In this document: piece by piece, positions 1-64,000 of the stretch
Layout of the letters: every line of letters begins with the position of its first letter
How positions within the stretch are numbered: the first letter of the stretch is position 1
DNA from: Streptomyces sp. R44
Lineage (GTDB): Bacteria; Actinomycetota; Actinomycetes; Streptomycetales; Streptomycetaceae
Length of the DNA stretch: 64,000 nucleotides
Direction: 5' to 3'
NCBI RefSeq assembly: GCF_041053105.1
Contig: NZ_CP163444.1
Location: forward strand, 6,852,501-6,916,500
Program-made: the position numbers and the translations under genes
The notes under the pieces: generated by a model
Seen by the model: the letters and a program-made list of their open reading frames with translations, nothing else
Databases searched by the model: none
Told to the model about the DNA's origin: nothing

Positions 1-48
1 GGGGTGGACGGCAACTGCCGCTGGCTGATTGTCTCCAGGCCGGTTTGA
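1..48 (+). CDS. possible C-terminal tail of an upstream gene (partial)
   Basis: An open frame enters from the left edge and ends at a TGA at 46-48, giving 15 codons with Trp, Cys and hydrophobic residues. It is too short to identify. It could equally be non-coding leader of the operon that follows. Nothing else is recognisable before the first confident start at 129. Confidence 0.25.
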   Translation, partial: GVDGNCRWLIVSRPV

Positions 49-128
49 GCCGTCCCCCGTTCGCTGTAACGTACCGCTGACCCAGTCCGACGGACTGTCC
101 GAGGGTTGAAGCGGGGGAGCTGCCGGAG

Positions 129-446
129 ATGTCGACGATCGGTCTGGCCGCGGCCATCGAGGAGTTGCGGCAGGAGCTGTACGAGGCGCAGAGGACCGGC
201 GCCGGCCAGCAGTTCGCCTTCGGCGTCGAGGAGGCGGAGCTGGAGCTCCTGCTCGAACTGCGCCAGTCCGCGAAGGGGGAAGGAAAGCTCTCCTTCGGTG
301 TCGTCACGGCCGGCGCGGGCGGCGAGCGGACCACCGTACGCACCCACAAGCTCAAGCTCCGGCTCTCCGTCGCAGACAAGGCCGCCGGCGGCACCCGACC
401 CGAGGTCAACGACGAGGAGACCGGGTCCTGGGACGACGAGGGCTGA
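129..446 (+). CDS. Trypco2-like (trypsin-co-occurring domain) small protein
   Basis: This 105-aa acidic protein starts with a short helix of the form I-G-L-A-A-A-I-E-E-L-R-x-E-L. A beta-rich core follows, in which F-G-V is repeated around residues 31 and 55, and the C-terminal tail is acidic. This pattern fits the trypsin-co-occurring domain (Trypco2) described in actinobacterial conflict systems, which sits beside or inside trypsin-domain genes. The next gene starts 1 nt after the stop and begins with a trypsin domain, which is the expected partner. ATG 129 is chosen because a G-rich Shine-Dalgarno run lies at 112-118. The biochemical role is unknown; it is thought to act as an adaptor or effector-associated module. 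The family assignment is by recognition only. Confidence 0.7.
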   Translation: MSTIGLAAAIEELRQELYEAQRTGAGQQFAFGVEEAELELLLELRQSAKGEGKLSFGVVTAGAGGERTTVRTHKLKLRLSVADKAAGGTRPEVNDEETGSWDDEG

Positions 447-447
447 C

Positions 448-2610
448 GTGGATCCGGCCAGGCTGGCACTGATCCGCAGCGGTACCAAGGACGAGACCCG
501 AAGCACCGGATCCGGCTATCTGATCGGCCCCCGCCTCGTGCTGACCGCCCGTCACGTCCTGGTGAACCGGGAGACCGGTGAGCTGTGGCCGAGGATCTCG
601 GCGCGTATCGGCCACTTCGAGAACGGCCCGTCGCACACCGTCAGGGCCGAGCTGCTGTGGACCCCCGCGGACGACCTCGACGTCGCACTGCTCCGTGTCG
701 ACCACGCCACGGACACGCCCGGCGTCGTCTGGGGCCGGCCCGCCGGCCGGGTGCCACTGCCGTACCAGGGCCTCGGCTACCCGAAGGCCGCCGCCGCCGA
801 CCGGCGCGAGGCCGAATACCTGCGGGGCACGCTCGCGCCGCTCTCCGGCTCCGGCCGGCACTACGTGCTCGACCAGGGGCCCGCTCCCGTTCCCGGCACG
901 GACGGCGGGAACGCCTGGGGCGGGGCGTCCGGCGCCGCGGTCTTCTGCGGCGACGTGCTCGTCGGCGTCGTCGTCCAGGAACCCGCGGCCTACGGCGCCA
1001 GGAGGCTGCTCGCCGTCCCCGCGCACTCCTTCGTCCAGGACCGCGACTTCCTCGACCACCTCGCCCGGCACGCGTGCGCCTCCCCCGAACTGGTCACGAT
1101 CGGGGTGCCCGCGCCGCGCGCCGCACCCGGTACCGAGCGCACGCCCACCGAACGCACCCTGGAGAAGCTGCTCCTCCCGCTCTTCACCGACCCGGCCGCC
1201 CGCACCGCCTACGCGCGCGAACTGGCCGGCGAACTCGGCTACGACACGGACGACTACGCCCCCACCACCGCCGACCTCGTGGCGCTCCTCCAGGCCCACC
1301 CCCGCGCCCATGCCGCACTCGGTCAGGCCCTCGCCCCGCGCGTCGCCGACCCGGCGTTCCGCTCCCGCCTCACCGCCTTCCTCACCCAGGCACGGGCCCT
1401 CGGCTGCGGGCCCCTGCTCTCGCCCGCCGAGTTCGACGAACTCCTCCAGCTCCTCGCCGAGATCCGCCGCGAACAGCCCGCCCTGCTGCACCTGGCCGCC
1501 CACGACGCACTGCCGTACGCCGTGCTGCCCGACGGCCTCGCCCGCCCCCGGATCGAGGAGGACGAGCTCGGCCCCACGATCGAGGCACTGGAGGAACTGC
1601 CCGACGGGGAGCGCGTCCCCGACGGCAGCCCGCCCGTCCCCGCCCTGCTCCGCCTCGTGGAGTACGTGGGAGCCTCCGTCGACGGCGAACGACAGCACCG
1701 GCTGCGCGCCTGGTCGCAGCAGACGGCCGACCGCATCGGCATCCACGTCGACGCCCTCAGGGAGCGGCGCGGGGACGCCGCCCAGTGGGCGAAGCGACGC
1801 CGGAACTCGCTCGTCTCACGCGTGGTCATGGAACTGGAGCACAGCGGCACCGCGGACGGCGACCGGTACCGGTGCCGCATCCGGCTCGACCGCGCCGACG
1901 GCACCCGACGGATCCTCAAGGACCCCTCGTCGGAGCCCAAGACACCGCAGCAGGCCGCCCGCGCCCTCGCCGAGGCGGTCAGCGCCGCACGGCAGGAGCC
2001 CGGCCAGGGCGACCACGTGCCCTGGGTGACCGTCGTCGTCGACCGGCACGGCCTCCACCTGGCCGTCGACGAATGGGAGCCCGGCGCACCCGAGGACCTC
2101 CTCCCCTCCTGGCCCATCGGAGCGGACTACCAGGTCTCCTTCAGCTGCCCGGAGTTCGACCGGATCGCCGCCGACCGGGCCCAGGACCAGGAACGACGCT
2201 GGAAGAAGGGCCGGACCGCGGTCCTCGTCACCGGCCCGGCCTGCGGCGACTCCAGGAAGCTGATGCACCTGCTCCGCACCGAGCACCGCGACACCGCCCG
2301 GGCCGTCCTCCACGGCCCCGCCGACCAGCGCCAGTCGTGGCTCCAGGTCTGCCTCGCCCTCGGCGTCCCGGTCGTGCTGTGGGACCGCGACGCCACCGGC
2401 TACGAGGACGCCGAGCGGCTCGGCGAGCTGGCGCCGGCCGGCGAGCTCGACGGACTCGCCGAGCGGGTACGCGTCTTCCGCAGCCACACCGCCGCCCACC
2501 CCGAGGAACGCCGGGCGCGCCCCTCACTCGTCTGGGAACCCGACAGCTCCCACCCGAGGACCGAGCAGCTCCACCTGAGGGACCCCTGGAGAGGAACCCA
2601 CGCGTCATGA
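448..2610 (+). CDS. trypsin-like protease fused to VMAP-like region, conflict-system core protein
   Basis: 720 aa from GTG 448, just after the TGA of the preceding gene. Residues 1-190 form a chymotrypsin-fold protease with a full triad: H36 (T-A-R-H-V-L), D78 (D-L-D-V-A-L-L) and S161 (G-A-S-G-A-A). There is no signal peptide, so the protease is cytoplasmic. Residues about 220-340 are helical and may hold an effector-associated domain. Residues about 400-720 resemble the vWA-MoxR-associated protein (VMAP) middle and C-terminal regions, with a P-V-V-L-W-D-R segment and a late R-D-P-W motif. In such systems the VMAP protein couples a MoxR ATPase and a vWA protein to an effector, here the protease. 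Its stop overlaps the start of the MoxR gene as ATGA, so translation is coupled. The triad is clear; the VMAP boundaries are inferred. Confidence 0.8.
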   Translation: MDPARLALIRSGTKDETRSTGSGYLIGPRLVLTARHVLVNRETGELWPRISARIGHFENGPSHTVRAELLWTPADDLDVALLRVDHATDTPGVVWGRPAGRVPLPYQGLGYPKAAAADRREAEYLRGTLAPLSGSGRHYVLDQGPAPVPGTDGGNAWGGASGAAVFCGDVLVGVVVQEPAAYGARRLLAVPAHSFVQDRDFLDHLARHACASPELVTIGVPAPRAAPGTERTPTERTLEKLLLPLFTDPAARTAYARELAGELGYDTDDYAPTTADLVALLQAHPRAHAALGQALAPRVADPAFRSRLTAFLTQARALGCGPLLSPAEFDELLQLLAEIRREQPALLHLAAHDALPYAVLPDGLARPRIEEDELGPTIEALEELPDGERVPDGSPPVPALLRLVEYVGASVDGERQHRLRAWSQQTADRIGIHVDALRERRGDAAQWAKRRRNSLVSRVVMELEHSGTADGDRYRCRIRLDRADGTRRILKDPSSEPKTPQQAARALAEAVSAARQEPGQGDHVPWVTVVVDRHGLHLAVDEWEPGAPEDLLPSWPIGADYQVSFSCPEFDRIAADRAQDQERRWKKGRTAVLVTGPACGDSRKLMHLLRTEHRDTARAVLHGPADQRQSWLQVCLALGVPVVLWDRDATGYEDAERLGELAPAGELDGLAERVRVFRSHTAAHPEERRARPSLVWEPDSSHPRTEQLHLRDPWRGTHAS

Positions 2611-3596
2611 CCACCTCACAGCAGCCGGCCGCCACGAGCACCGAAGGAGACGGCTGGCACCTCTTCCACGGAGACGGCGAGCGCCGCGACGTCGTCTTCC
2701 CCGAAGCACCCCCGTGGCGCCGCTTCGGCCGACCGGAGTCCAGCACCGGCGACAAGGTCCCCCACCCCCGCCCGTACCTCATCGGCCCCGACGAGGTCGA
2801 AGTGGTCAACGCCGCCCTGCACCTGCGCCGGCCCCTCCTCGTCACCGGGCAGCCCGGCACCGGCAAGTCCTCCCTCGCCCACGCCATCGCCCACGAACTC
2901 AGGCTCGGCCGCGTCCTGCAATGGCCGGTGAACAGCCGCTCCACCCTGCAGGACGCCCTCTACCAGTACGACGCCGTCGGCAGGCTCCGCGAGGCGACCC
3001 TGCCGCGCGATGCCGACGGCACGGAACCCGACATCGGCCAGTACATCCAGCTCGGCCCCCTCGGCAACGCCCTCGCACACCGGGAAGGCCCGCGGGTCCT
3101 CCTCGTCGACGAACTCGACAAGGGCGACGTCGACCTCCCCAACGACCTGCTGACCGTCTTCGAGGAGGGCGAGTTCGTCATCCCCGAGCTCGCCCGGCTG
3201 CCCAGGAACCACGCCCCCGTCCACGTACAGACCGACGACCCCGACAGGCCCACCCCCGTCGAGCGCGGCCACATCCGCTGTGCCGAGTTCCCCGTCGTCG
3301 TCATCACCAGCAACGGCGAACGCGAGTTCCCGGCCGCCTTCCTGCGCCGCTGCATCCGCCTCGACCTCCCCGAACCCGACGAGCAGCGGCTGCGGGACAT
3401 CGTCGCCGCCCACCTCGGGGACACGGCCCTCGCGGAGGTGGACGACCTCCTGGAGACCTTCCTCGAACGCCGTGCCGCCGGCGAGCTCGCCACCGACCAG
3501 CTCCTCAACGCAGTCTTCCTCCGCAAGGGCGGCGTGAACCTCGAAGCGGGCGCCCTGCTCCAGGCCGTCCTGCACCGGCTCGGCGGAGCCCTGTGA
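2607..3596 (+). CDS. MoxR-family AAA+ ATPase
   Basis: 329 aa, with its ATG overlapping the upstream stop (ATGA). Walker A is at residues 81-89 (G-Q-P-G-T-G-K-S-S). Walker B reads V-L-L-V-D-E-L-D-K, sensor 1 is in V-I-T-S-N-G-E-R-E-F, and a double-Arg finger follows in F-L-R-R-C-I-R-L. This is the MoxR arrangement, in which the ATPase works with a vWA-domain partner as a chaperone-like remodeller. Here it lies between a protease-VMAP gene and a vWA-like gene, giving the three-part set described for vWA-MoxR-VMAP conflict systems. ATP hydrolysis probably licenses or resets protease activation. All catalytic motifs look intact. Confidence 0.9.
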   Translation: MTTSQQPAATSTEGDGWHLFHGDGERRDVVFPEAPPWRRFGRPESSTGDKVPHPRPYLIGPDEVEVVNAALHLRRPLLVTGQPGTGKSSLAHAIAHELRLGRVLQWPVNSRSTLQDALYQYDAVGRLREATLPRDADGTEPDIGQYIQLGPLGNALAHREGPRVLLVDELDKGDVDLPNDLLTVFEEGEFVIPELARLPRNHAPVHVQTDDPDRPTPVERGHIRCAEFPVVVITSNGEREFPAAFLRRCIRLDLPEPDEQRLRDIVAAHLGDTALAEVDDLLETFLERRAAGELATDQLLNAVFLRKGGVNLEAGALLQAVLHRLGGAL

Positions 3597-3600
3597 CGCC

Positions 3601-6600
3601 GTGATCACCCGCGTGACGAAACTCCTGGCCGAGAGCGGGGCCGACCTGTCCCGGGAAGAGCTCCTCGACGCCCTGTGGCTGGCCGAGAAGCTGCCACGGG
3701 GCGCCGGGCCCCTGGCACGAGCCGTGGCGCGGAGCGAGGCGTCCCGCCGCGACGGGGCCTCGGCGCCGCGGCCGCCCGGGACGCCGGACAACCCGGACCC
3801 GGAGCCCCCGTCCGCCGATCCGCACCGGCCGCCCGCCGCACACCCGCTGCTGGCAGCCGCGGCGGGGGACCGGTCCGCAGGGGACGGAACCGTGGTCCTG
3901 ACCCCGGCCCACCCCGTCGGCGTCCCCGACCGCCACTCCCTCGGCCCCGGCCGGCTCCAGCTGGAGAAATCCCTGCGGCCGCTCCGACAGCGCTTCCCCG
4001 ACCGCCGCCGCCATGTCCTCGACGTCCCGCGCACCGTCACCGCCATGGCCGAGACGGGGGTGCCCGAGACCGTCACCCGCCCGCTGCGCACCCGCTGGCT
4101 CACCCTCGCCATCGTCGTCGACGACGACGTCTCCATGGTCCTGTGGCAGCGCCTCGCGGCGGACGTCCGCGCCCTGATGGAACGCGCCGGATCGTTCCGT
4201 GACGTCCGGGTCCACGGCCTCGACACCCGCGGCGGCACCCCGACCCTGCGGAGCAGCCCGTACCGCCACCGCACCCGCCCCGAGTCGGTGAAGTCCCTGT
4301 GCGACCCGACGGGGAACACCCTCGTCCTGGTCGTCAGCGACGGCGTGGGCGAGGCCTGGCGGGACGGCGGGATGCGGCGGGTCATGGAGCGGTGGGCCCG
4401 GTCCGGACCCACCGCGATCATGCACGCCCTGCCGACCCGGCTGTGGGCGAGCACGGGGATCACGGCGCGGCCCTGGCAGGTCACCACGACCGGCCGCGGC
4501 GGCCCCACGCGGGCCTGGCACGTCACCGACCCCGACCTGCCGCCGGAACTCGTCCGCTTCGACTCCGTCCCCGTCCCGGTCCTCGAACCGACGCCGGCGG
4601 CCGTCGGCGACTGGGCCCGGCTCGTCGCCGCGCCGGGCGGCACGGCGCTCCTGCCGCTGTGGGACGCGGACCGGACCGACCCCCGACCGGCCGCCGCCGC
4701 CCCGGGGCGACCCGACAGCGTGGGCGTCGAGGCGGTCCTCCGCTTCAAGGAGGCCGCGTCCCCCGAGGCATACCGGCTCGCGGCCCACGTGGCGGCGGTG
4801 GCCCCCGTCACGCCCCCGGTCATGCGCCTGGTCCAGGCCGCCGTCGGCGCCCCTACGGACCCGGGACACCTGACGGAGGTGTTCCTGGGCGGCCTGATGC
4901 ACGAGGTCGACGCCACGGCCGTGCCGGACCGCCTGCCCCACCTCCGCCGCTACGACTTCGACCCGGAGGCGCGCCGAGCCCTCCTGAGCGCGGTCCCGCC
5001 GAAGGAACTCCTGCACACCGCCGAGTCCGTCACCCGCCGCATCGAATCCGCCATCGGCCGGGCCTCGGTCTTCCCCGCCTGGGTCGGCCACCCGGACGGC
5101 GTGGCGGTCGTCGAGGACACGGGACGGTCGTTCGGCTGGATCCGCACGCAGGTGCTGACGCGGCTGGGGATCCCGCCCGCGGCGGAGGACGATCCGGAGG
5201 TGCCCGGGGCACGGAACCTCGACGCCCCGCCCACCGACACCCCGGTCGCCTCCCAGGAGCTGCCCGAGCCTTTCTCCCCGGAGGAGGTCCTCGCGGCACG
5301 TGAGCGGCTTCTGGGCCCGGAGCACCCGGAGACCCTGGCCGCCCGTGCCGACCTCGGCTCCTTCCTCAGACAGGCGGGCCGGATCGTCGAGGCGATCGCG
5401 CTGCAGGAGCGGGTGGTCGACGAATGTGAGCGCGTCCTGGGCCCGGACCATCCCGACACCCTCACCGCGCGCGCGGCGCTCGGCTACTCGTTCTACGAGA
5501 TGGGGCGGACCGACGAGGCCATCGCCCTGGAGGAGCAGGTCGTCGTCGATCGTGAGCGGGTGCTGGGCCCGGATGATCCCGGCACCCTCACCGCCCGCTC
5601 CGACCTCGCCTTCTCCTACGGCCGGGCCGGGCGGACCGGCGAGGCCACGGCGCTGCAGGAGCGGGTGGTCGCCGATCGTGAGCGGGTCCTGGGCCCGGAG
5701 CATCCCGACACCCTGGATGCCCGTTCCAACCTGGCGTTCTCCTTGAGGCAGGCGGGGCGGCTCGGTGAGGCCATCGCCCTGGAGGAGCAGGTCATCTCCG
5801 ACTCCGAGCGGCTCCTGGGTCCCGAGCATCCCGACACCCTGGATGCCCGTTCCAACCTGGCGTTCTCCTTCAAGCAGGCGGGGCGGACCGACGAGGCCAT
5901 CGCCCTGCAGGAGCACGTCCTCGCCGTCTCCGAGCGGGTGCTGGGAACCGAGCACATCGACACCCTCGCCGCCCGCGCCGACCTCGCCTTCTCCTTCAGA
6001 CAAGCCGGGCGGATCGAGGAGGCCATCGCTCTGGACGAGCAGGTCGTCGCCGTCTCCGAGCGGATTCTGGGCCCGGAGCATCCCGACACCTTGGACGCCC
6101 GTTCCAACCTCGCGTTCTCCTACAGCCAGGCAGGGCGGACCGGTCACGCCATCCTGCTGCAGGAGCGGGTGGTCGCCGACAGCGTGCGGGCCCTGGGCGC
6201 GGACCATCCCGACACCCTCACCGCGCGTGCCGCCCTCGCCGTCTCCTTCAGGGAGGCGGGGCGGATCGACGAGGCCATCGCTCTGCAGGAGCGGGTGGTC
6301 GACGACTGTGAGCGGGTTCTGGGCCCCGACCATCCCGACACCCTCACCGTGCGTGCCGCCCTCGCCTACTCCCTCTACGAGATGGGGCGGATCGACGAGG
6401 CCATCGTCCTGGAGGAGCAGGTCCTCGCCGCCCGTGAGCGGGTCCTGGGCCCGGGCCATCCCGTCACCCTCGTCGCCCGCTCGAACCTCGCCGTCACCTA
6501 CCGGCAGGCGGGCCGGATCGACGAGGCCATCGTGCTGCAGGAACAGGTCCTCGCGGATCGAGAGCGGGTCCTGGGAGCGGAGCACCCTGACACGATGACC

Positions 6601-6789
6601 TCCCGCTCGAACCTCGCGTTCTGCTTCCGGCAGGCGGGCCGGAAGATCGAGGCCATCGCCCTGCAGGAGCGGGTTCTCGCGGATCGAGAGCGGGTTCTGG
6701 GTCCGAAGCACCCCAGCACCCTGAGCGCCCGCGTCACCCTCGCGTCCTTCCACGGCCCCACGGCGCCGACCGGCGAGACGCCGTCCTGA
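3601..6789 (+). CDS. SAV_2336-type N-terminal / vWA-like protein with kinesin-light-chain-like TPR array
   Basis: 1062 aa from GTG 3601, 4 nt after the MoxR stop. Residues 1-60 resemble the SAV_2336 N-terminal region of Streptomyces proteins, and a Pro-rich linker follows. Residues about 168-300 look like a von Willebrand A fold: strand L-A-I-V-V-D-D-D-V-S-M ends in a degenerate MIDAS (D-x-S-x-V instead of D-x-S-x-S), and a later S-D-G motif is at 246-248. Residues 571-1032 are 11 copies of a 42-residue TPR (L-G-P-x-H-P-D-T-L ... A-G-R-x-x-E-A-I), with a degenerate twelfth. The vWA part should pair with the MoxR ATPase, and the TPR array is probably the ligand-sensing or scaffold part. A nucleotide-binding NB-ARC/STAND domain, often found with such TPRs, is not visible. 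Confidence 0.8.
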   Translation: MITRVTKLLAESGADLSREELLDALWLAEKLPRGAGPLARAVARSEASRRDGASAPRPPGTPDNPDPEPPSADPHRPPAAHPLLAAAAGDRSAGDGTVVLTPAHPVGVPDRHSLGPGRLQLEKSLRPLRQRFPDRRRHVLDVPRTVTAMAETGVPETVTRPLRTRWLTLAIVVDDDVSMVLWQRLAADVRALMERAGSFRDVRVHGLDTRGGTPTLRSSPYRHRTRPESVKSLCDPTGNTLVLVVSDGVGEAWRDGGMRRVMERWARSGPTAIMHALPTRLWASTGITARPWQVTTTGRGGPTRAWHVTDPDLPPELVRFDSVPVPVLEPTPAAVGDWARLVAAPGGTALLPLWDADRTDPRPAAAAPGRPDSVGVEAVLRFKEAASPEAYRLAAHVAAVAPVTPPVMRLVQAAVGAPTDPGHLTEVFLGGLMHEVDATAVPDRLPHLRRYDFDPEARRALLSAVPPKELLHTAESVTRRIESAIGRASVFPAWVGHPDGVAVVEDTGRSFGWIRTQVLTRLGIPPAAEDDPEVPGARNLDAPPTDTPVASQELPEPFSPEEVLAARERLLGPEHPETLAARADLGSFLRQAGRIVEAIALQERVVDECERVLGPDHPDTLTARAALGYSFYEMGRTDEAIALEEQVVVDRERVLGPDDPGTLTARSDLAFSYGRAGRTGEATALQERVVADRERVLGPEHPDTLDARSNLAFSLRQAGRLGEAIALEEQVISDSERLLGPEHPDTLDARSNLAFSFKQAGRTDEAIALQEHVLAVSERVLGTEHIDTLAARADLAFSFRQAGRIEEAIALDEQVVAVSERILGPEHPDTLDARSNLAFSYSQAGRTGHAILLQERVVADSVRALGADHPDTLTARAALAVSFREAGRIDEAIALQERVVDDCERVLGPDHPDTLTVRAALAYSLYEMGRIDEAIVLEEQVLAARERVLGPGHPVTLVARSNLAVTYRQAGRIDEAIVLQEQVLADRERVLGAEHPDTMTSRSNLAFCFRQAGRKIEAIALQERVLADRERVLGPKHPSTLSARVTLASFHGPTAPTGETPS
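5311..6696 (+). repeat. 11 x 126-bp in-frame tandem repeat encoding TPRs
   Basis: Eleven complete 126-nt units (42 codons each) lie end to end, and a decayed twelfth begins at 6697. Several units share long identical stretches at the DNA level, for example around 5700-5760 and 5821-5880. This points to recent duplication or gene conversion, not old divergence. The units code for kinesin-light-chain-like TPRs in the vWA protein. Confidence 0.9.
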
Positions 6790-6839
6790 CGAGTGACCCG
6801 GCGGCGGGAGCTGCCCGAAGAGATGAGAGGGTCTTGCGG

Positions 6840-8090
6840 GTGAGTGAGACAGCGACGAACACCCTGCAATACCGTGTCGACGGGCGCGAGGACGCCCCGG
6901 TCCTGGTCCTGGGGCCGTCCCTCGGTACCACCTTCCACATGTGGGACCGGCAGATACCGGAGCTCACCCGTGACTGGCGGGTCGTCCGGTTCGATCTTCC
7001 GGGGCACGGGGGCGCGCCCGCGGAGCCCTTCACCTCCGTCGCCGAGCTCGGCGACCGGCTCCTCGCCACGCTCGACGAGCTCGGCGTCCAGCGGTTCGGC
7101 TACGCCGGCTGTTCCCTCGGCGGTGCCGTCGGACTCGACCTCGCCCTCCGCGCGCCCCACCGGGTCGCCTCGCTCGCCCTGGTCGCCACCTCGCCCCGGT
7201 TCGGCACCGCCGACGAGTTCCGGCAGCGGGGGGTGATCGTGCGGGCGAACGGTCTCGAGCCGATGGCCAGGACGGCGCCCGAGCAGTGGTTCACCCCGCT
7301 CTTCGCCGGCGCGCAGCCCGCCATCGTCGACTGGGCCGTCCAGATGGTCCGGACGACCGACCCGGCCTGCTACATCGCCGCCTGCGAGGCCCTCGCCGTC
7401 TTCGACGTCCGTGAGGCCCTGGGCAGCATCGGCATCCCCGCCCTCGTCCTCGTCGGCTCCGAGGACCAGGTCACCGGCCCCGCCGAGGCCCGCACCCTGG
7501 TCGCCGGGATCGCCGACGCCCGGCTCGCCGTCGTGCCCGGCGCCTCGCACCTCGCCCCGGTCGAGCAGCCCGCCGCCGTGACCGACCTGCTGACCGAGCA
7601 CTTCTCGGGGATCGTCCCGGAGACCAGCGGCACCTTGACCGTGCCTCCGCCGCCCGTCCCCGTCGCCGAGCCCGCACCGGCCGCCCCCGAAGCCGAGCCC
7701 GCCGAGGCCGGCCGGCCCGACCCGTACGAGCGGGGGCTCGGGCTGCGCCGCGAGGTCCTCGGCGACGCCCATGTCGACCAGGCCCTCGCCGAGGACCCCG
7801 ACGGCGCCTTCCAGGAGCTCGTCACCCGCTACGCCTGGGGCGAGGTCTGGAGCCGCGAGGGGCTCGACCGGCGCACCCGCAGCGTCGTCACCCTCACCGC
7901 CCTCATCGCCGGCGGCCACCGCGAGGCCCTCGCCGACCACACCCGCGCCGCCCTGCGCAACGGCCTCTCGCCGGAGGAGCTGCGCGAGATCGTCCTCCAC
8001 GCGGGCGCGTACTGCGGGTTCCCGGCCGCCGAGACGGCGCTGCGGGTGGTCACCCGCGTCATCGCGGAGGAGACCACGCCCCCGGCGTAG
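6840..8090 (+). CDS. pcaL: 3-oxoadipate enol-lactonase / 4-carboxymuconolactone decarboxylase fusion
   Basis: 416 aa in two parts. Residues 1-265 are an alpha/beta hydrolase with nucleophile S92 in G-C-S-L-G, matching PcaD. After an Ala/Pro/Glu-rich linker, residues about 300-405 are a carboxymuconolactone decarboxylase-like domain (PcaC), with the conserved H-A-G-A-Y-C-G-F-P segment. The fused protein catalyses two consecutive steps of the protocatechuate branch of the beta-ketoadipate pathway. No other pca gene is nearby, so the gene is outside a canonical cluster. Either it complements a remote pathway or it is a paralogue with another substrate. GTG 6840 is preferred over TTG 6834 because GAGAGG lies about 9 nt upstream. 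Confidence 0.8.
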   Translation: MSETATNTLQYRVDGREDAPVLVLGPSLGTTFHMWDRQIPELTRDWRVVRFDLPGHGGAPAEPFTSVAELGDRLLATLDELGVQRFGYAGCSLGGAVGLDLALRAPHRVASLALVATSPRFGTADEFRQRGVIVRANGLEPMARTAPEQWFTPLFAGAQPAIVDWAVQMVRTTDPACYIAACEALAVFDVREALGSIGIPALVLVGSEDQVTGPAEARTLVAGIADARLAVVPGASHLAPVEQPAAVTDLLTEHFSGIVPETSGTLTVPPPPVPVAEPAPAAPEAEPAEAGRPDPYERGLGLRREVLGDAHVDQALAEDPDGAFQELVTRYAWGEVWSREGLDRRTRSVVTLTALIAGGHREALADHTRAALRNGLSPEELREIVLHAGAYCGFPAAETALRVVTRVIAEETTPPA

Positions 8091-8099
8091 CCTGGGCCC

Positions 8100-8732
8100 G
8101 TGAAGCTGACGAAGAAGTCCCACGCCTGCGTGCGGCTGGAGAAGGACGGCCGCACGCTCGTCCTCGACCCCGGCATGTTCACCGAGGAGGACGCCGGCCT
8201 CGGAGCCGACGCGCTGCTCGTCACCCACGAGCACCCCGACCACTTCGACGAGGGCCGGCTGCGGGCCGCCCTGGAGGCCAACGAGGCCGCCGAGATCTGG
8301 ACGCTGCGCAGCGTCGCCGAGCGGATCTCGGCCGCCTTCCCGGGGCGGGTGCACACCGTCGGGCACGGCGACACCTTCACGGCGGCCGGCTTCGACGTCC
8401 AGGTCCACGGCGAGCTGCACGCGGTGATCCACCCGGACATCCCGCGCATCACCAACGTGGGCTACCTCGTCGACGGCGCCGTCTTCCACCCCGGCGACGC
8501 GCTCACCGTGCCCGACCACCCCGTGGACACGCTGCTGCTGCCCGTCATGGCCCCCTGGAACAAGATCTCCGAGGTCATCGACTACGTGCGCGAGGTCAAG
8601 CCGCGCCGCGCGTACGACATCCACGACGCCCTGCTCACCGATCTCGCCCGACCCATCTACGACCGGCAGATCGGCGAGCTGGGCGGCACGGCCCACGCGC
8701 GCCTGGCCTCCGGCGCCTCCGCCGAGCTCTGA
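8100..8732 (+). CDS. MBL-fold metal-dependent hydrolase
   Basis: 210 aa from GTG 8100. It is a compact metallo-beta-lactamase-fold protein with the metal motif H-E-H-P-D-H-F around residue 40, a late H-P-G-D-A-L motif, and a closing D-I-H-D segment. It resembles the UlaG/UPF0173-like group of cytoplasmic hydrolases with an unassigned natural substrate. It follows the pcaL-like gene by 9 nt and may be cotranscribed. No signal peptide is present. Confidence 0.8.
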   Translation: MKLTKKSHACVRLEKDGRTLVLDPGMFTEEDAGLGADALLVTHEHPDHFDEGRLRAALEANEAAEIWTLRSVAERISAAFPGRVHTVGHGDTFTAAGFDVQVHGELHAVIHPDIPRITNVGYLVDGAVFHPGDALTVPDHPVDTLLLPVMAPWNKISEVIDYVREVKPRRAYDIHDALLTDLARPIYDRQIGELGGTAHARLASGASAEL

Positions 8733-8771
8733 AACCGCGCACTGTCACACCCCGCCAGTAGGCTTGCGCCC

Positions 8772-9551
8772 ATGCGCATCGCCACCTGGAACGTCAATTC
8801 GATCACCGCCCGGCTGCCCCGGCTCCTGGCCTGGCTGGAGAGCAGCGGCACCGACGTGCTGTGCATCCAGGAGACCAAGTGCACCGCCGAGCAGTTCCCC
8901 ACCGAGGAGCTGCGCGCCCTGGGCTACGAGTCGGTGGTCAACGCCACCGGGCGGTGGAACGGCGTGGCCCTGGTCTCCCGGGTCGGCCTCGCGGACGTGG
9001 TCACCGGCCTGCCCGGCGGCCCGGAGTACGACGGGATGGAGGAGCCCCGGGCGATCTCCGCGACCTGCGGCCCGGTCCGCGTCTGGTCGGTGTACGTGCC
9101 GAACGGCCGCGAGGTGGCCCACGAGCACTACGCGTACAAGCTGCGCTGGCTGGAGGCGCTGAAGGCGGCCGTCGCGGAGGACGCGTCGGGCGAGCGCCCC
9201 TTCGCGGTCCTCGGCGACTACAACATCGCCCCGACCGACGAGGACGTCTGGGACATCGCCGTCTTCGAGGGCGCCACGCATGTGACGGAGCCGGAGCGGG
9301 CCGCGCTCGCCGGGCTCCGCGAGACCGGTCTCGCCGACGTGGTCCCGCGGCCCCTCAAGTACGACCACCCCTTCACGTACTGGGACTACCGCCAGCTCTG
9401 CTTCCCGAAGAACAAGGGCATGCGGATCGACCTGGTCTACGGCAACAAGCCGTTCGCCGAGGCGGTCTCCGACAGCTATGTCGACCGCGAGGAGCGGAAG
9501 GGCAAGGGCGCCTCGGACCACGCGCCCGTCGTCGTCGACCTCGACGTCTGA
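8772..9551 (+). CDS. xthA: exodeoxyribonuclease III
   Basis: 259 aa of the endonuclease/exonuclease/phosphatase fold. The N-terminus reads M-R-I-A-T-W-N-V-N-S-I and contains the metal-binding Asn. The segment I-Q-E-T-K-C follows (catalytic Glu), then the central G-D-Y-N-I-A-P motif, and it ends in S-D-H-A-P-V. It is an AP endonuclease and 3'-5' exonuclease of base-excision repair. Length and motifs are those of the XthA family. Confidence 0.93.
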   Translation: MRIATWNVNSITARLPRLLAWLESSGTDVLCIQETKCTAEQFPTEELRALGYESVVNATGRWNGVALVSRVGLADVVTGLPGGPEYDGMEEPRAISATCGPVRVWSVYVPNGREVAHEHYAYKLRWLEALKAAVAEDASGERPFAVLGDYNIAPTDEDVWDIAVFEGATHVTEPERAALAGLRETGLADVVPRPLKYDHPFTYWDYRQLCFPKNKGMRIDLVYGNKPFAEAVSDSYVDREERKGKGASDHAPVVVDLDV

Positions 9552-9632
9552 GCGGATCCTCCGGTGCGGCCGCGGAGATCATCTCCGCGCGCCGGGTGGT
9601 CGACCGGGAGGTGGCGGTGCGAGGCTGTTCGG

Positions 9633-10076
9633 ATGAACATCCCGTTTCTGGACAACTGGCGCAAGCGACATGAGCCCGAGCCGGCCGACTCCCCCCTGGC
9701 CGCGGCCTTCGACCGCGACCCGGAGGGAGTGGCCGAGCTCCTCTCCGAGTGCGAGCTGCTGCGTTCCCGTGTCGAGGAGGCCGGGGTGGCACTGGACGAC
9801 ACCCCGCGCTCCCTCCAGGAGCTCGACCAGCTGCCGCCCCGCTGGCGAAACGATCCGGAAGAGCTCCCCTGGTTCGGGAACGACGCCGGTCTCTACCTCG
9901 GCACCGTGATCGTCCGGAACGTGCCGGGCGCCCGGTGGCAGGTGTGGCCCGGCGGCGGCCCCGTCGTGCGGCTCGCCTCCGGCCGGGAGATCCAGGTCGT
10001 CGAGGCCGGTCTCGACTGGGCGATCACGGGCGCGCCGCAGCTCTCCCAGGTGTACGCGGAGGCCTCCGAGTACTGA
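9633..10076 (+). CDS. DUF6278-like small protein of unknown function
   Basis: 147 aa. The N-terminal segment is N-I-P-F-L-D-N-W-R-K-R-H. An acidic helical region follows, then a C-terminal beta-rich part (W-F-G-N-D-A-G-L-Y-L-G-T-V-I-V-R-N) that looks like a small hypothetical domain seen in streptomycetes. I believe it belongs to DUF6278, but this is from memory. It ends 8 nt before the convergent hydrolase gene. Confidence 0.65.
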   Translation: MNIPFLDNWRKRHEPEPADSPLAAAFDRDPEGVAELLSECELLRSRVEEAGVALDDTPRSLQELDQLPPRWRNDPEELPWFGNDAGLYLGTVIVRNVPGARWQVWPGGGPVVRLASGREIQVVEAGLDWAITGAPQLSQVYAEASEY

Positions 10077-10084
10077 GTCCGCGA

Positions 10085-11632
10085 TCACTCCGCCCGCAGC
10101 GGGACCGACACGTACGACGGGTCGGTCGTGGGGGAGGAGAAGGTCAGCTGCGCGCCGGTCGGGTTGTGCTCGATGTAGAGCGGGTCGACGGTGTCGACGA
10201 CCAGGGCGAGCCGGTGCCCGGCCGGGACGTCGTAGGCCGTGGAGAACAGCTCCAGATCGACGCCGAACGGCTGCCCCGGGGTGCGGTCGTGGAAGGTGTA
10301 CGGGGCGTTGCTGACGAGCTTGCCGACCCCGAGCGGGCCCACGTCGTAGAGGTACGCGACGAAAGTGCCGCTCTCCTTGGTGGAGCTGACCGTGGTGTGC
10401 AGCTTCACCGTGCCGCGCACCCGCTGCGGACTGTCGTACCGCTCCGACTGCCAGACGCCCGCGAAGGCGCGGGGGAGGAGGGGTATCGAGGCGATCGGCG
10501 GAGCCTGGAAGAACTGGTCCAGGAGGTTGGAGAGCATCACGACCCCGCCGTTGGCGCCCGAGTCGACATCGGCCCAGATCCGCTGCGTACCGCCGAGGTC
10601 GAACTTCCGCCGGTTCGCGTCGAGGGACTTCCAGTCGGGGTAGCCCTCGTAGCCGGCGTCGGACCGCGGCTTGAGCTGGACGGGCTGCTCGCGGTCGATG
10701 CCGTTGTCGGCGCCCTTGAGGTAGTGGTCGAACCAGCGGTGGGCGCTGGTCCAGGTGTCGTTGGGCAGCCCGAGGAGGCCGGTGGCCTCGGCGGTGGCGT
10801 GGTCGCCCGGACGGAACTCCAGGCGCTTGGGGCCGGTGAGCTTCTCGTAGAAGCCCGCGTACTGGTTGGGCGGGAAGATGGTGTCGCCCCAGGCGTTGCC
10901 CAGCATGATCGCGGCGCCGTTGGCGTTGATCCGGTCGAGCTGCTCGACGGCGGACCGCTTGCGGCCCCAGGCGATCATGTCCTCCTCCTTGGCCAGGTTG
11001 GAGGAGAGGAAGTCGCCCAGGATCTCCTTGAGTTCGGGCCCCGGGCGGCCGGTGAGATAGCCCGCGCCGCCGAGCAGGGCGGCGGCCTGGATGTGCTGGG
11101 TGCGGCCGCTGTAGATGGACTCGATGAGGTCGGCCCAGCCGCTGAGCGCCGCGACGGCCTTGATGCGCGGGTCGTTCGCGGCGGCGAGCAGGCTGATCCC
11201 CGCGCCGTACGAGACTCCCGCCATGCCCACGTGGGCGGGGTCGGACGGGGTGTTCGCGAGGGCCCAGTCGATCACCTTGGAGGCGTCGGCGACGTCCTTG
11301 GGGCCCGCCGTCTCGATCTCCCCGCCGGACTGCCAGAAGCCGCGCGAGTTGTAACTCACCACGACGTAGCCGGAGTCGGCGAGCTTCTGGGCCTGGGCGA
11401 GGTACTCGACCTGGGGCATGGCCCAGCTGGTGGGAAGCACGATCAGGGGGTGACGGGCGCCCGCGTCGGCTCCCGCCGGGGTGACGACGTTCGCCTTGAG
11501 GACGGTGCCGCCGTCTCCGGCGATGTCGACGAAGCGGATGGGGGTGTCGGCGGCCTGGGCTGTCGGGGCGAGCCCGAGGGCCGTCCCGGCCACGAGGGCG
11601 GCCGAGACGGCGAGGACCAGGGATGTGCGCAC
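10085..11632 (-). CDS. secreted CocE/NonD-family (S15-like) hydrolase
   Basis: 515 aa with a Sec signal peptide (residues 1-28, cleavage after A-Q-A). An alpha/beta hydrolase domain carries the nucleophile S141 in G-V-S-Y-G. The C-terminal part, from about residue 330, is the jelly-roll-like X-Pro dipeptidyl-peptidase C domain typical of CocE/NonD proteins. The enzyme should act outside the cell on an ester, amide or X-Pro peptide; the substrate cannot be read from sequence. Short G-G-T-A-A-C-like repeats lie in the upstream region 11690-11740 and may be regulatory. Confidence 0.85.
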   Translation of the reverse strand: MRTSLVLAVSAALVAGTALGLAPTAQAADTPIRFVDIAGDGGTVLKANVVTPAGADAGARHPLIVLPTSWAMPQVEYLAQAQKLADSGYVVVSYNSRGFWQSGGEIETAGPKDVADASKVIDWALANTPSDPAHVGMAGVSYGAGISLLAAANDPRIKAVAALSGWADLIESIYSGRTQHIQAAALLGGAGYLTGRPGPELKEILGDFLSSNLAKEEDMIAWGRKRSAVEQLDRINANGAAIMLGNAWGDTIFPPNQYAGFYEKLTGPKRLEFRPGDHATAEATGLLGLPNDTWTSAHRWFDHYLKGADNGIDREQPVQLKPRSDAGYEGYPDWKSLDANRRKFDLGGTQRIWADVDSGANGGVVMLSNLLDQFFQAPPIASIPLLPRAFAGVWQSERYDSPQRVRGTVKLHTTVSSTKESGTFVAYLYDVGPLGVGKLVSNAPYTFHDRTPGQPFGVDLELFSTAYDVPAGHRLALVVDTVDPLYIEHNPTGAQLTFSSPTTDPSYVSVPLRAE

Positions 11633-11731
11633 GGGGCACTCCTCACTGGGGGCACTGTTGGGGGCAGTGAAGTGAAAGTGACCCGACGGTAACCGGGGTG
11701 CTTTACCCGTGGTAACTGGTCGGCAAGTTAC

Positions 11732-13171
11732 GTGCGGGTAACGATTGGTGTGCCAGCCTGGAGGGTGGTGGGCAGTCCTCCCGCCTGTCGGGGAGGTGGC
11801 GCACCGCCGCAGGAGCCTGTGAAGTTGGGTGGGGCGGTCTTCAGTGTGGCGACTTGTCGCCAGGAGGGTCGTTGCTGTCGGTGGCCCGCATTATGGTGGC
11901 GCGTGAGGGGGTGGGTCGGGGTGATTCGTGCGTACAAGTTCCTGATGCGGCCCACCGTGGGCCAGGCGGCAGCGCTCGGCGAGATGCTGCGTGATCACTG
12001 CTCCCTCTATAACGGCGCTTTGCAGGAGCGCCGGGACGCCTACCGGCACGCCTCCAAATCCTCGATCACGTATGGGAAGCAGTCCGCGCAGCTCAGAGAC
12101 ATCCGGTCCTTCGACCCGGAGCGGCAGGGCCGGTGGTCGTTCTCCAGTCAGCAGGCCACCTTGCGCCGCCTGGACAAGGCATTTCAGGCGTTCTTCCGGC
12201 GCGCCAAGGCCGGTGAGGCGCCGGGGTACCCCAGGTTCCGGGGCGTGATGTGGTTTGACACCGTGGACTTCCCCAGGGACGGGGATGGCTGCCGCTGGGA
12301 CTCCACCCCGCATGACCCCGTCACCCGCGTCCGTCTCCAGGGCGTCGGGCACGTCAAGGTGCACCAGCACCGGCCGGTGGTCGGCAGGGTCAAGACTGTG
12401 TCGGTCAAGCGCGAAGGCCGACGCTGGTACGTCATCCTGACCGCCGAGCAGGCACAGTCCGAGCCGCTTCCGGCGACGGGCGGTGTGGTCGGCATCGACC
12501 TGGGTATAGCCACCTTCCTCGCCGACTCCGACGGTGGGTTCGTGCCCAACCCGCGCCACGGGCGGAGGGCTGCCGCGAAGCTCGGGGTCGCGCAGCAGGC
12601 TCTCGCCCGCTTCCCTCGCGTCCGCCGGGACAAGCGCACCAGGAACCACCGGCGGGCCGTGCAGAAGGTTGCCGGCCTGCACCGCAAGGTCCGCCGCCAG
12701 CGCCTCGACCATGCGCACAAGACTGCGCTTGACCTCGTGCGCCGGCACGACGTCATCGCGCACGAGGACCTCAAGATCCGCAACATGGTCAAGGCCCCGG
12801 CGCCCAAGCCGGATCCCGGACGGCCGGGCAGCTTCCTGTCCAACGGGGCCGCGGCGAAGGCCGGACTCAATCACTCGATCTCGGATGCCGGATGGGGGGT
12901 GTTCTTGACGATCCTGCACGCCAAGGCTGAAAGCGCCGGACGGGAAGTGATCGCCGTGGACCCCCGCAATACCTCCCGGACCTGCCCGGAATGCGGGCAC
13001 GTCGCCAAGGAGAACCGGCCCACCCAGGAGAAGTTCCACTGCGTCTCGTGCGGTCACACTGCGCACGCGGACACGGTGGGCGCTCTGAACGTTCTACGGG
13101 CCGGGCTGGTCCGTCGCAACACCCCACAGGGTTAGCGAGAAGCTCCCGGCTTCAGCCGGGGGAGGAGTCAC
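11732..13171 (+). mobile_element. IS200/IS605-type solo TnpB element (IS1341-like), approximate ends
   Basis: The element contains tnpB only; no Y1 transposase TnpA is present. The proposed left end follows a TTAC at 11728-11731, and a hairpin sits at 11777-11796 (CCTCCCG, loop CCTGT, CGGGGAGG). The proposed right end follows the hairpin at 13143-13164 and the tetranucleotide TCAC at 13168-13171. These features match IS605-family architecture (tetranucleotide-specific insertion, subterminal hairpins, no target duplication). The right end is better supported than the left. Confidence 0.6.
11921..13135 (+). CDS. tnpB: TnpB RNA-guided endonuclease
   Basis: 404 aa from GTG 11921, with GAGGGGGT 9 nt upstream. 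The N-terminal helix-turn-helix/OrfB region (Y-K-F-L-M-R-P-T) precedes a split RuvC nuclease with all three acidic residues: D193 in G-I-D-L-G, E282 in H-E-D-L-K and D384 in H-A-D. The zinc ribbon (C-P-E-C-G-H ... C-V-S-C-G-H) lies between the second and third. TnpB cuts double-stranded DNA guided by an omega-RNA from the element's right end, and helps the element persist after excision. No frameshift or truncation is visible, so it is probably active. A GTG at 11903 is an alternative start. Confidence 0.92.
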   Translation: MIRAYKFLMRPTVGQAAALGEMLRDHCSLYNGALQERRDAYRHASKSSITYGKQSAQLRDIRSFDPERQGRWSFSSQQATLRRLDKAFQAFFRRAKAGEAPGYPRFRGVMWFDTVDFPRDGDGCRWDSTPHDPVTRVRLQGVGHVKVHQHRPVVGRVKTVSVKREGRRWYVILTAEQAQSEPLPATGGVVGIDLGIATFLADSDGGFVPNPRHGRRAAAKLGVAQQALARFPRVRRDKRTRNHRRAVQKVAGLHRKVRRQRLDHAHKTALDLVRRHDVIAHEDLKIRNMVKAPAPKPDPGRPGSFLSNGAAAKAGLNHSISDAGWGVFLTILHAKAESAGREVIAVDPRNTSRTCPECGHVAKENRPTQEKFHCVSCGHTAHADTVGALNVLRAGLVRRNTPQG

Positions 13172-13191
13172 GTGCCCCCTGTTCTCCGTGT
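13100..13191 (+). ncRNA. predicted omega-RNA 3' part with guide (approximate)
   Basis: The 3' end of tnpB and the right-end hairpin (stem 13143-13150 with 13155-13164, loop TTCA), followed by GGAGTCAC, look like the conserved 3' scaffold of an omega-RNA. The guide would begin at 13172, just outside the element. The 5' end of the RNA is not visible and is set arbitrarily inside the tnpB coding region. Confidence 0.5.
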
Positions 13192-13319
13192 GATGCACGA
13201 CGGAGATTCTGGGAGTCGGGGAACAGCCCGGACAAGGCTCTCGAACTGTGCGTTCCGTCCTACGAAAACCGGCTCTGACCTGTCATGATGGTGACGTCTT
13301 CACTCCGAAGGGAGGGCCG

Positions 13320-14576
13320 GTGCGGAGCAGGATCGTCCCACCCGACGTCTTCGACCCCCGGATCTACGCCGCGGGCATCCCGCACGACCGCTTCCGCGCC
13401 CTGCGCGACCTCGCCCCCGTCGCCCGGCAGGACGAACCGGAGATCCTCGGCTGGCCCGCCGGGGCAGGCTTCTGGGCCGTCACCCGGCACGCCGACGTCG
13501 TCCGGGTGCTCAAGGACCCGGGGACGTACTCCTCACACCTCGGCGCCACCCAGATCCGCGATCCCGACCCCGCCGACCTGCCCTTCATCCGCCGCATGAT
13601 GCTCAATCAGGATCCGCCGGGGCACGGCAGGTTGAGGCGTCTGGTGAGTCGCGCCTTCACCCCCGGACGCATCGAGCGCTTCACCGCCACCGCGCGCGAG
13701 CGCGCCCGCCGGCTGCTCGGTGACGCGTTCGCGGACGGCGGCGAGGTGGACCTCGTCCGGGCCGTCACCGACGACTACGCCCTGCTCAACCTCACGGACC
13801 TGCTCGGGGTGCCCGCGAGCGACCGGGGACTCCTCCACGCCTGGACCGAGCGGGTCATCGCCTACCAGGACCCCGACGAGCCCCCGGTCCTCGACGCCGA
13901 GGGCAGACCGGTCAACCCCCGTTCGCCCGCCATGCTCGCCGAGATGTTCGGCTACGCCCAGGAGCTCGCCGCGTACAAACGCGCGCACCCCGCCGACGAC
14001 GTCATGAGCGTCCTCGCCGCCTCAGAACTCGCCGACGCCGAACTGGAGATGTTCTTCTTCCTGCTCACCGTCGCCGGCAACGACACCGTCCGCAGCGCCG
14101 CCCCCGGCGGAATCCTCGCCCTTGCCCAACACCCGGCGGAACAGGGCAGGTTGTGGCGCGGTGAGGTCTCCATGGACACGGCCGTCGACGAACTCCTCCG
14201 CGTGCACCCGCCCGTGCTCTCCTTCCGCCGCACCGCCGCCCACGACACCGAGCTCGCCGGGCAGAAGATCCTCGCGGGCGACAAGGTCGTCGTCTTCCAC
14301 GCCTCCGCCAACCACGACGAGCGGGTCTTCGCCGACCCGCACCGCCTGGACCTCGGCCGGACCCCGAACCCGCACGTCTCCTTCGGCGACGGCCCGCACG
14401 TCTGCCTCGGCGCCCACTTCGCCCGGCTCCAGCTCCGTGTGTTCTACGAGGAGGTGCGCGCGGCCTGCGGCGGCCTGGCCCTCGCGGGACCGCCCCGGCG
14501 CCTCGTCTCCAACTTCATCAACGGAATCAAGTCGCTGCCGGTGCGGCCACGGGAGCCGTACGCGCCGCGGCCGTGA
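13320..14576 (+). CDS. cytochrome P450
   Basis: 418 aa from GTG 13320, preceded by GAAGGGAGGG. The I-helix motif is A-G-N-D-T, typical of the CYP124/125/142-like group that hydroxylates steroids and fatty or isoprenoid chains. The E-x-x-R motif is in D-E-L-L-R, and the heme loop F-G-D-G-P-H-V-C-L-G has C362 as the iron ligand. No ferredoxin or reductase gene is adjacent, so it needs redox partners encoded elsewhere. Tailoring of a natural product cannot be inferred, because no biosynthetic core gene is near. The 3' end overlaps the convergent next gene by 50 nt. Confidence 0.9.
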   Translation: MRSRIVPPDVFDPRIYAAGIPHDRFRALRDLAPVARQDEPEILGWPAGAGFWAVTRHADVVRVLKDPGTYSSHLGATQIRDPDPADLPFIRRMMLNQDPPGHGRLRRLVSRAFTPGRIERFTATARERARRLLGDAFADGGEVDLVRAVTDDYALLNLTDLLGVPASDRGLLHAWTERVIAYQDPDEPPVLDAEGRPVNPRSPAMLAEMFGYAQELAAYKRAHPADDVMSVLAASELADAELEMFFFLLTVAGNDTVRSAAPGGILALAQHPAEQGRLWRGEVSMDTAVDELLRVHPPVLSFRRTAAHDTELAGQKILAGDKVVVFHASANHDERVFADPHRLDLGRTPNPHVSFGDGPHVCLGAHFARLQLRVFYEEVRAACGGLALAGPPRRLVSNFINGIKSLPVRPREPYAPRP

Positions 14577-15261
14577 CATCGGCCACCAGCTCGACCACAT
14601 CGGGGCCGTACGCCTGCGAGTTGACCACCCTCAGGAGCAGTGCGAAGGAGCCGTTCGGCCCGTACTTGCCGGTCAGCGCCCTGTGGTGGCGGGCCAGGTG
14701 CCGCGCCGCGGCCTGATTGGCGACCGCGGCCTGGCCGCAGAGCAGGAACACCGGCCGGCTGTCCTCGCCGCGGGTGAGGCGCGCGAGGACGACGTACTCG
14801 TCGACGCCCCACTCCGGGCGGTAGGTCTTGCCCGCCACGGTGAACATCGCACGGTCCTCGCGCGGCTCCTGCTCGACGTTCATCGTGAGTCCCGGCAGCA
14901 GGTTCGGCAGATGGGCTGCCATGCGCCGGTTGGAGTAGGGGCCGCCGATGCAGAACTCGGCTATCTCCCCGAGGCCCTGACGGGCCGTGTCGTGCTGCAC
15001 GACACGGGGCCGTGCCCCGCAGTCCTTGATCAGCGCCGACAGTTCGAGAAGCGCCGACACGTCGTGGGTGTGCACCCCGCGCTCGCTGCCGGCCAGACGG
15101 TTCACCACGAGCAGACACTCCGAACCGGAGGGCAGCCCGAAGAAGGCCTGCTTGCGGCGCAGACGCCGCCGCCAGACATAGGTGCGGGTCAGCCACCCGA
15201 GGGAGCCGCTGACGCCGGTGGCCAGGACCCCGAGCACCACGTTGCGCAGGTCTTCATTCAT
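14527..15261 (-). CDS. membrane-anchored protein of unknown function with G-G-P-Y-S-N motif
   Basis: 244 aa. A hydrophobic N-terminal segment (residues 7-24, V-V-L-G-V-L-A-T-G-V-S-G) is followed by a basic patch R-R-R-L-R-R-K, which fits a single anchor with a cytoplasmic body. The body alternates strands and helices and contains I-G-G-P-Y-S-N around residue 110, a V-D-E-Y-V-V-L-A-R-L strand and an L-L-C-G-Q-A-A segment. This is a Rossmann-like layout that I have seen in other actinobacterial unknowns, but I cannot name the family. ATG 15261 is chosen because the hydrophobic anchor begins right after it. Confidence 0.65.
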   Translation of the reverse strand: MNEDLRNVVLGVLATGVSGSLGWLTRTYVWRRRLRRKQAFFGLPSGSECLLVVNRLAGSERGVHTHDVSALLELSALIKDCGARPRVVQHDTARQGLGEIAEFCIGGPYSNRRMAAHLPNLLPGLTMNVEQEPREDRAMFTVAGKTYRPEWGVDEYVVLARLTRGEDSRPVFLLCGQAAVANQAAARHLARHHRALTGKYGPNGSFALLLRVVNSQAYGPDVVELVADVTAAARTAPVAAPAAT

Positions 15262-15365
15262 AGCCGCGCATGCTAGCGGCGATCCGGCCTTCAGTTCGAG
15301 GCGGTCCTGACGGGAGGCGGCGCGGGAAGTTACGCTGCGCGGACGGTCGTTGACTGGAGGTAGGA

Positions 15366-17162
15366 ATGCGTCGCTCCGCCGCTGGCAAGGTCTCCCTTCT
15401 CGCCGTCGCGGCGACGGTGCTCTCGATGGGCGCCGCCGCGCCACCGAGCACCGCCCCGCCCTCGGTGAAGGAACCCGTCGCCGTCGGCTACGGCGGCGCC
15501 GTCGCCAGCGTCGACGCCGACGCCTCGGCCGCCGGCATCGAGGTCCTCCGCAAGGGCGGCAACGCGGTCGACGCCGCCGTCGCCGTCGCGGCCGCCCTCG
15601 GCGTCACCGAGCCGTACTCGGCGGGCATCGGAGGCGGCGGCTACTTCGTCTACTACGACGCGAAGAGCCGTACCGTACGGACCGTCGACGGCCGCGAGAC
15701 CGCGCCGAGCACCGCCGACGCGGGCCTCTTCACGGAGAACGGCAAGCCCATCCCCTTCGAGGAGGGCCAGACCAGCGGCCTCGGCGTCGGCACCCCCGGC
15801 ACCCCCGCCACCTGGAGGACCGCCCTCGACGCGTGGGGCAGCAAGCGCCTCGACACCCTGCTGGAACCCGCCGAGCGGCTCGCCCGGGACGGCTTCACCG
15901 TCGACCCCACCTTCCGCGCCCAGACGGCCGCCAACGAGGCCCGCTTCCGCGACTTCCCGGCCACCTCCGCACTGTTCCTGCCCGGCGGGCAGCTGCCCGT
16001 GGTCGGCTCCGTCTTCAAGAACCCCGACCTGGCCCGTACGTACGAGACGCTCGGCCGCGAAGGCGTCGGCGCCCTCTACCGCGGGCCGCTCGCCCGGGAC
16101 ATCGTGAACACCGTCCGCACGCCCCCGCTCCGCGCGGGCGCCACCCGGACCGTCCGCCCCGGCGACCTGACGGAGGCCGACCTCGCCGCGTACCGCACCG
16201 AGTCCCGCAGGCCCACGAAGGTCTCGTACCGCGGGCTCGACGTCTACGGCATGGCCCCGTCCTCCTCCGGCGGCACGAGCGTCGGCGAGGCGCTCAACAT
16301 CCTGGAGGGCACCGACCTCTCGTCGGCCTCCCGGGCCCAGTACCTGCACCGCTTCATCGAGGCCAGCCGCATCGCCTTCGCCGACCGGGGCCGCTGGGTC
16401 GGCGACCCGGCCTTCGAGTCCGTGCCGACGCGCGGACTGCTCTCCCAGCGGTTCGCCGACTCCCGGGCCTGCCTGATCCGCGACGACGCCGCCCTCACCA
16501 GCCCGCTCGCCCCCGGCGACCCGAGCAGCCCGGTGCCGTGCGCGAGCGGCGGGACCGCCGCCCCGACCACGTACGAAGGCGAGAACACCACCCATCTGAC
16601 CGTGGCCGACAAGTGGGGCAACATCGTCGCCTACACCCTCACCATCGAGTCCACCGGTGGCAGCGGCATCACCGTGCCCGGCCGGGGCTTCCTGCTCAAC
16701 AACGAGCTGACCGACTTCTCCTTCGCCCCGGCCAACCCGGCCGTCCACGACCCGAACCTGCCCGGCCCCGGCAAGCGGCCGCGCTCCTCGATCTCGCCGA
16801 CGATCGTCCTCGACCGGCACGACCGGCCCGTCCTCGCCCTCGGCTCGCCGGGCGGCGCGACCATCATCACCACGGTCCTCCAGACCCTGACGGGCGTCCT
16901 GGACCGGGGTCTGCCGCTGGTCGACGCGATCGCCGCGCCGCGCGCCAGCCAGCGCAACCAGGCCACCACCGAACTCGAACCCGCCCTGTGGAACAGCCCG
17001 TTGAGGACGGAACTGGAGGGCATCGGGCACGGCTTCCGGCAGAACCCGGAGATCGGCGCGGCGACCGGCGTCCAGCGCCTCCCCGACGGCCGCTGGGTGG
17101 CGGCCGCGGAGACGGTCCGCCGGGGCGGCGGCTCGGCGATGGTCGTGCGTCCGGCGCCCTGA
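15366..17162 (+). CDS. ggt: gamma-glutamyltransferase
   Basis: 598 aa with an N-terminal signal peptide (about residues 1-25), so secreted or periplasm-facing. It is an Ntn-hydrolase proenzyme: autocleavage is expected at the T-T-H-L motif at residue 408, making Thr408 the N-terminal nucleophile of the small subunit. Conserved flanks include G-N-A-V-D-A-A-V-A near residue 58 and a late S-P-G-G-A motif. It transfers or hydrolyses the gamma-glutamyl group of glutathione or other gamma-glutamyl compounds. Streptomycetes use mycothiol, so the natural donor is uncertain. A strong ribosome-binding site (GGAGGTAGGA) precedes ATG 15366. Its 3' end lies in a 27-nt tandem repeat. Confidence 0.92.
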   Translation: MRRSAAGKVSLLAVAATVLSMGAAAPPSTAPPSVKEPVAVGYGGAVASVDADASAAGIEVLRKGGNAVDAAVAVAAALGVTEPYSAGIGGGGYFVYYDAKSRTVRTVDGRETAPSTADAGLFTENGKPIPFEEGQTSGLGVGTPGTPATWRTALDAWGSKRLDTLLEPAERLARDGFTVDPTFRAQTAANEARFRDFPATSALFLPGGQLPVVGSVFKNPDLARTYETLGREGVGALYRGPLARDIVNTVRTPPLRAGATRTVRPGDLTEADLAAYRTESRRPTKVSYRGLDVYGMAPSSSGGTSVGEALNILEGTDLSSASRAQYLHRFIEASRIAFADRGRWVGDPAFESVPTRGLLSQRFADSRACLIRDDAALTSPLAPGDPSSPVPCASGGTAAPTTYEGENTTHLTVADKWGNIVAYTLTIESTGGSGITVPGRGFLLNNELTDFSFAPANPAVHDPNLPGPGKRPRSSISPTIVLDRHDRPVLALGSPGGATIITTVLQTLTGVLDRGLPLVDAIAAPRASQRNQATTELEPALWNSPLRTELEGIGHGFRQNPEIGAATGVQRLPDGRWVAAAETVRRGGGSAMVVRPAP

Positions 17163-17227
17163 ACGCCTGCGGAGCGTCCGGCGCCCTGAACGTCGGGGGA
17201 GCGGCCGGCGTCCCGAACGCCTACAGG
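17147..17227. repeat. three 27-nt tandem repeats across the converging ends of ggt and map
   Basis: Units are at 17147-17173, 17174-17200 and 17201-17227. The first two share an identical 19-nt start; the third differs at a few positions. Unit 1 contains the ggt stop codon and unit 3 contains the map stop codon, so the array spans the whole intergenic gap. Confidence 0.85.
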
Positions 17228-17988
17228 GCGGTCAGGACGCGCGGGCCGTCGTCCGTGATCGCCACCGTGTGCTCGGCGTGGGACGCGCGCGAGCCGTCGG
17301 ACGTACGGATCGTCCAGCCGTCCCGCGCCGTGTAGTGCTCGTCGGTGCCGCCGCCGATGAGCATCGGCTCGATCGCGAGCACCATCCCGTGGCGCAGCTT
17401 CATGCCCCGGCCCGGGCGTCCCTCGTTGGGGACGCCCGGGTCCTCGTGCATGGCGCGGCCGATGCCGTGGCCGCCGAAGCCGTCGGGGATGCCGTACCCG
17501 GCGGCGCGGCAGACCCGGCCGATCGCGTGGGCGATGTCGCCGATGCGGTTGCCGACGACGGCCGCGGCGATGCCGGCCTCCAGGGCCTCCTCCGCGGCGG
17601 AGATGAGGCGCGTGTCCTCCGGCCGGGCCGGGCCGACCGTGAAGCTGACGGCCGAGTCACCGGCCCAGCCGCCCAGCGTCGCCCCGCAGTCCACGGACAC
17701 CAGGTCGCCCGGGGCCAGCCGGGTCCCGTCCGGGATGCCGTGCACGATCGCGTCGTTCACGGAGACGCACACGACCGCGGGGAACGGCACCGGGGCCCAC
17801 TCCGGGTGGTAGTCGAGGAAGGGCGAGCCGGCGCCCGCCTCCGCGAGCACCTCGCGCGCGACCCGGTCGAGCTCGGTGAGCGCGACGCCGGGCGCCGCCT
17901 TCTCTCGTACCGCAGCCAGGGCACGGGCCACCACCCGGCCCGACTCACGCATGGCCGCCAGGGATTCGTTCGTCTTGATCTCCACCAT
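17221..17988 (-). CDS. map: type I methionine aminopeptidase
   Basis: 255 aa from ATG 17988; a TTG at 17994 is a less likely start. All five dinuclear-metal ligands are visible: Asp in S-V-D-C-G, Asp in G-D-S-A-V, His in G-G-H-G-I-G, Glu in A-I-E-P-M and Glu in H-A-E-H-T-V. It removes the initiator methionine from nascent proteins. It lacks the long N-terminal extension of some actinobacterial paralogues, so it is the short form. No Shine-Dalgarno sequence precedes the ATG, while TATAGT lies 8 nt upstream, which suggests a leaderless transcript. It diverges from an HTH regulator gene across two palindromes. Confidence 0.92.
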   Translation of the reverse strand: MVEIKTNESLAAMRESGRVVARALAAVREKAAPGVALTELDRVAREVLAEAGAGSPFLDYHPEWAPVPFPAVVCVSVNDAIVHGIPDGTRLAPGDLVSVDCGATLGGWAGDSAVSFTVGPARPEDTRLISAAEEALEAGIAAAVVGNRIGDIAHAIGRVCRAAGYGIPDGFGGHGIGRAMHEDPGVPNEGRPGRGMKLRHGMVLAIEPMLIGGGTDEHYTARDGWTIRTSDGSRASHAEHTVAITDDGPRVLTAL

Positions 17989-17999
17989 GGCCAATTACT

Positions 18000-18032
18000 A
18001 TACCGGTATTTCTATGGGGGGTCGGTATTACC
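18000..18032. promoter_or_regulatory. divergent promoter with two related palindromes (candidate operator)
   Basis: A perfect 10-bp palindrome ATACCGGTAT is at 18000-18009, and GGTATTACC (GGTA/TACC arms) is at 18024-18032. The first overlaps the TATAGT-type -10 of map on the minus strand; the second abuts the start of the HTH gene. The shared half-site GGTA suggests that one regulator binds both, and the adjacent HTH protein is the obvious candidate. Confidence 0.5.
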
Positions 18033-18293
18033 ATGGGGGGCATGGTGCGCACACCCCTGACCCCCGAAGAGCGCGAGCGCGGCGAGCGCCTGGGCCTGCT
18101 CCTGCGCGAGGCGCGCGGCGAGCGGTCCATGGTCGAGATCGCCGCGGCCGCCGGTCTCTCCGCCGAGACCCTCCGCAAGATCGAGACCGGTCGGGCCCCG
18201 ACCCCGGCCTTCTTCACCGTCGCGGCCCTGGCCGGGGTCCTGAGCCTCTCCATGGACGAGCTCGTGGTGCACTGCACCCCGGCGCCCGTCTAG
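18033..18293 (+). CDS. small XRE-family HTH transcriptional regulator
   Basis: 86 aa from ATG 18033, or 83 aa if ATG 18042 is used. It is essentially a single HTH_3/XRE domain: helices L-G-L-L-L-R-E-A-R-G, M-V-E-I-A-A-A-A-G-L-S, and the recognition helix A-E-T-L-R-K-I-E-T-G-R. No ligand-binding domain is present. It is transcribed away from map and probably controls itself and map through the palindromes between them. Confidence 0.85.
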   Translation: MGGMVRTPLTPEERERGERLGLLLREARGERSMVEIAAAAGLSAETLRKIETGRAPTPAFFTVAALAGVLSLSMDELVVHCTPAPV

Positions 18294-18299
18294 GGCTTT

Positions 18300-18956
18300 T
18301 CAGACGGAGACCGCCAGCTGGACCCGGCTGTGGCGCGGGCGCTCGATCTCGTCCAGGAGCGCGAGCGCCAGATCGGCGTGGGCGATGCGGCCCGGGCCGT
18401 CGATCACCGTGCCCACCGCCGTCCGGTAGCCGCCCGTCCGCTCCGCCTCCGCGTCGAGGTCCATCGGCGGCACCACCATCAGCCAGTCGAGCCCCGGCCC
18501 CGCCTCCGCCGTCAGCAGCTCGAACTCGGCCACGTGCCCCTGGGAGAACGCCCGCCACTGCTCCGGGAAGTCGGGTGCGTCCATCACGCGCACCCCGGGC
18601 GCGGTCTCCAGGGTCGTGGCGATGCCCAGGGTGAGCAGCCGCCCGACCCCCGCCTCGGCGAGCCCGGTGGCCATCGCCTTCGCCGCGGCCGTGAAGAAGT
18701 CGGCCGAGGGCACGTCGAGACGGACGGCCGCGTTCACCGCCGCGTCGTGGCCGGCCGCGCGCGCCGCCACCGAGGCCGCGTCCGTCGCGTCGCCCCGTAC
18801 GAGCGTGACGCCCGCCCCTTCCAGATCGCGGTACGCGTCCGGATCGCGCACCACGGCGGTCACCCGGTGGCCACGGGCCACCGCCTCCGCCACGGCCGCC
18901 CGGCCGACCCGTCCGCCGGCGCCGAAGATGACCACACGCTTGCTGTCGTTGTCCAT
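18300..18956 (-). CDS. NAD(P)-dependent SDR / NmrA-like oxidoreductase
   Basis: 218 aa. The N-terminal Rossmann motif V-I-F-G-A-G-G-R-V-G-R starts at residue 9, and V-V-R-D-P-D follows the second strand. It is the atypical short SDR type (NmrA/NAD(P)-binding) lacking the classical Y-x-x-x-K, so it may be a reductase or a redox sensor. It diverges from the HxlR regulator gene with 61 bp between the starts, a usual arrangement for a regulator and its oxidoreductase target. Confidence 0.85.
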   Translation of the reverse strand: MDNDSKRVVIFGAGGRVGRAAVAEAVARGHRVTAVVRDPDAYRDLEGAGVTLVRGDATDAASVAARAAGHDAAVNAAVRLDVPSADFFTAAAKAMATGLAEAGVGRLLTLGIATTLETAPGVRVMDAPDFPEQWRAFSQGHVAEFELLTAEAGPGLDWLMVVPPMDLDAEAERTGGYRTAVGTVIDGPGRIAHADLALALLDEIERPRHSRVQLAVSV

Positions 18957-19017
18957 GACGGGACCGTAGAACGGGCACCCCTGGTTACTTCAACGGTACT
19001 GGGCTAGCGTCGACCGC

Positions 19018-19413
19018 ATGGTCGAGAAGTCCTCCCCGGAGCCGCTGAGCCCCTCCCTCTTCCACGACCCCGACTGCGGCGGCAGTCCTGCCCAGCCCAT
19101 CCGGGTCGGCGGCAAGTGGACGGCGATGGTGCTGCGTTGCCTGGAGGACGGGACGCCCCGCCGTTTCTCCGAACTCCGCGTCCCGCTGCACTGGGTCACC
19201 CCCAAGGTCCTCACCGAGACCCTCCGCGCCATGGAGCGCGACGGCTTCCTCACCCGTACCGTCCACGACGAGAACCCGCCCCGCGTCGAGTACGCCCTCA
19301 CCGCCCTCGGCCGGTCCCTCATCGCCCCGCTCGACACCGCCTGCGACTGGGCGCGCGCCCACGCCCCCGAGATCACCGAGGCCCGCACCGCGTACGAACG
19401 GGCCGCGCTCTAA
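19018..19413 (+). CDS. HxlR-family winged-helix regulator
   Basis: 131 aa. The HxlR pattern is clear: a Cys near the N-terminus (D-P-D-C-G-G), the I-R-V-G-G-K-W-T helix, R-F-S-E-L as the recognition start, and K-V-L-T-E-T-L-R-x-M-E-R-D-G-F-L followed by the wing. Such regulators often sense electrophiles or oxidants through the N-terminal Cys. It is divergent from the SDR gene and 10 nt ahead of the split-barrel gene, so both are plausible targets. Confidence 0.9.
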   Translation: MVEKSSPEPLSPSLFHDPDCGGSPAQPIRVGGKWTAMVLRCLEDGTPRRFSELRVPLHWVTPKVLTETLRAMERDGFLTRTVHDENPPRVEYALTALGRSLIAPLDTACDWARAHAPEITEARTAYERAAL

Positions 19414-19423
19414 GCTCCCGGGC

Positions 19424-19804
19424 ATGATGCCCGAAGAGCTGCGGCACGGCCGCTACGTCAGCCTGACCACCTTCCGGAAGAACGGCACGGGGGTCGCCAC
19501 ACCCGTCTGGTACGCGGTGGAGGGCTCCGAGCTGTACGTGTGGACCCGCTCCGACTCCTGGAAGGTCAAGCGCCTGCGCAACGACCCCCGGGTCGAGGTC
19601 GCCGCCTGCGACCTGCGCGGCAACGTCGCCGAGGGTGCCGAGCGGCTCGCGGGCACGGGCCGGCTGGTGGAGGGGGAGGAGCTGCGCCGGATCCGGCGGC
19701 TGCTCGCGCGCAAGTACACCTGGCAGTACTGGCTGACCGACGTGCCCGCCATGATCGTCCGGCTCGGGAAGCGCCCGCACACCGGGATCGTCGTCACGTT
19801 CTGA
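19424..19804 (+). CDS. PPOX-class F420-dependent (FMN-binding split barrel) oxidoreductase
   Basis: 126 aa with the pyridoxamine-5'-phosphate-oxidase-like split-barrel pattern: Y-V-S-L-T-T-F-R-K-N-G-T-G-V-A-T-P-V-W, then L-Y-V-W-T-R, then K-V-K-R-L-R-N-D-P-R-V. This matches the small PPOX-class proteins of actinobacteria that use F420 or biliverdin-like ligands. The substrate is unknown. It is probably cotranscribed with the HxlR gene. Confidence 0.8.
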   Translation: MMPEELRHGRYVSLTTFRKNGTGVATPVWYAVEGSELYVWTRSDSWKVKRLRNDPRVEVAACDLRGNVAEGAERLAGTGRLVEGEELRRIRRLLARKYTWQYWLTDVPAMIVRLGKRPHTGIVVTF

Positions 19805-19893
19805 AAACGGTCCGTAGTCGTCCCGTAACACGACTGCGGTCCAATACCCGCGGACCGGAAGGTTCCAGTCGACGGCGGGCAGGTGCGGAACGC

Positions 19894-21198
19894 ATGACGA
19901 TGTATCGACTCCCGGTGGAAGTCGCCACGTTCAGGGGCTGGCTGACGGAGCTCGTCGCCCGCTGCCGGCCGGACGGCGGCTGGTACGGGATCTTCGCCGC
20001 CCGCGACCCCGAGGGCCTGCGCGCCTGCCTCGACGGGGCCGAGATCCTGCCCTGGGACGTCGTCGAGTCCCTCCTCCAGGACGCCGGGGAGCCCGTCGGC
20101 GGACCGTTCGGCGCCCGCGGCCGGATCCTGTACGCGGCGGCCGCGGGCGCCCACGACGAGCGGCCCGGCGGAGCGGAGGCCCTGGCGGAACGCCGGGACC
20201 TGATGGAGGGCGAACGCCGCTACGCCGAGACCCGCGGCCGCGAACTCGCCGAACGCCTCCGCGCGACCCCGGACCCGACGGAGGCGGCCCGCCTGGAACA
20301 CGACCTCGCCTGGACACGGGACGACCATGCCAGGGCGACGGCCCGGGTGAGGGAGCTGACGGGGAGGCTGGTCAGGCTGGGGGCGGGGGTGTCGGGGGCT
20401 TCGGGGGCGGCCGCCTCGTCGCCCCGCCCCGCCGCTCCGGGCGCCGGCACCGTCCCGGCCCACGGCCCGCTCGCCGATGCCCCGCAGCCCGCCAGGGCCA
20501 AGCGGCGGCCGCGCGGTGCCCGGTACGCCTGGCTGGAGGAGAGCGCCGAGGAGGTGCCCGTGCCGGTGCCCGTCCTCCCGGCCGGGGGAGCGGCGCCCCG
20601 TGGCGCCCGGTTCGGGGGTGCCGCGGAGGCCGTCGCCGCGCCCGAGGCCCCCGCCACCGACCACGCCGAAGCCCTCCGCGCCGCGGCCAACGCGGTCTAC
20701 GCCCTCCGGCGCCTCCGCGCCCAGGGCCGCAGCGGCGAGGCGCACGCCCTGCTCTGCGAGGCGCTCGGCGGGCCGCCCGGCCGGCTGCCCGCCCTCGCGG
20801 CGGAGCTGCACCGGGCCGGGCTCGGCGCCGACTGGTCCACCCTCCTCTGGGAGGCGGCCTCGCTGTCGCCCGGCCGGCTCGCCGCCGTCGCGGGCGTGCT
20901 CGCCGACGCGGGCCGGGCGGCCGACTGCGAGCAGCTGCTCCGGCAGGGCGTGGCCCGCCCGGTCGAGGAGCTCGCCGGGGCGTGCGCCGCGCTGCACGCC
21001 GAGGAGCACCACCGCGAGGCGCACGCCCTGCTCACCGCGTTCGTCCGGGTCCGTGCCCCCGAGGACGCCGCCCGGCTCGCGGGCGCCGACCCGCACGGGC
21101 TCGTGCCCCAGCTCCTGGCCGCGGCCCGCGCGGTGTCCGCGTCCCGTGAGCGCGATCTGCTCCACGCCCTGAGGGTGGCGGGCCTGGCCGTGGCGTGA
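19894..21198 (+). CDS. uncharacterised actinobacterial protein, helical repeat C-terminus
   Basis: 434 aa from ATG 19894. Residues 1-90 are an unfamiliar globular domain (V-A-T-F-R-G-W-L-T-E-L). Residues 95-165 form a charged helical, probably coiled-coil segment (A-E-R-R-D-L-M-E-G-E-R-R-Y). A Pro/Ala-rich linker follows, and residues about 250-430 hold short helical repeats of the A-x-A-L-L-x-x-A-L-G type, possibly TPR/PPR-like. Similar Streptomyces proteins are sometimes called UL36-like because of composition, which has no functional meaning. No catalytic motif or signal peptide is visible. Confidence 0.65.
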   Translation: MTMYRLPVEVATFRGWLTELVARCRPDGGWYGIFAARDPEGLRACLDGAEILPWDVVESLLQDAGEPVGGPFGARGRILYAAAAGAHDERPGGAEALAERRDLMEGERRYAETRGRELAERLRATPDPTEAARLEHDLAWTRDDHARATARVRELTGRLVRLGAGVSGASGAAASSPRPAAPGAGTVPAHGPLADAPQPARAKRRPRGARYAWLEESAEEVPVPVPVLPAGGAAPRGARFGGAAEAVAAPEAPATDHAEALRAAANAVYALRRLRAQGRSGEAHALLCEALGGPPGRLPALAAELHRAGLGADWSTLLWEAASLSPGRLAAVAGVLADAGRAADCEQLLRQGVARPVEELAGACAALHAEEHHREAHALLTAFVRVRAPEDAARLAGADPHGLVPQLLAAARAVSASRERDLLHALRVAGLAVA

Positions 21199-21217
21199 CG
21201 GAGAACGGGGCCCTATC

Positions 21218-21267
21218 CGTACGGGTGCGTACGGGTCCGTACGTGTCGGTACGTGTCCGACGTGGAC
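21218..21267. repeat. five 10-nt direct repeats upstream of the pyrimidine operon
   Basis: Consecutive 10-mers CGTACGGGTG, CGTACGGGTC, CGTACGTGTC, GGTACGTGTC and CGACGTGGAC keep exact register. A 10-nt period puts each copy on the same DNA face. The array lies about 50 nt upstream of a probable -35 box, a fitting place for an activator. Confidence 0.6.
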
Positions 21268-21315
21268 CACTCGGGTATGAAACATGATCGACCCGGCCGC
21301 TTCACGGCGGTGGTC

Positions 21316-21375
21316 TTGCTCCGGGGTGTGACGGGGCTTACGTTCTCCTCCTACGCATCGCGTCTACGTGCGTAG
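21316..21375 (+). promoter_or_regulatory. probable promoter and inverted repeat of the pyrimidine-catabolic operon
   Basis: TTGCTC (21316-21321) and TACGTT (21339-21344) are spaced by 17 nt, matching a housekeeping-type promoter. Just downstream, CTACGCA (21351-21357) and TGCGTAG (21369-21375) are perfect inverted arms separated by 11 nt. They lie over the expected start of transcription, the usual place for a repressor. The first gene starts at 21409. Confidence 0.5.
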
Positions 21376-21408
21376 AGGCTCTCTGACGCCGTGCCGAAGG
21401 AGCAGCTC

Positions 21409-22251
21409 ATGACCGACGTCGTACGCGCCGCGCTCGTCCAGGCGACCTGGACCGGCGACACCGAATCCATGATCGCGAAACACGAGGAGCACGCCCGCGA
21501 GGCCGCGCGGCAGGGCGCCCAGGTGATCGGCTTCCAGGAGGTGTTCAACGCCCCCTACTTCTGCCAGGTCCAGGAGCCCGAGCACTACCGCTGGGCCGAG
21601 CCGGTCCCCAACGGGCCGACCGTCCGCCGGATGCAGGACCTCGCCCGCGAGACCGGCATGGTGATCGTCGTCCCCGTCTTCGAGATCGAGGACTCCGGCT
21701 TCTACTACAACACCGCGGCCGTCATCGACGCCGACGGCTCCTACCTCGGCAAGTACCGCAAGCACCACATCCCGCAGGTCAGGGGCTTCTGGGAGAAGTA
21801 CTACTTCCGCCCGGGGAACGCCGGCTGGCCGGTCTTCCAGACCGCCGTGGGCAAGGTCGGCGTCTACATCTGCTACGACCGCCACTTCCCGGAGGGCTGG
21901 CGCCAACTCGGCCTCAACGGCGCCCAGTTGGTCTACAACCCGTCCGCCACCTCGCGCGGCCTCTCCTCGTACCTCTGGCAGCTGGAACAGCCCGCCGCCG
22001 CCGTCGCCAACGAGTACTTCGTCGCCGCGATCAACCGCGTCGGCCAGGAGGAGTACGGCGACAACGACTTCTACGGCACCAGCTACTTCGTCGACCCGCG
22101 CGGCCAGTTCGTCGGCGAGGTCGCCTCCGACAAGACCGAGGAACTCGTCGTCCGTGACCTGGACTTCGGCCTCATCGACGAGGTCCGGCAGCAGTGGGCC
22201 TTCTACCGGGACCGCCGCCCCGACGCGTACGACGGGCTGGTGCAGCCGTGA
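21409..22251 (+). CDS. nitrilase-family amidohydrolase, probable beta-ureidopropionase
   Basis: 280 aa from ATG 21409, with AAGGAG 8 nt upstream. The nitrilase triad is intact: E44 (G-F-Q-E-V-F), K118 (K-Y-R-K-H-H-I-P) and C155 (Y-I-C-Y-D-R-H-F-P-E). It resembles beta-ureidopropionase/N-carbamoyl-amino-acid hydrolases. These release CO2 and ammonia from N-carbamoyl-beta-alanine, the product of dihydropyrimidinase. The dihydropyrimidinase and aminotransferase genes downstream fit this role. Its stop overlaps the next start (GTGA), so translation is coupled. Confidence 0.88.
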   Translation: MTDVVRAALVQATWTGDTESMIAKHEEHAREAARQGAQVIGFQEVFNAPYFCQVQEPEHYRWAEPVPNGPTVRRMQDLARETGMVIVVPVFEIEDSGFYYNTAAVIDADGSYLGKYRKHHIPQVRGFWEKYYFRPGNAGWPVFQTAVGKVGVYICYDRHFPEGWRQLGLNGAQLVYNPSATSRGLSSYLWQLEQPAAAVANEYFVAAINRVGQEEYGDNDFYGTSYFVDPRGQFVGEVASDKTEELVVRDLDFGLIDEVRQQWAFYRDRRPDAYDGLVQP

Positions 22252-23531
22252 CCAGCCTGTACGCCCGGCACAAAGCCGTCATCCCCGACTGGGTCGCCCT
22301 CTACTACCGCGACCCCCTGGAGATCACCCACGGCGAGGGCCGCCACGTCTGGGACGCCGAGGGACGCCGGTACCTCGACTTCTTCGGCGGCATCCTCACC
22401 ACCATGACCGCCCACGCCCTGCCCGAGGTCACCAAGGCCGTCTCCGAGCAGGCCGGGCGGATCATCCACTCCTCGACGCTCTACCTCAACCGCCCCATGG
22501 TGGAGCTCGCCGAGCGCGTCGCCGGCCTCTCCGGCATCCCCGACGCCCGGGTCTTCTTCACCACCTCCGGCACCGAGGCCAACGACGCCGCCCTGCTGCT
22601 CGCCACCGCCTACACCGGCTCCAACCAGATCCTGGCGATGCGCAACAGCTACCACGGCCGCTCGTTCTCCACCGTCGGCATCACCGGCAACCGCACCTGG
22701 TCCACGACCAGCCTCTCCCCGCTCCAGGCCCTGTACGTGTACGGCGGCGTCCGCACCCGCGGCCCGTACGCCGGACTCACCGACGAGCGGTTCACCGAGG
22801 CGTGCGTCGCCGACCTGGAGGACATGCTCGGCCAGACCCGCTCGGGCGTCGCCGCCCTCATCGCCGAGCCCATCCAGGGCGTCGGCGGCTTCACCTCCCC
22901 GCCCGACGGCCTCTACGCCGCCTTCCGCCGCGTCCTCGACCGGCACGGCATCCTGTGGATCTCCGACGAGGTGCAGACCGGCTGGGGCCGCACCGGCGAC
23001 CACTTCTGGGGCTGGCAGGCCCACGGCCAGGCCGGACCGCCCGACATCCTCACCTTCGCCAAGGGCATCGGCAACGGCATGTCCATCGGCGGGGTCGTCG
23101 CCCGCGCCGAGATCATGAACTGCCTCGACGCCAACTCCATCTCCACCTTCGGCGGTTCACCGATCACCATGGCCGCCGGTCTCGCCAACCTCGCGTACCT
23201 CCTGGAACACGACCTCCAGGGCAACGCCCGCCGCGTCGGAGGCCTCCTCATCGAACGCGTCCGGGCGGCGGCCGTCGGAGTCGCGGCGGTACGGGAGGTC
23301 CGCGGCCGCGGCCTCATGATCGGCATCGAGCTGACCGAACCCGGCACCGACCGGGCGAACCCGGACGCGGCGGGCGCCGTCCTGGAGGCCGCCCGCGAGA
23401 ACGGCCTGCTCATCGGCAAGGGCGGCGGCCACAACACCAGCACCCTGCGCATCGCCCCACCGCTCTCGCTCACCGTCTCCGAGGCCGAGGAAGGCGCCGC
23501 GATCCTCGAACAGGCCCTCCGATCGCTCTAG
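22248..23531 (+). CDS. class III PLP aminotransferase, probable beta-alanine transaminase
   Basis: 427 aa from GTG 22248. It is a fold-type I class III aminotransferase with T-S-G-T-E-A-N, the cofactor-binding D240 in I-S-D-E-V-Q-T-G-W-G-R, and Schiff-base K272 in T-F-A-K-G-I-G-N-G. It is closest in style to AGXT2/PYD4-like enzymes. The likely reaction is removal of the amino group of beta-alanine or 3-aminoisobutyrate, the end product of reductive pyrimidine breakdown. The substrate is inferred from the neighbours. Confidence 0.85.
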   Translation: MTSLYARHKAVIPDWVALYYRDPLEITHGEGRHVWDAEGRRYLDFFGGILTTMTAHALPEVTKAVSEQAGRIIHSSTLYLNRPMVELAERVAGLSGIPDARVFFTTSGTEANDAALLLATAYTGSNQILAMRNSYHGRSFSTVGITGNRTWSTTSLSPLQALYVYGGVRTRGPYAGLTDERFTEACVADLEDMLGQTRSGVAALIAEPIQGVGGFTSPPDGLYAAFRRVLDRHGILWISDEVQTGWGRTGDHFWGWQAHGQAGPPDILTFAKGIGNGMSIGGVVARAEIMNCLDANSISTFGGSPITMAAGLANLAYLLEHDLQGNARRVGGLLIERVRAAAVGVAAVREVRGRGLMIGIELTEPGTDRANPDAAGAVLEAARENGLLIGKGGGHNTSTLRIAPPLSLTVSEAEEGAAILEQALRSL

Positions 23532-23550
23532 CTGGCAGGGGAGAAGTCCC

Positions 23551-24954
23551 GTGAGCACCCGTACCCTCATCCGCGGCGGTCTCGTCGTCACCGCCGCCGA
23601 CGAAGTCCACGCCGACGTGCTGATCGAGGACGGCCGCGTCGTCGCCCTCGCCGCCCACGGCTCCGACGCGGCGGCCGGCTGGACCGCCGACCGGACCCTC
23701 GACGCCACCGACCGCTACGTGCTGCCCGGCGGCGTCGACGCCCACACCCACATGGAGTTGCCCTTCGGCGGCACCTTCGCCTCCGACACCTTCGAGACCG
23801 GCACCCGCGCCGCCGCCTGGGGCGGCACCACCACCATCGTCGACTTCGCCGTCCAGAGCGTCGGCCACAGCCTCCGCGAGGGCCTCGACGCCTGGTACGC
23901 CAAGGCCGACGGCAACTGCGCGATCGACTACGCCTTCCACATGATCCTCTCCGACGTCAACGAGCACACGCTCAAGGAGATGGACAAGCTCGTCCAGGAG
24001 GGCATCACCTCCTTCAAGCTCTTCATGGCCTACCCCGGCGTCTTCTACAGCGACGACGGCCGGATCCTGCGCGCCATGCAGCGCTCCGCCGACAACGGCG
24101 GGCTGATCATGATGCACGCCGAGAACGGCATCGCCATCGACGTCCTCGTCGAACAGGCCCTCGCGCGCGGCGAGACCGACCCCCGCTACCACGGCGAGGT
24201 CCGCAAGGCCCTCCTGGAGGCCGAGGCCACCCACCGCGCGATCCAGCTCGCCCGGGTCGCGGGCGCCCCGCTCTACGTCGTCCACGTCTCCGCCGAGGAG
24301 GCCGTCGCCGAGATCGCCACCGCCCGCGACAAGGGGCTGCCCGTCTTCGGCGAGACCTGCCCCCAGTACCTCTTCCTGTCCACCGACAACCTCGCGGAGC
24401 CGGGCTTCGAGGGCGCCAAGTACGTGTGCTCGACGCCGCTGCGGCCCAAGGAGCACCAGGCGGCCCTGTGGCGGGGGCTGCGGACGAACGACCTCCAGGT
24501 CGTCTCCACCGACCACTGCCCGTTCTGCTTCGTGGGCCAGAAGGACCTCGGCCGCGGCGACTTCTCCAAGATCCCCAACGGCCTGCCGGGCGTGGAGAAC
24601 CGTATGGACCTCCTCCACCAGGCCGTCGTCGACGGGCACATCAGCCGCCGCCGCTGGATCGAGATCGCCTGCGCCACCCCGGCCCGGATGTTCGGCCTCT
24701 ACCCGCAGAAGGGCACGATCGCGCCCGGCTCCGACGCGGACATCGTCATCTACGACCCGCACGCCACCCAGACGATCTCCGCGGCGACCCACCACATGAA
24801 CGTCGACTACTCCGCCTACGAGGGGAAGACGATCACCGGCCAGGTCGAGACGGTCCTCTCGCGCGGCGAACCCGTCATCGACCAGCGGAAGTTCACCGGC
24901 CGCGCCGGCCACGGCGCCTTCACCCCCCGCTCCACCTGTCAGTACCTGAGCTAG
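23551..24954 (+). CDS. hydA: dihydropyrimidinase / hydantoinase
   Basis: 467 aa from GTG 23551. It is a cyclic amidohydrolase with a binuclear metal centre: H65 and H67 in D-A-H-T-H-M-E, a probable carboxylated K156 in S-F-K-L-F-M-A-Y-P-G, later His residues in H-A-E-N-G and H-V-S, and D-H-C-P-F. It hydrolyses 5,6-dihydrouracil/dihydrothymine (or 5-substituted hydantoins) to N-carbamoyl-beta-amino acids, which the upstream nitrilase can take on. Length and motifs are complete. Confidence 0.92.
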   Translation: MSTRTLIRGGLVVTAADEVHADVLIEDGRVVALAAHGSDAAAGWTADRTLDATDRYVLPGGVDAHTHMELPFGGTFASDTFETGTRAAAWGGTTTIVDFAVQSVGHSLREGLDAWYAKADGNCAIDYAFHMILSDVNEHTLKEMDKLVQEGITSFKLFMAYPGVFYSDDGRILRAMQRSADNGGLIMMHAENGIAIDVLVEQALARGETDPRYHGEVRKALLEAEATHRAIQLARVAGAPLYVVHVSAEEAVAEIATARDKGLPVFGETCPQYLFLSTDNLAEPGFEGAKYVCSTPLRPKEHQAALWRGLRTNDLQVVSTDHCPFCFVGQKDLGRGDFSKIPNGLPGVENRMDLLHQAVVDGHISRRRWIEIACATPARMFGLYPQKGTIAPGSDADIVIYDPHATQTISAATHHMNVDYSAYEGKTITGQVETVLSRGEPVIDQRKFTGRAGHGAFTPRSTCQYLS

Positions 24955-24964
24955 GAGAACCACG

Positions 24965-25966
24965 TTGGACTTCGGACTCGTCCTGCAGACCGACCCGCCC
25001 GCCTCGCAGGTCGTCGGGCTGATGCGCCGGGCGGAGCGCAACGGCTTCCGCTACGGCTGGACCTTCGACTCCGCCGTGCTCTGGCAGGAACCCTTCGTCA
25101 TCTACAGCCAGATCCTCGAACACACGACGAAGCTGCACGTCGGTCCGATGGTGACCAACCCCGGCACCCGCACCTGGGAGGTGACCGCCTCCACCTTCGC
25201 CACCCTCAACGACATGTACGGCAACCGGACCGTCTGCGGCATCGGCCGGGGCGACTCCGCCATGCGCGTCGCCGGCCGCAGGCCGAACACCCTGGCCCGC
25301 CTCGGCGAGGCCATCGACGTCATCCGCGACCTGGCGGAGGGCCGCGAGGCGACCGTCGACGGCAACGCCATCCGGATCCCCTGGATCAAGAACGGCCGGC
25401 TTCCCGTCTGGATGGCCGCGTACGGCCCCAAGGCCCTCGCCCTCGCCGGCCAGAAGGCAGACGGCTTCATCCTCCAGCTCGCCGACCCCTTCCTCACCGA
25501 ATGGATGGTCAAGGCCGTCCGCCAGGCCGCCGCCGACGCCGGCCGCGACCCCGACGCCCTCACCATCTGCGTCGCCGCCCCGGCGTACGTCGGCGACGAC
25601 CTGGCCCACGCCCGCGACCAGTGCCGCTGGTTCGGCGGCATGGTCGGTAACCACGTCGCCGACCTGGTGGAGAAGTACGGCGAGCACTCGTCCATGGTCC
25701 CGGAGGAGCTCACCGCATACATCAAGGACCGGCACGGCTACGACTACAGCCATCACGGCCGGGCCGGGAACCCCGACACGGCGTTCGTCCCCGACGAGAT
25801 CGTCGACCGCTTCTGCCTCCTGGGCCCCGCCGAGGCCCACATCGCCAAACTGCGCCACCTCAAGGACCTGGGCGTCGACCAGTTCGCCGTCTACAACATG
25901 CACGACAACCGGGAGGGGACCATCGACGCGTACGGCTCCGAGATCATCCCGGCCCTCGGCGCCTGA
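24965..25966 (+). CDS. TIGR03842-like LLM-class (F420-dependent) oxidoreductase
   Basis: 333 aa from a TTG start at 24965, supported by AGGAG 6-8 nt upstream; no ATG or GTG is nearby in frame. It is a luciferase-like TIM barrel opening with D-F-G-L-V-L-Q-T-D-P-P, containing G-I-G-R-G-D-S-A and closing with D-Q-F-A-V-Y-N. I associate it with the TIGR03842 group found next to dihydropyrimidinase in actinobacteria. No classical dihydropyrimidine dehydrogenase is encoded nearby, so this enzyme may act on the pyrimidine ring, perhaps with F420H2. That role is an inference. Confidence 0.85.
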   Translation: MDFGLVLQTDPPASQVVGLMRRAERNGFRYGWTFDSAVLWQEPFVIYSQILEHTTKLHVGPMVTNPGTRTWEVTASTFATLNDMYGNRTVCGIGRGDSAMRVAGRRPNTLARLGEAIDVIRDLAEGREATVDGNAIRIPWIKNGRLPVWMAAYGPKALALAGQKADGFILQLADPFLTEWMVKAVRQAAADAGRDPDALTICVAAPAYVGDDLAHARDQCRWFGGMVGNHVADLVEKYGEHSSMVPEELTAYIKDRHGYDYSHHGRAGNPDTAFVPDEIVDRFCLLGPAEAHIAKLRHLKDLGVDQFAVYNMHDNREGTIDAYGSEIIPALGA

Positions 25967-25969
25967 CGA

Positions 25970-26002
25970 ACGGAGCCCCGCCACGAGGTGGCGGGGCTCC
26001 GT
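25970..26002. terminator. bidirectional intrinsic terminator
   Basis: A perfect 15-bp stem (25970-25984 with 25988-26002) with a GAG loop lies between the convergent LLM oxidoreductase and SMI1/KNR4 genes. There is no U-tract, as is usual for Streptomyces terminators. It closes both the catabolic operon and the toxin-immunity transcript. Confidence 0.85.
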
Positions 26003-26017
26003 CGGTATCACCCGGAA

Positions 26018-26542
26018 CTAGGGCAGGAACTCGTAGGACGGTCCGTCGGGCGCGCGGTCACGCGCGCACAGCGTCACGTCCCTCCCCTTGAGATAGGCGA
26101 GCAGCCACTCGCCGAACGTCATCTCGTAGAGAGTCCACGAAGGGCTGTCCATCTCCTGGACCAGGACCCGCCACGGCGACGAGGGTTCTTCGGGAACACG
26201 GAGGAAGATCATCTCCCCCGTCGTGGCCGTCGCCACCGGCAGCAGTTCACCGGGACTCGTCCCCGCCGGATCCGGCAGGAACTCGGCCATGTCCTCCTCG
26301 CGCCAGAACTCGAGGTCCTGCCGCATCATCGTGCCCAGATCGTGCAGAAGATGACTGGCGGGGTGCTTCAGATACAACTGCCCGTTGATCGTGATCGAAC
26401 CGTAGGCATCCACGATCTCGTGGAAGTCCGCGGGGAATTCCACGCCGAGTTCCCGCTCCAGCGCGGTCCACGGAGCCGGGTCCGACCAGTTGAACCGGGG
26501 TTCGCCCAACAGGGCCTGTATTTCCGAGAGCGTTGCCACCAC
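26018..26542 (-). CDS. SMI1/KNR4 (SUKH) immunity protein
   Basis: 174 aa from GTG 26542, with AGAAGGGG about 8 nt upstream. The SUKH signature is present: W-x-x-L-E-R-E-L-G-V-E-F-P-A-D-F-H-E-I-V-D-A-Y-G-S near residue 27, and later G-E-W-L-L-A-Y-L. The gene lies 10 nt downstream of the Rhs toxin gene on the same strand, the classic toxin-then-immunity order. It should bind and neutralise the nuclease tip of that toxin. SUKH proteins very often pair with nuclease toxins, which agrees with the toxin domain seen here. Confidence 0.88.
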   Translation of the reverse strand: MVATLSEIQALLGEPRFNWSDPAPWTALERELGVEFPADFHEIVDAYGSITINGQLYLKHPASHLLHDLGTMMRQDLEFWREEDMAEFLPDPAGTSPGELLPVATATTGEMIFLRVPEEPSSPWRVLVQEMDSPSWTLYEMTFGEWLLAYLKGRDVTLCARDRAPDGPSYEFLP

Positions 26543-26552
26543 TGGGCCCCTT

Positions 26553-27341
26553 CTAGCAGGTCGAGCCGATGCCGGAACTGGAGTTGATCGCCGTGCACGA
26601 ATACTGCTCCACGATGTCCCCGGAGGGGCCGTACGCGGTCATTCCCACCTGGACGAGCGTGGGGACGGCCGAATGCGGGTCACCGTAGATGGGCACGACC
26701 GACATGAACAGCTTGTTGTCGCCGGTCAGATGCTTCCAGCCGAAGGATTCCACCTTGCTGGCCATCCGGGCATTCGCCCTGCCGTGCAGTGCGACCAGAT
26801 TGCGGACATCCTGGCCGGTGCCCTTGCCCCAGTAACCTATCAGGTGGCCTGCCTGCGGATTTCCGCCGCCGGCCGCGATTTCACCCATGCCGTCCGGCTG
26901 GACGGAAGGCTCGCATTCCGGGCACTTCGGCAGGCCGCCCGCACCGGTGCGCGACCTGCGGTCGGCCTTGGTGAGGAACGCCCAGGCACCGGTCGCCCGG
27001 CAGCCCTTGTTGCCCTGGTGGTCGGTGTACTCCTCCAGACCGCCGTACACCCGTCCGCCGTCGATCAGCGGCATCGGGTCGCACGTCGGGTTGTTGGTGT
27101 CCGTGGTCCGCGGCGCGGGCCGGGGCTGGGGGCCCGGCGACGGCTGCGGGGTGGGACCCGGTCGCGGCTCGTTGTCCGACGACGAGTCGTCGTCGGAGTC
27201 GACGTCCGGCGACGGCATCAGCATGCTGCCGAGGGCCGTCCCCGCGTCCGCCAGGTTCTGCTGCCCCTGCGGCGTCGCCGCGTACAGGGCGGTGACGAGT
27301 GCCGCCCCCGCCCAGTAGATGGCCGGGATCGCGAAGAGGAA
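26553..27341 (-). other. C-terminal toxin tip: DNA/RNA non-specific endonuclease-like domain
   Basis: This part encodes the last 262 residues of the Rhs protein. It begins right after the core's L-D-G-H with a hydrophobic helix (A-I-Y-W-A-G-A-A-L-V-T). A Pro-rich linker and a C-P-E-C pair follow. Then comes A-G-H-L-I-G-Y (H2783 as the likely general base), followed by R-N-L-V-A-L-H and N-A-R-M, the layout of the DNA/RNA non-specific endonuclease superfamily. Four scattered Cys may form disulfides or bind metal. Confidence 0.75.
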
Positions 27342-30300
27342 GTGGCCGTCCAGCTCGACGAGGCTGGTGGGGTTGCCGCCGCCGAAGGCGTACCGGTTGT
27401 TGGTGTACGGGTCCGCGCCGAGCTTCATGTCGGCGAGGGCGCCGTTGTACATGTCCCGGGTGGTGAAGCGGTTGAGGCCCGGGTTGTAGTCGCGGAAGCC
27501 CATGTCGTACGTGCCGGACTGGGCGTCCCAGCGCTTGGCGTTGTACCGGTAGGGGTTGTACTCCTCCTTGTCCGGCTGACCGGCCTCGGGCTTGTCGATG
27601 CCGGTGAACTCGGCGGCGTCGTTGTTGCCGTAGGCGGTGTAGCCGTAGGTGGCCTTGGTGTCGCCGTTCTTGTCGGTCAGCGTCTCGACGTCGGTGTGGC
27701 TGTTGTAGCCGTAGTAGCCGTCCTCGGTCGTGCCGTCCGTGTTGTGCTTCGTCTGCGAGAGACGCTCGCCCCACGGGCTGTACTGGAACGACTTCGTCAG
27801 CGCGCCGGCGACCTTCTCGTCGAGGACCTCACCGGACAGGCCGAGGTACTCGAAGTCGGTCGTCTTGCCGTCCGCCGTCTTCGTCGCGGTGCGGTCCAGC
27901 GGGTCGAAGGTGTACGTCGTCGACTTCATCGCGCCGCCGGCGTCCAGCTTCTGGGACTCCACGACGTGGTCGAAGCCGTCGTACACGCTCCGCTCGATGA
28001 CCTTGCCGCCGGAGCTGACCGACTGCTGGCGGCCGAAGGGGTCGTAGGTGTAGCTCGCCCCCACGCCCGCGGTCGACGTGCTCAGCAGCCTGTTCCGGTC
28101 GTACTGGAACGTGGTGGTCGCGCCCTTGACGGTCTGGCTGATGACGTTGGCGTTGTCGTCGTGGACGTACGTCTCCGTCGCGGCGCCGTTGCCCGTCTTC
28201 ACCGACTTGGCGAGCCGGTCGGCCGGGTCGTAGGTGAGGTCCGTCGTGGAGTCGAGGTACGCCGAGCGGTTGTCGGCGTTCATCTTCTTCGCGACGTCCT
28301 GCGACTTGTTGCCGTTGGCGTCGTACGTGTACGTGTGGGAGGCGACGAGCGTGGTGCCGTCCGCCTTCTTCTCCGTCGTCGACTTCAGCGCCGCGTCGAG
28401 GTAGTAGGTGTAGTCGACCGTGTTGCCGTTGTCCTTGGTCTCCTTCAGCTTCTGGCCGCGGTCGGTGTACGTGTACGAGGTGACCTTCGGGTCGCTGTCG
28501 GTCGCGGACTTGCCGACGGACACCGACTTGACCTTCTCGCGCAGGTCGTAGGTGTACTTGGAGAACTGGCTCGGGTGGCTGACCGTCTCCGACTGGCCGT
28601 TGGCGTCGTACGTGTACGACGTCGCCTTCTTCTCCACGCCCGCCAGCGACTCCGCCACCTTCTGGACCTGGTTGAGGCCCGTGTAGGTGATGGCGTAGGC
28701 GTCGACCTTCGTCCCCGGCGAGGTGTCGCCGATCGTCGTCAGGTTGCCGTTGACGTCGTAGGAGTAGGTGAAGGTCCGCTTCTCGTTGTCGGTCTCCGTG
28801 GCGTTGTCACGGACCAGCTTGACGCCGTCCGCGACCACGATGCCGCCGCTGTTCTGGTCCAGCTTCAGCGTGGTGGCGTCGGCCTGCTTGAGGGCGTAGG
28901 TGCCGAGGCTGACCCAGGTGCCGGTGCCCGCGTTCTGGTCCTTGGTGACCGCCGGTTCGGTGGTCGTGCCGTGGGTGAGCGTGTACTTGGCGGTCGTGGC
29001 GGCCCCGGTCACCTTCGGGTACTTCACGTACGCCGTGTACGTGCCGTCCTTCGGGATGTCGAGGGACCACGTGAAGGCGTCCGTGCCCGCGCCGGCCGCG
29101 TGGGTGCGGTGGTCGTAGCCCTGCTGCCCGGTGATGTTCCCGGTGGCCCAGGTGCCCGTGGCGGTGGTCGACTGGGTGTCGGAGTTGTCCAGCAGGACGA
29201 CCGACTTGCCCACCGGAACACCGTCGTCGGAACGGGACTTGACCTTGCCGTCCGGGTAGAACGACCACGTCATCGTGCGGTTGGACGAGCCGCCCGCCGA
29301 CGTCAGCGTCCTGGCCGTCTGCTGGCCCAGGGCGTTGTAGTCGTAGGTGGTGGAGATGTCCCACGGGTCCGTGGAGCTCTTCGTCCAGCCGTTGTCGAAG
29401 TAGTCGACCTTCGCGACGTTGCGGACCGTCTGCCCCTCCGAGGGCGGCATCGAGGTCTTCGACACCCGGCCGACGGCGTCGTACTCGGTCTCGGTGTAGA
29501 CGTTCGGGTTGTTGTAGCGGGCGTCCGCCGGATCGTACGGCTGGTAGCGGCGCTTCGGCCGGTTCAGCGCGTCGTACTCGGTACGGGAGGTGAACGCCGT
29601 GGTCGTGCCCGCCTCGACGGCGCGCGGGGTGATCACCTTGGTGGTGTTGCCGACCTGGTCGTACTCGTACCGGGTCGTGCGGTAGACGATCGGCGAGGTG
29701 CCGCTGCGCGGGACCTTGACCTCGGTCTGCCTGCCGCGCTCGTCGTAGCTGACGAGCGTCGTGTTGTTCTCGGCGTCCGTCGTCGAGACGACCAGGTTGT
29801 CCTTGTCGTAGGCCTTCCTGGTGATCTTGCCGGCGGCGTCCGTGACCGAGGTGGCCCGGTGGTTCAGGTCGTACGCGGACAGGCTGGTGTAGTCGGCCGT
29901 GTCGGCGGTGTTGTTCTTCTTCGGGTCGACGACCTTGACCGTGTTGCCGACGTTGTCGTACTCGTAGCTGACCTTCTCGCCGTTCGCGTTGACGACGGAG
30001 GTGAGCTGGTAGATCTCGTTGTAGTAGTTGGTCGTGACGAAGTCCGTCGCGTCCGCGGTGGTCAGCGTGCCCTTCGGCTCGGTCGTCGTCCTGAGGTTGC
30101 CGACCTTGTCGTAGGTGTACGTCGTCTTCCGCTCGTCCGACGTCGGCGTGTACTTCGGCGCGGTCGCCGAGGTGATCTGGTCCGCCGCGTCGTACACCGC
30201 GGTGGAGACCGCGCCGTTCGGCGCCGTCGACGTGGTGACGTTGTCGTTGGCGTCGTACACGGGGGCCGGAGCGGTGATCAGGTCACCGGCGGCCTGGTCC

Positions 30301-33300
30301 TTGGGCTCGGTCTTGACCAGCGGACGGCCGTACACGTCGTACGTCTGCGTGGTCTTCTTGCCCAGCGCGTCGGTGACCTGGGTGACCTGACCGCGCTCGT
30401 CGTAGACGAACGTCGACGCGTTGTTCAGCGCGTCCGTCATCGTCGTCGGGAAGCCCGTGGGCCCGAAGCCGCTGTTCGTGTCCGCGTTGCCGTTGGCGTC
30501 GACGGCCCGGATCAGCTGGCCGTACGCGTCGTACTCGTACGACGTGGTGTAGTCACCCGCCGTGGCGGTGGCGACGCCCTTGGGGTCGGTGACCGTCTTC
30601 AGGTTGCCGAAGGTGTCGTAGCCGAACTGCCACTTCCGGCCCTCCGGGGAGGTCTTCGTGAAGATGTCGGCCGAGTAGCCGTCGGCACGCGTCTGGTACG
30701 CGTACCGGGTGGAGTTCGCCGGGTACGTGCCCGGAGCGCACTCGCTCTGGGTCGGGACGCCCGCCTTGTTGTTCTCCGCGTCGCGCTTCCAGAGCGGGTA
30801 GCCCGTCTTCTGGTCGTAGCAGAACGCGGTCTTGGCGCCGTTGCTCTCCTCGGTGTACGTGACGTTGTTGTCCGCGTCCCACGACAGCTTCATCGACTGC
30901 GACTTGGCGTTCGTCGACTGGACGGCGCGGCCGAAGTCGTCGGTCACGTAGTCGGAGGAACGGGACTCGGCGTCGGTGACCTTGGTGGCCGTGAACTTGG
31001 GATTGCCCGAGTCCACCGCGTACGTGAAGCCCGTGGTGCCCTGGAGACGGTCGGTGATCGTCTTGGTCCACCAGTGGTACTTCGGGTCGTCTCCGGTCTG
31101 CGGGTAGTTGTACGCCAGCTGCGTGGTGTTGCCGCGCGGGTCGGTGGAGGCGACGAGCTTGACGTTCTTGTTGCCCTGGGTGGCGTCGTACGCGAAGCCG
31201 AAGACCTTCGGCTGGGTCGAGCCCGCACCGTCGGTGATCTTGGTGAGCAGGCCCTTGTCGGAGTACTCGAAGGTGACCTTGCGGCCCGAGATGTCGGTCA
31301 TCGACTTGATGTGGTCGATGATCTTCGGGTTGTTGCTGTCGGCCTTGGAGTAGTACTCGATGGTCAGCGACTGCCGGCCGACGGGGTCGGTGACGTACTT
31401 GAGGAACTTGGTCGGCTTGTTGTTGGACTTCCGTTCCTCGTAGGTGTACGTCTGGGTGTTGCCGTTCTTCTCGATGGCCGACGTCATGTAGCCGTCGCAG
31501 CCGAACACGAACCGCGTGCCGTCGGGACGGGTCATCGTCCAGGCGTCGGGGACCGGGTCCTTCAGCGGGGTGCAGTCAAGACCGGGCTTGGCGGCCAGCT
31601 TGTAGTGCACACCGGCCGGGGCCTTCCAGGAGCTCGTGGCCGAGTCCCAGCGGAAGACGTGCGTGGTGCCGTCACCGTCGGGAAGACGGATCTCGGTCGG
31701 GTTCGGCTTGGGGTGGAACTCCAGCGGCGCACCCAGCCGGATCGGGCCCGAGGCCTGGAAGGACCAGCCGTAGCCGGAGACCGTGTCCGAGGTGTCCTGG
31801 CTGTTGTACGCGAACCGGGCGAAGGTGGTGACACCGCGGCCGGGGTTGGTGAACGCGTTGTACTGCCAGACGGTGTTGCCCGACGCCAGGTTGTTCATCA
31901 GCGTCGAACCGGCACCGGTGTTCTTGCCCGTGTAGACGTAGAACTTCTCCATACCGAGCTGGTTGGAGGTGGGGTCCTCGACCGCGACGTTCTGGGTGAG
32001 GCCGGGGATGCCGGAGGTGCCGGAGGTCCAGGTGCCGGTCGTCTTGTTGTAGACGTCCCAGGTCAGGACGTAGTCCGTGCGCTTGTTGCCGTTGTCCGAG
32101 TTGATCGGGGTCTTGATCTGCGCCTGCAGGCTGACCGAGCCGCCCGGGGCGACGTTCGACGGCAGCGCCGTCTGGACCTGGTTGCCGCCGGTGGTGACGT
32201 CGCTGCCGTCGGGCAGGGCCCACTTGTAGGTCAGGACGTTGTCCGCCGAGGTCCAGGTGGACGCGGTCGTGTTGGTGAGGTTGAAGTCGACCGTGTAGTC
32301 GCTGTTCGGCGTCATACGCGCCGGGGTCTGCGGCGCGTAGTACGTCGAGTCCGTGGTGGAGTCGATGTACGTGACCACGATCCGGGGCGCGAGCCGCGGC
32401 TCGGTGCCCTCGGACGACAGGAACAGGGTGCGCTCCTGGGAGGCGGCCTCGTCGGCCATCTTCAGGACGACGCCCTTCTGGGAGGCCGGGGTGGTCACCC
32501 AGGACTGGGCGAGGGAGGTGACGTTCCAGTCGTGACGGGCGGGGTCGTTGGTCATGGCCCCGGTGTCGGCGGTGACGGCGCCGAAGTCGCCGCCCGCGGT
32601 CGTCCAGTTCGTCGCCGCGTCGGCCTTGGCCCAGGTGGCGGTGGCCTCGTCGAAGTCACGCGTCAGCGGGCGCAGCTCGTAGAGGGCGCCGGTGGTGTCC
32701 TGGGCGGTCTGGGTGGACCACAGGCGCACGTTGGCGTCCAGGACCCGGGCGGTGGTGGGGATGCCCAGGGCCGGGAACTTCAGCAGTGCGCGGGTGTCGC
32801 CGTAGGTGGCGGAGTTGTTGCCGACGGACAGCCAGTTCTTCGGGCCGGAGTCGTCGATGGTGTCGTGCGCGAGGGTGGACTGCGTCGAGGACAGGGTGGT
32901 GTCCTGCGAAGCGGCGTACACCTTCGTCGTGCGGCCGGCCTTCGGCAGACGCACCAGCTGGGTGGGCGCGGCGACGACCTGTCCGTCCTTCGTCTTGACC
33001 GCGACCATGTAGTAGTAGGCGCGGCCGTAGGGGTCGGGGTCGTCGGCCTTCGTCGGCGTCGCGGAGGTGTCGGTGTACGACGTGGTTCCGGGCGTGACGG
33101 GTGCCACGAGGGTGGCGGCCGAGGGGGTGAAGGTCTGGCTGACCGAGCGGTGGACCTGGTACTCGACGATGTCGTCGCCGGTTGCGACGGGGTCCTTGTC
33201 CTGGTACGCGGACCAGTTCAGCTCGGCACCGGTGTCGTGGATGGTGGTCGGGGCGGCAAGGTCGACGCCCTGACGGCCGAAGGTGAGGACGAGACGGGGG

Positions 33301-35192
33301 TAGTTGGCGGTCTCGCCGCCGTACCCGAACTCCGAGCCCTCGTAGCGCGGACCGCCCTTGGGGCCGTTCGCGGACTCGTCACCGGCCTTGATCACGAAAC
33401 CGTTGTTGACGTTCGTACCGTCGATCCACGACTGGACAGTCTTGGTGACGGGGAAGGTGTGCCAGGTGTTCAGCTCACCAGGCTGCTTGGTGACCACACC
33501 ACCCTTCGTGAACCGCACCGCATCCGCGATCACCGAGGTCGTCGTCGACGCAGGACCGTCACCCAGGACGATCTTGCCCAACGTGCCCGCCTTGAACGGG
33601 TGCGAGCCCAGGGTCTTCCACACGCCCGCGGTGCCGGCCTGCTGGTTGACGGTGTAGGCCTTCGTGCCGCCGTCGTAGGTGACGGTGAACGGCGCATTGG
33701 TGGCACGGTCCGAAGCCGGGACGTTGTGCGTCTCGACCTGATAGGTGCCGTCCTCGGGAAGACTCGGCTGCCAGGTGTACGTGTCACCCGCGACCGAATC
33801 CTTGTTGTACATGTACGTCTGATTCACCGCGTACTGCGTGTACGCCGTGTTCCCCGACGCCGGCCACGAACCCACCGCCGCCGTACGACCAGCCTCACCG
33901 TTGTCCACGACCACGGCCGTACCGGACAGCTCACCGGTGATGGTGTTGGCGTTGCTCCACGTCGCACCGGACTCGGTCCACGCCTGCGTCGCCCGGTGCG
34001 CCTCCAGCTGTACCTCGGTGTCACCCGTGGTGTGCGTCTGGTCGAACCACAGCTTCAGATCGGCCGAGTCGAGCTTGGTGCCGGCCGGGATGCTGCTGAC
34101 CGGGAAACGGATCAGCGCACGCGAGGAACCCGTGGAGGTGTTACCGACCGACAGACGCCAGTTGTCGTCATAGTTCGTCGTCGCACCGTCCGACGAGATC
34201 ATCACATCCTGCGCCGTCGTCGGCGTCGGAGCGATCGAGATCGTCGGATCGATGGTCACCGGGTACTGCCGCTCGGGCGCGGCCAGCCACGATGCGTCGG
34301 GCGTGACCGTGAGGTCCCAGCCCTTGCCGGCCCGCGTCAGCTTCTGCGTCACGTTCCCGCTGTACGCGGAGCCGTACGGCGCCTTGGCGTCCTTCTTCGC
34401 GTCCGTCATGAACGCGGCCGGGATGACCAGGACCGGGTCCGCGCCCTCACCGAAGAAGGAGACCGAGCCGTCCTTGTTCTGCTTCGGCGTCAGACCACCG
34501 GTGTTCAGGGTGAAGGTGAAGGACACCGGACCGGACGGCTTCGCGTCCAGGACGATGTTCTCCTTCACCCGGCCCGGACCGACCACGTACGACAGATCCG
34601 CACCGGACACCGCGTCCTTGTACGTGACCGTGTCGCCCTTGGCCACCGGCGCGAGCTTCCCCGCACCCTCCAGACCCAGCGTCACCGCGTGACCGGCACC
34701 CGACTCGAAACGCAGCAGCCTGCCCGCGTCCGAACCGAACCAACTGGAGGCGGCATTCGTCGTATTGGAGAACGCGAAGCCCTTGTCCGCGGACTGGACG
34801 ACCGTCGGGTCGATGTCCTGCCAGGACTTCCCCGCCCGGTAACCGGTCGGGACGGCCGACACCTCGGCCTGCACCCGGCCGTCGGACAGCTGCCAGTACC
34901 GCGCGTTCGCCGTCCGCTTCCCGGTCAGCTCCGCGACCCGCTTCGGCTTCGCGGCGGCTTTACCCTTCGGCAATTTCTCCCGACTGGGGAGAACCGGAGT
35001 CCCGCCGGTCGACGGCTCGTTCGGCTTGGCCGGCTCGACGTCGTCGTCCGAGAACCAACCCGAGAGGACGTCGGTGATACCCTCGCCGTCTTCTTGCGAA
35101 ACCGGTGCCGCATAAGCGACTTGTGGGAGCATGGTCCCGGCTATCGCCGAGACCACGAGGCAGGCTATCGCCCGCCCGTATTTCATTTTCAC
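26553..35192 (-). CDS. secreted RHS/YD-repeat polymorphic toxin with nuclease tip
   Basis: 2879 aa from GTG 35192 (ATG 35186 is an alternative). A Sec signal peptide (about residues 1-29) is followed by two DNRLRE-like regions (about 300-640 and 750-950), the first enclosing a golvesin-C-like domain, and an Ig-like segment. A long array of YD repeats (G-x-x-x-x-Y-x-Y-D type, about 1200-2560) contains a second golvesin-like insert. The RHS core (N-P-Y-R-Y-N-A-K-R-W-D ... Y-A-F-G-G-G-N-P) precedes residue 2618, and the toxin tip is residues 2618-2879. YD repeats form a shell that encases the tip until delivery to a competing cell. The SUKH immunity gene follows directly. Codon GC is visibly lower than in flanking genes, suggesting acquisition. 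Confidence 0.92.
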   Translation of the reverse strand: MKMKYGRAIACLVVSAIAGTMLPQVAYAAPVSQEDGEGITDVLSGWFSDDDVEPAKPNEPSTGGTPVLPSREKLPKGKAAAKPKRVAELTGKRTANARYWQLSDGRVQAEVSAVPTGYRAGKSWQDIDPTVVQSADKGFAFSNTTNAASSWFGSDAGRLLRFESGAGHAVTLGLEGAGKLAPVAKGDTVTYKDAVSGADLSYVVGPGRVKENIVLDAKPSGPVSFTFTLNTGGLTPKQNKDGSVSFFGEGADPVLVIPAAFMTDAKKDAKAPYGSAYSGNVTQKLTRAGKGWDLTVTPDASWLAAPERQYPVTIDPTISIAPTPTTAQDVMISSDGATTNYDDNWRLSVGNTSTGSSRALIRFPVSSIPAGTKLDSADLKLWFDQTHTTGDTEVQLEAHRATQAWTESGATWSNANTITGELSGTAVVVDNGEAGRTAAVGSWPASGNTAYTQYAVNQTYMYNKDSVAGDTYTWQPSLPEDGTYQVETHNVPASDRATNAPFTVTYDGGTKAYTVNQQAGTAGVWKTLGSHPFKAGTLGKIVLGDGPASTTTSVIADAVRFTKGGVVTKQPGELNTWHTFPVTKTVQSWIDGTNVNNGFVIKAGDESANGPKGGPRYEGSEFGYGGETANYPRLVLTFGRQGVDLAAPTTIHDTGAELNWSAYQDKDPVATGDDIVEYQVHRSVSQTFTPSAATLVAPVTPGTTSYTDTSATPTKADDPDPYGRAYYYMVAVKTKDGQVVAAPTQLVRLPKAGRTTKVYAASQDTTLSSTQSTLAHDTIDDSGPKNWLSVGNNSATYGDTRALLKFPALGIPTTARVLDANVRLWSTQTAQDTTGALYELRPLTRDFDEATATWAKADAATNWTTAGGDFGAVTADTGAMTNDPARHDWNVTSLAQSWVTTPASQKGVVLKMADEAASQERTLFLSSEGTEPRLAPRIVVTYIDSTTDSTYYAPQTPARMTPNSDYTVDFNLTNTTASTWTSADNVLTYKWALPDGSDVTTGGNQVQTALPSNVAPGGSVSLQAQIKTPINSDNGNKRTDYVLTWDVYNKTTGTWTSGTSGIPGLTQNVAVEDPTSNQLGMEKFYVYTGKNTGAGSTLMNNLASGNTVWQYNAFTNPGRGVTTFARFAYNSQDTSDTVSGYGWSFQASGPIRLGAPLEFHPKPNPTEIRLPDGDGTTHVFRWDSATSSWKAPAGVHYKLAAKPGLDCTPLKDPVPDAWTMTRPDGTRFVFGCDGYMTSAIEKNGNTQTYTYEERKSNNKPTKFLKYVTDPVGRQSLTIEYYSKADSNNPKIIDHIKSMTDISGRKVTFEYSDKGLLTKITDGAGSTQPKVFGFAYDATQGNKNVKLVASTDPRGNTTQLAYNYPQTGDDPKYHWWTKTITDRLQGTTGFTYAVDSGNPKFTATKVTDAESRSSDYVTDDFGRAVQSTNAKSQSMKLSWDADNNVTYTEESNGAKTAFCYDQKTGYPLWKRDAENNKAGVPTQSECAPGTYPANSTRYAYQTRADGYSADIFTKTSPEGRKWQFGYDTFGNLKTVTDPKGVATATAGDYTTSYEYDAYGQLIRAVDANGNADTNSGFGPTGFPTTMTDALNNASTFVYDERGQVTQVTDALGKKTTQTYDVYGRPLVKTEPKDQAAGDLITAPAPVYDANDNVTTSTAPNGAVSTAVYDAADQITSATAPKYTPTSDERKTTYTYDKVGNLRTTTEPKGTLTTADATDFVTTNYYNEIYQLTSVVNANGEKVSYEYDNVGNTVKVVDPKKNNTADTADYTSLSAYDLNHRATSVTDAAGKITRKAYDKDNLVVSTTDAENNTTLVSYDERGRQTEVKVPRSGTSPIVYRTTRYEYDQVGNTTKVITPRAVEAGTTTAFTSRTEYDALNRPKRRYQPYDPADARYNNPNVYTETEYDAVGRVSKTSMPPSEGQTVRNVAKVDYFDNGWTKSSTDPWDISTTYDYNALGQQTARTLTSAGGSSNRTMTWSFYPDGKVKSRSDDGVPVGKSVVLLDNSDTQSTTATGTWATGNITGQQGYDHRTHAAGAGTDAFTWSLDIPKDGTYTAYVKYPKVTGAATTAKYTLTHGTTTEPAVTKDQNAGTGTWVSLGTYALKQADATTLKLDQNSGGIVVADGVKLVRDNATETDNEKRTFTYSYDVNGNLTTIGDTSPGTKVDAYAITYTGLNQVQKVAESLAGVEKKATSYTYDANGQSETVSHPSQFSKYTYDLREKVKSVSVGKSATDSDPKVTSYTYTDRGQKLKETKDNGNTVDYTYYLDAALKSTTEKKADGTTLVASHTYTYDANGNKSQDVAKKMNADNRSAYLDSTTDLTYDPADRLAKSVKTGNGAATETYVHDDNANVISQTVKGATTTFQYDRNRLLSTSTAGVGASYTYDPFGRQQSVSSGGKVIERSVYDGFDHVVESQKLDAGGAMKSTTYTFDPLDRTATKTADGKTTDFEYLGLSGEVLDEKVAGALTKSFQYSPWGERLSQTKHNTDGTTEDGYYGYNSHTDVETLTDKNGDTKATYGYTAYGNNDAAEFTGIDKPEAGQPDKEEYNPYRYNAKRWDAQSGTYDMGFRDYNPGLNRFTTRDMYNGALADMKLGADPYTNNRYAFGGGNPTSLVELDGHFLFAIPAIYWAGAALVTALYAATPQGQQNLADAGTALGSMLMPSPDVDSDDDSSSDNEPRPGPTPQPSPGPQPRPAPRTTDTNNPTCDPMPLIDGGRVYGGLEEYTDHQGNKGCRATGAWAFLTKADRRSRTGAGGLPKCPECEPSVQPDGMGEIAAGGGNPQAGHLIGYWGKGTGQDVRNLVALHGRANARMASKVESFGWKHLTGDNKLFMSVVPIYGDPHSAVPTLVQVGMTAYGPSGDIVEQYSCTAINSSSGIGSTC

Positions 35193-35658
35193 TCAAATCC
35201 CTACCTAGACGTGGTGGGCCTGACCTCGGCTCACACGCCTCAGGGCATGCCAAAACAGGCCACCTCCCGCGCGCGGGAAGCGACCTCGCGAGACGCGGTC
35301 AGGTCACGGCGTGGGGATTGTTCATCACGGAGCTGATGCTTAGTCAAGTGCCCACGCAATTCGGGCATTTCAAGGGTCGGGTTGCCGACATTGAATGCGC
35401 CTTGCCTGACTTGTCGGTCGCCTGGCTTTCACGCTTTCCGATGGTGTATAGCCCCGGCCGGATTCGCGTCGACCGAAAGTGCGACCGTGCCCACGCCGAG
35501 GAACTGGCCGCCGAGGGGGGGCGCTGAACAGCGAACGGGTCTCACCGGGCGTTTCCGCCTCCCTTGACGCCCCTGCCCCGTAGGACGAGACTCCGCACGG
35601 TCAAGAACCCCACGCCCCGCACGGCCTCGTTCCGTCCCTCGAACGAAGGGTTCCGTCC
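35193..35658. other. intergenic region between the Rhs gene and the NCS1 transporter
   Basis: This 466-bp gap holds the divergent promoters of the Rhs toxin gene (minus) and the NCS1 transporter (plus). A TTGACT on the minus strand near 35342-35347 could be a -35 box for the toxin gene, but no convincing -10 is seen at standard spacing. The first 200 bp are noticeably less GC-rich than the rest of the window. No gene is supported here. Confidence 0.4.
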
Positions 35659-37200
<1,542 letters not shown>

Positions 37201-38041
37201 GGTAGGACCAGACCCGGGTGTTCACGGCGGGGGTGTCGGTCGCGCACCCCTTGCCGTACGAGACCAGGCCGACCAGGTACGGCGTCCCCGCGATCGTGTG
37301 GACCAGGGGGCCGCCGGAGTCGTACTGACAGGTGTCCCGGCCGGGCGCGTACGTGCAGAGCTGGGCGGCGGTGACCTGGGACATGCCCCGGGTGCCGCAG
37401 GTGGGGTTGCTCATGGTGCCGAGGACCACGGTCCGCAGGACGTCGGAGGTGCGGCCGCCGAAGGAGGTGGCGCCCCAGCCGGGGGCCTCGACCTGGGTGT
37501 GGTCGAAGGCGCCGTGGGCGTACCGGGCGGGCAGGGCGACCGGTCGCACGTCACGGTTGAACACCACCGGCTCGGCCAGTCGGATCAGCGCGATGTCGTC
37601 GCGCTGGGTGGCCGGGTCGTAGTCCGGGTGCGGGAGGAACGAGGCCGGGGTCGCGAGCACGGCGTTCGGGCTGTCGTCCGCGCGTGTCAGGTCGTGGTCG
37701 CCGAGGAGGACGCCCACGCGCGCGGTGCTGCTGTACGAGCCGGTGAGACAGTGCGCGGCGGTGAGCACGTACCGCTCGCCGACCAGCGCGCCGCCGCACA
37801 TCACCCGGTGCTCTTCCCGGTCCACGAGTCCCACCATGTACGGGTACTGATGGGGCCGCGCCTCCTGCCCGCCGACGACCGCGTACGCCTGCGGCGCGAC
37901 GCCGAGAGGGCACACGCCCAGGACCGCGCCCGCGACCGCCGCGATGAGCTTCCTCGCCCGTCCCACCTGATCTCCGCCCTGTCGTCGCCGTGACGTTTCC
38001 GCACGGGCATCAACGACGAGAACGGACCGGGGTCACCCCCC

Positions 38042-38338
38042 CCGTTGTGGGCAGGCGTTCCGCAAAGGGCGGAACGGGTGGGCACAACGGAACGGCGCCT
38101 TGCCGGCGCCAGAGGCTTACGCGCCTGAACCCGCACCCCGTGCGCGGTGCACTGGTGGAGCGGGTCGGGGCGCGGAACGCGGAGGCGCCGCTGAAGCGCG
38201 CCGTCCCGTGTGCCCACCCTCCCCCAAGCTCTCGGCTTCGCTCGAGCAGGGGGGGACCCCCACGCCCCAGCGGGACGATTGCCCACACGGGGGTGGGCCG
38301 GGGCACCCCCCCCCGTGCGGCGCGGGCCTACACGGGGG
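38042..38338 (+). repeat. dispersed intergenic repeat, copy A
   Basis: About 300 bp shared with 50575-50920 in the same orientation. It opens with an outer stem (CCGTTGTG 38042-38049 with CACAACGG 38083-38090) around an inner stem (38056-38063 with 38069-38076, loop AAAGG). A conserved block near 38221-38270 contains a second GC-rich hairpin centred on a TTCG loop. The tail alternates C and G runs. I recognise this block as recurrent between Streptomyces genes. No coding potential is convincing. Confidence 0.85.
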
Positions 38339-38342
38339 AGGG

Positions 38343-39410
38343 CTACGGCACCCGGGACGTCCACTCGCGCGTGGCGAACTTCGACTCCGCCAGGTCCTTC
38401 GCGCGGGTCAGTTCGTCCTCCGTGACCCGCCCCTCCGTGAGGCCGTAGCGGTCGCGGAAGGAGGCGATCATCCGGGCGATCACCGTCTCGCGCGGAAGGC
38501 CCGTCTGCCGCCGCAGCGGGTCCACCCGCTTCTTCGCGCTCTTGGTGCCCTTGTCGGAGAGCTTCTCGCGGCCGATCCGCAGCACCTCCGTCATCTTGTC
38601 CGCGTCGATGTCGTACGCCATCGTCACGTGGTGCAGGACCGCGCCCTCGCCCGCCACGAGCCGCTTCTGCGCCGCGCCCGCGATCTTGCCGGCGTCCGTC
38701 GCGATGTCGTTGAGCGGCTGGTACCAGGCCCGGATCCCCATGTCGCCGAGCGCGCCGAGGACCCAGTCGTCGAGGTAGGCGTAGCTGTCGGTGAAGGACA
38801 GGCCCTGCACGAGGGCGTCGGGGACGGACAGCGAGTACGTGATGGTGTTGCCCGGCTCGATGAACATCGCCCCGCCGCCGCTGATCCGGCGCACGACCTG
38901 GATGCCGTGCCGCTCCGCGGCCTCCCGGTCGACCTCGTTGCGCAGGGACTGGAAGCTGCCGATGACCACCGCGGGGGCGCCCCACTCCCACACCCGGAGG
39001 GTCGGCGGGCGGCGGCCGGCGGCGACCTCGGCCGTCAGGACCTCGTCGAGTGCCATGTGCAGCGCGGGGGACTGCGGCGGCTCGTGGATCAGCTGCCAGT
39101 CGTAGTCGGTCCAGTCCGTGGCGTGGGCGAGGGCGCGGCGGACCGCGACCCCGACGCCCTCCGTGGTCAGCCCGAACATCTGCGTGCCCGGCGGGAGCGC
39201 CGCGTCGATCCGCGCCGCGAGCCCCGAGGCGTCGGTGTCGACCGGCGCGCCTTCGAGTGCCCCGTCGATCGCGAGGATCGCCTCGTCGGGTTCCAGGAAG
39301 AAGTCGCCCGCGACCCGGACGTTCCGCAGGACGCCCTCCTCGGTGTCGAGGTCGACGACCACCAGCTTTCCGCCGGGGACCTTGTACTCACCGTGGTACG
39401 CGCCGTGCAC
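38343..39410 (-). CDS. lipoate-protein ligase family protein with accessory domain at the N-terminus
   Basis: 355 aa from GTG 39410 with GGAGG 5 nt upstream. Residues about 105-355 are the LplA catalytic fold, with R-R-I-S-G-G-G-A at 174-181 and A-G-K-I-A-G-A-A-Q-K-R later. Residues 1-95 (Y-K-V-P-G-G-K-L-V ... G-D-F-F-L-E-P) look like the LplA C-terminal accessory domain, which normally follows the catalytic domain or is a separate LplB subunit. Here the order is reversed. It should attach lipoate (or an analogue such as octanoate) to carrier-protein lysines. Confidence 0.82.
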   Translation of the reverse strand: MHGAYHGEYKVPGGKLVVVDLDTEEGVLRNVRVAGDFFLEPDEAILAIDGALEGAPVDTDASGLAARIDAALPPGTQMFGLTTEGVGVAVRRALAHATDWTDYDWQLIHEPPQSPALHMALDEVLTAEVAAGRRPPTLRVWEWGAPAVVIGSFQSLRNEVDREAAERHGIQVVRRISGGGAMFIEPGNTITYSLSVPDALVQGLSFTDSYAYLDDWVLGALGDMGIRAWYQPLNDIATDAGKIAGAAQKRLVAGEGAVLHHVTMAYDIDADKMTEVLRIGREKLSDKGTKSAKKRVDPLRRQTGLPRETVIARMIASFRDRYGLTEGRVTEDELTRAKDLAESKFATREWTSRVP

Positions 39411-39522
39411 GGAGGCCTCCCTGCCTGTAAGGGGTGAACTCGGCCAAAGGGTACTCCCCGGGGAAACGGAGGGTGACAAGCGCGGCATTCCGGTTGTCAG
39501 CGCCCCGTGCTTAGCTGGAGGC

Positions 39523-40359
39523 ATGATCGAAGACTTCCTTGAGCACGTCCTCGGCGGCCGTACGACCGAGGTCGAGGAGGCGGTCCGCAAGGCGGCCGCC
39601 GCCGAGATCATGCCGCGCTTCCGGCAGCTCGCCGCCGACGACATCGTCGAGAAGAACGGCCCGCACGACCTGGTCACCGTCGCCGACCGGGCGGCCGAGG
39701 CCCACCTCACGGCCTCCCTCACCGCGCTGCTGCCCGGCTCCGTGGTCGTGGGCGAGGAGGGAGTCCACGCCGACCCCACCGTGTACGAGGCGCTGGGCGG
39801 CGACGCCCCCGTCTGGATCGTCGACCCCGTCGACGGCACCCGGCAGTTCGTCCACGGCGACCCCGCCTTCTGCACCCTCGTCGCCCTCGCCCGGCACGGT
39901 GAGGTCCTCGCCTCCTGGACCTTCGCCCCCGCCCTGGAGGAGATGGCGGTCGCGGTCCGCGGGCGCGGCGCCACGCTCAACGGGCGGGAGCTGAGGTCCG
40001 GTTCGCCGGCGCCCGGCGCGGTCCTGGAGGTCGCCACCTCGCACCCCGACTACACGACCCCGGACCAGAAGCGGGCCCTGCTCGGCCTGACGGTCGACGG
40101 CGTCCGGCCGCGCCCCTGCGGCTCGGCCGGGCTCGAGTACCTCGCCGTGGCGCGCGGGGCGCTCGACGGCACCGCCTTCAGTTGGGAGTACGCCTGGGAC
40201 CACGCCGCCGGACTCCTCCTGGTCGCGGAGGCGGGCGGCGCGACGACGACGATCGCGGGGGATCCGTTCCGTATCGCCGGGGGGAACGCGCTGCCGTTCA
40301 CGACCGCCCGGGACGCGGACACCGCGGAGCGGATCCGGACGCTCCTCGGGGGCGTGTGA
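39523..40359 (+). CDS. inositol-monophosphatase-family phosphatase
   Basis: 278 aa from ATG 39523 with GGAGG. The metal sites of the family are present: D-L-V-T-V-A-D-R (motif 1), G-E-E-G, W-I-V-D-P-V-D-G-T-R-Q-F (motif 2) and W-D-H-A-A-G-L-L-L-V-A-E-A-G-G (motif 3). Substrates of this family include inositol phosphate, histidinol phosphate and PAP. Nothing local chooses between them. It diverges from the lipoate ligase gene. Confidence 0.9.
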   Translation: MIEDFLEHVLGGRTTEVEEAVRKAAAAEIMPRFRQLAADDIVEKNGPHDLVTVADRAAEAHLTASLTALLPGSVVVGEEGVHADPTVYEALGGDAPVWIVDPVDGTRQFVHGDPAFCTLVALARHGEVLASWTFAPALEEMAVAVRGRGATLNGRELRSGSPAPGAVLEVATSHPDYTTPDQKRALLGLTVDGVRPRPCGSAGLEYLAVARGALDGTAFSWEYAWDHAAGLLLVAEAGGATTTIAGDPFRIAGGNALPFTTARDADTAERIRTLLGGV

Positions 40360-40422
40360 GACGCGGTCCGCCACCCGCCTATCCTGGGAGCCTTGGCCAT
40401 CGGCTGACGAAGGAGTCCGAAG

Positions 40423-41844
40423 GTGACGAACGAGACGTCGATGCTCGATGCCGTCGTCGTGGGGGCGGGGCCCAACGGACTGACGGCCGCCGTCGAACTG
40501 GCCCGGCGCGGCCTCTCCGTGGCCGTCTTCGAGGCCAAGTCCACGGTCGGCGGCGGCGCCAGGACCGAGGAGCTCACCCTTCCCGGCTTCCTCCACGACC
40601 CCTGCTCCGCCGTGCACCCGCTCGGCGCCGGTTCGCCCGTCTTCAAGACGATGCCGCTCGACCGGTACGGCCTGGAGTGGCTCCACCCCGAACTGCCCAT
40701 GGCCCACCCCTGGGACGACGGCACCGCGGCCGTCCTCGCCCGCTCCGTCGCCGAGACCGCCGCCTCCTTCGGACCGCGCGACGCCGGGACGTACCGCAGG
40801 CTCGTCGCCCCCTTCCTCGGCAAGTGGGACACCCTGGCGAGCGACTTCATGCAGCTGCCGCTCACCGCGCTGCCCCGCGACCCGGTCACCCTCGCCCGCT
40901 TCGGCCTCGCCGGACTCCCGCCGTCCACCTGGCTGATGCGGAGGTTCCAGGACGAGAAGGCCCGCGCGCTCCTCGCCGGGCTCGTCGGCCATGTCATCGC
41001 CCCGCTCGACGGCTTCGCCACCGGCGCCGTCGGTCTGGTCTTCGCGCTCGCCGCGCACGCGGGCGGCTGGCCGATGCCCCGGGGCGGCTCCCAGTCGATC
41101 TCCGACGCCCTCGCCGCGTACCTCAAGGACCTCGGCGGCGCCGTCCACACCGACTTCGAGGTCAAGCGGCTCGACGACCTGCCGCCCGCCCGCGCCTACG
41201 TCTTCGACACCTCGCCCACGGCCCTCGCCCGGATCGCCGGCTTCGGCGGGCACTACGACCACTACACGTACGGCGCGAGCGTCTTCAAGATCGACTACGC
41301 GCTCGACGGGCCCGTGCCGTGGACCGCCGAGGAGGCCCGCAGGGCCGGCACCGTGCAGATCGGCCCCACCGCCGGCGAGATCGGCACCGCCCTGCGCGAG
41401 GCCTCCTCCGGCACCGCCCCCGACGCCCCCTTCCTCATCACCGCCCAGCCCAGCCTCGTCGACCCCTCCCGCGCCCCCGAGGGCAAGCACGTCTTCTGGG
41501 CGTACGGCCATGTGCCGAACGGCTGGCGCGGCGACCTCACCGAGGCGATCGAGCGTCAGATCGAGCGCTTCGCACCCGGTTTCCGCGACCGCGTCCTGGC
41601 CCGCGCCACCGCGGGCCCGCCCGAACTCGCCGAGCGCAACGCCAACTACATCGGCGGCGACATCGCCTGCGGCGCCGCCCGCGGCCTCCAGCTCCTGCTG
41701 CGCCCCACGCTGTCCCTCCGCCCCTACGCCACCCCGCACCCGGCGGTCTTCCTCTGCTCCTCCGCGACCCCGCCCGGCCCCGGCGTGCACGGCATGTCCG
41801 GGCACAACGCGGCGAAGGCCGTATGGCGGAGCCTGCGAAAATAG
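40423..41844 (+). CDS. FAD/NAD(P)-dependent oxidoreductase (phytoene-desaturase-like)
   Basis: 473 aa from GTG 40423. The dinucleotide-binding motif [16 protein letters not shown] starts at residue 11, and [14 protein letters not shown] follows as in carotenoid desaturase/isomerase relatives. A C-terminal [11 protein letters not shown] segment closes the FAD site. No carotenoid synthesis genes are near, so the substrate is unknown. The family also includes PYROXD2-like enzymes. Confidence 0.87.
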
Positions 41845-41854
41845 ACTGCTCCCC

Positions 41855-42475
41855 ATGGCCAAGTACTTCGACGTGCACCCCGACAACCCCCAGCCCCGCA
41901 CCATCGGCGCGGTGGCCGACTCCATCCGGAACGGGGCGCTCGTCGCGTACCCGACCGACTCCTGCTACGCGCTCGGCACCCGGCTGGGCAGCCGCGACGG
42001 CATCAGCCGCATCCGCGCCATCCGCGACCTCGACGACCGGCACCACTTCACGCTGATGTGCGCGAACTTCGCCCAGCTGGGCCAGCTCGTGCACATCGAC
42101 AACGACGTCTTCCGCGCGGTGAAGGCGTCCACGCCCGGCCCGTACACCTTCATCCTCCCGGCGACGAAGGAGGTGCCGCGCCAGCTCCTCCACCCCAAGA
42201 AGAAGACCGTCGGCGTCCGCATCCCCGACCACGTCGTCACCCAGGCCCTGCTCGCCGAGCTCGGCGAGCCGCTGCTCTCCAGCACCCTCCTCCTGCCCGA
42301 CGAGGCCGAACCGCTCACCCAGGGCTGGGAGATCAAGGAGCGGCTCGACCACCAGGTCGACGCCGTGCTCGACTCCGGCGACTGCGGCACCGAACCCACC
42401 ACCGTCGTCGACTTCTCCAGCGGCGAGCCCGAGGTCGTCCGCCGCGGCGCTGGGGACACCACCCGCTTCGAGTAG
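41855..42475 (+). CDS. Sua5/YciO/YrdC-family protein (threonylcarbamoyladenylate synthase type)
   Basis: 206 aa from ATG 41855. The YrdC domain is complete: L-V-A-Y-P-T-D-S-C-Y-A-L-G, K-A-S-T-P-G-P-Y-T-F-I-L-P-A-T, V-G-V-R-I-P-D-H, and a closing T-T-V-V-D-F. It lacks the extra Sua5 domain. Y-P-T-D-S-C and K-K-K-T-V-G-V-R-I-P are more like YciO than the essential TsaC, so a role in t6A synthesis is possible but not certain. It starts 10 nt after the FAD oxidoreductase stop. Confidence 0.88.
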   Translation: MAKYFDVHPDNPQPRTIGAVADSIRNGALVAYPTDSCYALGTRLGSRDGISRIRAIRDLDDRHHFTLMCANFAQLGQLVHIDNDVFRAVKASTPGPYTFILPATKEVPRQLLHPKKKTVGVRIPDHVVTQALLAELGEPLLSSTLLLPDEAEPLTQGWEIKERLDHQVDAVLDSGDCGTEPTTVVDFSSGEPEVVRRGAGDTTRFE

Positions 42476-42583
42476 CCGGACCGGGCAGGCCACCGGTCCC
42501 GGATCGGCCCTTCCGGGCCCGTCCGTGATCACCGTACGGTCGTGTGAACGCCCGTTCGCGCGCACCCACGGAGGCACGGCCGC

Positions 42584-43345
42584 ATGATCGTCATCGCCCA
42601 CGTCAGCGACGTCCACATCGACGGCGAGCAGCGCAGTCAGGACCGCACCCGTGCCGTCCTGCGGTACCTGGAGGAGCTGCCGTACGACCTGGCGGCGGTC
42701 CTCGTCACCGGTGACATCGCCGACCACGGGACCCCGGACGAGTACGCGGTGGCGCGGGAGCTGCTGACCTCCCGCCATCCGCTGCTCGTCTGCCCCGGCA
42801 ACCACGACGACCGCGCCGCCTTCCGCAAGGGCCTCCTCACCGAGGAGACCACGGCGCGCCCCGACGCCCCCGTCAACCAGGTGCTCCGCGGCGAGGGTTT
42901 CGTCATCGCCCTCTGCGACTCCTCGGTGCCCGGCGAGCACCAGGGCCTCCTGGAGGACGAGACCCTGGAGTGGCTCGACGGCGTGCTGGCGGCCACCCTG
43001 CAGGAGGTGCCCGTCCTGGTCGCCTTCCACCACCCGCCGGTCCCGCTGCACACCCCGTACGTGGACGGGATCCGGCAGTTCGGCGAGGAGCGGCTCGCCG
43101 AACTCGCCGACCGCCACCCGCACCTCACGGCCTTCCTCGCGGGCCACGCCCACACGGCCGCCGCCACCACCTTCGCCGGGCGTCCGCTGCTCGTCGCGCC
43201 CGGGGTGGTCTCGGCCCTGCGCCTCCCCTGGGAGAACCCGACCGATCACCCGCACGTCCACCTCGGCCTGCCGCCCGCCCTCGCCTTCCACGTCCTCGGC
43301 GAGGACGGCCGGCTGACCACCCACTACCGGACCGTCACCGTCTGA
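42584..43345 (+). CDS. calcineurin-like metallophosphoesterase (CpdA-like)
   Basis: 253 aa from ATG 42584. Class III phosphodiesterase motifs are complete: D-V-H-I-D near residue 9, G-D-I-A-D, G-N-H-D-D, F-H-H-P-P, and G-H-A-H-T. The pattern is that of CpdA-like cyclic nucleotide phosphodiesterases or 2',3'-cNMP hydrolases. The substrate is not settled by sequence. No signal peptide is seen, so it acts in the cytoplasm. Confidence 0.88.
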   Translation: MIVIAHVSDVHIDGEQRSQDRTRAVLRYLEELPYDLAAVLVTGDIADHGTPDEYAVARELLTSRHPLLVCPGNHDDRAAFRKGLLTEETTARPDAPVNQVLRGEGFVIALCDSSVPGEHQGLLEDETLEWLDGVLAATLQEVPVLVAFHHPPVPLHTPYVDGIRQFGEERLAELADRHPHLTAFLAGHAHTAAATTFAGRPLLVAPGVVSALRLPWENPTDHPHVHLGLPPALAFHVLGEDGRLTTHYRTVTV

Positions 43346-43441
43346 GACCGGGCGGGGACGGACGGAGACCGGACGGTGACCGACGCGGGCGGGGAGGGGG
43401 CGGACGTCCATGTCGTTTTCTCGCCAGCCCAGGAGTCGTCC

Positions 43442-44938
43442 GTGCCCGATCCTGGAACCATGCACACCGACACCGAGCGCTGCGTACGGGCCGTCCAGTC
43501 GAAGGAGGCCCGTTTCGACGGCGTGTTCTTCACCGCCGTCCGCACCACCCGGATCTACTGCCGGCCCAGCTGCCCGGCCGTCCCGCCCAAGCCGGAGAAC
43601 ATGGAGTTCCACCCCAGCGCCGCCTCCTGCCAGCGCGCCGGCTACCGGGCCTGCAAGCGGTGCCGGCCCGACACCAGCCCCGGCTCACCCCAGTGGAACG
43701 TCCGGGCCGACGCCGTCGCCCGCGCCGTACGGCTCATCCAGGACGGTGTCGTCGACCGCGAGGGCGTCCCCGGTCTGGCCCGGCGGCTCGGCTGGTCCAC
43801 CCGCCAGATCGAACGCCAGCTCCTCGCCGAACTCGGCGCCGGACCCCTCGCCCTCGCCCGCGCCCAGCGCGCCCAGACCGCCCGGCTGCTGATCGAGACC
43901 ACCCCCATGCCCTTCGGCGAGATCGCCTTCGCCGCCGGCTTCTCCTCCATCCGCACCTTCAACGACACCGTCCGCGAGGTCTTCGCCCTCACCCCCGGCG
44001 AGCTCCGCGCCCGCGCCGCCCGCCGGTCACCGCTCCAGGCGACCGCGACCCCCGGTGTCATCAGCCTCCGGCTGCCGTTCCGGGCCCCGCTCGAACCCTC
44101 CAACCTCTTCGGGCACCTGGCCGCGACCGCCGTCCCCGGCGTGGAGGAGTGGCGCGACGGCGCCTACCGGCGGACGCTGAGCCTCCCGTACGGACACGGC
44201 ATCGTCTCCCTCGCCCCGCGCCCCGACCACATCGCCTGTCGCCTCTTCCTCACCGATCCGCGCGACCTCACCCACGCGATCAGCCGCTGCCGCCGGCTCC
44301 TCGACCTCGACGCCGACCCCGTCGCCGTCGACGAGCAGCTCCGCACCGACCCGCTGCTCGCCCCGATCGTCGACAAGGCGCCCGGCCGCCGGGTGCCCGG
44401 CACCGTCGACGCCGCCGAGTTCGCCGTACGGGCCGTCCTCGGCCAGCAGGTGTCCACGGCCGCAGCCCGCACCCACGCCGCCCGCCTGGTCACCGCGCAC
44501 GGCGTCCCGATCGAGGACCCCGAGGGCGGCCTCACCCACCTCTTCCCGGGCCCCGAGGCGCTCGCCGCCCTCGACCCCGAGAGCCTCGCCCTGCCGCGCA
44601 GCCGCCGCACCACCCTCCTCACCCTCGTCCGGGCCCTCGCCGACGGCTCGCTCCCGCTCGGCCCCGCCGACGACCGCGAGGAGGCCCGCGCCCGGCTGCT
44701 CGCCCTGCCCGGCTTCGGCCCCTGGACCACCGAGATCATCGCCATGCGGGCCCTCGGCGACCCCGACGCCTTCCTCCCCGGCGACCTCGGCGTCCGCCGC
44801 GCCGCCGAGGGCCTCGGACTGCCCGGCACCCCCGCCGCGCTGACCGCCGGTGCCGCCCGCTGGCGCCCCTGGCGCGCCTACGCCGTCCAGTACCTCTGGG
44901 CGACCGACGACCACCCGATCAACCTTCTGCCCGTGTAA
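43442..44938 (+). CDS. alkA: Ada-AlkA fusion: methyl-sensing regulator and 3-methyladenine DNA glycosylase
   Basis: 498 aa from GTG 43442, with AGGAG 6 nt upstream; ATG 43460 is the alternative. An Ada zinc domain comes first (Y-C-R-P-S-C ... C-K-R-C; the first Cys is the phosphotriester methyl acceptor). An AraC-type HTH region follows, then an AlkA N-terminal domain, then HhH-GPD with L-P-G-F-G-P-W-T-T and the catalytic Asp in F-L-P-G-D-L-G-V. Methylation of the Ada Cys should turn the protein into an activator of its own operon, while the glycosylase removes alkylated bases. ogt follows at 21 nt. Confidence 0.92.
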   Translation: MPDPGTMHTDTERCVRAVQSKEARFDGVFFTAVRTTRIYCRPSCPAVPPKPENMEFHPSAASCQRAGYRACKRCRPDTSPGSPQWNVRADAVARAVRLIQDGVVDREGVPGLARRLGWSTRQIERQLLAELGAGPLALARAQRAQTARLLIETTPMPFGEIAFAAGFSSIRTFNDTVREVFALTPGELRARAARRSPLQATATPGVISLRLPFRAPLEPSNLFGHLAATAVPGVEEWRDGAYRRTLSLPYGHGIVSLAPRPDHIACRLFLTDPRDLTHAISRCRRLLDLDADPVAVDEQLRTDPLLAPIVDKAPGRRVPGTVDAAEFAVRAVLGQQVSTAAARTHAARLVTAHGVPIEDPEGGLTHLFPGPEALAALDPESLALPRSRRTTLLTLVRALADGSLPLGPADDREEARARLLALPGFGPWTTEIIAMRALGDPDAFLPGDLGVRRAAEGLGLPGTPAALTAGAARWRPWRAYAVQYLWATDDHPINLLPV

Positions 44939-44959
44939 GGACCGTAAGGACCCCGTCCC

Positions 44960-45463
44960 ATGCCACCCGTCATCCAGCACACCGTCGTCGACAGCCCCTA
45001 CGAGCCGCTGACCCTCGTCGCCGTCGACGGCGTCCTCAGCCGCCTCCACATGACCGGCCAGCGCCACCGCCCGGCCGAGGAGACCTTCGGCGAGCCCGAC
45101 CCGCGTCCCTTCGGCGAGACCATCCGCCAGCTCGACGCCTACTTCGCGGGCGAACTCACCGAGTTCGAACTGCCGTTGAACCTGGTCGGCACCCCGTTCC
45201 AGCTGCGCGTCTGGGAGCAGCTCCTGCGCATCCCGTACGGGGAGACCCGCACGTACGGAGAACTCGCCGAGGAGCTCGGCAACCCCGGCGCCTCGCGCGC
45301 CGTGGGCCTCGCCAACGGCAAGAACCCCGTCGGCATCATCGTCCCCTGCCACCGGGTGATCGGCGCGGGCGGAAGCCTCACCGGCTACGGCGGCGGCCTG
45401 GACCGCAAGCAGCGGCTGCTCGCCTTCGAATCGGGTACGGCGGAACCGGACGCCCTGTTCTAG
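44960..45463 (+). CDS. ogt: methylated-DNA-[protein]-cysteine S-methyltransferase
   Basis: 167 aa. The active site I-V-P-C-H-R-V holds acceptor C130, preceded by R-A-V-G-L-A-N-G-K-N-P and the Y-G-E helix region. It repairs O6-methylguanine by a suicidal transfer. With the Ada-AlkA gene it forms an adaptive-response operon. Its stop codon shares the palindromic CTAG with the stop of the convergent Sir2 gene. Confidence 0.94.
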   Translation: MPPVIQHTVVDSPYEPLTLVAVDGVLSRLHMTGQRHRPAEETFGEPDPRPFGETIRQLDAYFAGELTEFELPLNLVGTPFQLRVWEQLLRIPYGETRTYGELAEELGNPGASRAVGLANGKNPVGIIVPCHRVIGAGGSLTGYGGGLDRKQRLLAFESGTAEPDALF

Positions 45464-46179
45464 CGGAGCCGGTCGAGCAGCGCGGGCAGCGCCGTGCCGA
45501 TCGGCTCGCGCACGACCTCGTCGGCGACGGGATCGTACGGGGTGGCTTCGGCGTTCACGATAATCAGCCGGGCGCCGTGCTCGGCCGCGATCCCCGCGAG
45601 GGAGGCCGCCGGCTGGACCTGGAGGCTGCTGCCCGCCACGACGAACACCTCGGTGGCCTTGGCGATCGACATGGCCGTGCCGAGCACCACCGGATCGAGC
45701 CGCTGTCCGAACATCACCGTCGCGGACTTCAGGATCCCGCCGCACGCCCGGCACGCCGGGTCGTCCTCACCGGCCCGCACCCGGTCGAGCGCGTCCGCCA
45801 TCGTCGACCGCGCGTGGCAGGCCGTGCACACCACCGACCGCGCCGAGCCGTGGAGTTCGAGGACCTTCCGCTCGGACACCCCGGCGGCCTGGTGCAGACC
45901 GTCCACGTTCTGCGTGATCACCCGCAGCGGGTTGCCGCTCGTCCGTTCGTAGGCGGCGATCGCACGGTGCGCCACGTTCGGCTCGGCGCCCAGGACCGGG
46001 CCGTCGAGCCGCATCCGCCACGAGCGCCGGCGGATGTCCGGGTCGGCCATGTACGGCCCGTACGTGACGAGCCGCTCGGCCCCGGGGTCCTGCCGCCACA
46101 CGCCGTTCGGACCCCGGTAGTCGGGGATGCCCGAGTCGGTGGAGATGCCGGCACCGGTGAAGATCGCGACCATCGTCAT
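45460..46179 (-). CDS. cobB: Sir2-family NAD-dependent protein deacylase
   Basis: 239 aa from ATG 46179. The sirtuin core is intact: G-A-G-I-S-T-D-S-G-I-P-D-Y-R-G, I-T-Q-N-V-D-G-L-H-Q, catalytic His in E-L-H-G-S, and two C-x-x-C zinc pairs. It removes acyl groups from lysines with NAD+. Class III bacterial CobB signatures (Y and R of the succinyl pocket) are not clear, so ordinary deacetylase activity is the safest call. It is convergent with ogt with a 4-nt overlap. Confidence 0.92.
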   Translation of the reverse strand: MTMVAIFTGAGISTDSGIPDYRGPNGVWRQDPGAERLVTYGPYMADPDIRRRSWRMRLDGPVLGAEPNVAHRAIAAYERTSGNPLRVITQNVDGLHQAAGVSERKVLELHGSARSVVCTACHARSTMADALDRVRAGEDDPACRACGGILKSATVMFGQRLDPVVLGTAMSIAKATEVFVVAGSSLQVQPAASLAGIAAEHGARLIIVNAEATPYDPVADEVVREPIGTALPALLDRLR

Positions 46180-46243
46180 GCGACGACCCTAGGCACCGCC
46201 GAACCGCTCCCGCGAGCGGGTTTCCCGGTGTTAGGTTCCCGCC

Positions 46244-46447
46244 ATGGCCAAGGTGAACATCGGTCTCGACGCCGAACTCGTCGTGGAAGTCATGGTTCTG
46301 GCCGGCATCGGCAACCCCCAGGACGCCGTCGAGGCGGTCGTCCGCGACTACATCGCCCGCGGCCACCGCACCGAGGCACGGGCCGTCAGCCGCGACGAAC
46401 CGCAGCGCACCGGCGAGATCGTCCCACCGGAGCCCCCGCAGGGCTGA
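46244..46447 (+). CDS. VapB-family antitoxin without adjacent VapC
   Basis: 67 aa. The N-terminal strand (K-V-N-I-G-L-D-A-E-L-V) and the helix A-V-E-A-V-V-R-D-Y-I-A-R match VapB/ribbon-helix-helix antitoxins. The C-terminal tail, which would occupy a toxin groove, is short and Pro-rich. The next gene, on the other strand, is a DraG-like hydrolase and not a PIN-domain VapC. It could be an orphan antitoxin or a small autonomous DNA-binding regulator. Confidence 0.8.
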   Translation: MAKVNIGLDAELVVEVMVLAGIGNPQDAVEAVVRDYIARGHRTEARAVSRDEPQRTGEIVPPEPPQG

Positions 46448-46481
46448 CGTGCCGGAGGGAACGCGGAGCCCAAGCCGTCCC

Positions 46482-47549
46482 TCACTTCTCCCGCTCCGCC
46501 AACCGCAGCGTCCGCTCCGCCAGTTCGCTGATGCGGACGCCGTCGAAGCCGAAGACGGCGCTGCGCACCCGGTCCCGCAGCGGCTCGGACCACTGCGGCG
46601 GGATCGCGGCCGCGCCGCAGCGGACCCCGGCCACCGAGCCCGCCGTCGCCCCGTTGGAGTCGGTGTCCAGGCCGCCGCGGACGGTCAGCGCGATCGTGCG
46701 GGTGAAGTCCCCCTCCCCGTAAAGGAGTCCGGCGGTCAGCACCGCCGCGTTCGGGACGGTGTGGATCCAGCCGAGGCCCGCCGTCCGCTCCGCGAGCTCG
46801 GTGAGCGCATCCGACCACCCGAGCCCCGACTCGTACAGCGCGATCGCTCCCCGCACGGTCCGGGCGAGCCGGCTGCTCGCCGGCACCCGCTCCAGGCTGG
46901 TCTCCAGCGCCGACCGGATGTCCGGGGCGGTGAAGGCCGCCGCGATCAGCGCCGCCGCCCACATCGCCCCGTACACGCCGTTCCCGGTGTGCGAGAGGAC
47001 CGCGTCCCGGCGGGCCAGCGAGGCGGCCCGGCGCGGATCGCCCGGGCAGGTCCAGCCGTACACGTCGGCCCGGATCAGCGCCCCGATCCAGTCCTGGTAC
47101 GGATTGTCGTACGTGGCGGTCAGCGGCGGCCGCAGCCCGTCGGCGAGGTTCCGGTAGGCGACCCGCTCCGCCGTGAACGTCTGCAGGTACGGCACCCGCA
47201 GCAGCCACTCCTCACCGACCTGCTCCGTGGTGAACGCGAAGCCGTACGTCTCCAGGAGGTGCAGCCCCAGGACCGACCAGTCCACGTCGTCGTCCCGGCA
47301 GCTCCCGTCGATCCCGCCCCGCACGCACCGCTCCCACTCCGGCCGCAGCTCGAAGCCCTCCGCCCCCGGCGGCGGGGGAGGGAGGTAGTCCGTCAGCGGG
47401 AGCGCCCCGGTCAGCCGCAGATACGCGTCGATGTGCTCCCGGGTCCAGTGGTCGCCGCGCTCCACGGGCTTGCCGAGCATGTTCCCGGCGATCCGGCCCG
47501 TCCAGCCGCCCAGGATCCGGTCACCGAGCTCCCCGTCCGTGAACCCCAT
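46482..47549 (-). CDS. ADP-ribosylglycohydrolase (DraG-like) family protein
   Basis: 355 aa from ATG 47549. It opens with G-D-R-I-L-G-G-W-T-G-R-I-A-G-N-M-L-G-K-P-V-E, and has the metal motif D-D-D-V-D-W near residue 87 and the late G-G-L-D-T-D-S-N-G-A-T-A-G motif. It should hydrolyse ADP-ribose linkages or ADP-ribose-like substrates. No ADP-ribosyltransferase is visible nearby. Confidence 0.88.
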   Translation of the reverse strand: MGFTDGELGDRILGGWTGRIAGNMLGKPVERGDHWTREHIDAYLRLTGALPLTDYLPPPPPGAEGFELRPEWERCVRGGIDGSCRDDDVDWSVLGLHLLETYGFAFTTEQVGEEWLLRVPYLQTFTAERVAYRNLADGLRPPLTATYDNPYQDWIGALIRADVYGWTCPGDPRRAASLARRDAVLSHTGNGVYGAMWAAALIAAAFTAPDIRSALETSLERVPASSRLARTVRGAIALYESGLGWSDALTELAERTAGLGWIHTVPNAAVLTAGLLYGEGDFTRTIALTVRGGLDTDSNGATAGSVAGVRCGAAAIPPQWSEPLRDRVRSAVFGFDGVRISELAERTLRLAEREK

Positions 47550-47592
47550 ACCTCCGGTGTACCGAACCCGGCGGCCGGACGCGCGCCGAACG

Positions 47593-49290
47593 TCAGCCCT
47601 CGCCGTCGGGCGGCTCCACGCCGGTGCCGGCCTTCGCCGTCTCCCGGGGCCGGTCGTGGCGGGGCTCGCCGCCCCGCTCCGTCATCGCCTCGCCGACCAG
47701 GGTCCGCACCGCGTCCCGCAGCCCGTGCAGCGCGTGGTGCCGGGCCGGGCCCGCCCCCGGGTCCTCCCGCAGCTCCTTCAGAAGCGCGAAGCACAGCACC
47801 AGCATCACCACCACGAACGGCAGCGCCACCAGGATCGTCGCCGTCTGCAGCGAGGTCAGACCGCCCGCCACGAGCAGCACCGCCGCCACGGCCGCCATCA
47901 GGACGCCCCAGGTCACCACGAGCCAGGTCGGCGGGTTGAGCGAGCCGCGGCTCGTCAGCGAACCCATCACCAGGGAGGCCGAGTCCGCGCTCGTGACGAA
48001 GTACGTCATCACCAGGAGCATCGCGACGACCGAGGTCACCGTCCCGGCCGGCAGCGCCTCCAGCATCGCGAACAGCGAGGCCTCGGCGCCGTCCTTCACC
48101 GCCGTCGCCAGGTCCGCCGCACCCGTCGACTCCAGCCGGATCGCGGTCCCGCCCATCACGCAGAACCACACCACCGTCGCCCCCGACGGCACCAGCAGCA
48201 CCCCCACCAGGAACTCGCGGATCGTCCGGCCGCGCGAGATCCGGGCGATGAAGGTGCCGACAAACGGCGCCCATGACAGCCACCACGCCCAGTAGAAGAT
48301 CGTCCACGCGCCCAGCCAGTCGCGGTCGGTGAACGCGCCCGTACGGCTCGCCATCGGCAGCAGCTCGTGCAGATAGCCCCCGACGGAGGCCGGAACGGTG
48401 TCCAGGATGTAGACGGTCGGGCCGAGCAGGAACACGAAGAGCATCAGGCAGGCGGCGAGGACGATGTTCAGCGTGGACAGCCACTTCACGCCCTTGTTCA
48501 GCCCGGAGAACGCCGACAGCACGAAAGCGCCCGACAGCGCCACGATGATGATCAGCTGCGTCGCCGTGGAGTTCTTCACGTCCATCGTCAGATTCAGCCC
48601 CTCGGCGACCTGCAGCGCGCCGAGCCCCAGGCTCGTCGCCGTGCCGAACACCGTCGCGAACACCGCGAGCAGGTCGATCGCCTTCCCCGGCCAGGACGCC
48701 GCCCGGCGCGCCCCCATCAGCGGCACGAAGGCGGAGCTCAGCCGGTTCCCCCGGCCCTTGCGGAAGCCCGCGTACGCCAGCGCGAGACCCGCGATGCCGT
48801 AGATCGCCCACGGGGTCAGCGTCCAGTGGAAGAACGAGTACTCCAGGGCCGTCCGGGCCGCCGCTCCCGTCCCCGCCGGGACCCCGGTCGCCGGCGGAGG
48901 GCTCAGGAAGTGCGTCAGCGGCTCCCCGACCCCGTAGAACATCAAACCGATGCCCATCCCGGCGCTGAACATCATCGCGATCCAGGCCAGGTTCGTGAAC
49001 TCCGGCTCCGAGTCGTCCGCGCCCAGCCTGATCCGACCGAAACGGCTCACCGCGATCACCACGCACAGCACCAGGAAGGTGTCCGCGGCGACCACGAACA
49101 GCCAGGCGAAGTTCGACAACACCCAGGCCAGGGCGGAGGAGGACGCCCTGTCGAAGGAGTCCTCGCCCAGCGCCGCCCAGCCGACGACCGCGACGACGGC
49201 AGCGACCCCGATCCCGATGACCGCGCCGTCGGGCCTGCCGTCCGTCGTGCCGTCCCTCGTGCCGTCCGGAACGATCTTTTCCGTACTCAT
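47593..49290 (-). CDS. BCCT-family betaine/choline/carnitine transporter
   Basis: 565 aa with about twelve membrane spans. Family motifs are clear: G-M-G-I-G-L-M-F-Y-G-V-G-E-P and the W-x-x-F-Y-W-A-W-W-L-S-W-A-P-F-V-G-x-F-I-A-R-I-S-R-G-R-T segment. The glycine motif M-G-I-G-L fits sodium-coupled betaine carriers. It imports compatible solutes; the short C-terminal tail has no obvious osmosensing helix. It is divergent from the glycerate kinase gene. Confidence 0.93.
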   Translation of the reverse strand: MSTEKIVPDGTRDGTTDGRPDGAVIGIGVAAVVAVVGWAALGEDSFDRASSSALAWVLSNFAWLFVVAADTFLVLCVVIAVSRFGRIRLGADDSEPEFTNLAWIAMMFSAGMGIGLMFYGVGEPLTHFLSPPPATGVPAGTGAAARTALEYSFFHWTLTPWAIYGIAGLALAYAGFRKGRGNRLSSAFVPLMGARRAASWPGKAIDLLAVFATVFGTATSLGLGALQVAEGLNLTMDVKNSTATQLIIIVALSGAFVLSAFSGLNKGVKWLSTLNIVLAACLMLFVFLLGPTVYILDTVPASVGGYLHELLPMASRTGAFTDRDWLGAWTIFYWAWWLSWAPFVGTFIARISRGRTIREFLVGVLLVPSGATVVWFCVMGGTAIRLESTGAADLATAVKDGAEASLFAMLEALPAGTVTSVVAMLLVMTYFVTSADSASLVMGSLTSRGSLNPPTWLVVTWGVLMAAVAAVLLVAGGLTSLQTATILVALPFVVVMLVLCFALLKELREDPGAGPARHHALHGLRDAVRTLVGEAMTERGGEPRHDRPRETAKAGTGVEPPDGEG

Positions 49291-49402
49291 GTGACCCCAC
49301 TATGGTGCGGAATATCGCCTTATCAGGGGGTGGCACGCCGTCTGGCGGTACGGATAGGCTCCCCCTCGGCGCGACTGCACGTTCGAAAGCAAGGGATGCA
49401 AG

Positions 49403-50554
49403 GTGACGGACGGGGCAGCAACTCAGGCCGCACACGTTCTCGTGGCAGCCGACAAGTTCAAGGGCTCGCTCACGGCCGTACAGGTCGCGGAGCGGGTCAC
49501 AGCAGGACTGCGACGGGTCGTCCCCGAGCTCACGGTGGAGACACTGCCCGTGGCCGACGGCGGCGACGGCACCGTCGCGGCGGCCGTCGCGGCCGGCTTC
49601 GAGCGGCGCGAGGTCCGCGTGACGGGCCCGCTCGGCGAGCCGGTCACCGCGGCGTTCGCGCTGCGCGGCACCACCGCGGTCGTCGAGATGGCCGAGGCCT
49701 CGGGCCTCCAGCTGCTCCCGCCCGGCGTGTTCGCCCCCCTGACGGCGACCACGTACGGCTCCGGAGAGCTGCTCCGCGCCGCCCTCGACGCCGGTGCGAC
49801 CACCCTCGTCTTCGGCGTCGGCGGCAGCGCCACCACCGACGGCGGCTCCGGCATGCTCGCCGCGCTCGGCGCCCGCTTCCTCGACGCGTCCGGCGAGCCC
49901 GTCGGCCCCGGCGGCGCGCCGCTCGCCGACCTCGCCACGGCCGACCTCAGCGGCCTCGACCCCCGCTTCGCCTCCGTCGACCTGATCCTCGCGAGCGACG
50001 TCGACAACCCGCTGACCGGCCCGAAGGGCGCCCCCGCCGTCTACGGACCGCAGAAGGGCGCCACCCCGGACGACGTCCGCACCCTCGACGCGGCCCTCGC
50101 CCACTTCGCCACCGTCCTGGAGAAGGCCATCGGCCCCAAGGCCGCCGAGGCCGCCGTCGCGCCCGGCGCGGGCGGGGCGGGCGGCATCGGATACGGCGCG
50201 CTGATCCTCGGCGCGAGCTTCCGGCCCGGCATCGAGCTGATGCTGGAGGTCCTCGGCTTCGCCCCCGCGCTGGAGCGGGCCACCCTCGTCATCACCGGTG
50301 AGGGCTCCCTCGACGAGCAGACCCTCCACGGCAAGGCCCCGGCCGGCGTCGCCGCCGCCGCCCGTGCCGCCGGCAAGGAGGTCGTCGCGGTCTGCGGCCG
50401 CCTCGCCCTGCCGCCGGAGGCCCTGGGCGCGGCCGGCATCCGCCGGGCGTACCCGCTGACGGCGCTGGAGCCGGACACGGCGAAGTGCATCGCGAACGCG
50501 GGCCCGCTGCTCGAAGAAGTGGCGTCGAACATCGCGAGCGACTTCCTGTCGTAG
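49403..50554 (+). CDS. glxK: glycerate kinase (GarK/GlxK family)
   Basis: 383 aa from GTG 49403. The family start V-A-A-D-K-F-K-G-S-L-T-A, then V-A-D-G-G-D-G-T, G-V-G-G-S-A-T-T-D-G-G, and T-G-E-G-S-L-D-E-Q-T are all present. It phosphorylates D-glycerate, probably to 2-phosphoglycerate. No glyoxylate carboligase or tartronate reductase gene is adjacent. A dispersed repeat starts 20 nt after the stop; its first hairpin may end transcription. Confidence 0.93.
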   Translation: MTDGAATQAAHVLVAADKFKGSLTAVQVAERVTAGLRRVVPELTVETLPVADGGDGTVAAAVAAGFERREVRVTGPLGEPVTAAFALRGTTAVVEMAEASGLQLLPPGVFAPLTATTYGSGELLRAALDAGATTLVFGVGGSATTDGGSGMLAALGARFLDASGEPVGPGGAPLADLATADLSGLDPRFASVDLILASDVDNPLTGPKGAPAVYGPQKGATPDDVRTLDAALAHFATVLEKAIGPKAAEAAVAPGAGGAGGIGYGALILGASFRPGIELMLEVLGFAPALERATLVITGEGSLDEQTLHGKAPAGVAAAARAAGKEVVAVCGRLALPPEALGAAGIRRAYPLTALEPDTAKCIANAGPLLEEVASNIASDFLS

Positions 50555-50574
50555 GTGTTGTGGGCGCGCTTCCG

Positions 50575-50920
50575 CCGTTGTGGGCAATCGTTCCGCTGAG
50601 GCGGAACGGGTGGGCACAACGGACGGCGCCGATGCCGGCGCCAGAGGCTTCCGCGCCTGAACCCGCCCACGTGTGCGCCGTCGCTCGGGGTGCGGGTCAG
50701 GGCGCGGAACGCGGAGGCGCCGCTGATGCGCGCCGTCCCGTGTGCCCACCCTCCCCCAAGCTCTCGGCTTCGCTCGAGCAGGGGGGACCCCCATCGCCCC
50801 AGCGGGACGATTGCCCACACGGGGGTGGGCCGGGGCACCGCCCAGCGTGGGCGCGGGCGCCACACGGGGGTGCCCAGGCACCGCCCCGCCCGGCGCGGGC
50901 GCCACACGGCGGTGGGCACA
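50575..50920 (+). repeat. dispersed intergenic repeat, copy B
   Basis: Same orientation and block order as 38042-38338. The outer stem is CCGTTGTG (50575-50582) with CACAACGG (50615-50622). The inner stem is 50589-50596 with 50601-50608, and its loop (TGAG) differs from copy A while the stem is conserved. The tail is longer than in copy A, carrying two extra partial units ending in GCGCCACACGG-like sequence at 50860-50910. Confidence 0.85.
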
Positions 50921-50964
50921 GGTTTCGTCATCTTGGCGAAACACGGTGATGTGAAGCTCGGCCC

Positions 50965-51969
50965 ATGACTGCTGCACGTATCGAGGAGAACCGCTCCCAC
51001 CCCCGCCTCCCCGACCTGCTCGGCGCCTACCACCTTGTGAACCAAGCCGAGAAGGGGACGGCCGTGGAGTCGGTCGCCGAGCTCCCGGCCGTATACCGCG
51101 TCGAGGCCGAGGACCCGGCCGCCGCGTTCGCCGCCGACACGGTCCTGCTCGCGACCCCGCCCGGCGCGGACGAGCCGGCCGGATGCGTCGTCCTCAAGGC
51201 GCCCCGCGAGGGCCGCGCGCCCGAGATCAAGCGGCTCTGGGTCGCGCCGGAGGCCCGCAGGAAGGGCGTCGCGAAGGCCCTCATGGCGGAGGCGCTGCGC
51301 CGGGCCGCGGACTCCGGCGTGTCCGCGGTACGCCTCACCGTCTGGAACTGGCGGGAGGAGCCGCTCGCCCTCTACCGGAGCCTCGGCTTCGAGACGGTCG
51401 CTCCCTGGGACGACCGCCCGGACCTGCTCTGCCTGGAGCGGCGGCTCGACGGCATCGAGCACCTCACCCCCGACGCCGTACGGACCCACGCCCCCGCCGG
51501 ACTCGCCGCGCTCCTCGTGGACGCCGTGGACGGCGGGGCCTCCGTCGGCTTCCTGGCGCCCCTGGACACGGCCGAGGCGGCCGCCTGGTGGTCCCGCGTT
51601 GCCGAGGAGGCCGCTGAGGGCGTGCGGGACGTCTGGGCCGCCCACGGGCCCGACGGGCGGCTCACCGGCGTCGTCACCCTCGTCCGCGCCGGGACGGCCA
51701 ACGGCCGGCACCGCGGCGAGATCGCCCGGCTCCTCGTCCACCGCTCCGCCCGCGGCCGGGGCCTCGGGCGCCGGCTGCTCGCCACGGCCGAGGCCCACGC
51801 CGCCGCCACGGGCCTCCGTCTGCTGGTCCTGGACACCCAGACCGACAGCCCGGCCGAGCGCCTCTACCGGGGCGCGGGCTGGACCGCCGCCGGGACGATC
51901 CCGGACTTCGCCGCCGACCCGTCCGGCACCCTCCGCCCCACCACGCTGTACTACAAGCGCCTCGGCTAG
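50965..51969 (+). CDS. tandem-GNAT N-acetyltransferase
   Basis: 334 aa with two GNAT folds. The first (about residues 60-160) carries the acetyl-CoA loop V-A-P-E-A-R-R-K-G-V-A-K-A-L. The second (about 185-334) carries V-H-R-S-A-R-G-R-G-L-G-R-R-L and ends in Y-R-G-A-G-W. Both pyrophosphate-binding loops look usable. The substrates are unknown; two-domain GNATs include mycothiol synthase MshD, but this protein lacks a clear match to it. Confidence 0.83.
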   Translation: MTAARIEENRSHPRLPDLLGAYHLVNQAEKGTAVESVAELPAVYRVEAEDPAAAFAADTVLLATPPGADEPAGCVVLKAPREGRAPEIKRLWVAPEARRKGVAKALMAEALRRAADSGVSAVRLTVWNWREEPLALYRSLGFETVAPWDDRPDLLCLERRLDGIEHLTPDAVRTHAPAGLAALLVDAVDGGASVGFLAPLDTAEAAAWWSRVAEEAAEGVRDVWAAHGPDGRLTGVVTLVRAGTANGRHRGEIARLLVHRSARGRGLGRRLLATAEAHAAATGLRLLVLDTQTDSPAERLYRGAGWTAAGTIPDFAADPSGTLRPTTLYYKRLG

Positions 51970-52000
51970 GGCCTGTCCTTCGGATCAGGCCCAGGGCATG

Positions 52001-52041
52001 CGAAAGGGCCCGGGAGGCGAATCGCCTCCCGGGCCCTTTCG
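52001..52041. terminator. bidirectional intrinsic terminator
   Basis: A 20-bp perfectly paired stem (52001-52020 with 52022-52041; in practice a small GAATC loop) lies between the convergent GNAT and pssA genes. One strand ends in CCCTTTCG, the other mirrors it, so it can stop both transcripts. Confidence 0.9.
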
Positions 52042-52056
52042 TACGACTTCCGTCCG

Positions 52057-52929
52057 CTACGGCAGCTGCGCCGCCCGCGCCTCCCGGCTCTCGCGCCGGT
52101 TGCCGCGGAAGGTGTTCACCCGACGGGCCGTCGCGAAGAGGGGGATCACGGCGCCCATCACGACCTGCAGCGCGCAGCCGGTCTGGAGCAGGAACGCCCC
52201 GCCCGGGGCGTCGAACGCCCAGGCCGCCAGCATCGCCATCGCGCCGACGATCCAGCTGAGCATCGCCACCGCGAGGACACCCCGCGGCTTCGGGTACTCG
52301 ACCCGGCTGACCATCAGCCACGCCACTCCGATGATCGCGAGCAGCGTCGGGATGAAGGGCAGCTCCAGGAGCACGATCGAGACGACCGTCAGCGCGCCGA
52401 AGGGGCTCGGCATGCCCTGGAACATGCCGTCCTTCATCGTCACGCAGGAGAAGCGGGCCAGCCGCAGGACCACCGCGAGCAGCACCACGATCGCGGCGAC
52501 CGCCGAGACCTTCTGCTGCGCGTCGTCCGCGACCATGCCGTACACGAGCACGAAGTAGGCCGGGGCCAGACCGAAGCTGATCAGGTCCGACAGGTTGTCG
52601 AGCTCGGCGCCCATCGGCGAGCTGCGGAGCTTGCGCGCCACGATGCCGTCGAAGAGGTCGAAGATCGCCGCGGCCAGCATCAGGATCACGGCGGTGGCGG
52701 CGCTGTTGCGCGCCATGCCGGTCTCGCTGCTGCCGGTGAGGTGCGGGATGAGGATGCCGGTGGTGGTGAAGTACACCGCCATGAAGCCGCACGTGGCGTT
52801 ACCGAGCGTGAGGGCGTCCGCTATGGACAGCCTCAGCGACAGCGGCATCTCCTCGGCCTCTTCGGCCGCCTCCGCCTCGGCGTCGGCGACCCAGTCGGCG
52901 GCCCGTGTGTCGGGATCAATCACGGTCAA
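52057..52929 (-). CDS. pssA: CDP-diacylglycerol-serine O-phosphatidyltransferase
   Basis: 290 aa from TTG 52929 (a GTG at 52923 is an alternative), overlapping the end of psd by 14 nt. An acidic N-terminal tail precedes several membrane spans. The CDP-alcohol signature D-G-I-V-A-R ... G-A-E-L-D-N-L-S-D is present, with seven residues between the Arg and the Gly. It makes phosphatidylserine from CDP-diacylglycerol. Pairing with psd gives the two-step route to phosphatidylethanolamine. Confidence 0.92.
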   Translation of the reverse strand: MTVIDPDTRAADWVADAEAEAAEEAEEMPLSLRLSIADALTLGNATCGFMAVYFTTTGILIPHLTGSSETGMARNSAATAVILMLAAAIFDLFDGIVARKLRSSPMGAELDNLSDLISFGLAPAYFVLVYGMVADDAQQKVSAVAAIVVLLAVVLRLARFSCVTMKDGMFQGMPSPFGALTVVSIVLLELPFIPTLLAIIGVAWLMVSRVEYPKPRGVLAVAMLSWIVGAMAMLAAWAFDAPGGAFLLQTGCALQVVMGAVIPLFATARRVNTFRGNRRESREARAAQLP

Positions 52930-53572
52930 TGCGAGTCACCCCCGCTGTGGTGGCCTGGCCGACCTCGACCGCGACCTCGACACCCTCGGGGAGGTAGATG
53001 TCGACGCGCGAGCCGAAGCGGATCAGACCGATACGGTCACCCTGCTCGACCTTCGTCCCCTGCGGGATGTACGGCACGATCCGCCGGGCGACGGCACCCG
53101 CGATCTGGACCATCTCGATGTCGCCGAGCTCGGTGTCGAAGTGCCAGACAACGCGCTCGTTGTTCTCGCTCTCCTTGTTGAACGCCGGGACGAACCCACC
53201 GGGCACGTGCTCCACGGACGTCACCGTGCCGGCCAGCGGCGCGCGGTTGACGTGGACGTTCAGCGGGCTCATGAAGATGGCGACCCGGGTGCGTCCGTCC
53301 TTCCACGGCATGATGCTCTGCACCACACCGTCGGCGGGGGAGATGACCCGGCCCTGAGCGATCTCACGCTCGGGGTCGCGGAAGAACCACAGCATGCCGG
53401 CCGCGAGAGCGGTGGTCGGCACGGCGATGGCCGCGGCTCGCCTCGACTTGCGGGAGCGCGCGAGGCTGAGTGCCGCGGTGGCGACGGTCGGCAGAAGCCA
53501 CGGCGATGCTCCGCGTGCGATGCGCGTGCCCTTGAGGCTGTCGCGATGTGCAGAGGTTCGACTGTCGGGCAT
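52916..53572 (-). CDS. psd: phosphatidylserine decarboxylase proenzyme
   Basis: 218 aa from ATG 53572, with GAAGG upstream. It is the short actinobacterial/archaeal form. Self-cleavage is expected at G187-S188 in R-F-G-S-R-V-D, making the N-terminal pyruvoyl group of the alpha chain. One hydrophobic stretch (about 46-63) is a likely membrane anchor, and S-P-A-D-G-V-V and F-M-S-P-L-N-V-H-V-N-R are family motifs. It converts phosphatidylserine to phosphatidylethanolamine. It overlaps pssA. Confidence 0.93.
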   Translation of the reverse strand: MPDSRTSAHRDSLKGTRIARGASPWLLPTVATAALSLARSRKSRRAAAIAVPTTALAAGMLWFFRDPEREIAQGRVISPADGVVQSIMPWKDGRTRVAIFMSPLNVHVNRAPLAGTVTSVEHVPGGFVPAFNKESENNERVVWHFDTELGDIEMVQIAGAVARRIVPYIPQGTKVEQGDRIGLIRFGSRVDIYLPEGVEVAVEVGQATTAGVTRIDRD

Positions 53573-53741
53573 GGATGACCTTCGTAGCGGATGATGCCGC
53601 ACTGGCAACGGGGGACGGCGGCTTTCCGGCGATGCTATCGGTTGCGGGGCGCAACTGGGCAAGCCAGGAACCGAGTCGACGGCCGGAAGACGAACACAGG
53701 GTGTGATCTTCTTCGCGGCCGAACCGACTCAAAAGCGACAA

Positions 53742-54947
53742 TCAGCCCTGGAATCGGTACTCCTCCAGGAGCCGACGACCAATGATCATTTTCTGGATCT
53801 CGGCGGTACCTTCACCGATGAGCAGCATCGGCGCCTCACGGTAGAGACGCTCGATCTCGTACTCCTTGGAGAAGCCGTACCCGCCATGGATGCGGAAGGC
53901 GTCCTCGACGACCTCCTTGCAGTATTCGGAGGCGAGGTACTTCGCCATCCCTGCTTCGAGGTCGTTTCGTTCCCCAGAGTCCTTTTTGCGTGCTGCGTTC
54001 ACCATCATGGCATGGGCGGCCTCGACCTTGGTAGCCATCTCGGCCAGCTTGAACTGAATCGCCTGGTGCTGGGCGATCGCCTTGCCGAAAGTGTGACGTT
54101 GCTGGGCATAAGAGACACCCAGTTCGAAAGCACGCTGCGCGACACCGCAACCACGGGCCGCCACGTTCACGCGGCCGACCTCGACGCCGTCCATCATTTG
54201 GTAAAACCCTCGGCCGGTGACCCCGCCGAGCACGCGATTGGCCGGAATGCGCAGTCCGTCCATGATGAGTTCGGTCGTGTCGACGCCCTTGTAACCCATC
54301 TTGTCGATCTTCCCGGGGATCGTGAGGCCGGGGCGGACCTCTCCGAAGCCGGGCTCCTTCTCGACGAGGAAGGTCGTCATCGACTTGTGGGGGGCCGTGC
54401 CCTCCGGGTGTCCTTCGTCACTTCGGACGAGAACGGCCACCAGCGTTGACGTGCCGCCGTTCGTCAGCCACATCTTCTGGCCGTTCAGGACGTACTCGTC
54501 GCCGTCCTTGACCGCCTTCGACGTGATCGCCGACACGTCCGAGCCGAGGCCCGGCTCCGACATCGAGAAGGCGCCGCGCGTCTCGCCGGCCGCCATCCGC
54601 GGAAGGAAGTACTCCTTCTGCTCCTGGGTGCCGTGCTGCTTGAGCATGTACGCCACGATGAAGTGCGTGTTGATGATGCCGGAGACCGACATCCAGCCGC
54701 GGGCGATCTCCTCCACGCACAGCGCGTAGGTGAGCAGCGACTCGCCCAGGCCCCCGTACTCCTCGGGGATCATCAGGCCGAAGACGCCGAGCTCCTTGAG
54801 CCCGTCGACGATCTGCTGCGGGTACTCGTCGCGGTGCTCCAGCTCCGTCGCGACCGGGATGATCTCCTTGTCGACGAAGTCCCGGACCGTGGCGAGGATC
54901 TCCTGCTGGACATCGGTCAGACCGTGGGTCTGGGCGAGTCGCGCCAT
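53742..54947 (-). CDS. mcd: acyl-CoA dehydrogenase, probable (2S)-methylsuccinyl-CoA dehydrogenase
   Basis: 401 aa from ATG 54947, 2 nt after the MaoC gene's stop. The fold is complete: F-S-M-S-E-P-G-L-G-S-D near residue 128, W-L-T-N-G-G, R-I-H-G-G-Y-G-F-S-K-E-Y, and I-G-E-G-T-A-E-I-Q near the end. As the last gene of a ccr-ecm-mcl-mch set, it is the expected FAD enzyme oxidising methylsuccinyl-CoA to mesaconyl-CoA. On its own the sequence would only say acyl-CoA dehydrogenase; the specific role comes from context. Confidence 0.88.
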   Translation of the reverse strand: MARLAQTHGLTDVQQEILATVRDFVDKEIIPVATELEHRDEYPQQIVDGLKELGVFGLMIPEEYGGLGESLLTYALCVEEIARGWMSVSGIINTHFIVAYMLKQHGTQEQKEYFLPRMAAGETRGAFSMSEPGLGSDVSAITSKAVKDGDEYVLNGQKMWLTNGGTSTLVAVLVRSDEGHPEGTAPHKSMTTFLVEKEPGFGEVRPGLTIPGKIDKMGYKGVDTTELIMDGLRIPANRVLGGVTGRGFYQMMDGVEVGRVNVAARGCGVAQRAFELGVSYAQQRHTFGKAIAQHQAIQFKLAEMATKVEAAHAMMVNAARKKDSGERNDLEAGMAKYLASEYCKEVVEDAFRIHGGYGFSKEYEIERLYREAPMLLIGEGTAEIQKMIIGRRLLEEYRFQG

Positions 54948-54949
54948 GA

Positions 54950-55462
54950 CTACTTCCCCTGTTCCTTGAGCTCGGGGCGGCCGGGCTGCTCGCCGCCGCG
55001 CTCCTTGATGTACGTCTCGGTGGGGACCATCACCTTGCGGCGGAAGACGCACACGAGGGTGCCGTCCTGCTTGTAGCCCTTGGTCTCGACGTAGACGATG
55101 CCGCGGTCGTTCTTCGACTTCGACGGGGTCTTGTCGAGGACCGTCGTCTCGCCGTAGATCGTGTCGCCGTGGAAGGTCGGCGCCACGTGCCGCAGCGACT
55201 CGATCTCCAGGTTGGCGATGGCCTTGCCGGAGACGTCCGGCACGGACATGCCGAGCAGCAGCGAGTAGATGTAATTGCCGACGACGACGTTCTTGCCGAA
55301 GTCCGTCGTGTTCTCGGCGTAATTCACATCCATGTGCAGCGGATGGTGGTTCATGGTGAGCAGACAGAAGAGGTGGTCGTCGTACTCGGTGACCGTCTTT
55401 CCGGGCCAGTGCTTGTAGACGGCACCGACTTCGAACTCTTCGTAGGTACGGCCGAACTGCAT
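54950..55462 (-). CDS. mch: MaoC-type hydratase, probable mesaconyl-CoA hydratase
   Basis: 170 aa from ATG 55462. It is a single hot-dog domain with the MaoC pattern Y-E-E-F-E-V-G-A-V-Y ... G-K-T-V-T-E-Y-D-D-H-L-F, and the motif M-N-H-H-P-L-H-M-D. In the ethylmalonyl-CoA pathway this step adds water to mesaconyl-C1-CoA to give beta-methylmalyl-CoA. It lies between the lyase and dehydrogenase genes with gaps of 5 and 2 nt. It is shorter than the two-domain Rhodobacter enzyme, so actinobacterial Mch would be a single hot-dog protein. Confidence 0.87.
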   Translation of the reverse strand: MQFGRTYEEFEVGAVYKHWPGKTVTEYDDHLFCLLTMNHHPLHMDVNYAENTTDFGKNVVVGNYIYSLLLGMSVPDVSGKAIANLEIESLRHVAPTFHGDTIYGETTVLDKTPSKSKNDRGIVYVETKGYKQDGTLVCVFRRKVMVPTETYIKERGGEQPGRPELKEQGK

Positions 55463-55467
55463 CGGAC

Positions 55468-56433
55468 TCAGGCCTCCGGGATCTCGAACTTGCTGGTGCG
55501 CTGCATGCCGGCGGCGCGGCCCTTGCCGGAGATGACCAGGGCCATCTTGCGGGAGGCCTCGTCGATCATCTCGTCGCCGAGCATCGCGGAGCCCTTCTTC
55601 CCGCCGGCCTCGGAGGTGTAGTAGTCGTACGCGTCGAGGATCAGCTCGGCGTGGTCGTAGTCCTCCTGCGAGGGCGAGAAGATCTCGTTCGCGGCGGCGA
55701 CCTGGTCCGGGTGCAGCACCCACTTGCCGTCGAAGCCCAGGGCCGCGGCGCGCTGCGCGACCGCCTTGTAGCCCTCCTGGTTGCGGATCTGCAGGTAGGG
55801 GCCGTCGATCGCCTGGAGGTTGTGGGCGCGGGCCGCCATCAGGATGCTCATCAGGATGTGGTGGTACGCGTCGGCCGGGTAGCCGGGCGGCTGCTCGCCG
55901 ACGACGAGGGACTTCATGTTGATGGAGGCCATGAAGTCGGCCGGGCCGAAGATGATCGTCTCGACGCGCTGGGAGGCCTGCGCGATGGCGTTGACGTTGG
56001 TCAGGCCCTGGGCGTTCTCGATCTGCGCCTCGATGCCGATCTTGCCGACCTCGAAGCCCATGGTCTTCTCGATCTGGGTGAGCAGCAGGTCGAGGGCGAC
56101 GATCTGCTGGGCGTCCTGGACCTTCGGCAGCATGATGCAGTCGAGGTTCTGGCCGGCGCCCTCGACGACCGTGACGACGTCGCGGTAGGTCCAGTGGGTC
56201 GTCCAGTCGTTGACGCGGACCACACGGGTCTTGCCGGTCCAGTCGCCCTCGTTCAGGAACTTCACGATGGTGTGCCGGGCCTCGGGCTTGGCCAGCGGGG
56301 CGCACGCGTCCTCCAGGTCCAGGAAGACCTGGTCGGCCGCGAGGCCCTGGGCCTTCTCCAGGAAGCGCGGGTTGGAGCCGGGGACCGCGAGGCACGAGCG
56401 GCGGGGGCGGAGCCGGTTCACAGGGCTGGTCAT
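55468..56433 (-). CDS. mcl: HpcH/HpaI-CitE-like CoA-ester lyase, probable malyl/beta-methylmalyl-CoA lyase
   Basis: 321 aa; its ATG overlaps the ecm stop (ATGA). It opens with R-R-S-C-L-A-V-P-G-S-N-P-R-F. The metal site is formed by Glu in E-A-Q-I-E-N-A and Asp in F-G-P-A-D-F-M. It is a TIM-barrel lyase of the citrate lyase beta superfamily. In this operon it should split beta-methylmalyl-CoA to glyoxylate and propionyl-CoA. Confidence 0.9.
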   Translation of the reverse strand: MTSPVNRLRPRRSCLAVPGSNPRFLEKAQGLAADQVFLDLEDACAPLAKPEARHTIVKFLNEGDWTGKTRVVRVNDWTTHWTYRDVVTVVEGAGQNLDCIMLPKVQDAQQIVALDLLLTQIEKTMGFEVGKIGIEAQIENAQGLTNVNAIAQASQRVETIIFGPADFMASINMKSLVVGEQPPGYPADAYHHILMSILMAARAHNLQAIDGPYLQIRNQEGYKAVAQRAAALGFDGKWVLHPDQVAAANEIFSPSQEDYDHAELILDAYDYYTSEAGGKKGSAMLGDEMIDEASRKMALVISGKGRAAGMQRTSKFEIPEA

Positions 56434-58466
56434 GCGAGGACCTCCGTACTTTCCAGGGGGCTGAGCTTGTTCGCTTGGCGGATCTCGTCGACGATACGGC
56501 CGATGATCTCCGTGATACCGAAGTCCTTCGGTGTGAAGACGGCGGCGACACCCGCGCGCTTCAGTTCTGCGGCGTCGGCGTTCGGGATGATCCCGCCGAC
56601 GATGACCGGGATGTCCGTCGCGCCCGCCTCGCGGAGGCGGTCGAGGACGTCGGGGACCAGCGCGGAGTGCGAGCCGGAGAGGATGGACAGCCCCACGCAG
56701 TGCACGTCCTCCGCCAGGGCGGCGTCGACGATCTGCTCGGGGGTCAGCCGGATGCCCTGGTAGACCACCTCGAAACCGGCGTCACGCGCGCGTACGGCGA
56801 TCTGCTCGGCCCCGTTGGAGTGCCCGTCCAGGCCCGGCTTGCCGACGAGCAGCCGCAGCCGCCCGACGTTCAGGTCCTCGGCCGTCCGGGCCACCTTGTC
56901 GCGGACCAGGGCGAGCGGCGTGCCCGCCTCGGCCGTCACGGCCACCGGTGCGGAGGAGACGCCCGTCGGGGCGCGGAACTCGCCGAACACCTCGCGCAGG
57001 GCCCCGGCCCACTCGCCGGTGGTGACCCCGGCGCGGGCGCACTCCAGGGTGGCCTCCATGAGGTTCTCCGTGCCCTTGGCGGCCTCCTTGAGGCGCTCCA
57101 GGGCCTTGCAGGGCCGCGGGTGGTTGAACGGCGGCTGGTAGCGGTTGTCGCGCCAGGTCTTCATCGAGCCGACGACCCGGGCCTCGACCGCGGGGTCCAC
57201 CGTCATGATCGCGGTGTCCAGGTCGGCCGTGAGGGGGTTCTCCTCGGTCGACTGGAAGATGTTGACGCCGACGATCTTGTCCTCGCCGGCCTCGATCCGG
57301 GCGCGCCGCTCGGCGTGCGAGGAGACCAGCTGCGACTTGAGGTAGCCGGACTCGACGGCCGCCATCGCGCCGCCCATCTCCTGGATCCGGTCGATCTCGG
57401 CCAGGCACTCCTCGACCAGGGCGTCCACCTTGGCCTCGATGACGTGCGAGCCGGCGAAGATGTCGTCGTACTCCAGCAGGTCGGACTCGTGGGCGAGGAC
57501 CTGCTGGATGCGGAGCGACCACTGCTGGTCCCAGGGCCGGGGGAGGCCGAGGGCCTCGTTCCAGGCCGGGAGCTGCACGGCACGCGCGCGGGCGTCCTTG
57601 GAGAGGGTGACGGCCAGCATCTCCAGGACGATCCGCTGGACGTTGTTCTCCGGCTGGGCCTCGGTCAGGCCGAGCGAGTTGACCTGGACGCCGTAGCGGA
57701 ACCGGCGCTGCTTGGCGTTCTCGATGCCGTACCGCTCAAGGGTGATCTTGTCCCAGATGCGGCCGAAGGCGCGCATCTTGCACATCTCCTCGATGAAGCG
57801 GACGCCCGCGTTCACGAAGAAGGAGATGCGGGCGACGACCTCGCCGAACCGCTCCTCGGGCACCTGGCCCGAGTCGCGGACGGAGTCGAGGACGGCGATC
57901 GCGGTGGCCATCGCGTACGAGATCTCCTGGACCGGCGTGGCCCCGGCCTCCTGCAGGTGGTAGCTGCAGATGTTGATCGGGTTCCACTTCGGGATGTGGT
58001 TGACCGTGTACGCGATCATGTCCGTCGTGAGGCGGAGCGAGGGGCCGGGCGGGAAGACGTGCGTCCCGCGCGACAGGTACTCCTTCACGATGTCGTTCTG
58101 GGTGGTGCCCTGGAGCTGGGTGATGTCAGCACCCTGCTCCTCGGCGGCCACCTGGTAGAGCGCCAGCAGCCACATGGCGGTGGCGTTGATGGTCATCGAG
58201 GTGTTCATCTGCTCCAGGGGGATGTCCTGGAACAGCCGGCGCATGTCACCGAGGTGCGAGACGGGGACGCCGACCCGGCCTACCTCGCCGCGGGCGAGGA
58301 TGTGGTCGGGGTCGTACCCGGTCTGCGTCGGCAGGTCGAACGCGACCGAGAGGCCGGTCTGACCCTTGGCGAGGTTGCGCCGGTACAGCTCGTTGGACGC
58401 CTCGGCGGTCGAGTGACCGGCGTACGTCCGCATGAGCCACGGCCGGTCCTTCTGGCGCTCTGTCAT
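56430..58466 (-). CDS. ecm: ethylmalonyl-CoA mutase (B12-dependent)
   Basis: 678 aa from ATG 58466. The N-terminal TIM barrel is of the methylmalonyl-CoA mutase type (D-L-P-T-Q-T-G-Y-D-P-D, then Y-A-Y-type substrate region S-I-S/N-A). The C-terminal cobalamin domain has K-P-G-L-D-G-H-S-N-G-A-E with the cobalt-ligand His. It is a single polypeptide, unlike two-subunit Streptomyces methylmalonyl-CoA mutase, and resembles MeaA/Ecm. It turns (2R)-ethylmalonyl-CoA into methylsuccinyl-CoA. The ccr gene ends 10 nt upstream. Confidence 0.93.
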   Translation of the reverse strand: MTERQKDRPWLMRTYAGHSTAEASNELYRRNLAKGQTGLSVAFDLPTQTGYDPDHILARGEVGRVGVPVSHLGDMRRLFQDIPLEQMNTSMTINATAMWLLALYQVAAEEQGADITQLQGTTQNDIVKEYLSRGTHVFPPGPSLRLTTDMIAYTVNHIPKWNPINICSYHLQEAGATPVQEISYAMATAIAVLDSVRDSGQVPEERFGEVVARISFFVNAGVRFIEEMCKMRAFGRIWDKITLERYGIENAKQRRFRYGVQVNSLGLTEAQPENNVQRIVLEMLAVTLSKDARARAVQLPAWNEALGLPRPWDQQWSLRIQQVLAHESDLLEYDDIFAGSHVIEAKVDALVEECLAEIDRIQEMGGAMAAVESGYLKSQLVSSHAERRARIEAGEDKIVGVNIFQSTEENPLTADLDTAIMTVDPAVEARVVGSMKTWRDNRYQPPFNHPRPCKALERLKEAAKGTENLMEATLECARAGVTTGEWAGALREVFGEFRAPTGVSSAPVAVTAEAGTPLALVRDKVARTAEDLNVGRLRLLVGKPGLDGHSNGAEQIAVRARDAGFEVVYQGIRLTPEQIVDAALAEDVHCVGLSILSGSHSALVPDVLDRLREAGATDIPVIVGGIIPNADAAELKRAGVAAVFTPKDFGITEIIGRIVDEIRQANKLSPLESTEVLA

Positions 58467-58476
58467 CTTCGGGACC

Positions 58477-59814
58477 TCAGATGTTCCGGAAGCGGTTGAT
58501 GGCGTCGATGTGCTGGGCCCGGAGCTCCGGGTTGCTGACGCCCAGGCCCTCCTGCGGGGCGAGGGCGAGGACGCCGACCTTGCCCTGGTGCAGGTTGCGG
58601 TGGACGTCGTAGGCGGCCTGGCCGGTCTCCTCCAGGGAGTAGACCTTCGACAGGGTGGGGTGGATCTTGCCCTTGGCGATCAGGCGGTTGGCCTCCCACG
58701 CCTCGCGGTAGTTGGCGAAGTGCGAGCCGATGATCCGCTTCAGCGACATCCACAGGTAGCGGTTGTCGTACTGGTGCATGTAGCCCGAGGTCGAGGCGCA
58801 GGTGGTGATGGTGCCGCCCTTGCGGGTGACGTACACGGAGGCGCCGAAGGTCTCGCGGCCCGGGTGCTCGAAGACGATGTCGATGTCCTCGCCGCCGGTC
58901 AGCTCACGGATCTTGGAGCCGAAGCGCTTCCACTCGCGCGGGTCCTGGGTGTTCTCGTCCTTCCAGAACTTGTAGCCCTCGGCGTTGCGGTCGATGACCG
59001 CCTCGGCGCCCATCGACCGGCAGATGTCGGCCTTCTCGGGGGAGGAGACGACACAGATCGGGTTGGCGCCGCCGGCCAGGGCGAACTGCGTGGCGTACGA
59101 GCCGAGTCCGCCGCTCGCGCCCCAGATGAGGACGTTGTCGCCCTGCTTCATGCCGGCGCCGTTGTTGGAGACCAGCTGGCGGTAGGCGGTGGAGTTGACG
59201 AGGCCGGGGGCCGCCGCCTCCTCCCAGCTCAGGTGGCCGGGCTTCGGCATCAGCTGGTTGGACTTGACGAGGGCGACCTCGGCGAGGCCGCCGAAGTTGG
59301 TCTCGAAGCCCCAGATGCGCTGCTCGGGGTCGAGCATCGTGTCGTTGTGGCCGTCCGAGGACTCCAGCTCGACCGAGAGGCAGTGCGCGACGACCTCGTC
59401 GCCGGGCTTCCAGGAGTTGACGCCCGGGCCGGTGCGCAGGACGACGCCCGCGAGGTCGGAGCCGATGACGTGGTACGGCAGGTCGTGGCGCTTGGTGAGC
59501 TCGGAGAGGCGCCCGTAGCGCTCCAGGAAGCCGAAGGTCGAGACGGGCTCGAAGATCGAGGTCCAGACCGAGTTGTAGTTGACGGAGCTCGCCATGACGG
59601 CAACGAGGGCCTCGCCCGGGCCGAGCTCGGGGAGCGCGACGTCGTCGAGGTGGAGCGACTTGCGGGGGTCCTTGTCGCGACTGGCGACCCCGGCGAACAT
59701 CTCCGCCTCGTCCTTGTGGACGGTGACGGCCCGGTACGACTCGGGGAGCTTGATGTTCGCGAAGTCGGCGGACGTGGAGTCCGGCGACTGGATCGCGTCC
59801 AGGATTTCCTTCAC
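58477..59814 (-). CDS. ccr: crotonyl-CoA carboxylase/reductase
   Basis: 445 aa from GTG 59814, with GGAGG 6 nt upstream. It is a medium-chain dehydrogenase fold with W-G-A-S-G-G-L-G-S-Y for NADPH. With this start, the CO2-pocket residues known from the Kitasatospora enzyme fall at the same numbers: N81, F170, E171 and H365. This supports both the start and true carboxylating activity. It makes (2S)-ethylmalonyl-CoA from crotonyl-CoA, CO2 and NADPH. This is the entry to the ethylmalonyl-CoA pathway and also a polyketide extender unit. Confidence 0.97.
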   Translation of the reverse strand: MKEILDAIQSPDSTSADFANIKLPESYRAVTVHKDEAEMFAGVASRDKDPRKSLHLDDVALPELGPGEALVAVMASSVNYNSVWTSIFEPVSTFGFLERYGRLSELTKRHDLPYHVIGSDLAGVVLRTGPGVNSWKPGDEVVAHCLSVELESSDGHNDTMLDPEQRIWGFETNFGGLAEVALVKSNQLMPKPGHLSWEEAAAPGLVNSTAYRQLVSNNGAGMKQGDNVLIWGASGGLGSYATQFALAGGANPICVVSSPEKADICRSMGAEAVIDRNAEGYKFWKDENTQDPREWKRFGSKIRELTGGEDIDIVFEHPGRETFGASVYVTRKGGTITTCASTSGYMHQYDNRYLWMSLKRIIGSHFANYREAWEANRLIAKGKIHPTLSKVYSLEETGQAAYDVHRNLHQGKVGVLALAPQEGLGVSNPELRAQHIDAINRFRNI

Positions 59815-60043
59815 GGGTTGCCTCCGGCGGTGAGCGTCCTGAGGGAGGGACGCCTGGGGGTTACGGCGGGGAAGTGCTGCTGTGGAGGTGTGCCGTCGGT
59901 TCGGCTGGGTGGTGCGGTGGCGGCGCTGTGTGGTGGAGCGCGAGGGTGCCTGTGACGCAGGCGTCCGGGCGCACGAGCCGTCGGCTTGTGGGGACAGCCG
60001 GCGAACGAGGTGATCTCTGCTCGCCGGCCGCCCGGACAACATC

Positions 60044-60086
60044 AACGTATGGCACGCCGTGTCACCTGACAAGGCACTGCGTGCCA
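60044..60086 (-). promoter_or_regulatory. probable ccr promoter overlapped by inverted repeat
   Basis: On the minus strand, TTGTCA (60072-60067) and TACGTT (60049-60044) are 17 nt apart. Perfect 8-bp inverted arms TGGCACGC (60050-60057) and GCGTGCCA (60079-60086) enclose the -35 box, and one arm fills the spacer next to the -10. A bound repressor would block polymerase. The transcript would have a leader of about 220 nt; I see no cobalamin or other known riboswitch in it. Confidence 0.55.
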
Positions 60087-60167
60087 ACAATTTCACTCAG
60101 ATGCAATCTGCCCGTCACGGATGAGCGATGATCGATCGAAATGGCCGGTGAGCTGCGGGAACGCGAA

Positions 60168-60200
60168 GAGGGCCGCCCCCGGAATCCGGGGGCGGCCCTC
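60168..60200 (-). terminator. intrinsic terminator of the TetR gene
   Basis: A 15-bp stem (60168-60182 with 60186-60200) with an AAT loop lies 36 nt downstream of the TetR stop on the minus strand. It separates that gene from the ccr promoter. Confidence 0.85.
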
Positions 60201-60235
60201 TCGCTGGAAGGTCGGGAAGGTGTCGGGGGCGGGGC

Positions 60236-61081
60236 TCAGGACTTGGTGAGCGCCTGCTGGATGGTCCGCATGACCTCGTCCAGCGGAGCGTCCGTACGGG
60301 CCACGGCGACCACGACGTCGCCCGTCGTGGACGCGGTCGCGGCGACCGGCTGCTCCGGCGCCGGCTCGGCCGGTACGGGGGCGGTGGTGCTCCCGGCGGG
60401 CGCCGGGCGGGCACCTATGCCGGTGCCGAAGGTCTCCCGGACGATCGCGAAGGCGTGGTCGAGCTGGGCCTCCACATCGCCCTCGCCGCCCGCCCGCAGC
60501 CAGCGGCGCAGCACATGGTTGTGGGCGGTGACGACCGCCGACGCGGCCACCTCGGCGAGCAGCGGGTCGTCGTTGCCGTCGTGGTGGTCCCGCTCGTCGA
60601 AGTGCCCGAGCAGATAGCGGGTGAAGAGACGCTCGTAGCGGGCCACCGAGGCGATCTCCCGCTCCCGCAGCGTCGGCACCTCACGGGTGAGCCGGTAGCG
60701 CTCCACGGAGACCGCGGGGGACCCCGCGTACATCTTCATGACTTCCTTGATGCCCCGGCACACCGTGTCGAGCGGGTGCTCGTGCGGCGGGGCGGCGTTC
60801 AGCACCGCCTCCGCCCGTACGAGGGTGTCGTCGTGGTCCGGGAAGATCGCCTCTTCCTTGGACCGGAAGTGCCGGAAGAACGTCCGCCGCGCGACCCCGG
60901 CCGTGGCCGCGATCTCGTCGACGGTCGTCGCCTCGTACCCCTTGGTCGCGAAGAGCTCCATCGCCGCGGCGGCGAGCTCCCGGCGCATCTTGAGCCGCTG
61001 CGCGGCGGCACGAGTGCCCGCCGTGCTCTCCGGAGCATCGGACGGGGACGTGGCACGGGGTGTCTTCGCGGCCTTGGGCAT
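60236..61081 (-). CDS. TetR-family transcriptional regulator
   Basis: 281 aa from ATG 61081; an upstream ATG at 61099 is possible. The HTH reads L-F-A-T-K-G-Y-E-A-T-T-V-D-E-I-A-A-T-A-G-V-A-R-R-T-F-F-R-H-F-R-S-K-E, at about residues 40-75. A helical ligand domain follows. The Pro/Ala/Glu-rich tail (about 225-281) is longer than usual for the family. It sits between the ccr operon and the 3-hydroxyacyl-CoA dehydrogenase gene, so acyl-CoA metabolism is the likely regulon. The inverted repeat in the ccr promoter is a candidate target. Confidence 0.9.
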   Translation of the reverse strand: MPKAAKTPRATSPSDAPESTAGTRAAAQRLKMRRELAAAAMELFATKGYEATTVDEIAATAGVARRTFFRHFRSKEEAIFPDHDDTLVRAEAVLNAAPPHEHPLDTVCRGIKEVMKMYAGSPAVSVERYRLTREVPTLREREIASVARYERLFTRYLLGHFDERDHHDGNDDPLLAEVAASAVVTAHNHVLRRWLRAGGEGDVEAQLDHAFAIVRETFGTGIGARPAPAGSTTAPVPAEPAPEQPVAATASTTGDVVVAVARTDAPLDEVMRTIQQALTKS

Positions 61082-61134
61082 GGTCCGAACGTACTGCATC
61101 GGAGTGGGAGTGTGCCCAGGTGGGGGCGGGGAGA

Positions 61135-61162
61135 CCCCCGGGTCACCGACGGTGCCCGGGGG
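61135..61162 (-). terminator. intrinsic terminator of the 3-hydroxyacyl-CoA dehydrogenase gene
   Basis: The outer stem CCCCCGGG (61135-61142) pairs with CCCGGGGG (61155-61162). An inner stem CACCG (61144-61148) pairs with CGGTG (61150-61154), with a single bulged T. It follows the dehydrogenase stop by 34 nt and isolates it from the TetR gene. Confidence 0.8.
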
Positions 61163-61196
61163 ACTCAGCAGACCGCCCCAGCCGGCGGTGCGGGGC

Positions 61197-62978
61197 TCAG
61201 CGTCGGGCATATTCGCGGAAGCCGCGACCCGTCTTGCGGCCGAGGCAGCCCGCCGCCACCAGGTGCTCCAGGAGCGGCGCGGGGGCCAGGCCCGGGTCGC
61301 GGAACTCGCGGTGCAGCACCTGCTCGATCGCGAGCGAGACGTCCAGGCCGACCACGTCGAGCAGCTCGAACGGGCCCATCGGGTAGCCGCCGCCCAGCTT
61401 CATCGCGGCGTCGATGTCGTCCAGGGTGGCGTAGTGCTCCTGGACCATCTTGATCGCGTTGTTCAGGTACGGGAAGAGCAGCGCGTTCACGATGAAGCCG
61501 GCGCGGTCGCCGCAGTCCACCGGGTGCTTCCTGATCTTCGAGGTGACCTCGCGGACGGTGGCGTGGACGTCGTCGCCGGTCAGGACCGTACGGACGATCT
61601 CGACCAGCTTCATCGCCGGGGCCGGGTTGAAGAAGTGCATCCCGATGACGTCCTGCGGGCGCGTGGTGGCCCGGGCGCAGGCGATGACCGGCAGCGAGGA
61701 GGTCGTGGTGGCGAGCACGGCGCCCGGCTTGCAGATCTTGTCGAGCCGCGCGAACAGCTCCTGCTTGATCTCCAGGTCCTCGGCGACCGCCTCGACGGCC
61801 AGGTCGACCTCGGCGAAGGCGTCGAGCGAGCCGGCCGCGGTGATCAGGGCCAGCGTCTCGTCGCGGGCCTCGCCCGTCATCCGGCCCTTGTCGACGGAGC
61901 GGGCCAGGGACTTGGCGATCCGCGCCTTGGCCGTGTCCGCCTTCTCCTGGGAGCGGGCGGCGAGCACGACCGCGTACCCGGCCTTGGCGAAGACCTCGGC
62001 GATGCCGGAGGCCATCGTGCCCGAGCCGGCGACGCCGACCGAACGGACCTCGCGGCCGGCGCCGGCGCCGGCGGAGGTGAGCGGGGTCAGCGCGTCGCGC
62101 ACGACCTCGCCGGAGCCCGGCGCCTCGTACGTGTAGAAGCCGCGGCCCGCCTTGCGGCCGGTCAGCCCGGCCTCGCTGAGCTGCTTGAGGATCGGGGCGG
62201 GGGCGTGCAGCCGGTCGTGCGAGGCCGCGTACATGGCCTCCAGGACCGTACGGGCCGTGTCGACGCCGATCAGGTCGAGCAGCGCCAGCGGGCCCATCGG
62301 CAGGCCGCAGCCCAGCTTCATCGCCGCGTCGATGTCCTCGCGGGAGGCGTACTTGGCCTCGTACATGGCGGCGGCCTGGTTCAGGTAGCCGAAGAGCAGC
62401 CCGTCCGCGATGAAACCGGCCCGGTCGCCGACCGCGACCGGCTCCTTGCCGAGGTCCTGCGCGAGGCGCGTCACGGCGTCCACGGCGCGCGGGTCGGTCA
62501 GCACGGAGGAGACGACCTCGACCAGCTTCATGGCCTGGACCGGCGCGAAGAAGTGCAGGCCCAGGACCCGCTCGGGGTGCGCCGAGTCGGCGGCGAGCCG
62601 GGTCACGGAGAGGGCGTTCGTGCCGGTGGCCAGGATCGCGTCGGGCCGGACGATCCCGTCCAGGGCCCGGAAGACCTCCTGCTTCGCCTCGTACGACTCG
62701 GGCACGACCTCGATCACGAGGTCCGCCTCGGCGGCCGCCTGGAGGTCGGAGAAGGTACGGAAGCGGGCCAGGACGTCCTGCCGCTCCTCCTCGGTGATCC
62801 GCTCGCGGGCCACCGCACGGGCGGTGGAGGCCTCCAGGGCCGCGACGGCCTGGGCTGCGGCGGTGTCGCTGATGTCGATGCCGATGACCTCGCGGCCGGC
62901 CCGGGCGAGGACGTCGGCGATGCCCGCGCCCATGGTGCCGAGACCGACGACGGCGATGGTGGAGAGAGGGGTGTCCAT
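61197..62978 (-). CDS. tandem 3-hydroxyacyl-CoA dehydrogenase (two fused 3HCDH units)
   Basis: 593 aa from ATG 62978. It has two consecutive full 3-hydroxyacyl-CoA dehydrogenase units. The first runs from residue 8 (V-V-G-L-G-T-M-G-A-G-I-A) to about 285, and the second from about 315 (V-A-G-S-G-T-M-A-S-G-I-A) to the end. Each has the catalytic His (H-F-F-A-P and H-F-F-N-P) and the G-R-K-x-G-R-G-F closing motif. No enoyl-CoA hydratase domain is present. Role: oxidation or reduction between 3-hydroxybutyryl- and acetoacetyl-CoA, feeding crotonyl-CoA supply for Ccr. Confidence 0.9.
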   Translation of the reverse strand: MDTPLSTIAVVGLGTMGAGIADVLARAGREVIGIDISDTAAAQAVAALEASTARAVARERITEEERQDVLARFRTFSDLQAAAEADLVIEVVPESYEAKQEVFRALDGIVRPDAILATGTNALSVTRLAADSAHPERVLGLHFFAPVQAMKLVEVVSSVLTDPRAVDAVTRLAQDLGKEPVAVGDRAGFIADGLLFGYLNQAAAMYEAKYASREDIDAAMKLGCGLPMGPLALLDLIGVDTARTVLEAMYAASHDRLHAPAPILKQLSEAGLTGRKAGRGFYTYEAPGSGEVVRDALTPLTSAGAGAGREVRSVGVAGSGTMASGIAEVFAKAGYAVVLAARSQEKADTAKARIAKSLARSVDKGRMTGEARDETLALITAAGSLDAFAEVDLAVEAVAEDLEIKQELFARLDKICKPGAVLATTTSSLPVIACARATTRPQDVIGMHFFNPAPAMKLVEIVRTVLTGDDVHATVREVTSKIRKHPVDCGDRAGFIVNALLFPYLNNAIKMVQEHYATLDDIDAAMKLGGGYPMGPFELLDVVGLDVSLAIEQVLHREFRDPGLAPAPLLEHLVAAGCLGRKTGRGFREYARR

Positions 62979-63278
62979 CAGGGGACTCCAGAGGAAGAGT
63001 GACGACTGAGGGCAGTGCGCGCACGAAAGGGGCGCGGGAAAGAGCGAGGGCGATGCCCGGAAAAAGAGGGCCGTGCCCTGGGAAAAGGAGCGACGGACTC
63101 TGTCCCGGAGTCACGTCGAAACTGCCGAACCGACAAGCGAACACAACGGCTGCGTCACCAGGCCGTCGTGCGAAGTGCGGGTGGTGCCCGCTCACCTGAG
63201 ACTAACCGGCCGGTAACGAGCGCGCCAGTCCCGGGAAGTTGGGAAAGTGTGATCTGGATCGCGGATAGGGTCGGATTC

Positions 63279-63881
63279 ATGGAAATCTCCGAGGACCCGG
63301 AATTCTGCTCGATGATCGATCGATTGCGGGACGAGATCGAGAATGAGACCGGAGAAGTCCCGGCGGCATTCACGGAACTCGCCGCGACGGAGGATCGCGA
63401 GGAACTGCACCGCGTCCTCACCGCGCCCGGACAGCCGCTCTGGGCCCGGGAGATCGCCGCCTACGTCCTCGGCGTCGCGGGCGACCCGCGCGCCTTCGAG
63501 GCCCTCGTCCTCCTCCTCAACCACCGCGACCCGGAGCGCTGTGTCACCGCCGCCCACGCCCTGGTCCGGCTGGGCGACCCGCGCACCGCGCGCGCGGCGG
63601 CCGCCCTCGCCACCAACGAACTCCGGATCGCCTACGCCCTGCTGCCGGTCCGGCTGCTCGCCGAGCTCAGCGCGCCCGAGTCCGTCCCGGCCCTGATCAC
63701 CGTCCTCGGACGGCGGCTTCGGGCCGACGACCCCCACTGGCGCGTCGGCCTCGCCTGCGTCGAGGGCCTCGGCGCCCTCGGCGACCCCCGCGCCCGCCCG
63801 GCGTTGGAGGCGGCGCTCCCGCACCCCCGGCTGGGCGCCGAGGCCCAGCGGTCACTGACCCGGCTCGACCCGGCCGGCTGA
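63279..63881 (+). CDS. HEAT-repeat protein of unknown function
   Basis: 200 aa from ATG 63279. After a helical N-terminus it has four or five HEAT/PBS-lyase-like repeats: L-G-V-A-G-D-P-R-A-F-E-A-L-V-L-L-L, L-V-R-L-G-D-P-R-T-A, and L-G-A-L-G-D-P-R-A-R-P-A-L. Such proteins act as scaffolds or lyase accessories; no enzyme site is visible. Relatives next to this cluster in Streptomyces are sometimes mislabelled adenylosuccinate lyase. The 300-bp gap upstream (62979-63278) holds only promoters and a palindrome ACCGGCCGGT at 63205-63214. Its end overlaps the convergent last gene by 30 nt. Confidence 0.8.
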   Translation: MEISEDPEFCSMIDRLRDEIENETGEVPAAFTELAATEDREELHRVLTAPGQPLWAREIAAYVLGVAGDPRAFEALVLLLNHRDPERCVTAAHALVRLGDPRTARAAAALATNELRIAYALLPVRLLAELSAPESVPALITVLGRRLRADDPHWRVGLACVEGLGALGDPRARPALEAALPHPRLGAEAQRSLTRLDPAG

Positions 63882-64000
63882 CGTCGAGCCGGGGCGCGTC
63901 CCGGCCGGGCGCAGGGTGCCGACCGCCGCGAGGACCGGCGGGACCGCGGCGAGCGCGAAGCACACGGGCAGCGGCAGACTGCCCACCAGGAATCCCGCAC
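63852..64000 (-). CDS. C-terminal end of a probable MFS transporter (partial)
   Basis: A minus-strand frame enters from the right edge and stops at TGA 63852-63854. It encodes a hydrophobic helix (A-G-F-L-V-G-S-L-P-L-P-V-C-F-A-L-A-A-V) followed by a short polar tail. This is like the last transmembrane helix of major-facilitator proteins. The family call rests on about 48 residues only. Confidence 0.5.
   Translation of the reverse strand, partial: AGFLVGSLPLPVCFALAAVPPVLAAVGTLRPAGTRPGSTSAGRVEPGQ

Follow-up and report, generated by a model that had tools for sequence, protein, structure and literature searches.

A Streptomyces operon that very probably encodes a complete VMAP-type vWA-MoxR ternary system with a trypsin-Trypco2 pair

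Judged from their sequences, the four genes listed in Table 1 almost certainly make up a conflict system of the VMAP-type vWA-MoxR ternary class, with every part present. They lie in the window, the whole stretch of 64,000 nucleotides of Streptomyces sp. R44 that we analysed. The class was predicted in 2020 by Kaur et al. (PMC7159879), and an earlier note on this DNA had proposed that a tightly coupled set of that kind is present here. The note's proposal was borne out. The parts are supported by Pfam and NCBIfam matches, and the trypsin also by predicted structure; the 5' to 3' order VMAP, MoxR, vWA is that of the class. The operon fits four genes into 6.7 kb with tight coupling, and the gap between the Trypco2 and trypsin genes is 1 nt, as it is in 23 of 31 loci. 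Synteny, which the note had named as a possible ground for refutation, is kept in relatives. We found no bench experiment on any member of this widespread VMAP-type vWA-MoxR ternary class in the literature searched, which agrees with the note's remark that it knew of no biochemical work on a trypsin-armed version.

A promoter and terminator scan upstream of the operon found nothing. The neighbouring genes, inspected by eye, are ordinary-looking or housekeeping-like, and no recognised defence island was seen among them. PADLOC returned only weak partial matches on the operon. Two candidate assignments were rejected: a MadB family ATPase (NF047784, 64.2 bits against a curated cut-off of 475) and AVAST type 1 (Avs1b, 21.3 bits against a curated cut-off of 1500, in the protease region only).

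Table 1. Features of the operon, with positions in the window
Feature	Position	Strand	Basis
Whole operon: Trypco2, trypsin-VMAP, MoxR, SAV_2336/vWA with 12 TPRs	129-6789		
Trypco2 protein, 105 aa, proposed trypsin partner or restraint	129..446	+	PF19631, 87 bits
Trypsin-VMAP fusion, 720 aa	448..2610	+	profile matches, alignment, model
Trypsin-fold peptidase domain, residues 1-209	448..1074	+	
Catalytic His36	553..555	+	alignment of relatives
Catalytic Asp78	679..681	+	alignment of relatives
Catalytic Ser161, GASGA motif	928..930	+	alignment of relatives
Middle region, all helices, resembling VMAP-M0 but under the Pfam cut-off	1420..1767	+	PF19916, model
VMAP-C domain, at the protein's end	1861..2538	+	PF20028, 94.8 bits (cut-off 27)
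MoxR AAA+ ATPase, 329 aa	2607..3596	+	profile match, motifs
vWA (SAV_2336) protein of 1062 aa ending in a TPR array; could also start at 3613	3601..6789	+	
SAV_2336 N-terminal/vWA module, residues 18-487	3652..5061	+	NF041121, 370.7 bits
MIDAS-like motif DDDVSM (relatives mostly DDGxSM)	4120..4137	+	alignment
Unconserved linker after conserved RLGxP boundary	5176..5304	+	alignment
TPR array, 11 full 42-residue units and a shortened last one	5305..6786	+	profile matches, alignment

The earlier note described the second protein as a cytoplasmic trypsin with an intact triad fused to a VMAP-like region. The window's peptidase has both the trypsin/HtrA fold and the His-Asp-Ser triad, and by eye no signal peptide was seen on the fusion. 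In an alignment of 91 trypsin-VMAP proteins the triad was kept in 88, the window's among them; of the three exceptions, two come without N-terminal sequence and one is divergent. The triad was likewise kept in 31 of 32 domains of what we call class A trypsins, including all 11 outside VMAP proteins. As it is kept across both sets, proteolysis by this trypsin group is probably under selection. A search with the predicted structure gave an HtrA/DegS-like trypsin fold, trypsin domain matches filling the list. The trypsin-VMAP profile found only weak plasminogen matches among PDB sequences (best E 0.0049). The VMAP part was confirmed by the HMM check that the note had proposed, with PF20028 well over its cut-off. 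The middle region scored 21.5 bits with VMAP-M0 (PF19916), against a cut-off of 25.9, and is helical in the predicted structure. Streptomyces orthologues of the trypsin-VMAP protein, such as those of NPDC059534, LMG1-1-1.1 and S. wedmorensis NRRL 3426, are 78-83% identical to it.

The MoxR ATPase that the note had placed third is established by its profile match and by Walker A (GQPGTGKS) and Walker B (LLVDELD) motifs. Its N-terminus contains WHLFHG and PPWRRF, corresponding to WxhapG and PsWRxa, the N-terminal MoxR motifs of VMAP systems (PMC7159879). The fourth protein is, as claimed, vWA-like with TPRs, matching both NF041121 and TPR profiles. Aspartates D170 and D243 (P0125 numbering), which in our own reading are the two metal-site aspartates of PMC7159879, each occur in 120/120 alignment rows, the window's included. 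The vWA N-terminal motif [D/E]xxx[D/E]xxxa is matched in part: E15xxxD19 occurs, with aromatic W22 one position nearer than published. The C-terminal module of this protein differs among relatives, being TPR, kinase-like, NaeI nuclease, receiver, TIR or caspase; relatives whose vWA N-terminal part is 53-69% identical carry as C-terminal enzymes a kinase with a NaeI-type nuclease, TIR, caspase or an N6-methyltransferase. Pfam and NCBIfam profiles found no catalytic family in the C-terminal part of the window's protein, which leaves the trypsin as the one effector-like enzyme recognised in the operon.

The small first protein was correctly called Trypco2-like, given its PF19631 score and its trypsin neighbour, and it is the only Trypco2 match in the source genome. 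A Trypco-trypsin pairing was already described by Kaur et al. (PMC7159879); here we asked what it follows. Trypsin classes A and B are our own, set by two query proteins in the locus scan and by profiles in the Trypco-side scan. The 78 loci were picked by trypsin-VMAP patterns and stem from the 80 best stretches out of 126 that were confirmed; pairing means a Trypco gene within the fetched locus, adjacency being measured for Trypco2 only. Among these loci, each of the 21 of class A that carry VMAP had Trypco2, as did 10 of the 11 of class A that do not, and all 46 class B loci had Trypco1. No class B locus had Trypco2 above 40 bits (one match, of 26 bits, lies in another part of L109). Trypco2 thus tracks the class A trypsin subfamily and not the VMAP chassis. 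Searches from the Trypco side covered 30 loci each, taken as the best match of the best genomes. Trypco2 was accompanied by class A in 22, by class B in one (on the other strand, L248) and by neither in seven; Trypco1 by class B in 18, by class A in none and by neither in 12. As the flank was only about 1.5 kb, the loci with neither may be misses. On a tree of 115 trypsin domains the Trypco label needs three changes (least possible 2; shuffled mean 39.1), the labels of the 78-locus rows having been set from trypsin class, which equals the scan observation. Chassis was labelled on the tree only for those rows, for the window and for the genome's second VMAP system (L004). The pairing rule predicts that Trypco2 acts on class A trypsin and Trypco1 on class B, with no crossing.

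Several attempts to extend this picture gave little. We first took VMAP loci that lack Trypco2 to have no trypsin, which proved mistaken: Trypsin_2 exceeds the cut-off in each of the eight checked, and three of three small proteins scanned upstream are Trypco1. Alignment to the window protein put the class B serine in the wrong column; a motif search instead found SG[GAST] in 44 of 46 class B proteins, with none in L157 and L159 and an unconvincing one in L105. Distant kinship of Trypco1 and Trypco2 was unsupported (hhalign probability 0.3 of 100). The AF2 model of Trypco2 was too poor for use (pLDDT 50.3), and what Trypco2 matched in the PDB, T-cell receptor alpha chains (best E 0.072), looks like chance. 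Trypco2 co-diverged with trypsin (r 0.61) and with MoxR (r 0.64) in an uninformative comparison of 19 loci, some with short pieces, after L085 and L090 were dropped.

The TPR array shares no conserved unit order among four close orthologues. The power of the order test was 0.96, 0.60 and 0.16 at unit identities of 0.74, 0.68 and 0.65 (25 simulations each), and because it falls at low identity, strong divergence without reshuffling may also explain this. The arrays are 0.52-0.59 identical, against 0.73-0.83 for the vWA N-terminal part. Kinase-like C-termini also outpace their own N-termini (0.62 against 0.76; 45 pairs from a choice of 10 proteins), and compared with them the TPR arrays diverge only somewhat faster. 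Variability peaks at the six TPR groove positions (mean entropy 2.17, elsewhere 1.01; 50 units, 2/20000 permutations), which is a description rather than an independent test, as the positions were picked after a prior view; TPRs usually vary strongly in the groove (PMC1261162). Overall pN/pS among the 11 window units is 0.63, so they show no positive selection. The protein also matches NF040586, the FxSxx-COOH system TPR protein (415.9 bits against 300), with the best stretch in the TPRs (residues 759-1050). By eye, no FxSxx precursor, processing genes or TIR/NB-ARC-TPR gene was recognised in the window or 14 kb upstream.

The operon resembles the systems described by Kaur et al. (PMC7159879) in gene order, VMAP-C, MoxR N-terminal motifs, SAV_2336/vWA module, an active-looking trypsin on VMAP with a Trypco2 neighbour, and a variable vWA C-terminus. 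It differs in that its vWA protein ends in 12 TPR units and no FxSxx peptide system was seen adjacent, whereas that paper associates vWA proteins bearing only TPRs with FxSxx loci. Among Streptomyces orthologues, three vWA proteins (P0126-P0128) also have long TPR arrays but differ in unit number and order; other relatives, among the matches listed, mostly carry only a few TPRs, in many cases together with a kinase-like region. The same genome's L004 (G000:C1, about 5.738-5.750 Mb) likewise has trypsin-VMAP, MoxR and SAV_2336. In L004, however, Trypco1 replaces Trypco2, the trypsin sits by the Trypco2 side of the tree on a long, uncertain branch, and the system is followed by a gene that by eye is FxsB-like and by a TIR-NB-ARC-TPR gene. 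Streptomyces trypsin-NACHT and trypsin-NB-ARC proteins share the class A trypsin, the intact triad and a Trypco2 usually just upstream, but on an NLR-like chassis, in which the locus scan found no VMAP. NACHT is in the precomputed Pfam annotation of several; among 11 non-VMAP class A loci, six were scanned and one NTPase match exceeded the cut-off, NB-ARC in L155.

How the parts work together can be proposed only tentatively. Trypco2, as a co-translated partner, may keep the trypsin off or aim it, with help from the VMAP chassis. The TPR array would bind an invader-derived or stress-derived ligand, and the vWA module and MoxR would spend ATP to convert this binding into a rearranged complex. 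The freed trypsin would be the effector, cleaving one or a few cytoplasmic proteins and so causing growth arrest or cell death that stops infection. We favour this scheme over the others considered below, but regard its combination of vWA/TPR sensing, MoxR licensing and a Trypco2-restrained trypsin as possible, somewhat short of probable. Its sensor-MoxR-protease logic was proposed as an alternative in PMC10907252, and CARF-linked vWA-MoxR-VMAP loci near type III CRISPR (PMC10910872) count for it. So do the kept triad, the pairing of Trypco2 with class A trypsin on different chassis, the 1-nt spacing of the two genes, the trypsin's place as sole recognised effector-like enzyme and the variable groove positions. 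By analogy only, host lysis by the CARD-NLR-like LypABC, an experimentally tested multi-protein lysis/defence switch, requires a trypsin-like peptidase (PMC13236601); its chassis is CARD-NLR, however, and the excerpted account names no MoxR, vWA, VMAP or Trypco. Against the scheme stand the relatives' C-terminal enzymes, the groove variability that TPRs usually have, the lack of positive selection on the units, the modest TPR excess, the Trypco2-MoxR co-divergence, the L004 trypsin branch, the non-island setting and the weak PADLOC matches.

Those C-terminal enzymes would be more at home in a slot for effectors than in one for sensors, and Kaur et al. favour VMAP as sensor and a protease that releases an effector borne by the vWA protein (PMC7159879). 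In the window, MoxR-vWA would then act as the switch and trypsin would cut the vWA protein, freeing the TPRs as adaptor or effector. Proposed by the class's own authors, this model also agrees with the nucleases, TIR or caspase in relatives and with the unconserved linker between modules. Yet no trypsin-specific cleavage site was seen between the vWA and TPR modules: the junction lacks a class A-specific conserved motif, its RLG boundary being common to classes A and B, and what is freed would consist of TPRs, with no catalytic domain recognised among them. We consider it rather unlikely for this operon. The compact operon, with its apparently active protease and clean Walker A, would let the protease-as-effector and tail-releaser models be tested directly.

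The system might instead serve regulated proteolysis or cell death in the producer's own development or stress, as the class is strongly tied to multicellular bacteria (694/716 organisms; PMC7159879), MoxR relatives are common in the genus (295/392 genomes at E 1e-60), the neighbours are housekeeping-like and LypABC serves gene-transfer-agent release (PMC13236601). This is unlikely: a trypsin-VMAP relative at E 1e-20, even a single-domain one, occurs in only 29 of 150 genomes, its own included, a same-genus genome has other genes between the flanks that bound the operon, and the C-terminal variety resembles conflict rather than development. The same variable occurrence argues against a RavA-ViaA-like chaperone that matures a cellular complex, with trypsin as quality control and no conflict role. 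MoxR-vWA pairs studied elsewhere do serve complex assembly (PMC7159879), and the predicted fold is HtrA/DegS-like, but the accounts of such pairs that we consulted mention neither VMAP-C nor Trypco2 nor a hypervariable vWA tail, and we judge this reading very unlikely.

A further two-part reading, doubtful when both parts are taken jointly, is that Trypco2 and class A trypsin are portable between VMAP/MoxR and NLR-like chassis, and that in this lineage TPR sensor units are rapidly shuffled and replaced. The former would make the pair a two-gene peptidase-restraint unit, like a toxin with its keeper. For the latter, orthologues at 73-83% vWA-module identity share no TPR unit order; if true, repeat recombination would be a path to receptor diversity beside the reverse-transcriptase route of other VMAP systems.

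The operon belongs to an already known, predicted class. All four ORFs described in the earlier note were found, with agreeing coordinates, and the VMAP-like region it had proposed proved to be a VMAP-C domain at the C-terminus of the gene 2 product, preceded by a helical middle region with a VMAP-M0 match below cut-off. Gene 2 starts 1 nt beyond the gene 1 stop and is joined to gene 3 by an ATGA overlap. The gene 3 product carries the N-terminal motifs WHLFHG and PPWRRF, both described in a passage of Kaur et al. (PMC7159879) as absent from all other MoxR proteins. The TPR units of gene 4 are 42 residues each, the final one being shortened. In the MIDAS-like motif of its vWA protein, the codon at window 4126-4128 gives Asp, against Gly in 118 of the 120 rows aligned; among those rows this Asp is unique to the window protein, and it lies at a possible metal site.

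Coordinates and content of the operon genes and of other features in the genome
Feature	Position	Strand	Content
Gene 1	129-446		Trypco2, PF19631, 87 bits
Gene 2	448-2610		GTG start; N-terminal trypsin domain, C-terminal VMAP-C (94.8 bits)
Gene 3	2607-3596		MoxR-type AAA+ protein
Gene 4	3601-6789		SAV_2336/vWA module (370.7 bits), unconserved linker, 12 TPR units
TnpB	11732-13135	+	OrfB/IS605-type, Cas12f1-like TNB domain
RHS protein	26018-35192	-	2879 aa, RHS repeats, golvesin C-terminal-type domain, lower-GC stretch
Second VMAP system	L004 6269-17968 (G000:C1 ~5.738-5.750 Mb)		Trypco1, trypsin-VMAP, MoxR, SAV_2336 protein, HExxH-type gene, TIR-NB-ARC-TPR

What is new relative to the predicted class is a pairing rule, together with the finding that one trypsin-Trypco2 pair is shared by more than one kind of chassis. 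We retrieved 78 loci with an alignment of 37 homologues, and a VMAP gene was present in 67 of them. Class A trypsins (the subfamily of the window protein, as defined here) occurred in 21 of these VMAP loci, all 21 with Trypco2, and class B trypsins (the other subfamily) in 46, all with Trypco1 somewhere in the locus. The operon genes, which the earlier note took to be a linked set, keep their synteny in relatives. The 11 loci without VMAP had class A trypsins, accompanied by Trypco2 in 10. As a reverse check, 30 loci were collected from the side of each Trypco: those found through Trypco2 held class A trypsins in 22 cases, none in seven and class B in one (L248, on the opposite strand), and of those found through Trypco1, 18 held class B trypsins, 12 held none and 0 held class A. 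Which Trypco is present depends on the subfamily of the trypsin rather than on its chassis, which, as far as the available passages of Kaur et al. go, adds to their statement that Trypco1 and Trypco2 are mutually exclusive beside trypsins.

Pfam scans of six of the 11 trypsin proteins from loci without VMAP gave NTPase matches in five: NACHT (L133, L135), AAA_16 (L140) and NB-ARC (L155, L162), that of L155 alone exceeding its cut-off. The sixth (L132) matched trypsin and nothing else. Precomputed Pfam annotation also lists NACHT for several of the trypsin proteins. A quick tree of trypsin domains (115 rows) needed three label changes for Trypco and four for chassis; it is usable for clustering alone, as it contains long branches, has strong support on 50 of 112 inner branches and places the genome's other, Trypco1-linked trypsin on a long branch by the Trypco2 side.

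Spacing between the two genes was measured in the 31 loci with a class A trypsin and Trypco2. It was 1 nt in 23 (16 VMAP, 7 other) and 4-5 nt in two; the genes overlapped in five (TGATG by our reading, computed starts -4 and -1) and lay on opposite strands in L155. In many of these loci a purine-rich GAGGAG 5' of the trypsin start falls within the last Trypco2 codons, which may explain the conserved acidic Trypco2 tail.

Two proposals bear on how the system works. Passages of a PNAS 2024 paper (PMC10907252) propose that sensing falls to the vWA protein and the effector role to the VMAP peptidase, and those of Kaur et al. propose that VMAP senses and that proteolysis releases the vWA tail. As no catalytic domain was recognised in the window vWA tail, we tentatively prefer the former, with somewhat less than an even chance of being right: the vWA protein would sense and the trypsin would act as effector. 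The same lack counts against release of the tail, which is favoured by the nucleases, TIR and caspase that fill the tail slot in relatives; we consider it the less likely of the two.

The vWA-N module gave 1001 matches, of which 120 were listed; for these 120, taken irrespective of any class A trypsin-VMAP neighbour, the variety of tails was read from the precomputed Pfam column and counted by hand. TPR tails were found in 84 of the 120, receiver domains in nine and a kinase domain alone in four; five had no tail domain given, and caspase with WD40, TIR, N6-methyltransferase, HAD, BTAD and kinase-FtsK occurred once each. In 12 listed proteins (P0129, P0130, P0133 and nine others) the SAV_2336 module carries a kinase domain and a restriction endonuclease of the NaeI type, possibly a nuclease-armed version of the same system. 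Long TPR arrays were found in at least four of the 84 (P0125-P0128), namely the window protein and the three relatives nearest to it, these being the four viewed individually. Eight vWA proteins encoded in class A loci were scanned with Pfam: six had TPRs and L097 a receiver domain, with kinase-like (L086, L091, L096, L100) and NB-ARC (L107) matches below cut-off. A conserved RLGxP (~residue 521), common to class A and class B loci, forms the module boundary.

The vWA-N modules of the four long-array proteins are 73-83% identical. Their arrays hold 11 (plus one short), 16, 12 and 11 full in-phase units, or 12, 14, 9 and 9 by a stricter motif count. No conserved unit order was seen in any of the six array pairs, 99 to 719 of 1000 shuffles being equally good, in a test that by its power check sees order if units keep ~74% identity and is weaker below that. 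This is suggestive of array turnover, a point new here. The most variable unit positions are 12, 15, 16, 19, 22 and 23, with 27 and 36, and by our alignment include TPR-motif positions 2, 5, 6, 9, 12 and 13. According to a passage in PMC1261162, these positions serve peptide binding and their variability is usual in TPRs. Such variability shows a capacity to bind, not immunity. The window protein also scores above cut-off against NCBIfam NF040586 (FxSxx_TPR, 'equivalog'); as the best stretch is the repeats (window 5305-6786), public annotation could misname it.

The genome is a single contig of 8.89 Mb, with the window at 6.85 Mb. Upstream of the operon are a divergent MMPL transporter gene and housekeeping-like genes, and downstream a pcaDC fusion (all named by eye). 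Another genome of the genus (G015) has the same flanks (MMPL 84% identical; pcaDC 95% over the 196 residues fetched) around ~11.6 kb of other genes. In S. wedmorensis the operon lies ~4.6 kb from a ROK gene, with other genes between, and this gene is 98% identical to one ~4.2 kb upstream of the window operon. These comparisons indicate that the operon is a cassette occupying a variable site. Close MoxR relatives are common in the genus (295 of 392 genomes), and trypsin-VMAP relatives are less so (29 of 150). The second VMAP system of the same genome, at 5.74 Mb, belongs to the Trypco1 type and includes a TIR-NB-ARC-TPR gene; its HExxH-type gene is FxsB-like by appearance. Elsewhere in the window, no partner transposase was recognised by eye among the called genes adjoining TnpB. 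The RHS protein adjoins a SUKH/SMI1-KNR4 protein, and the two resemble a polymorphic toxin and immunity gene pair.
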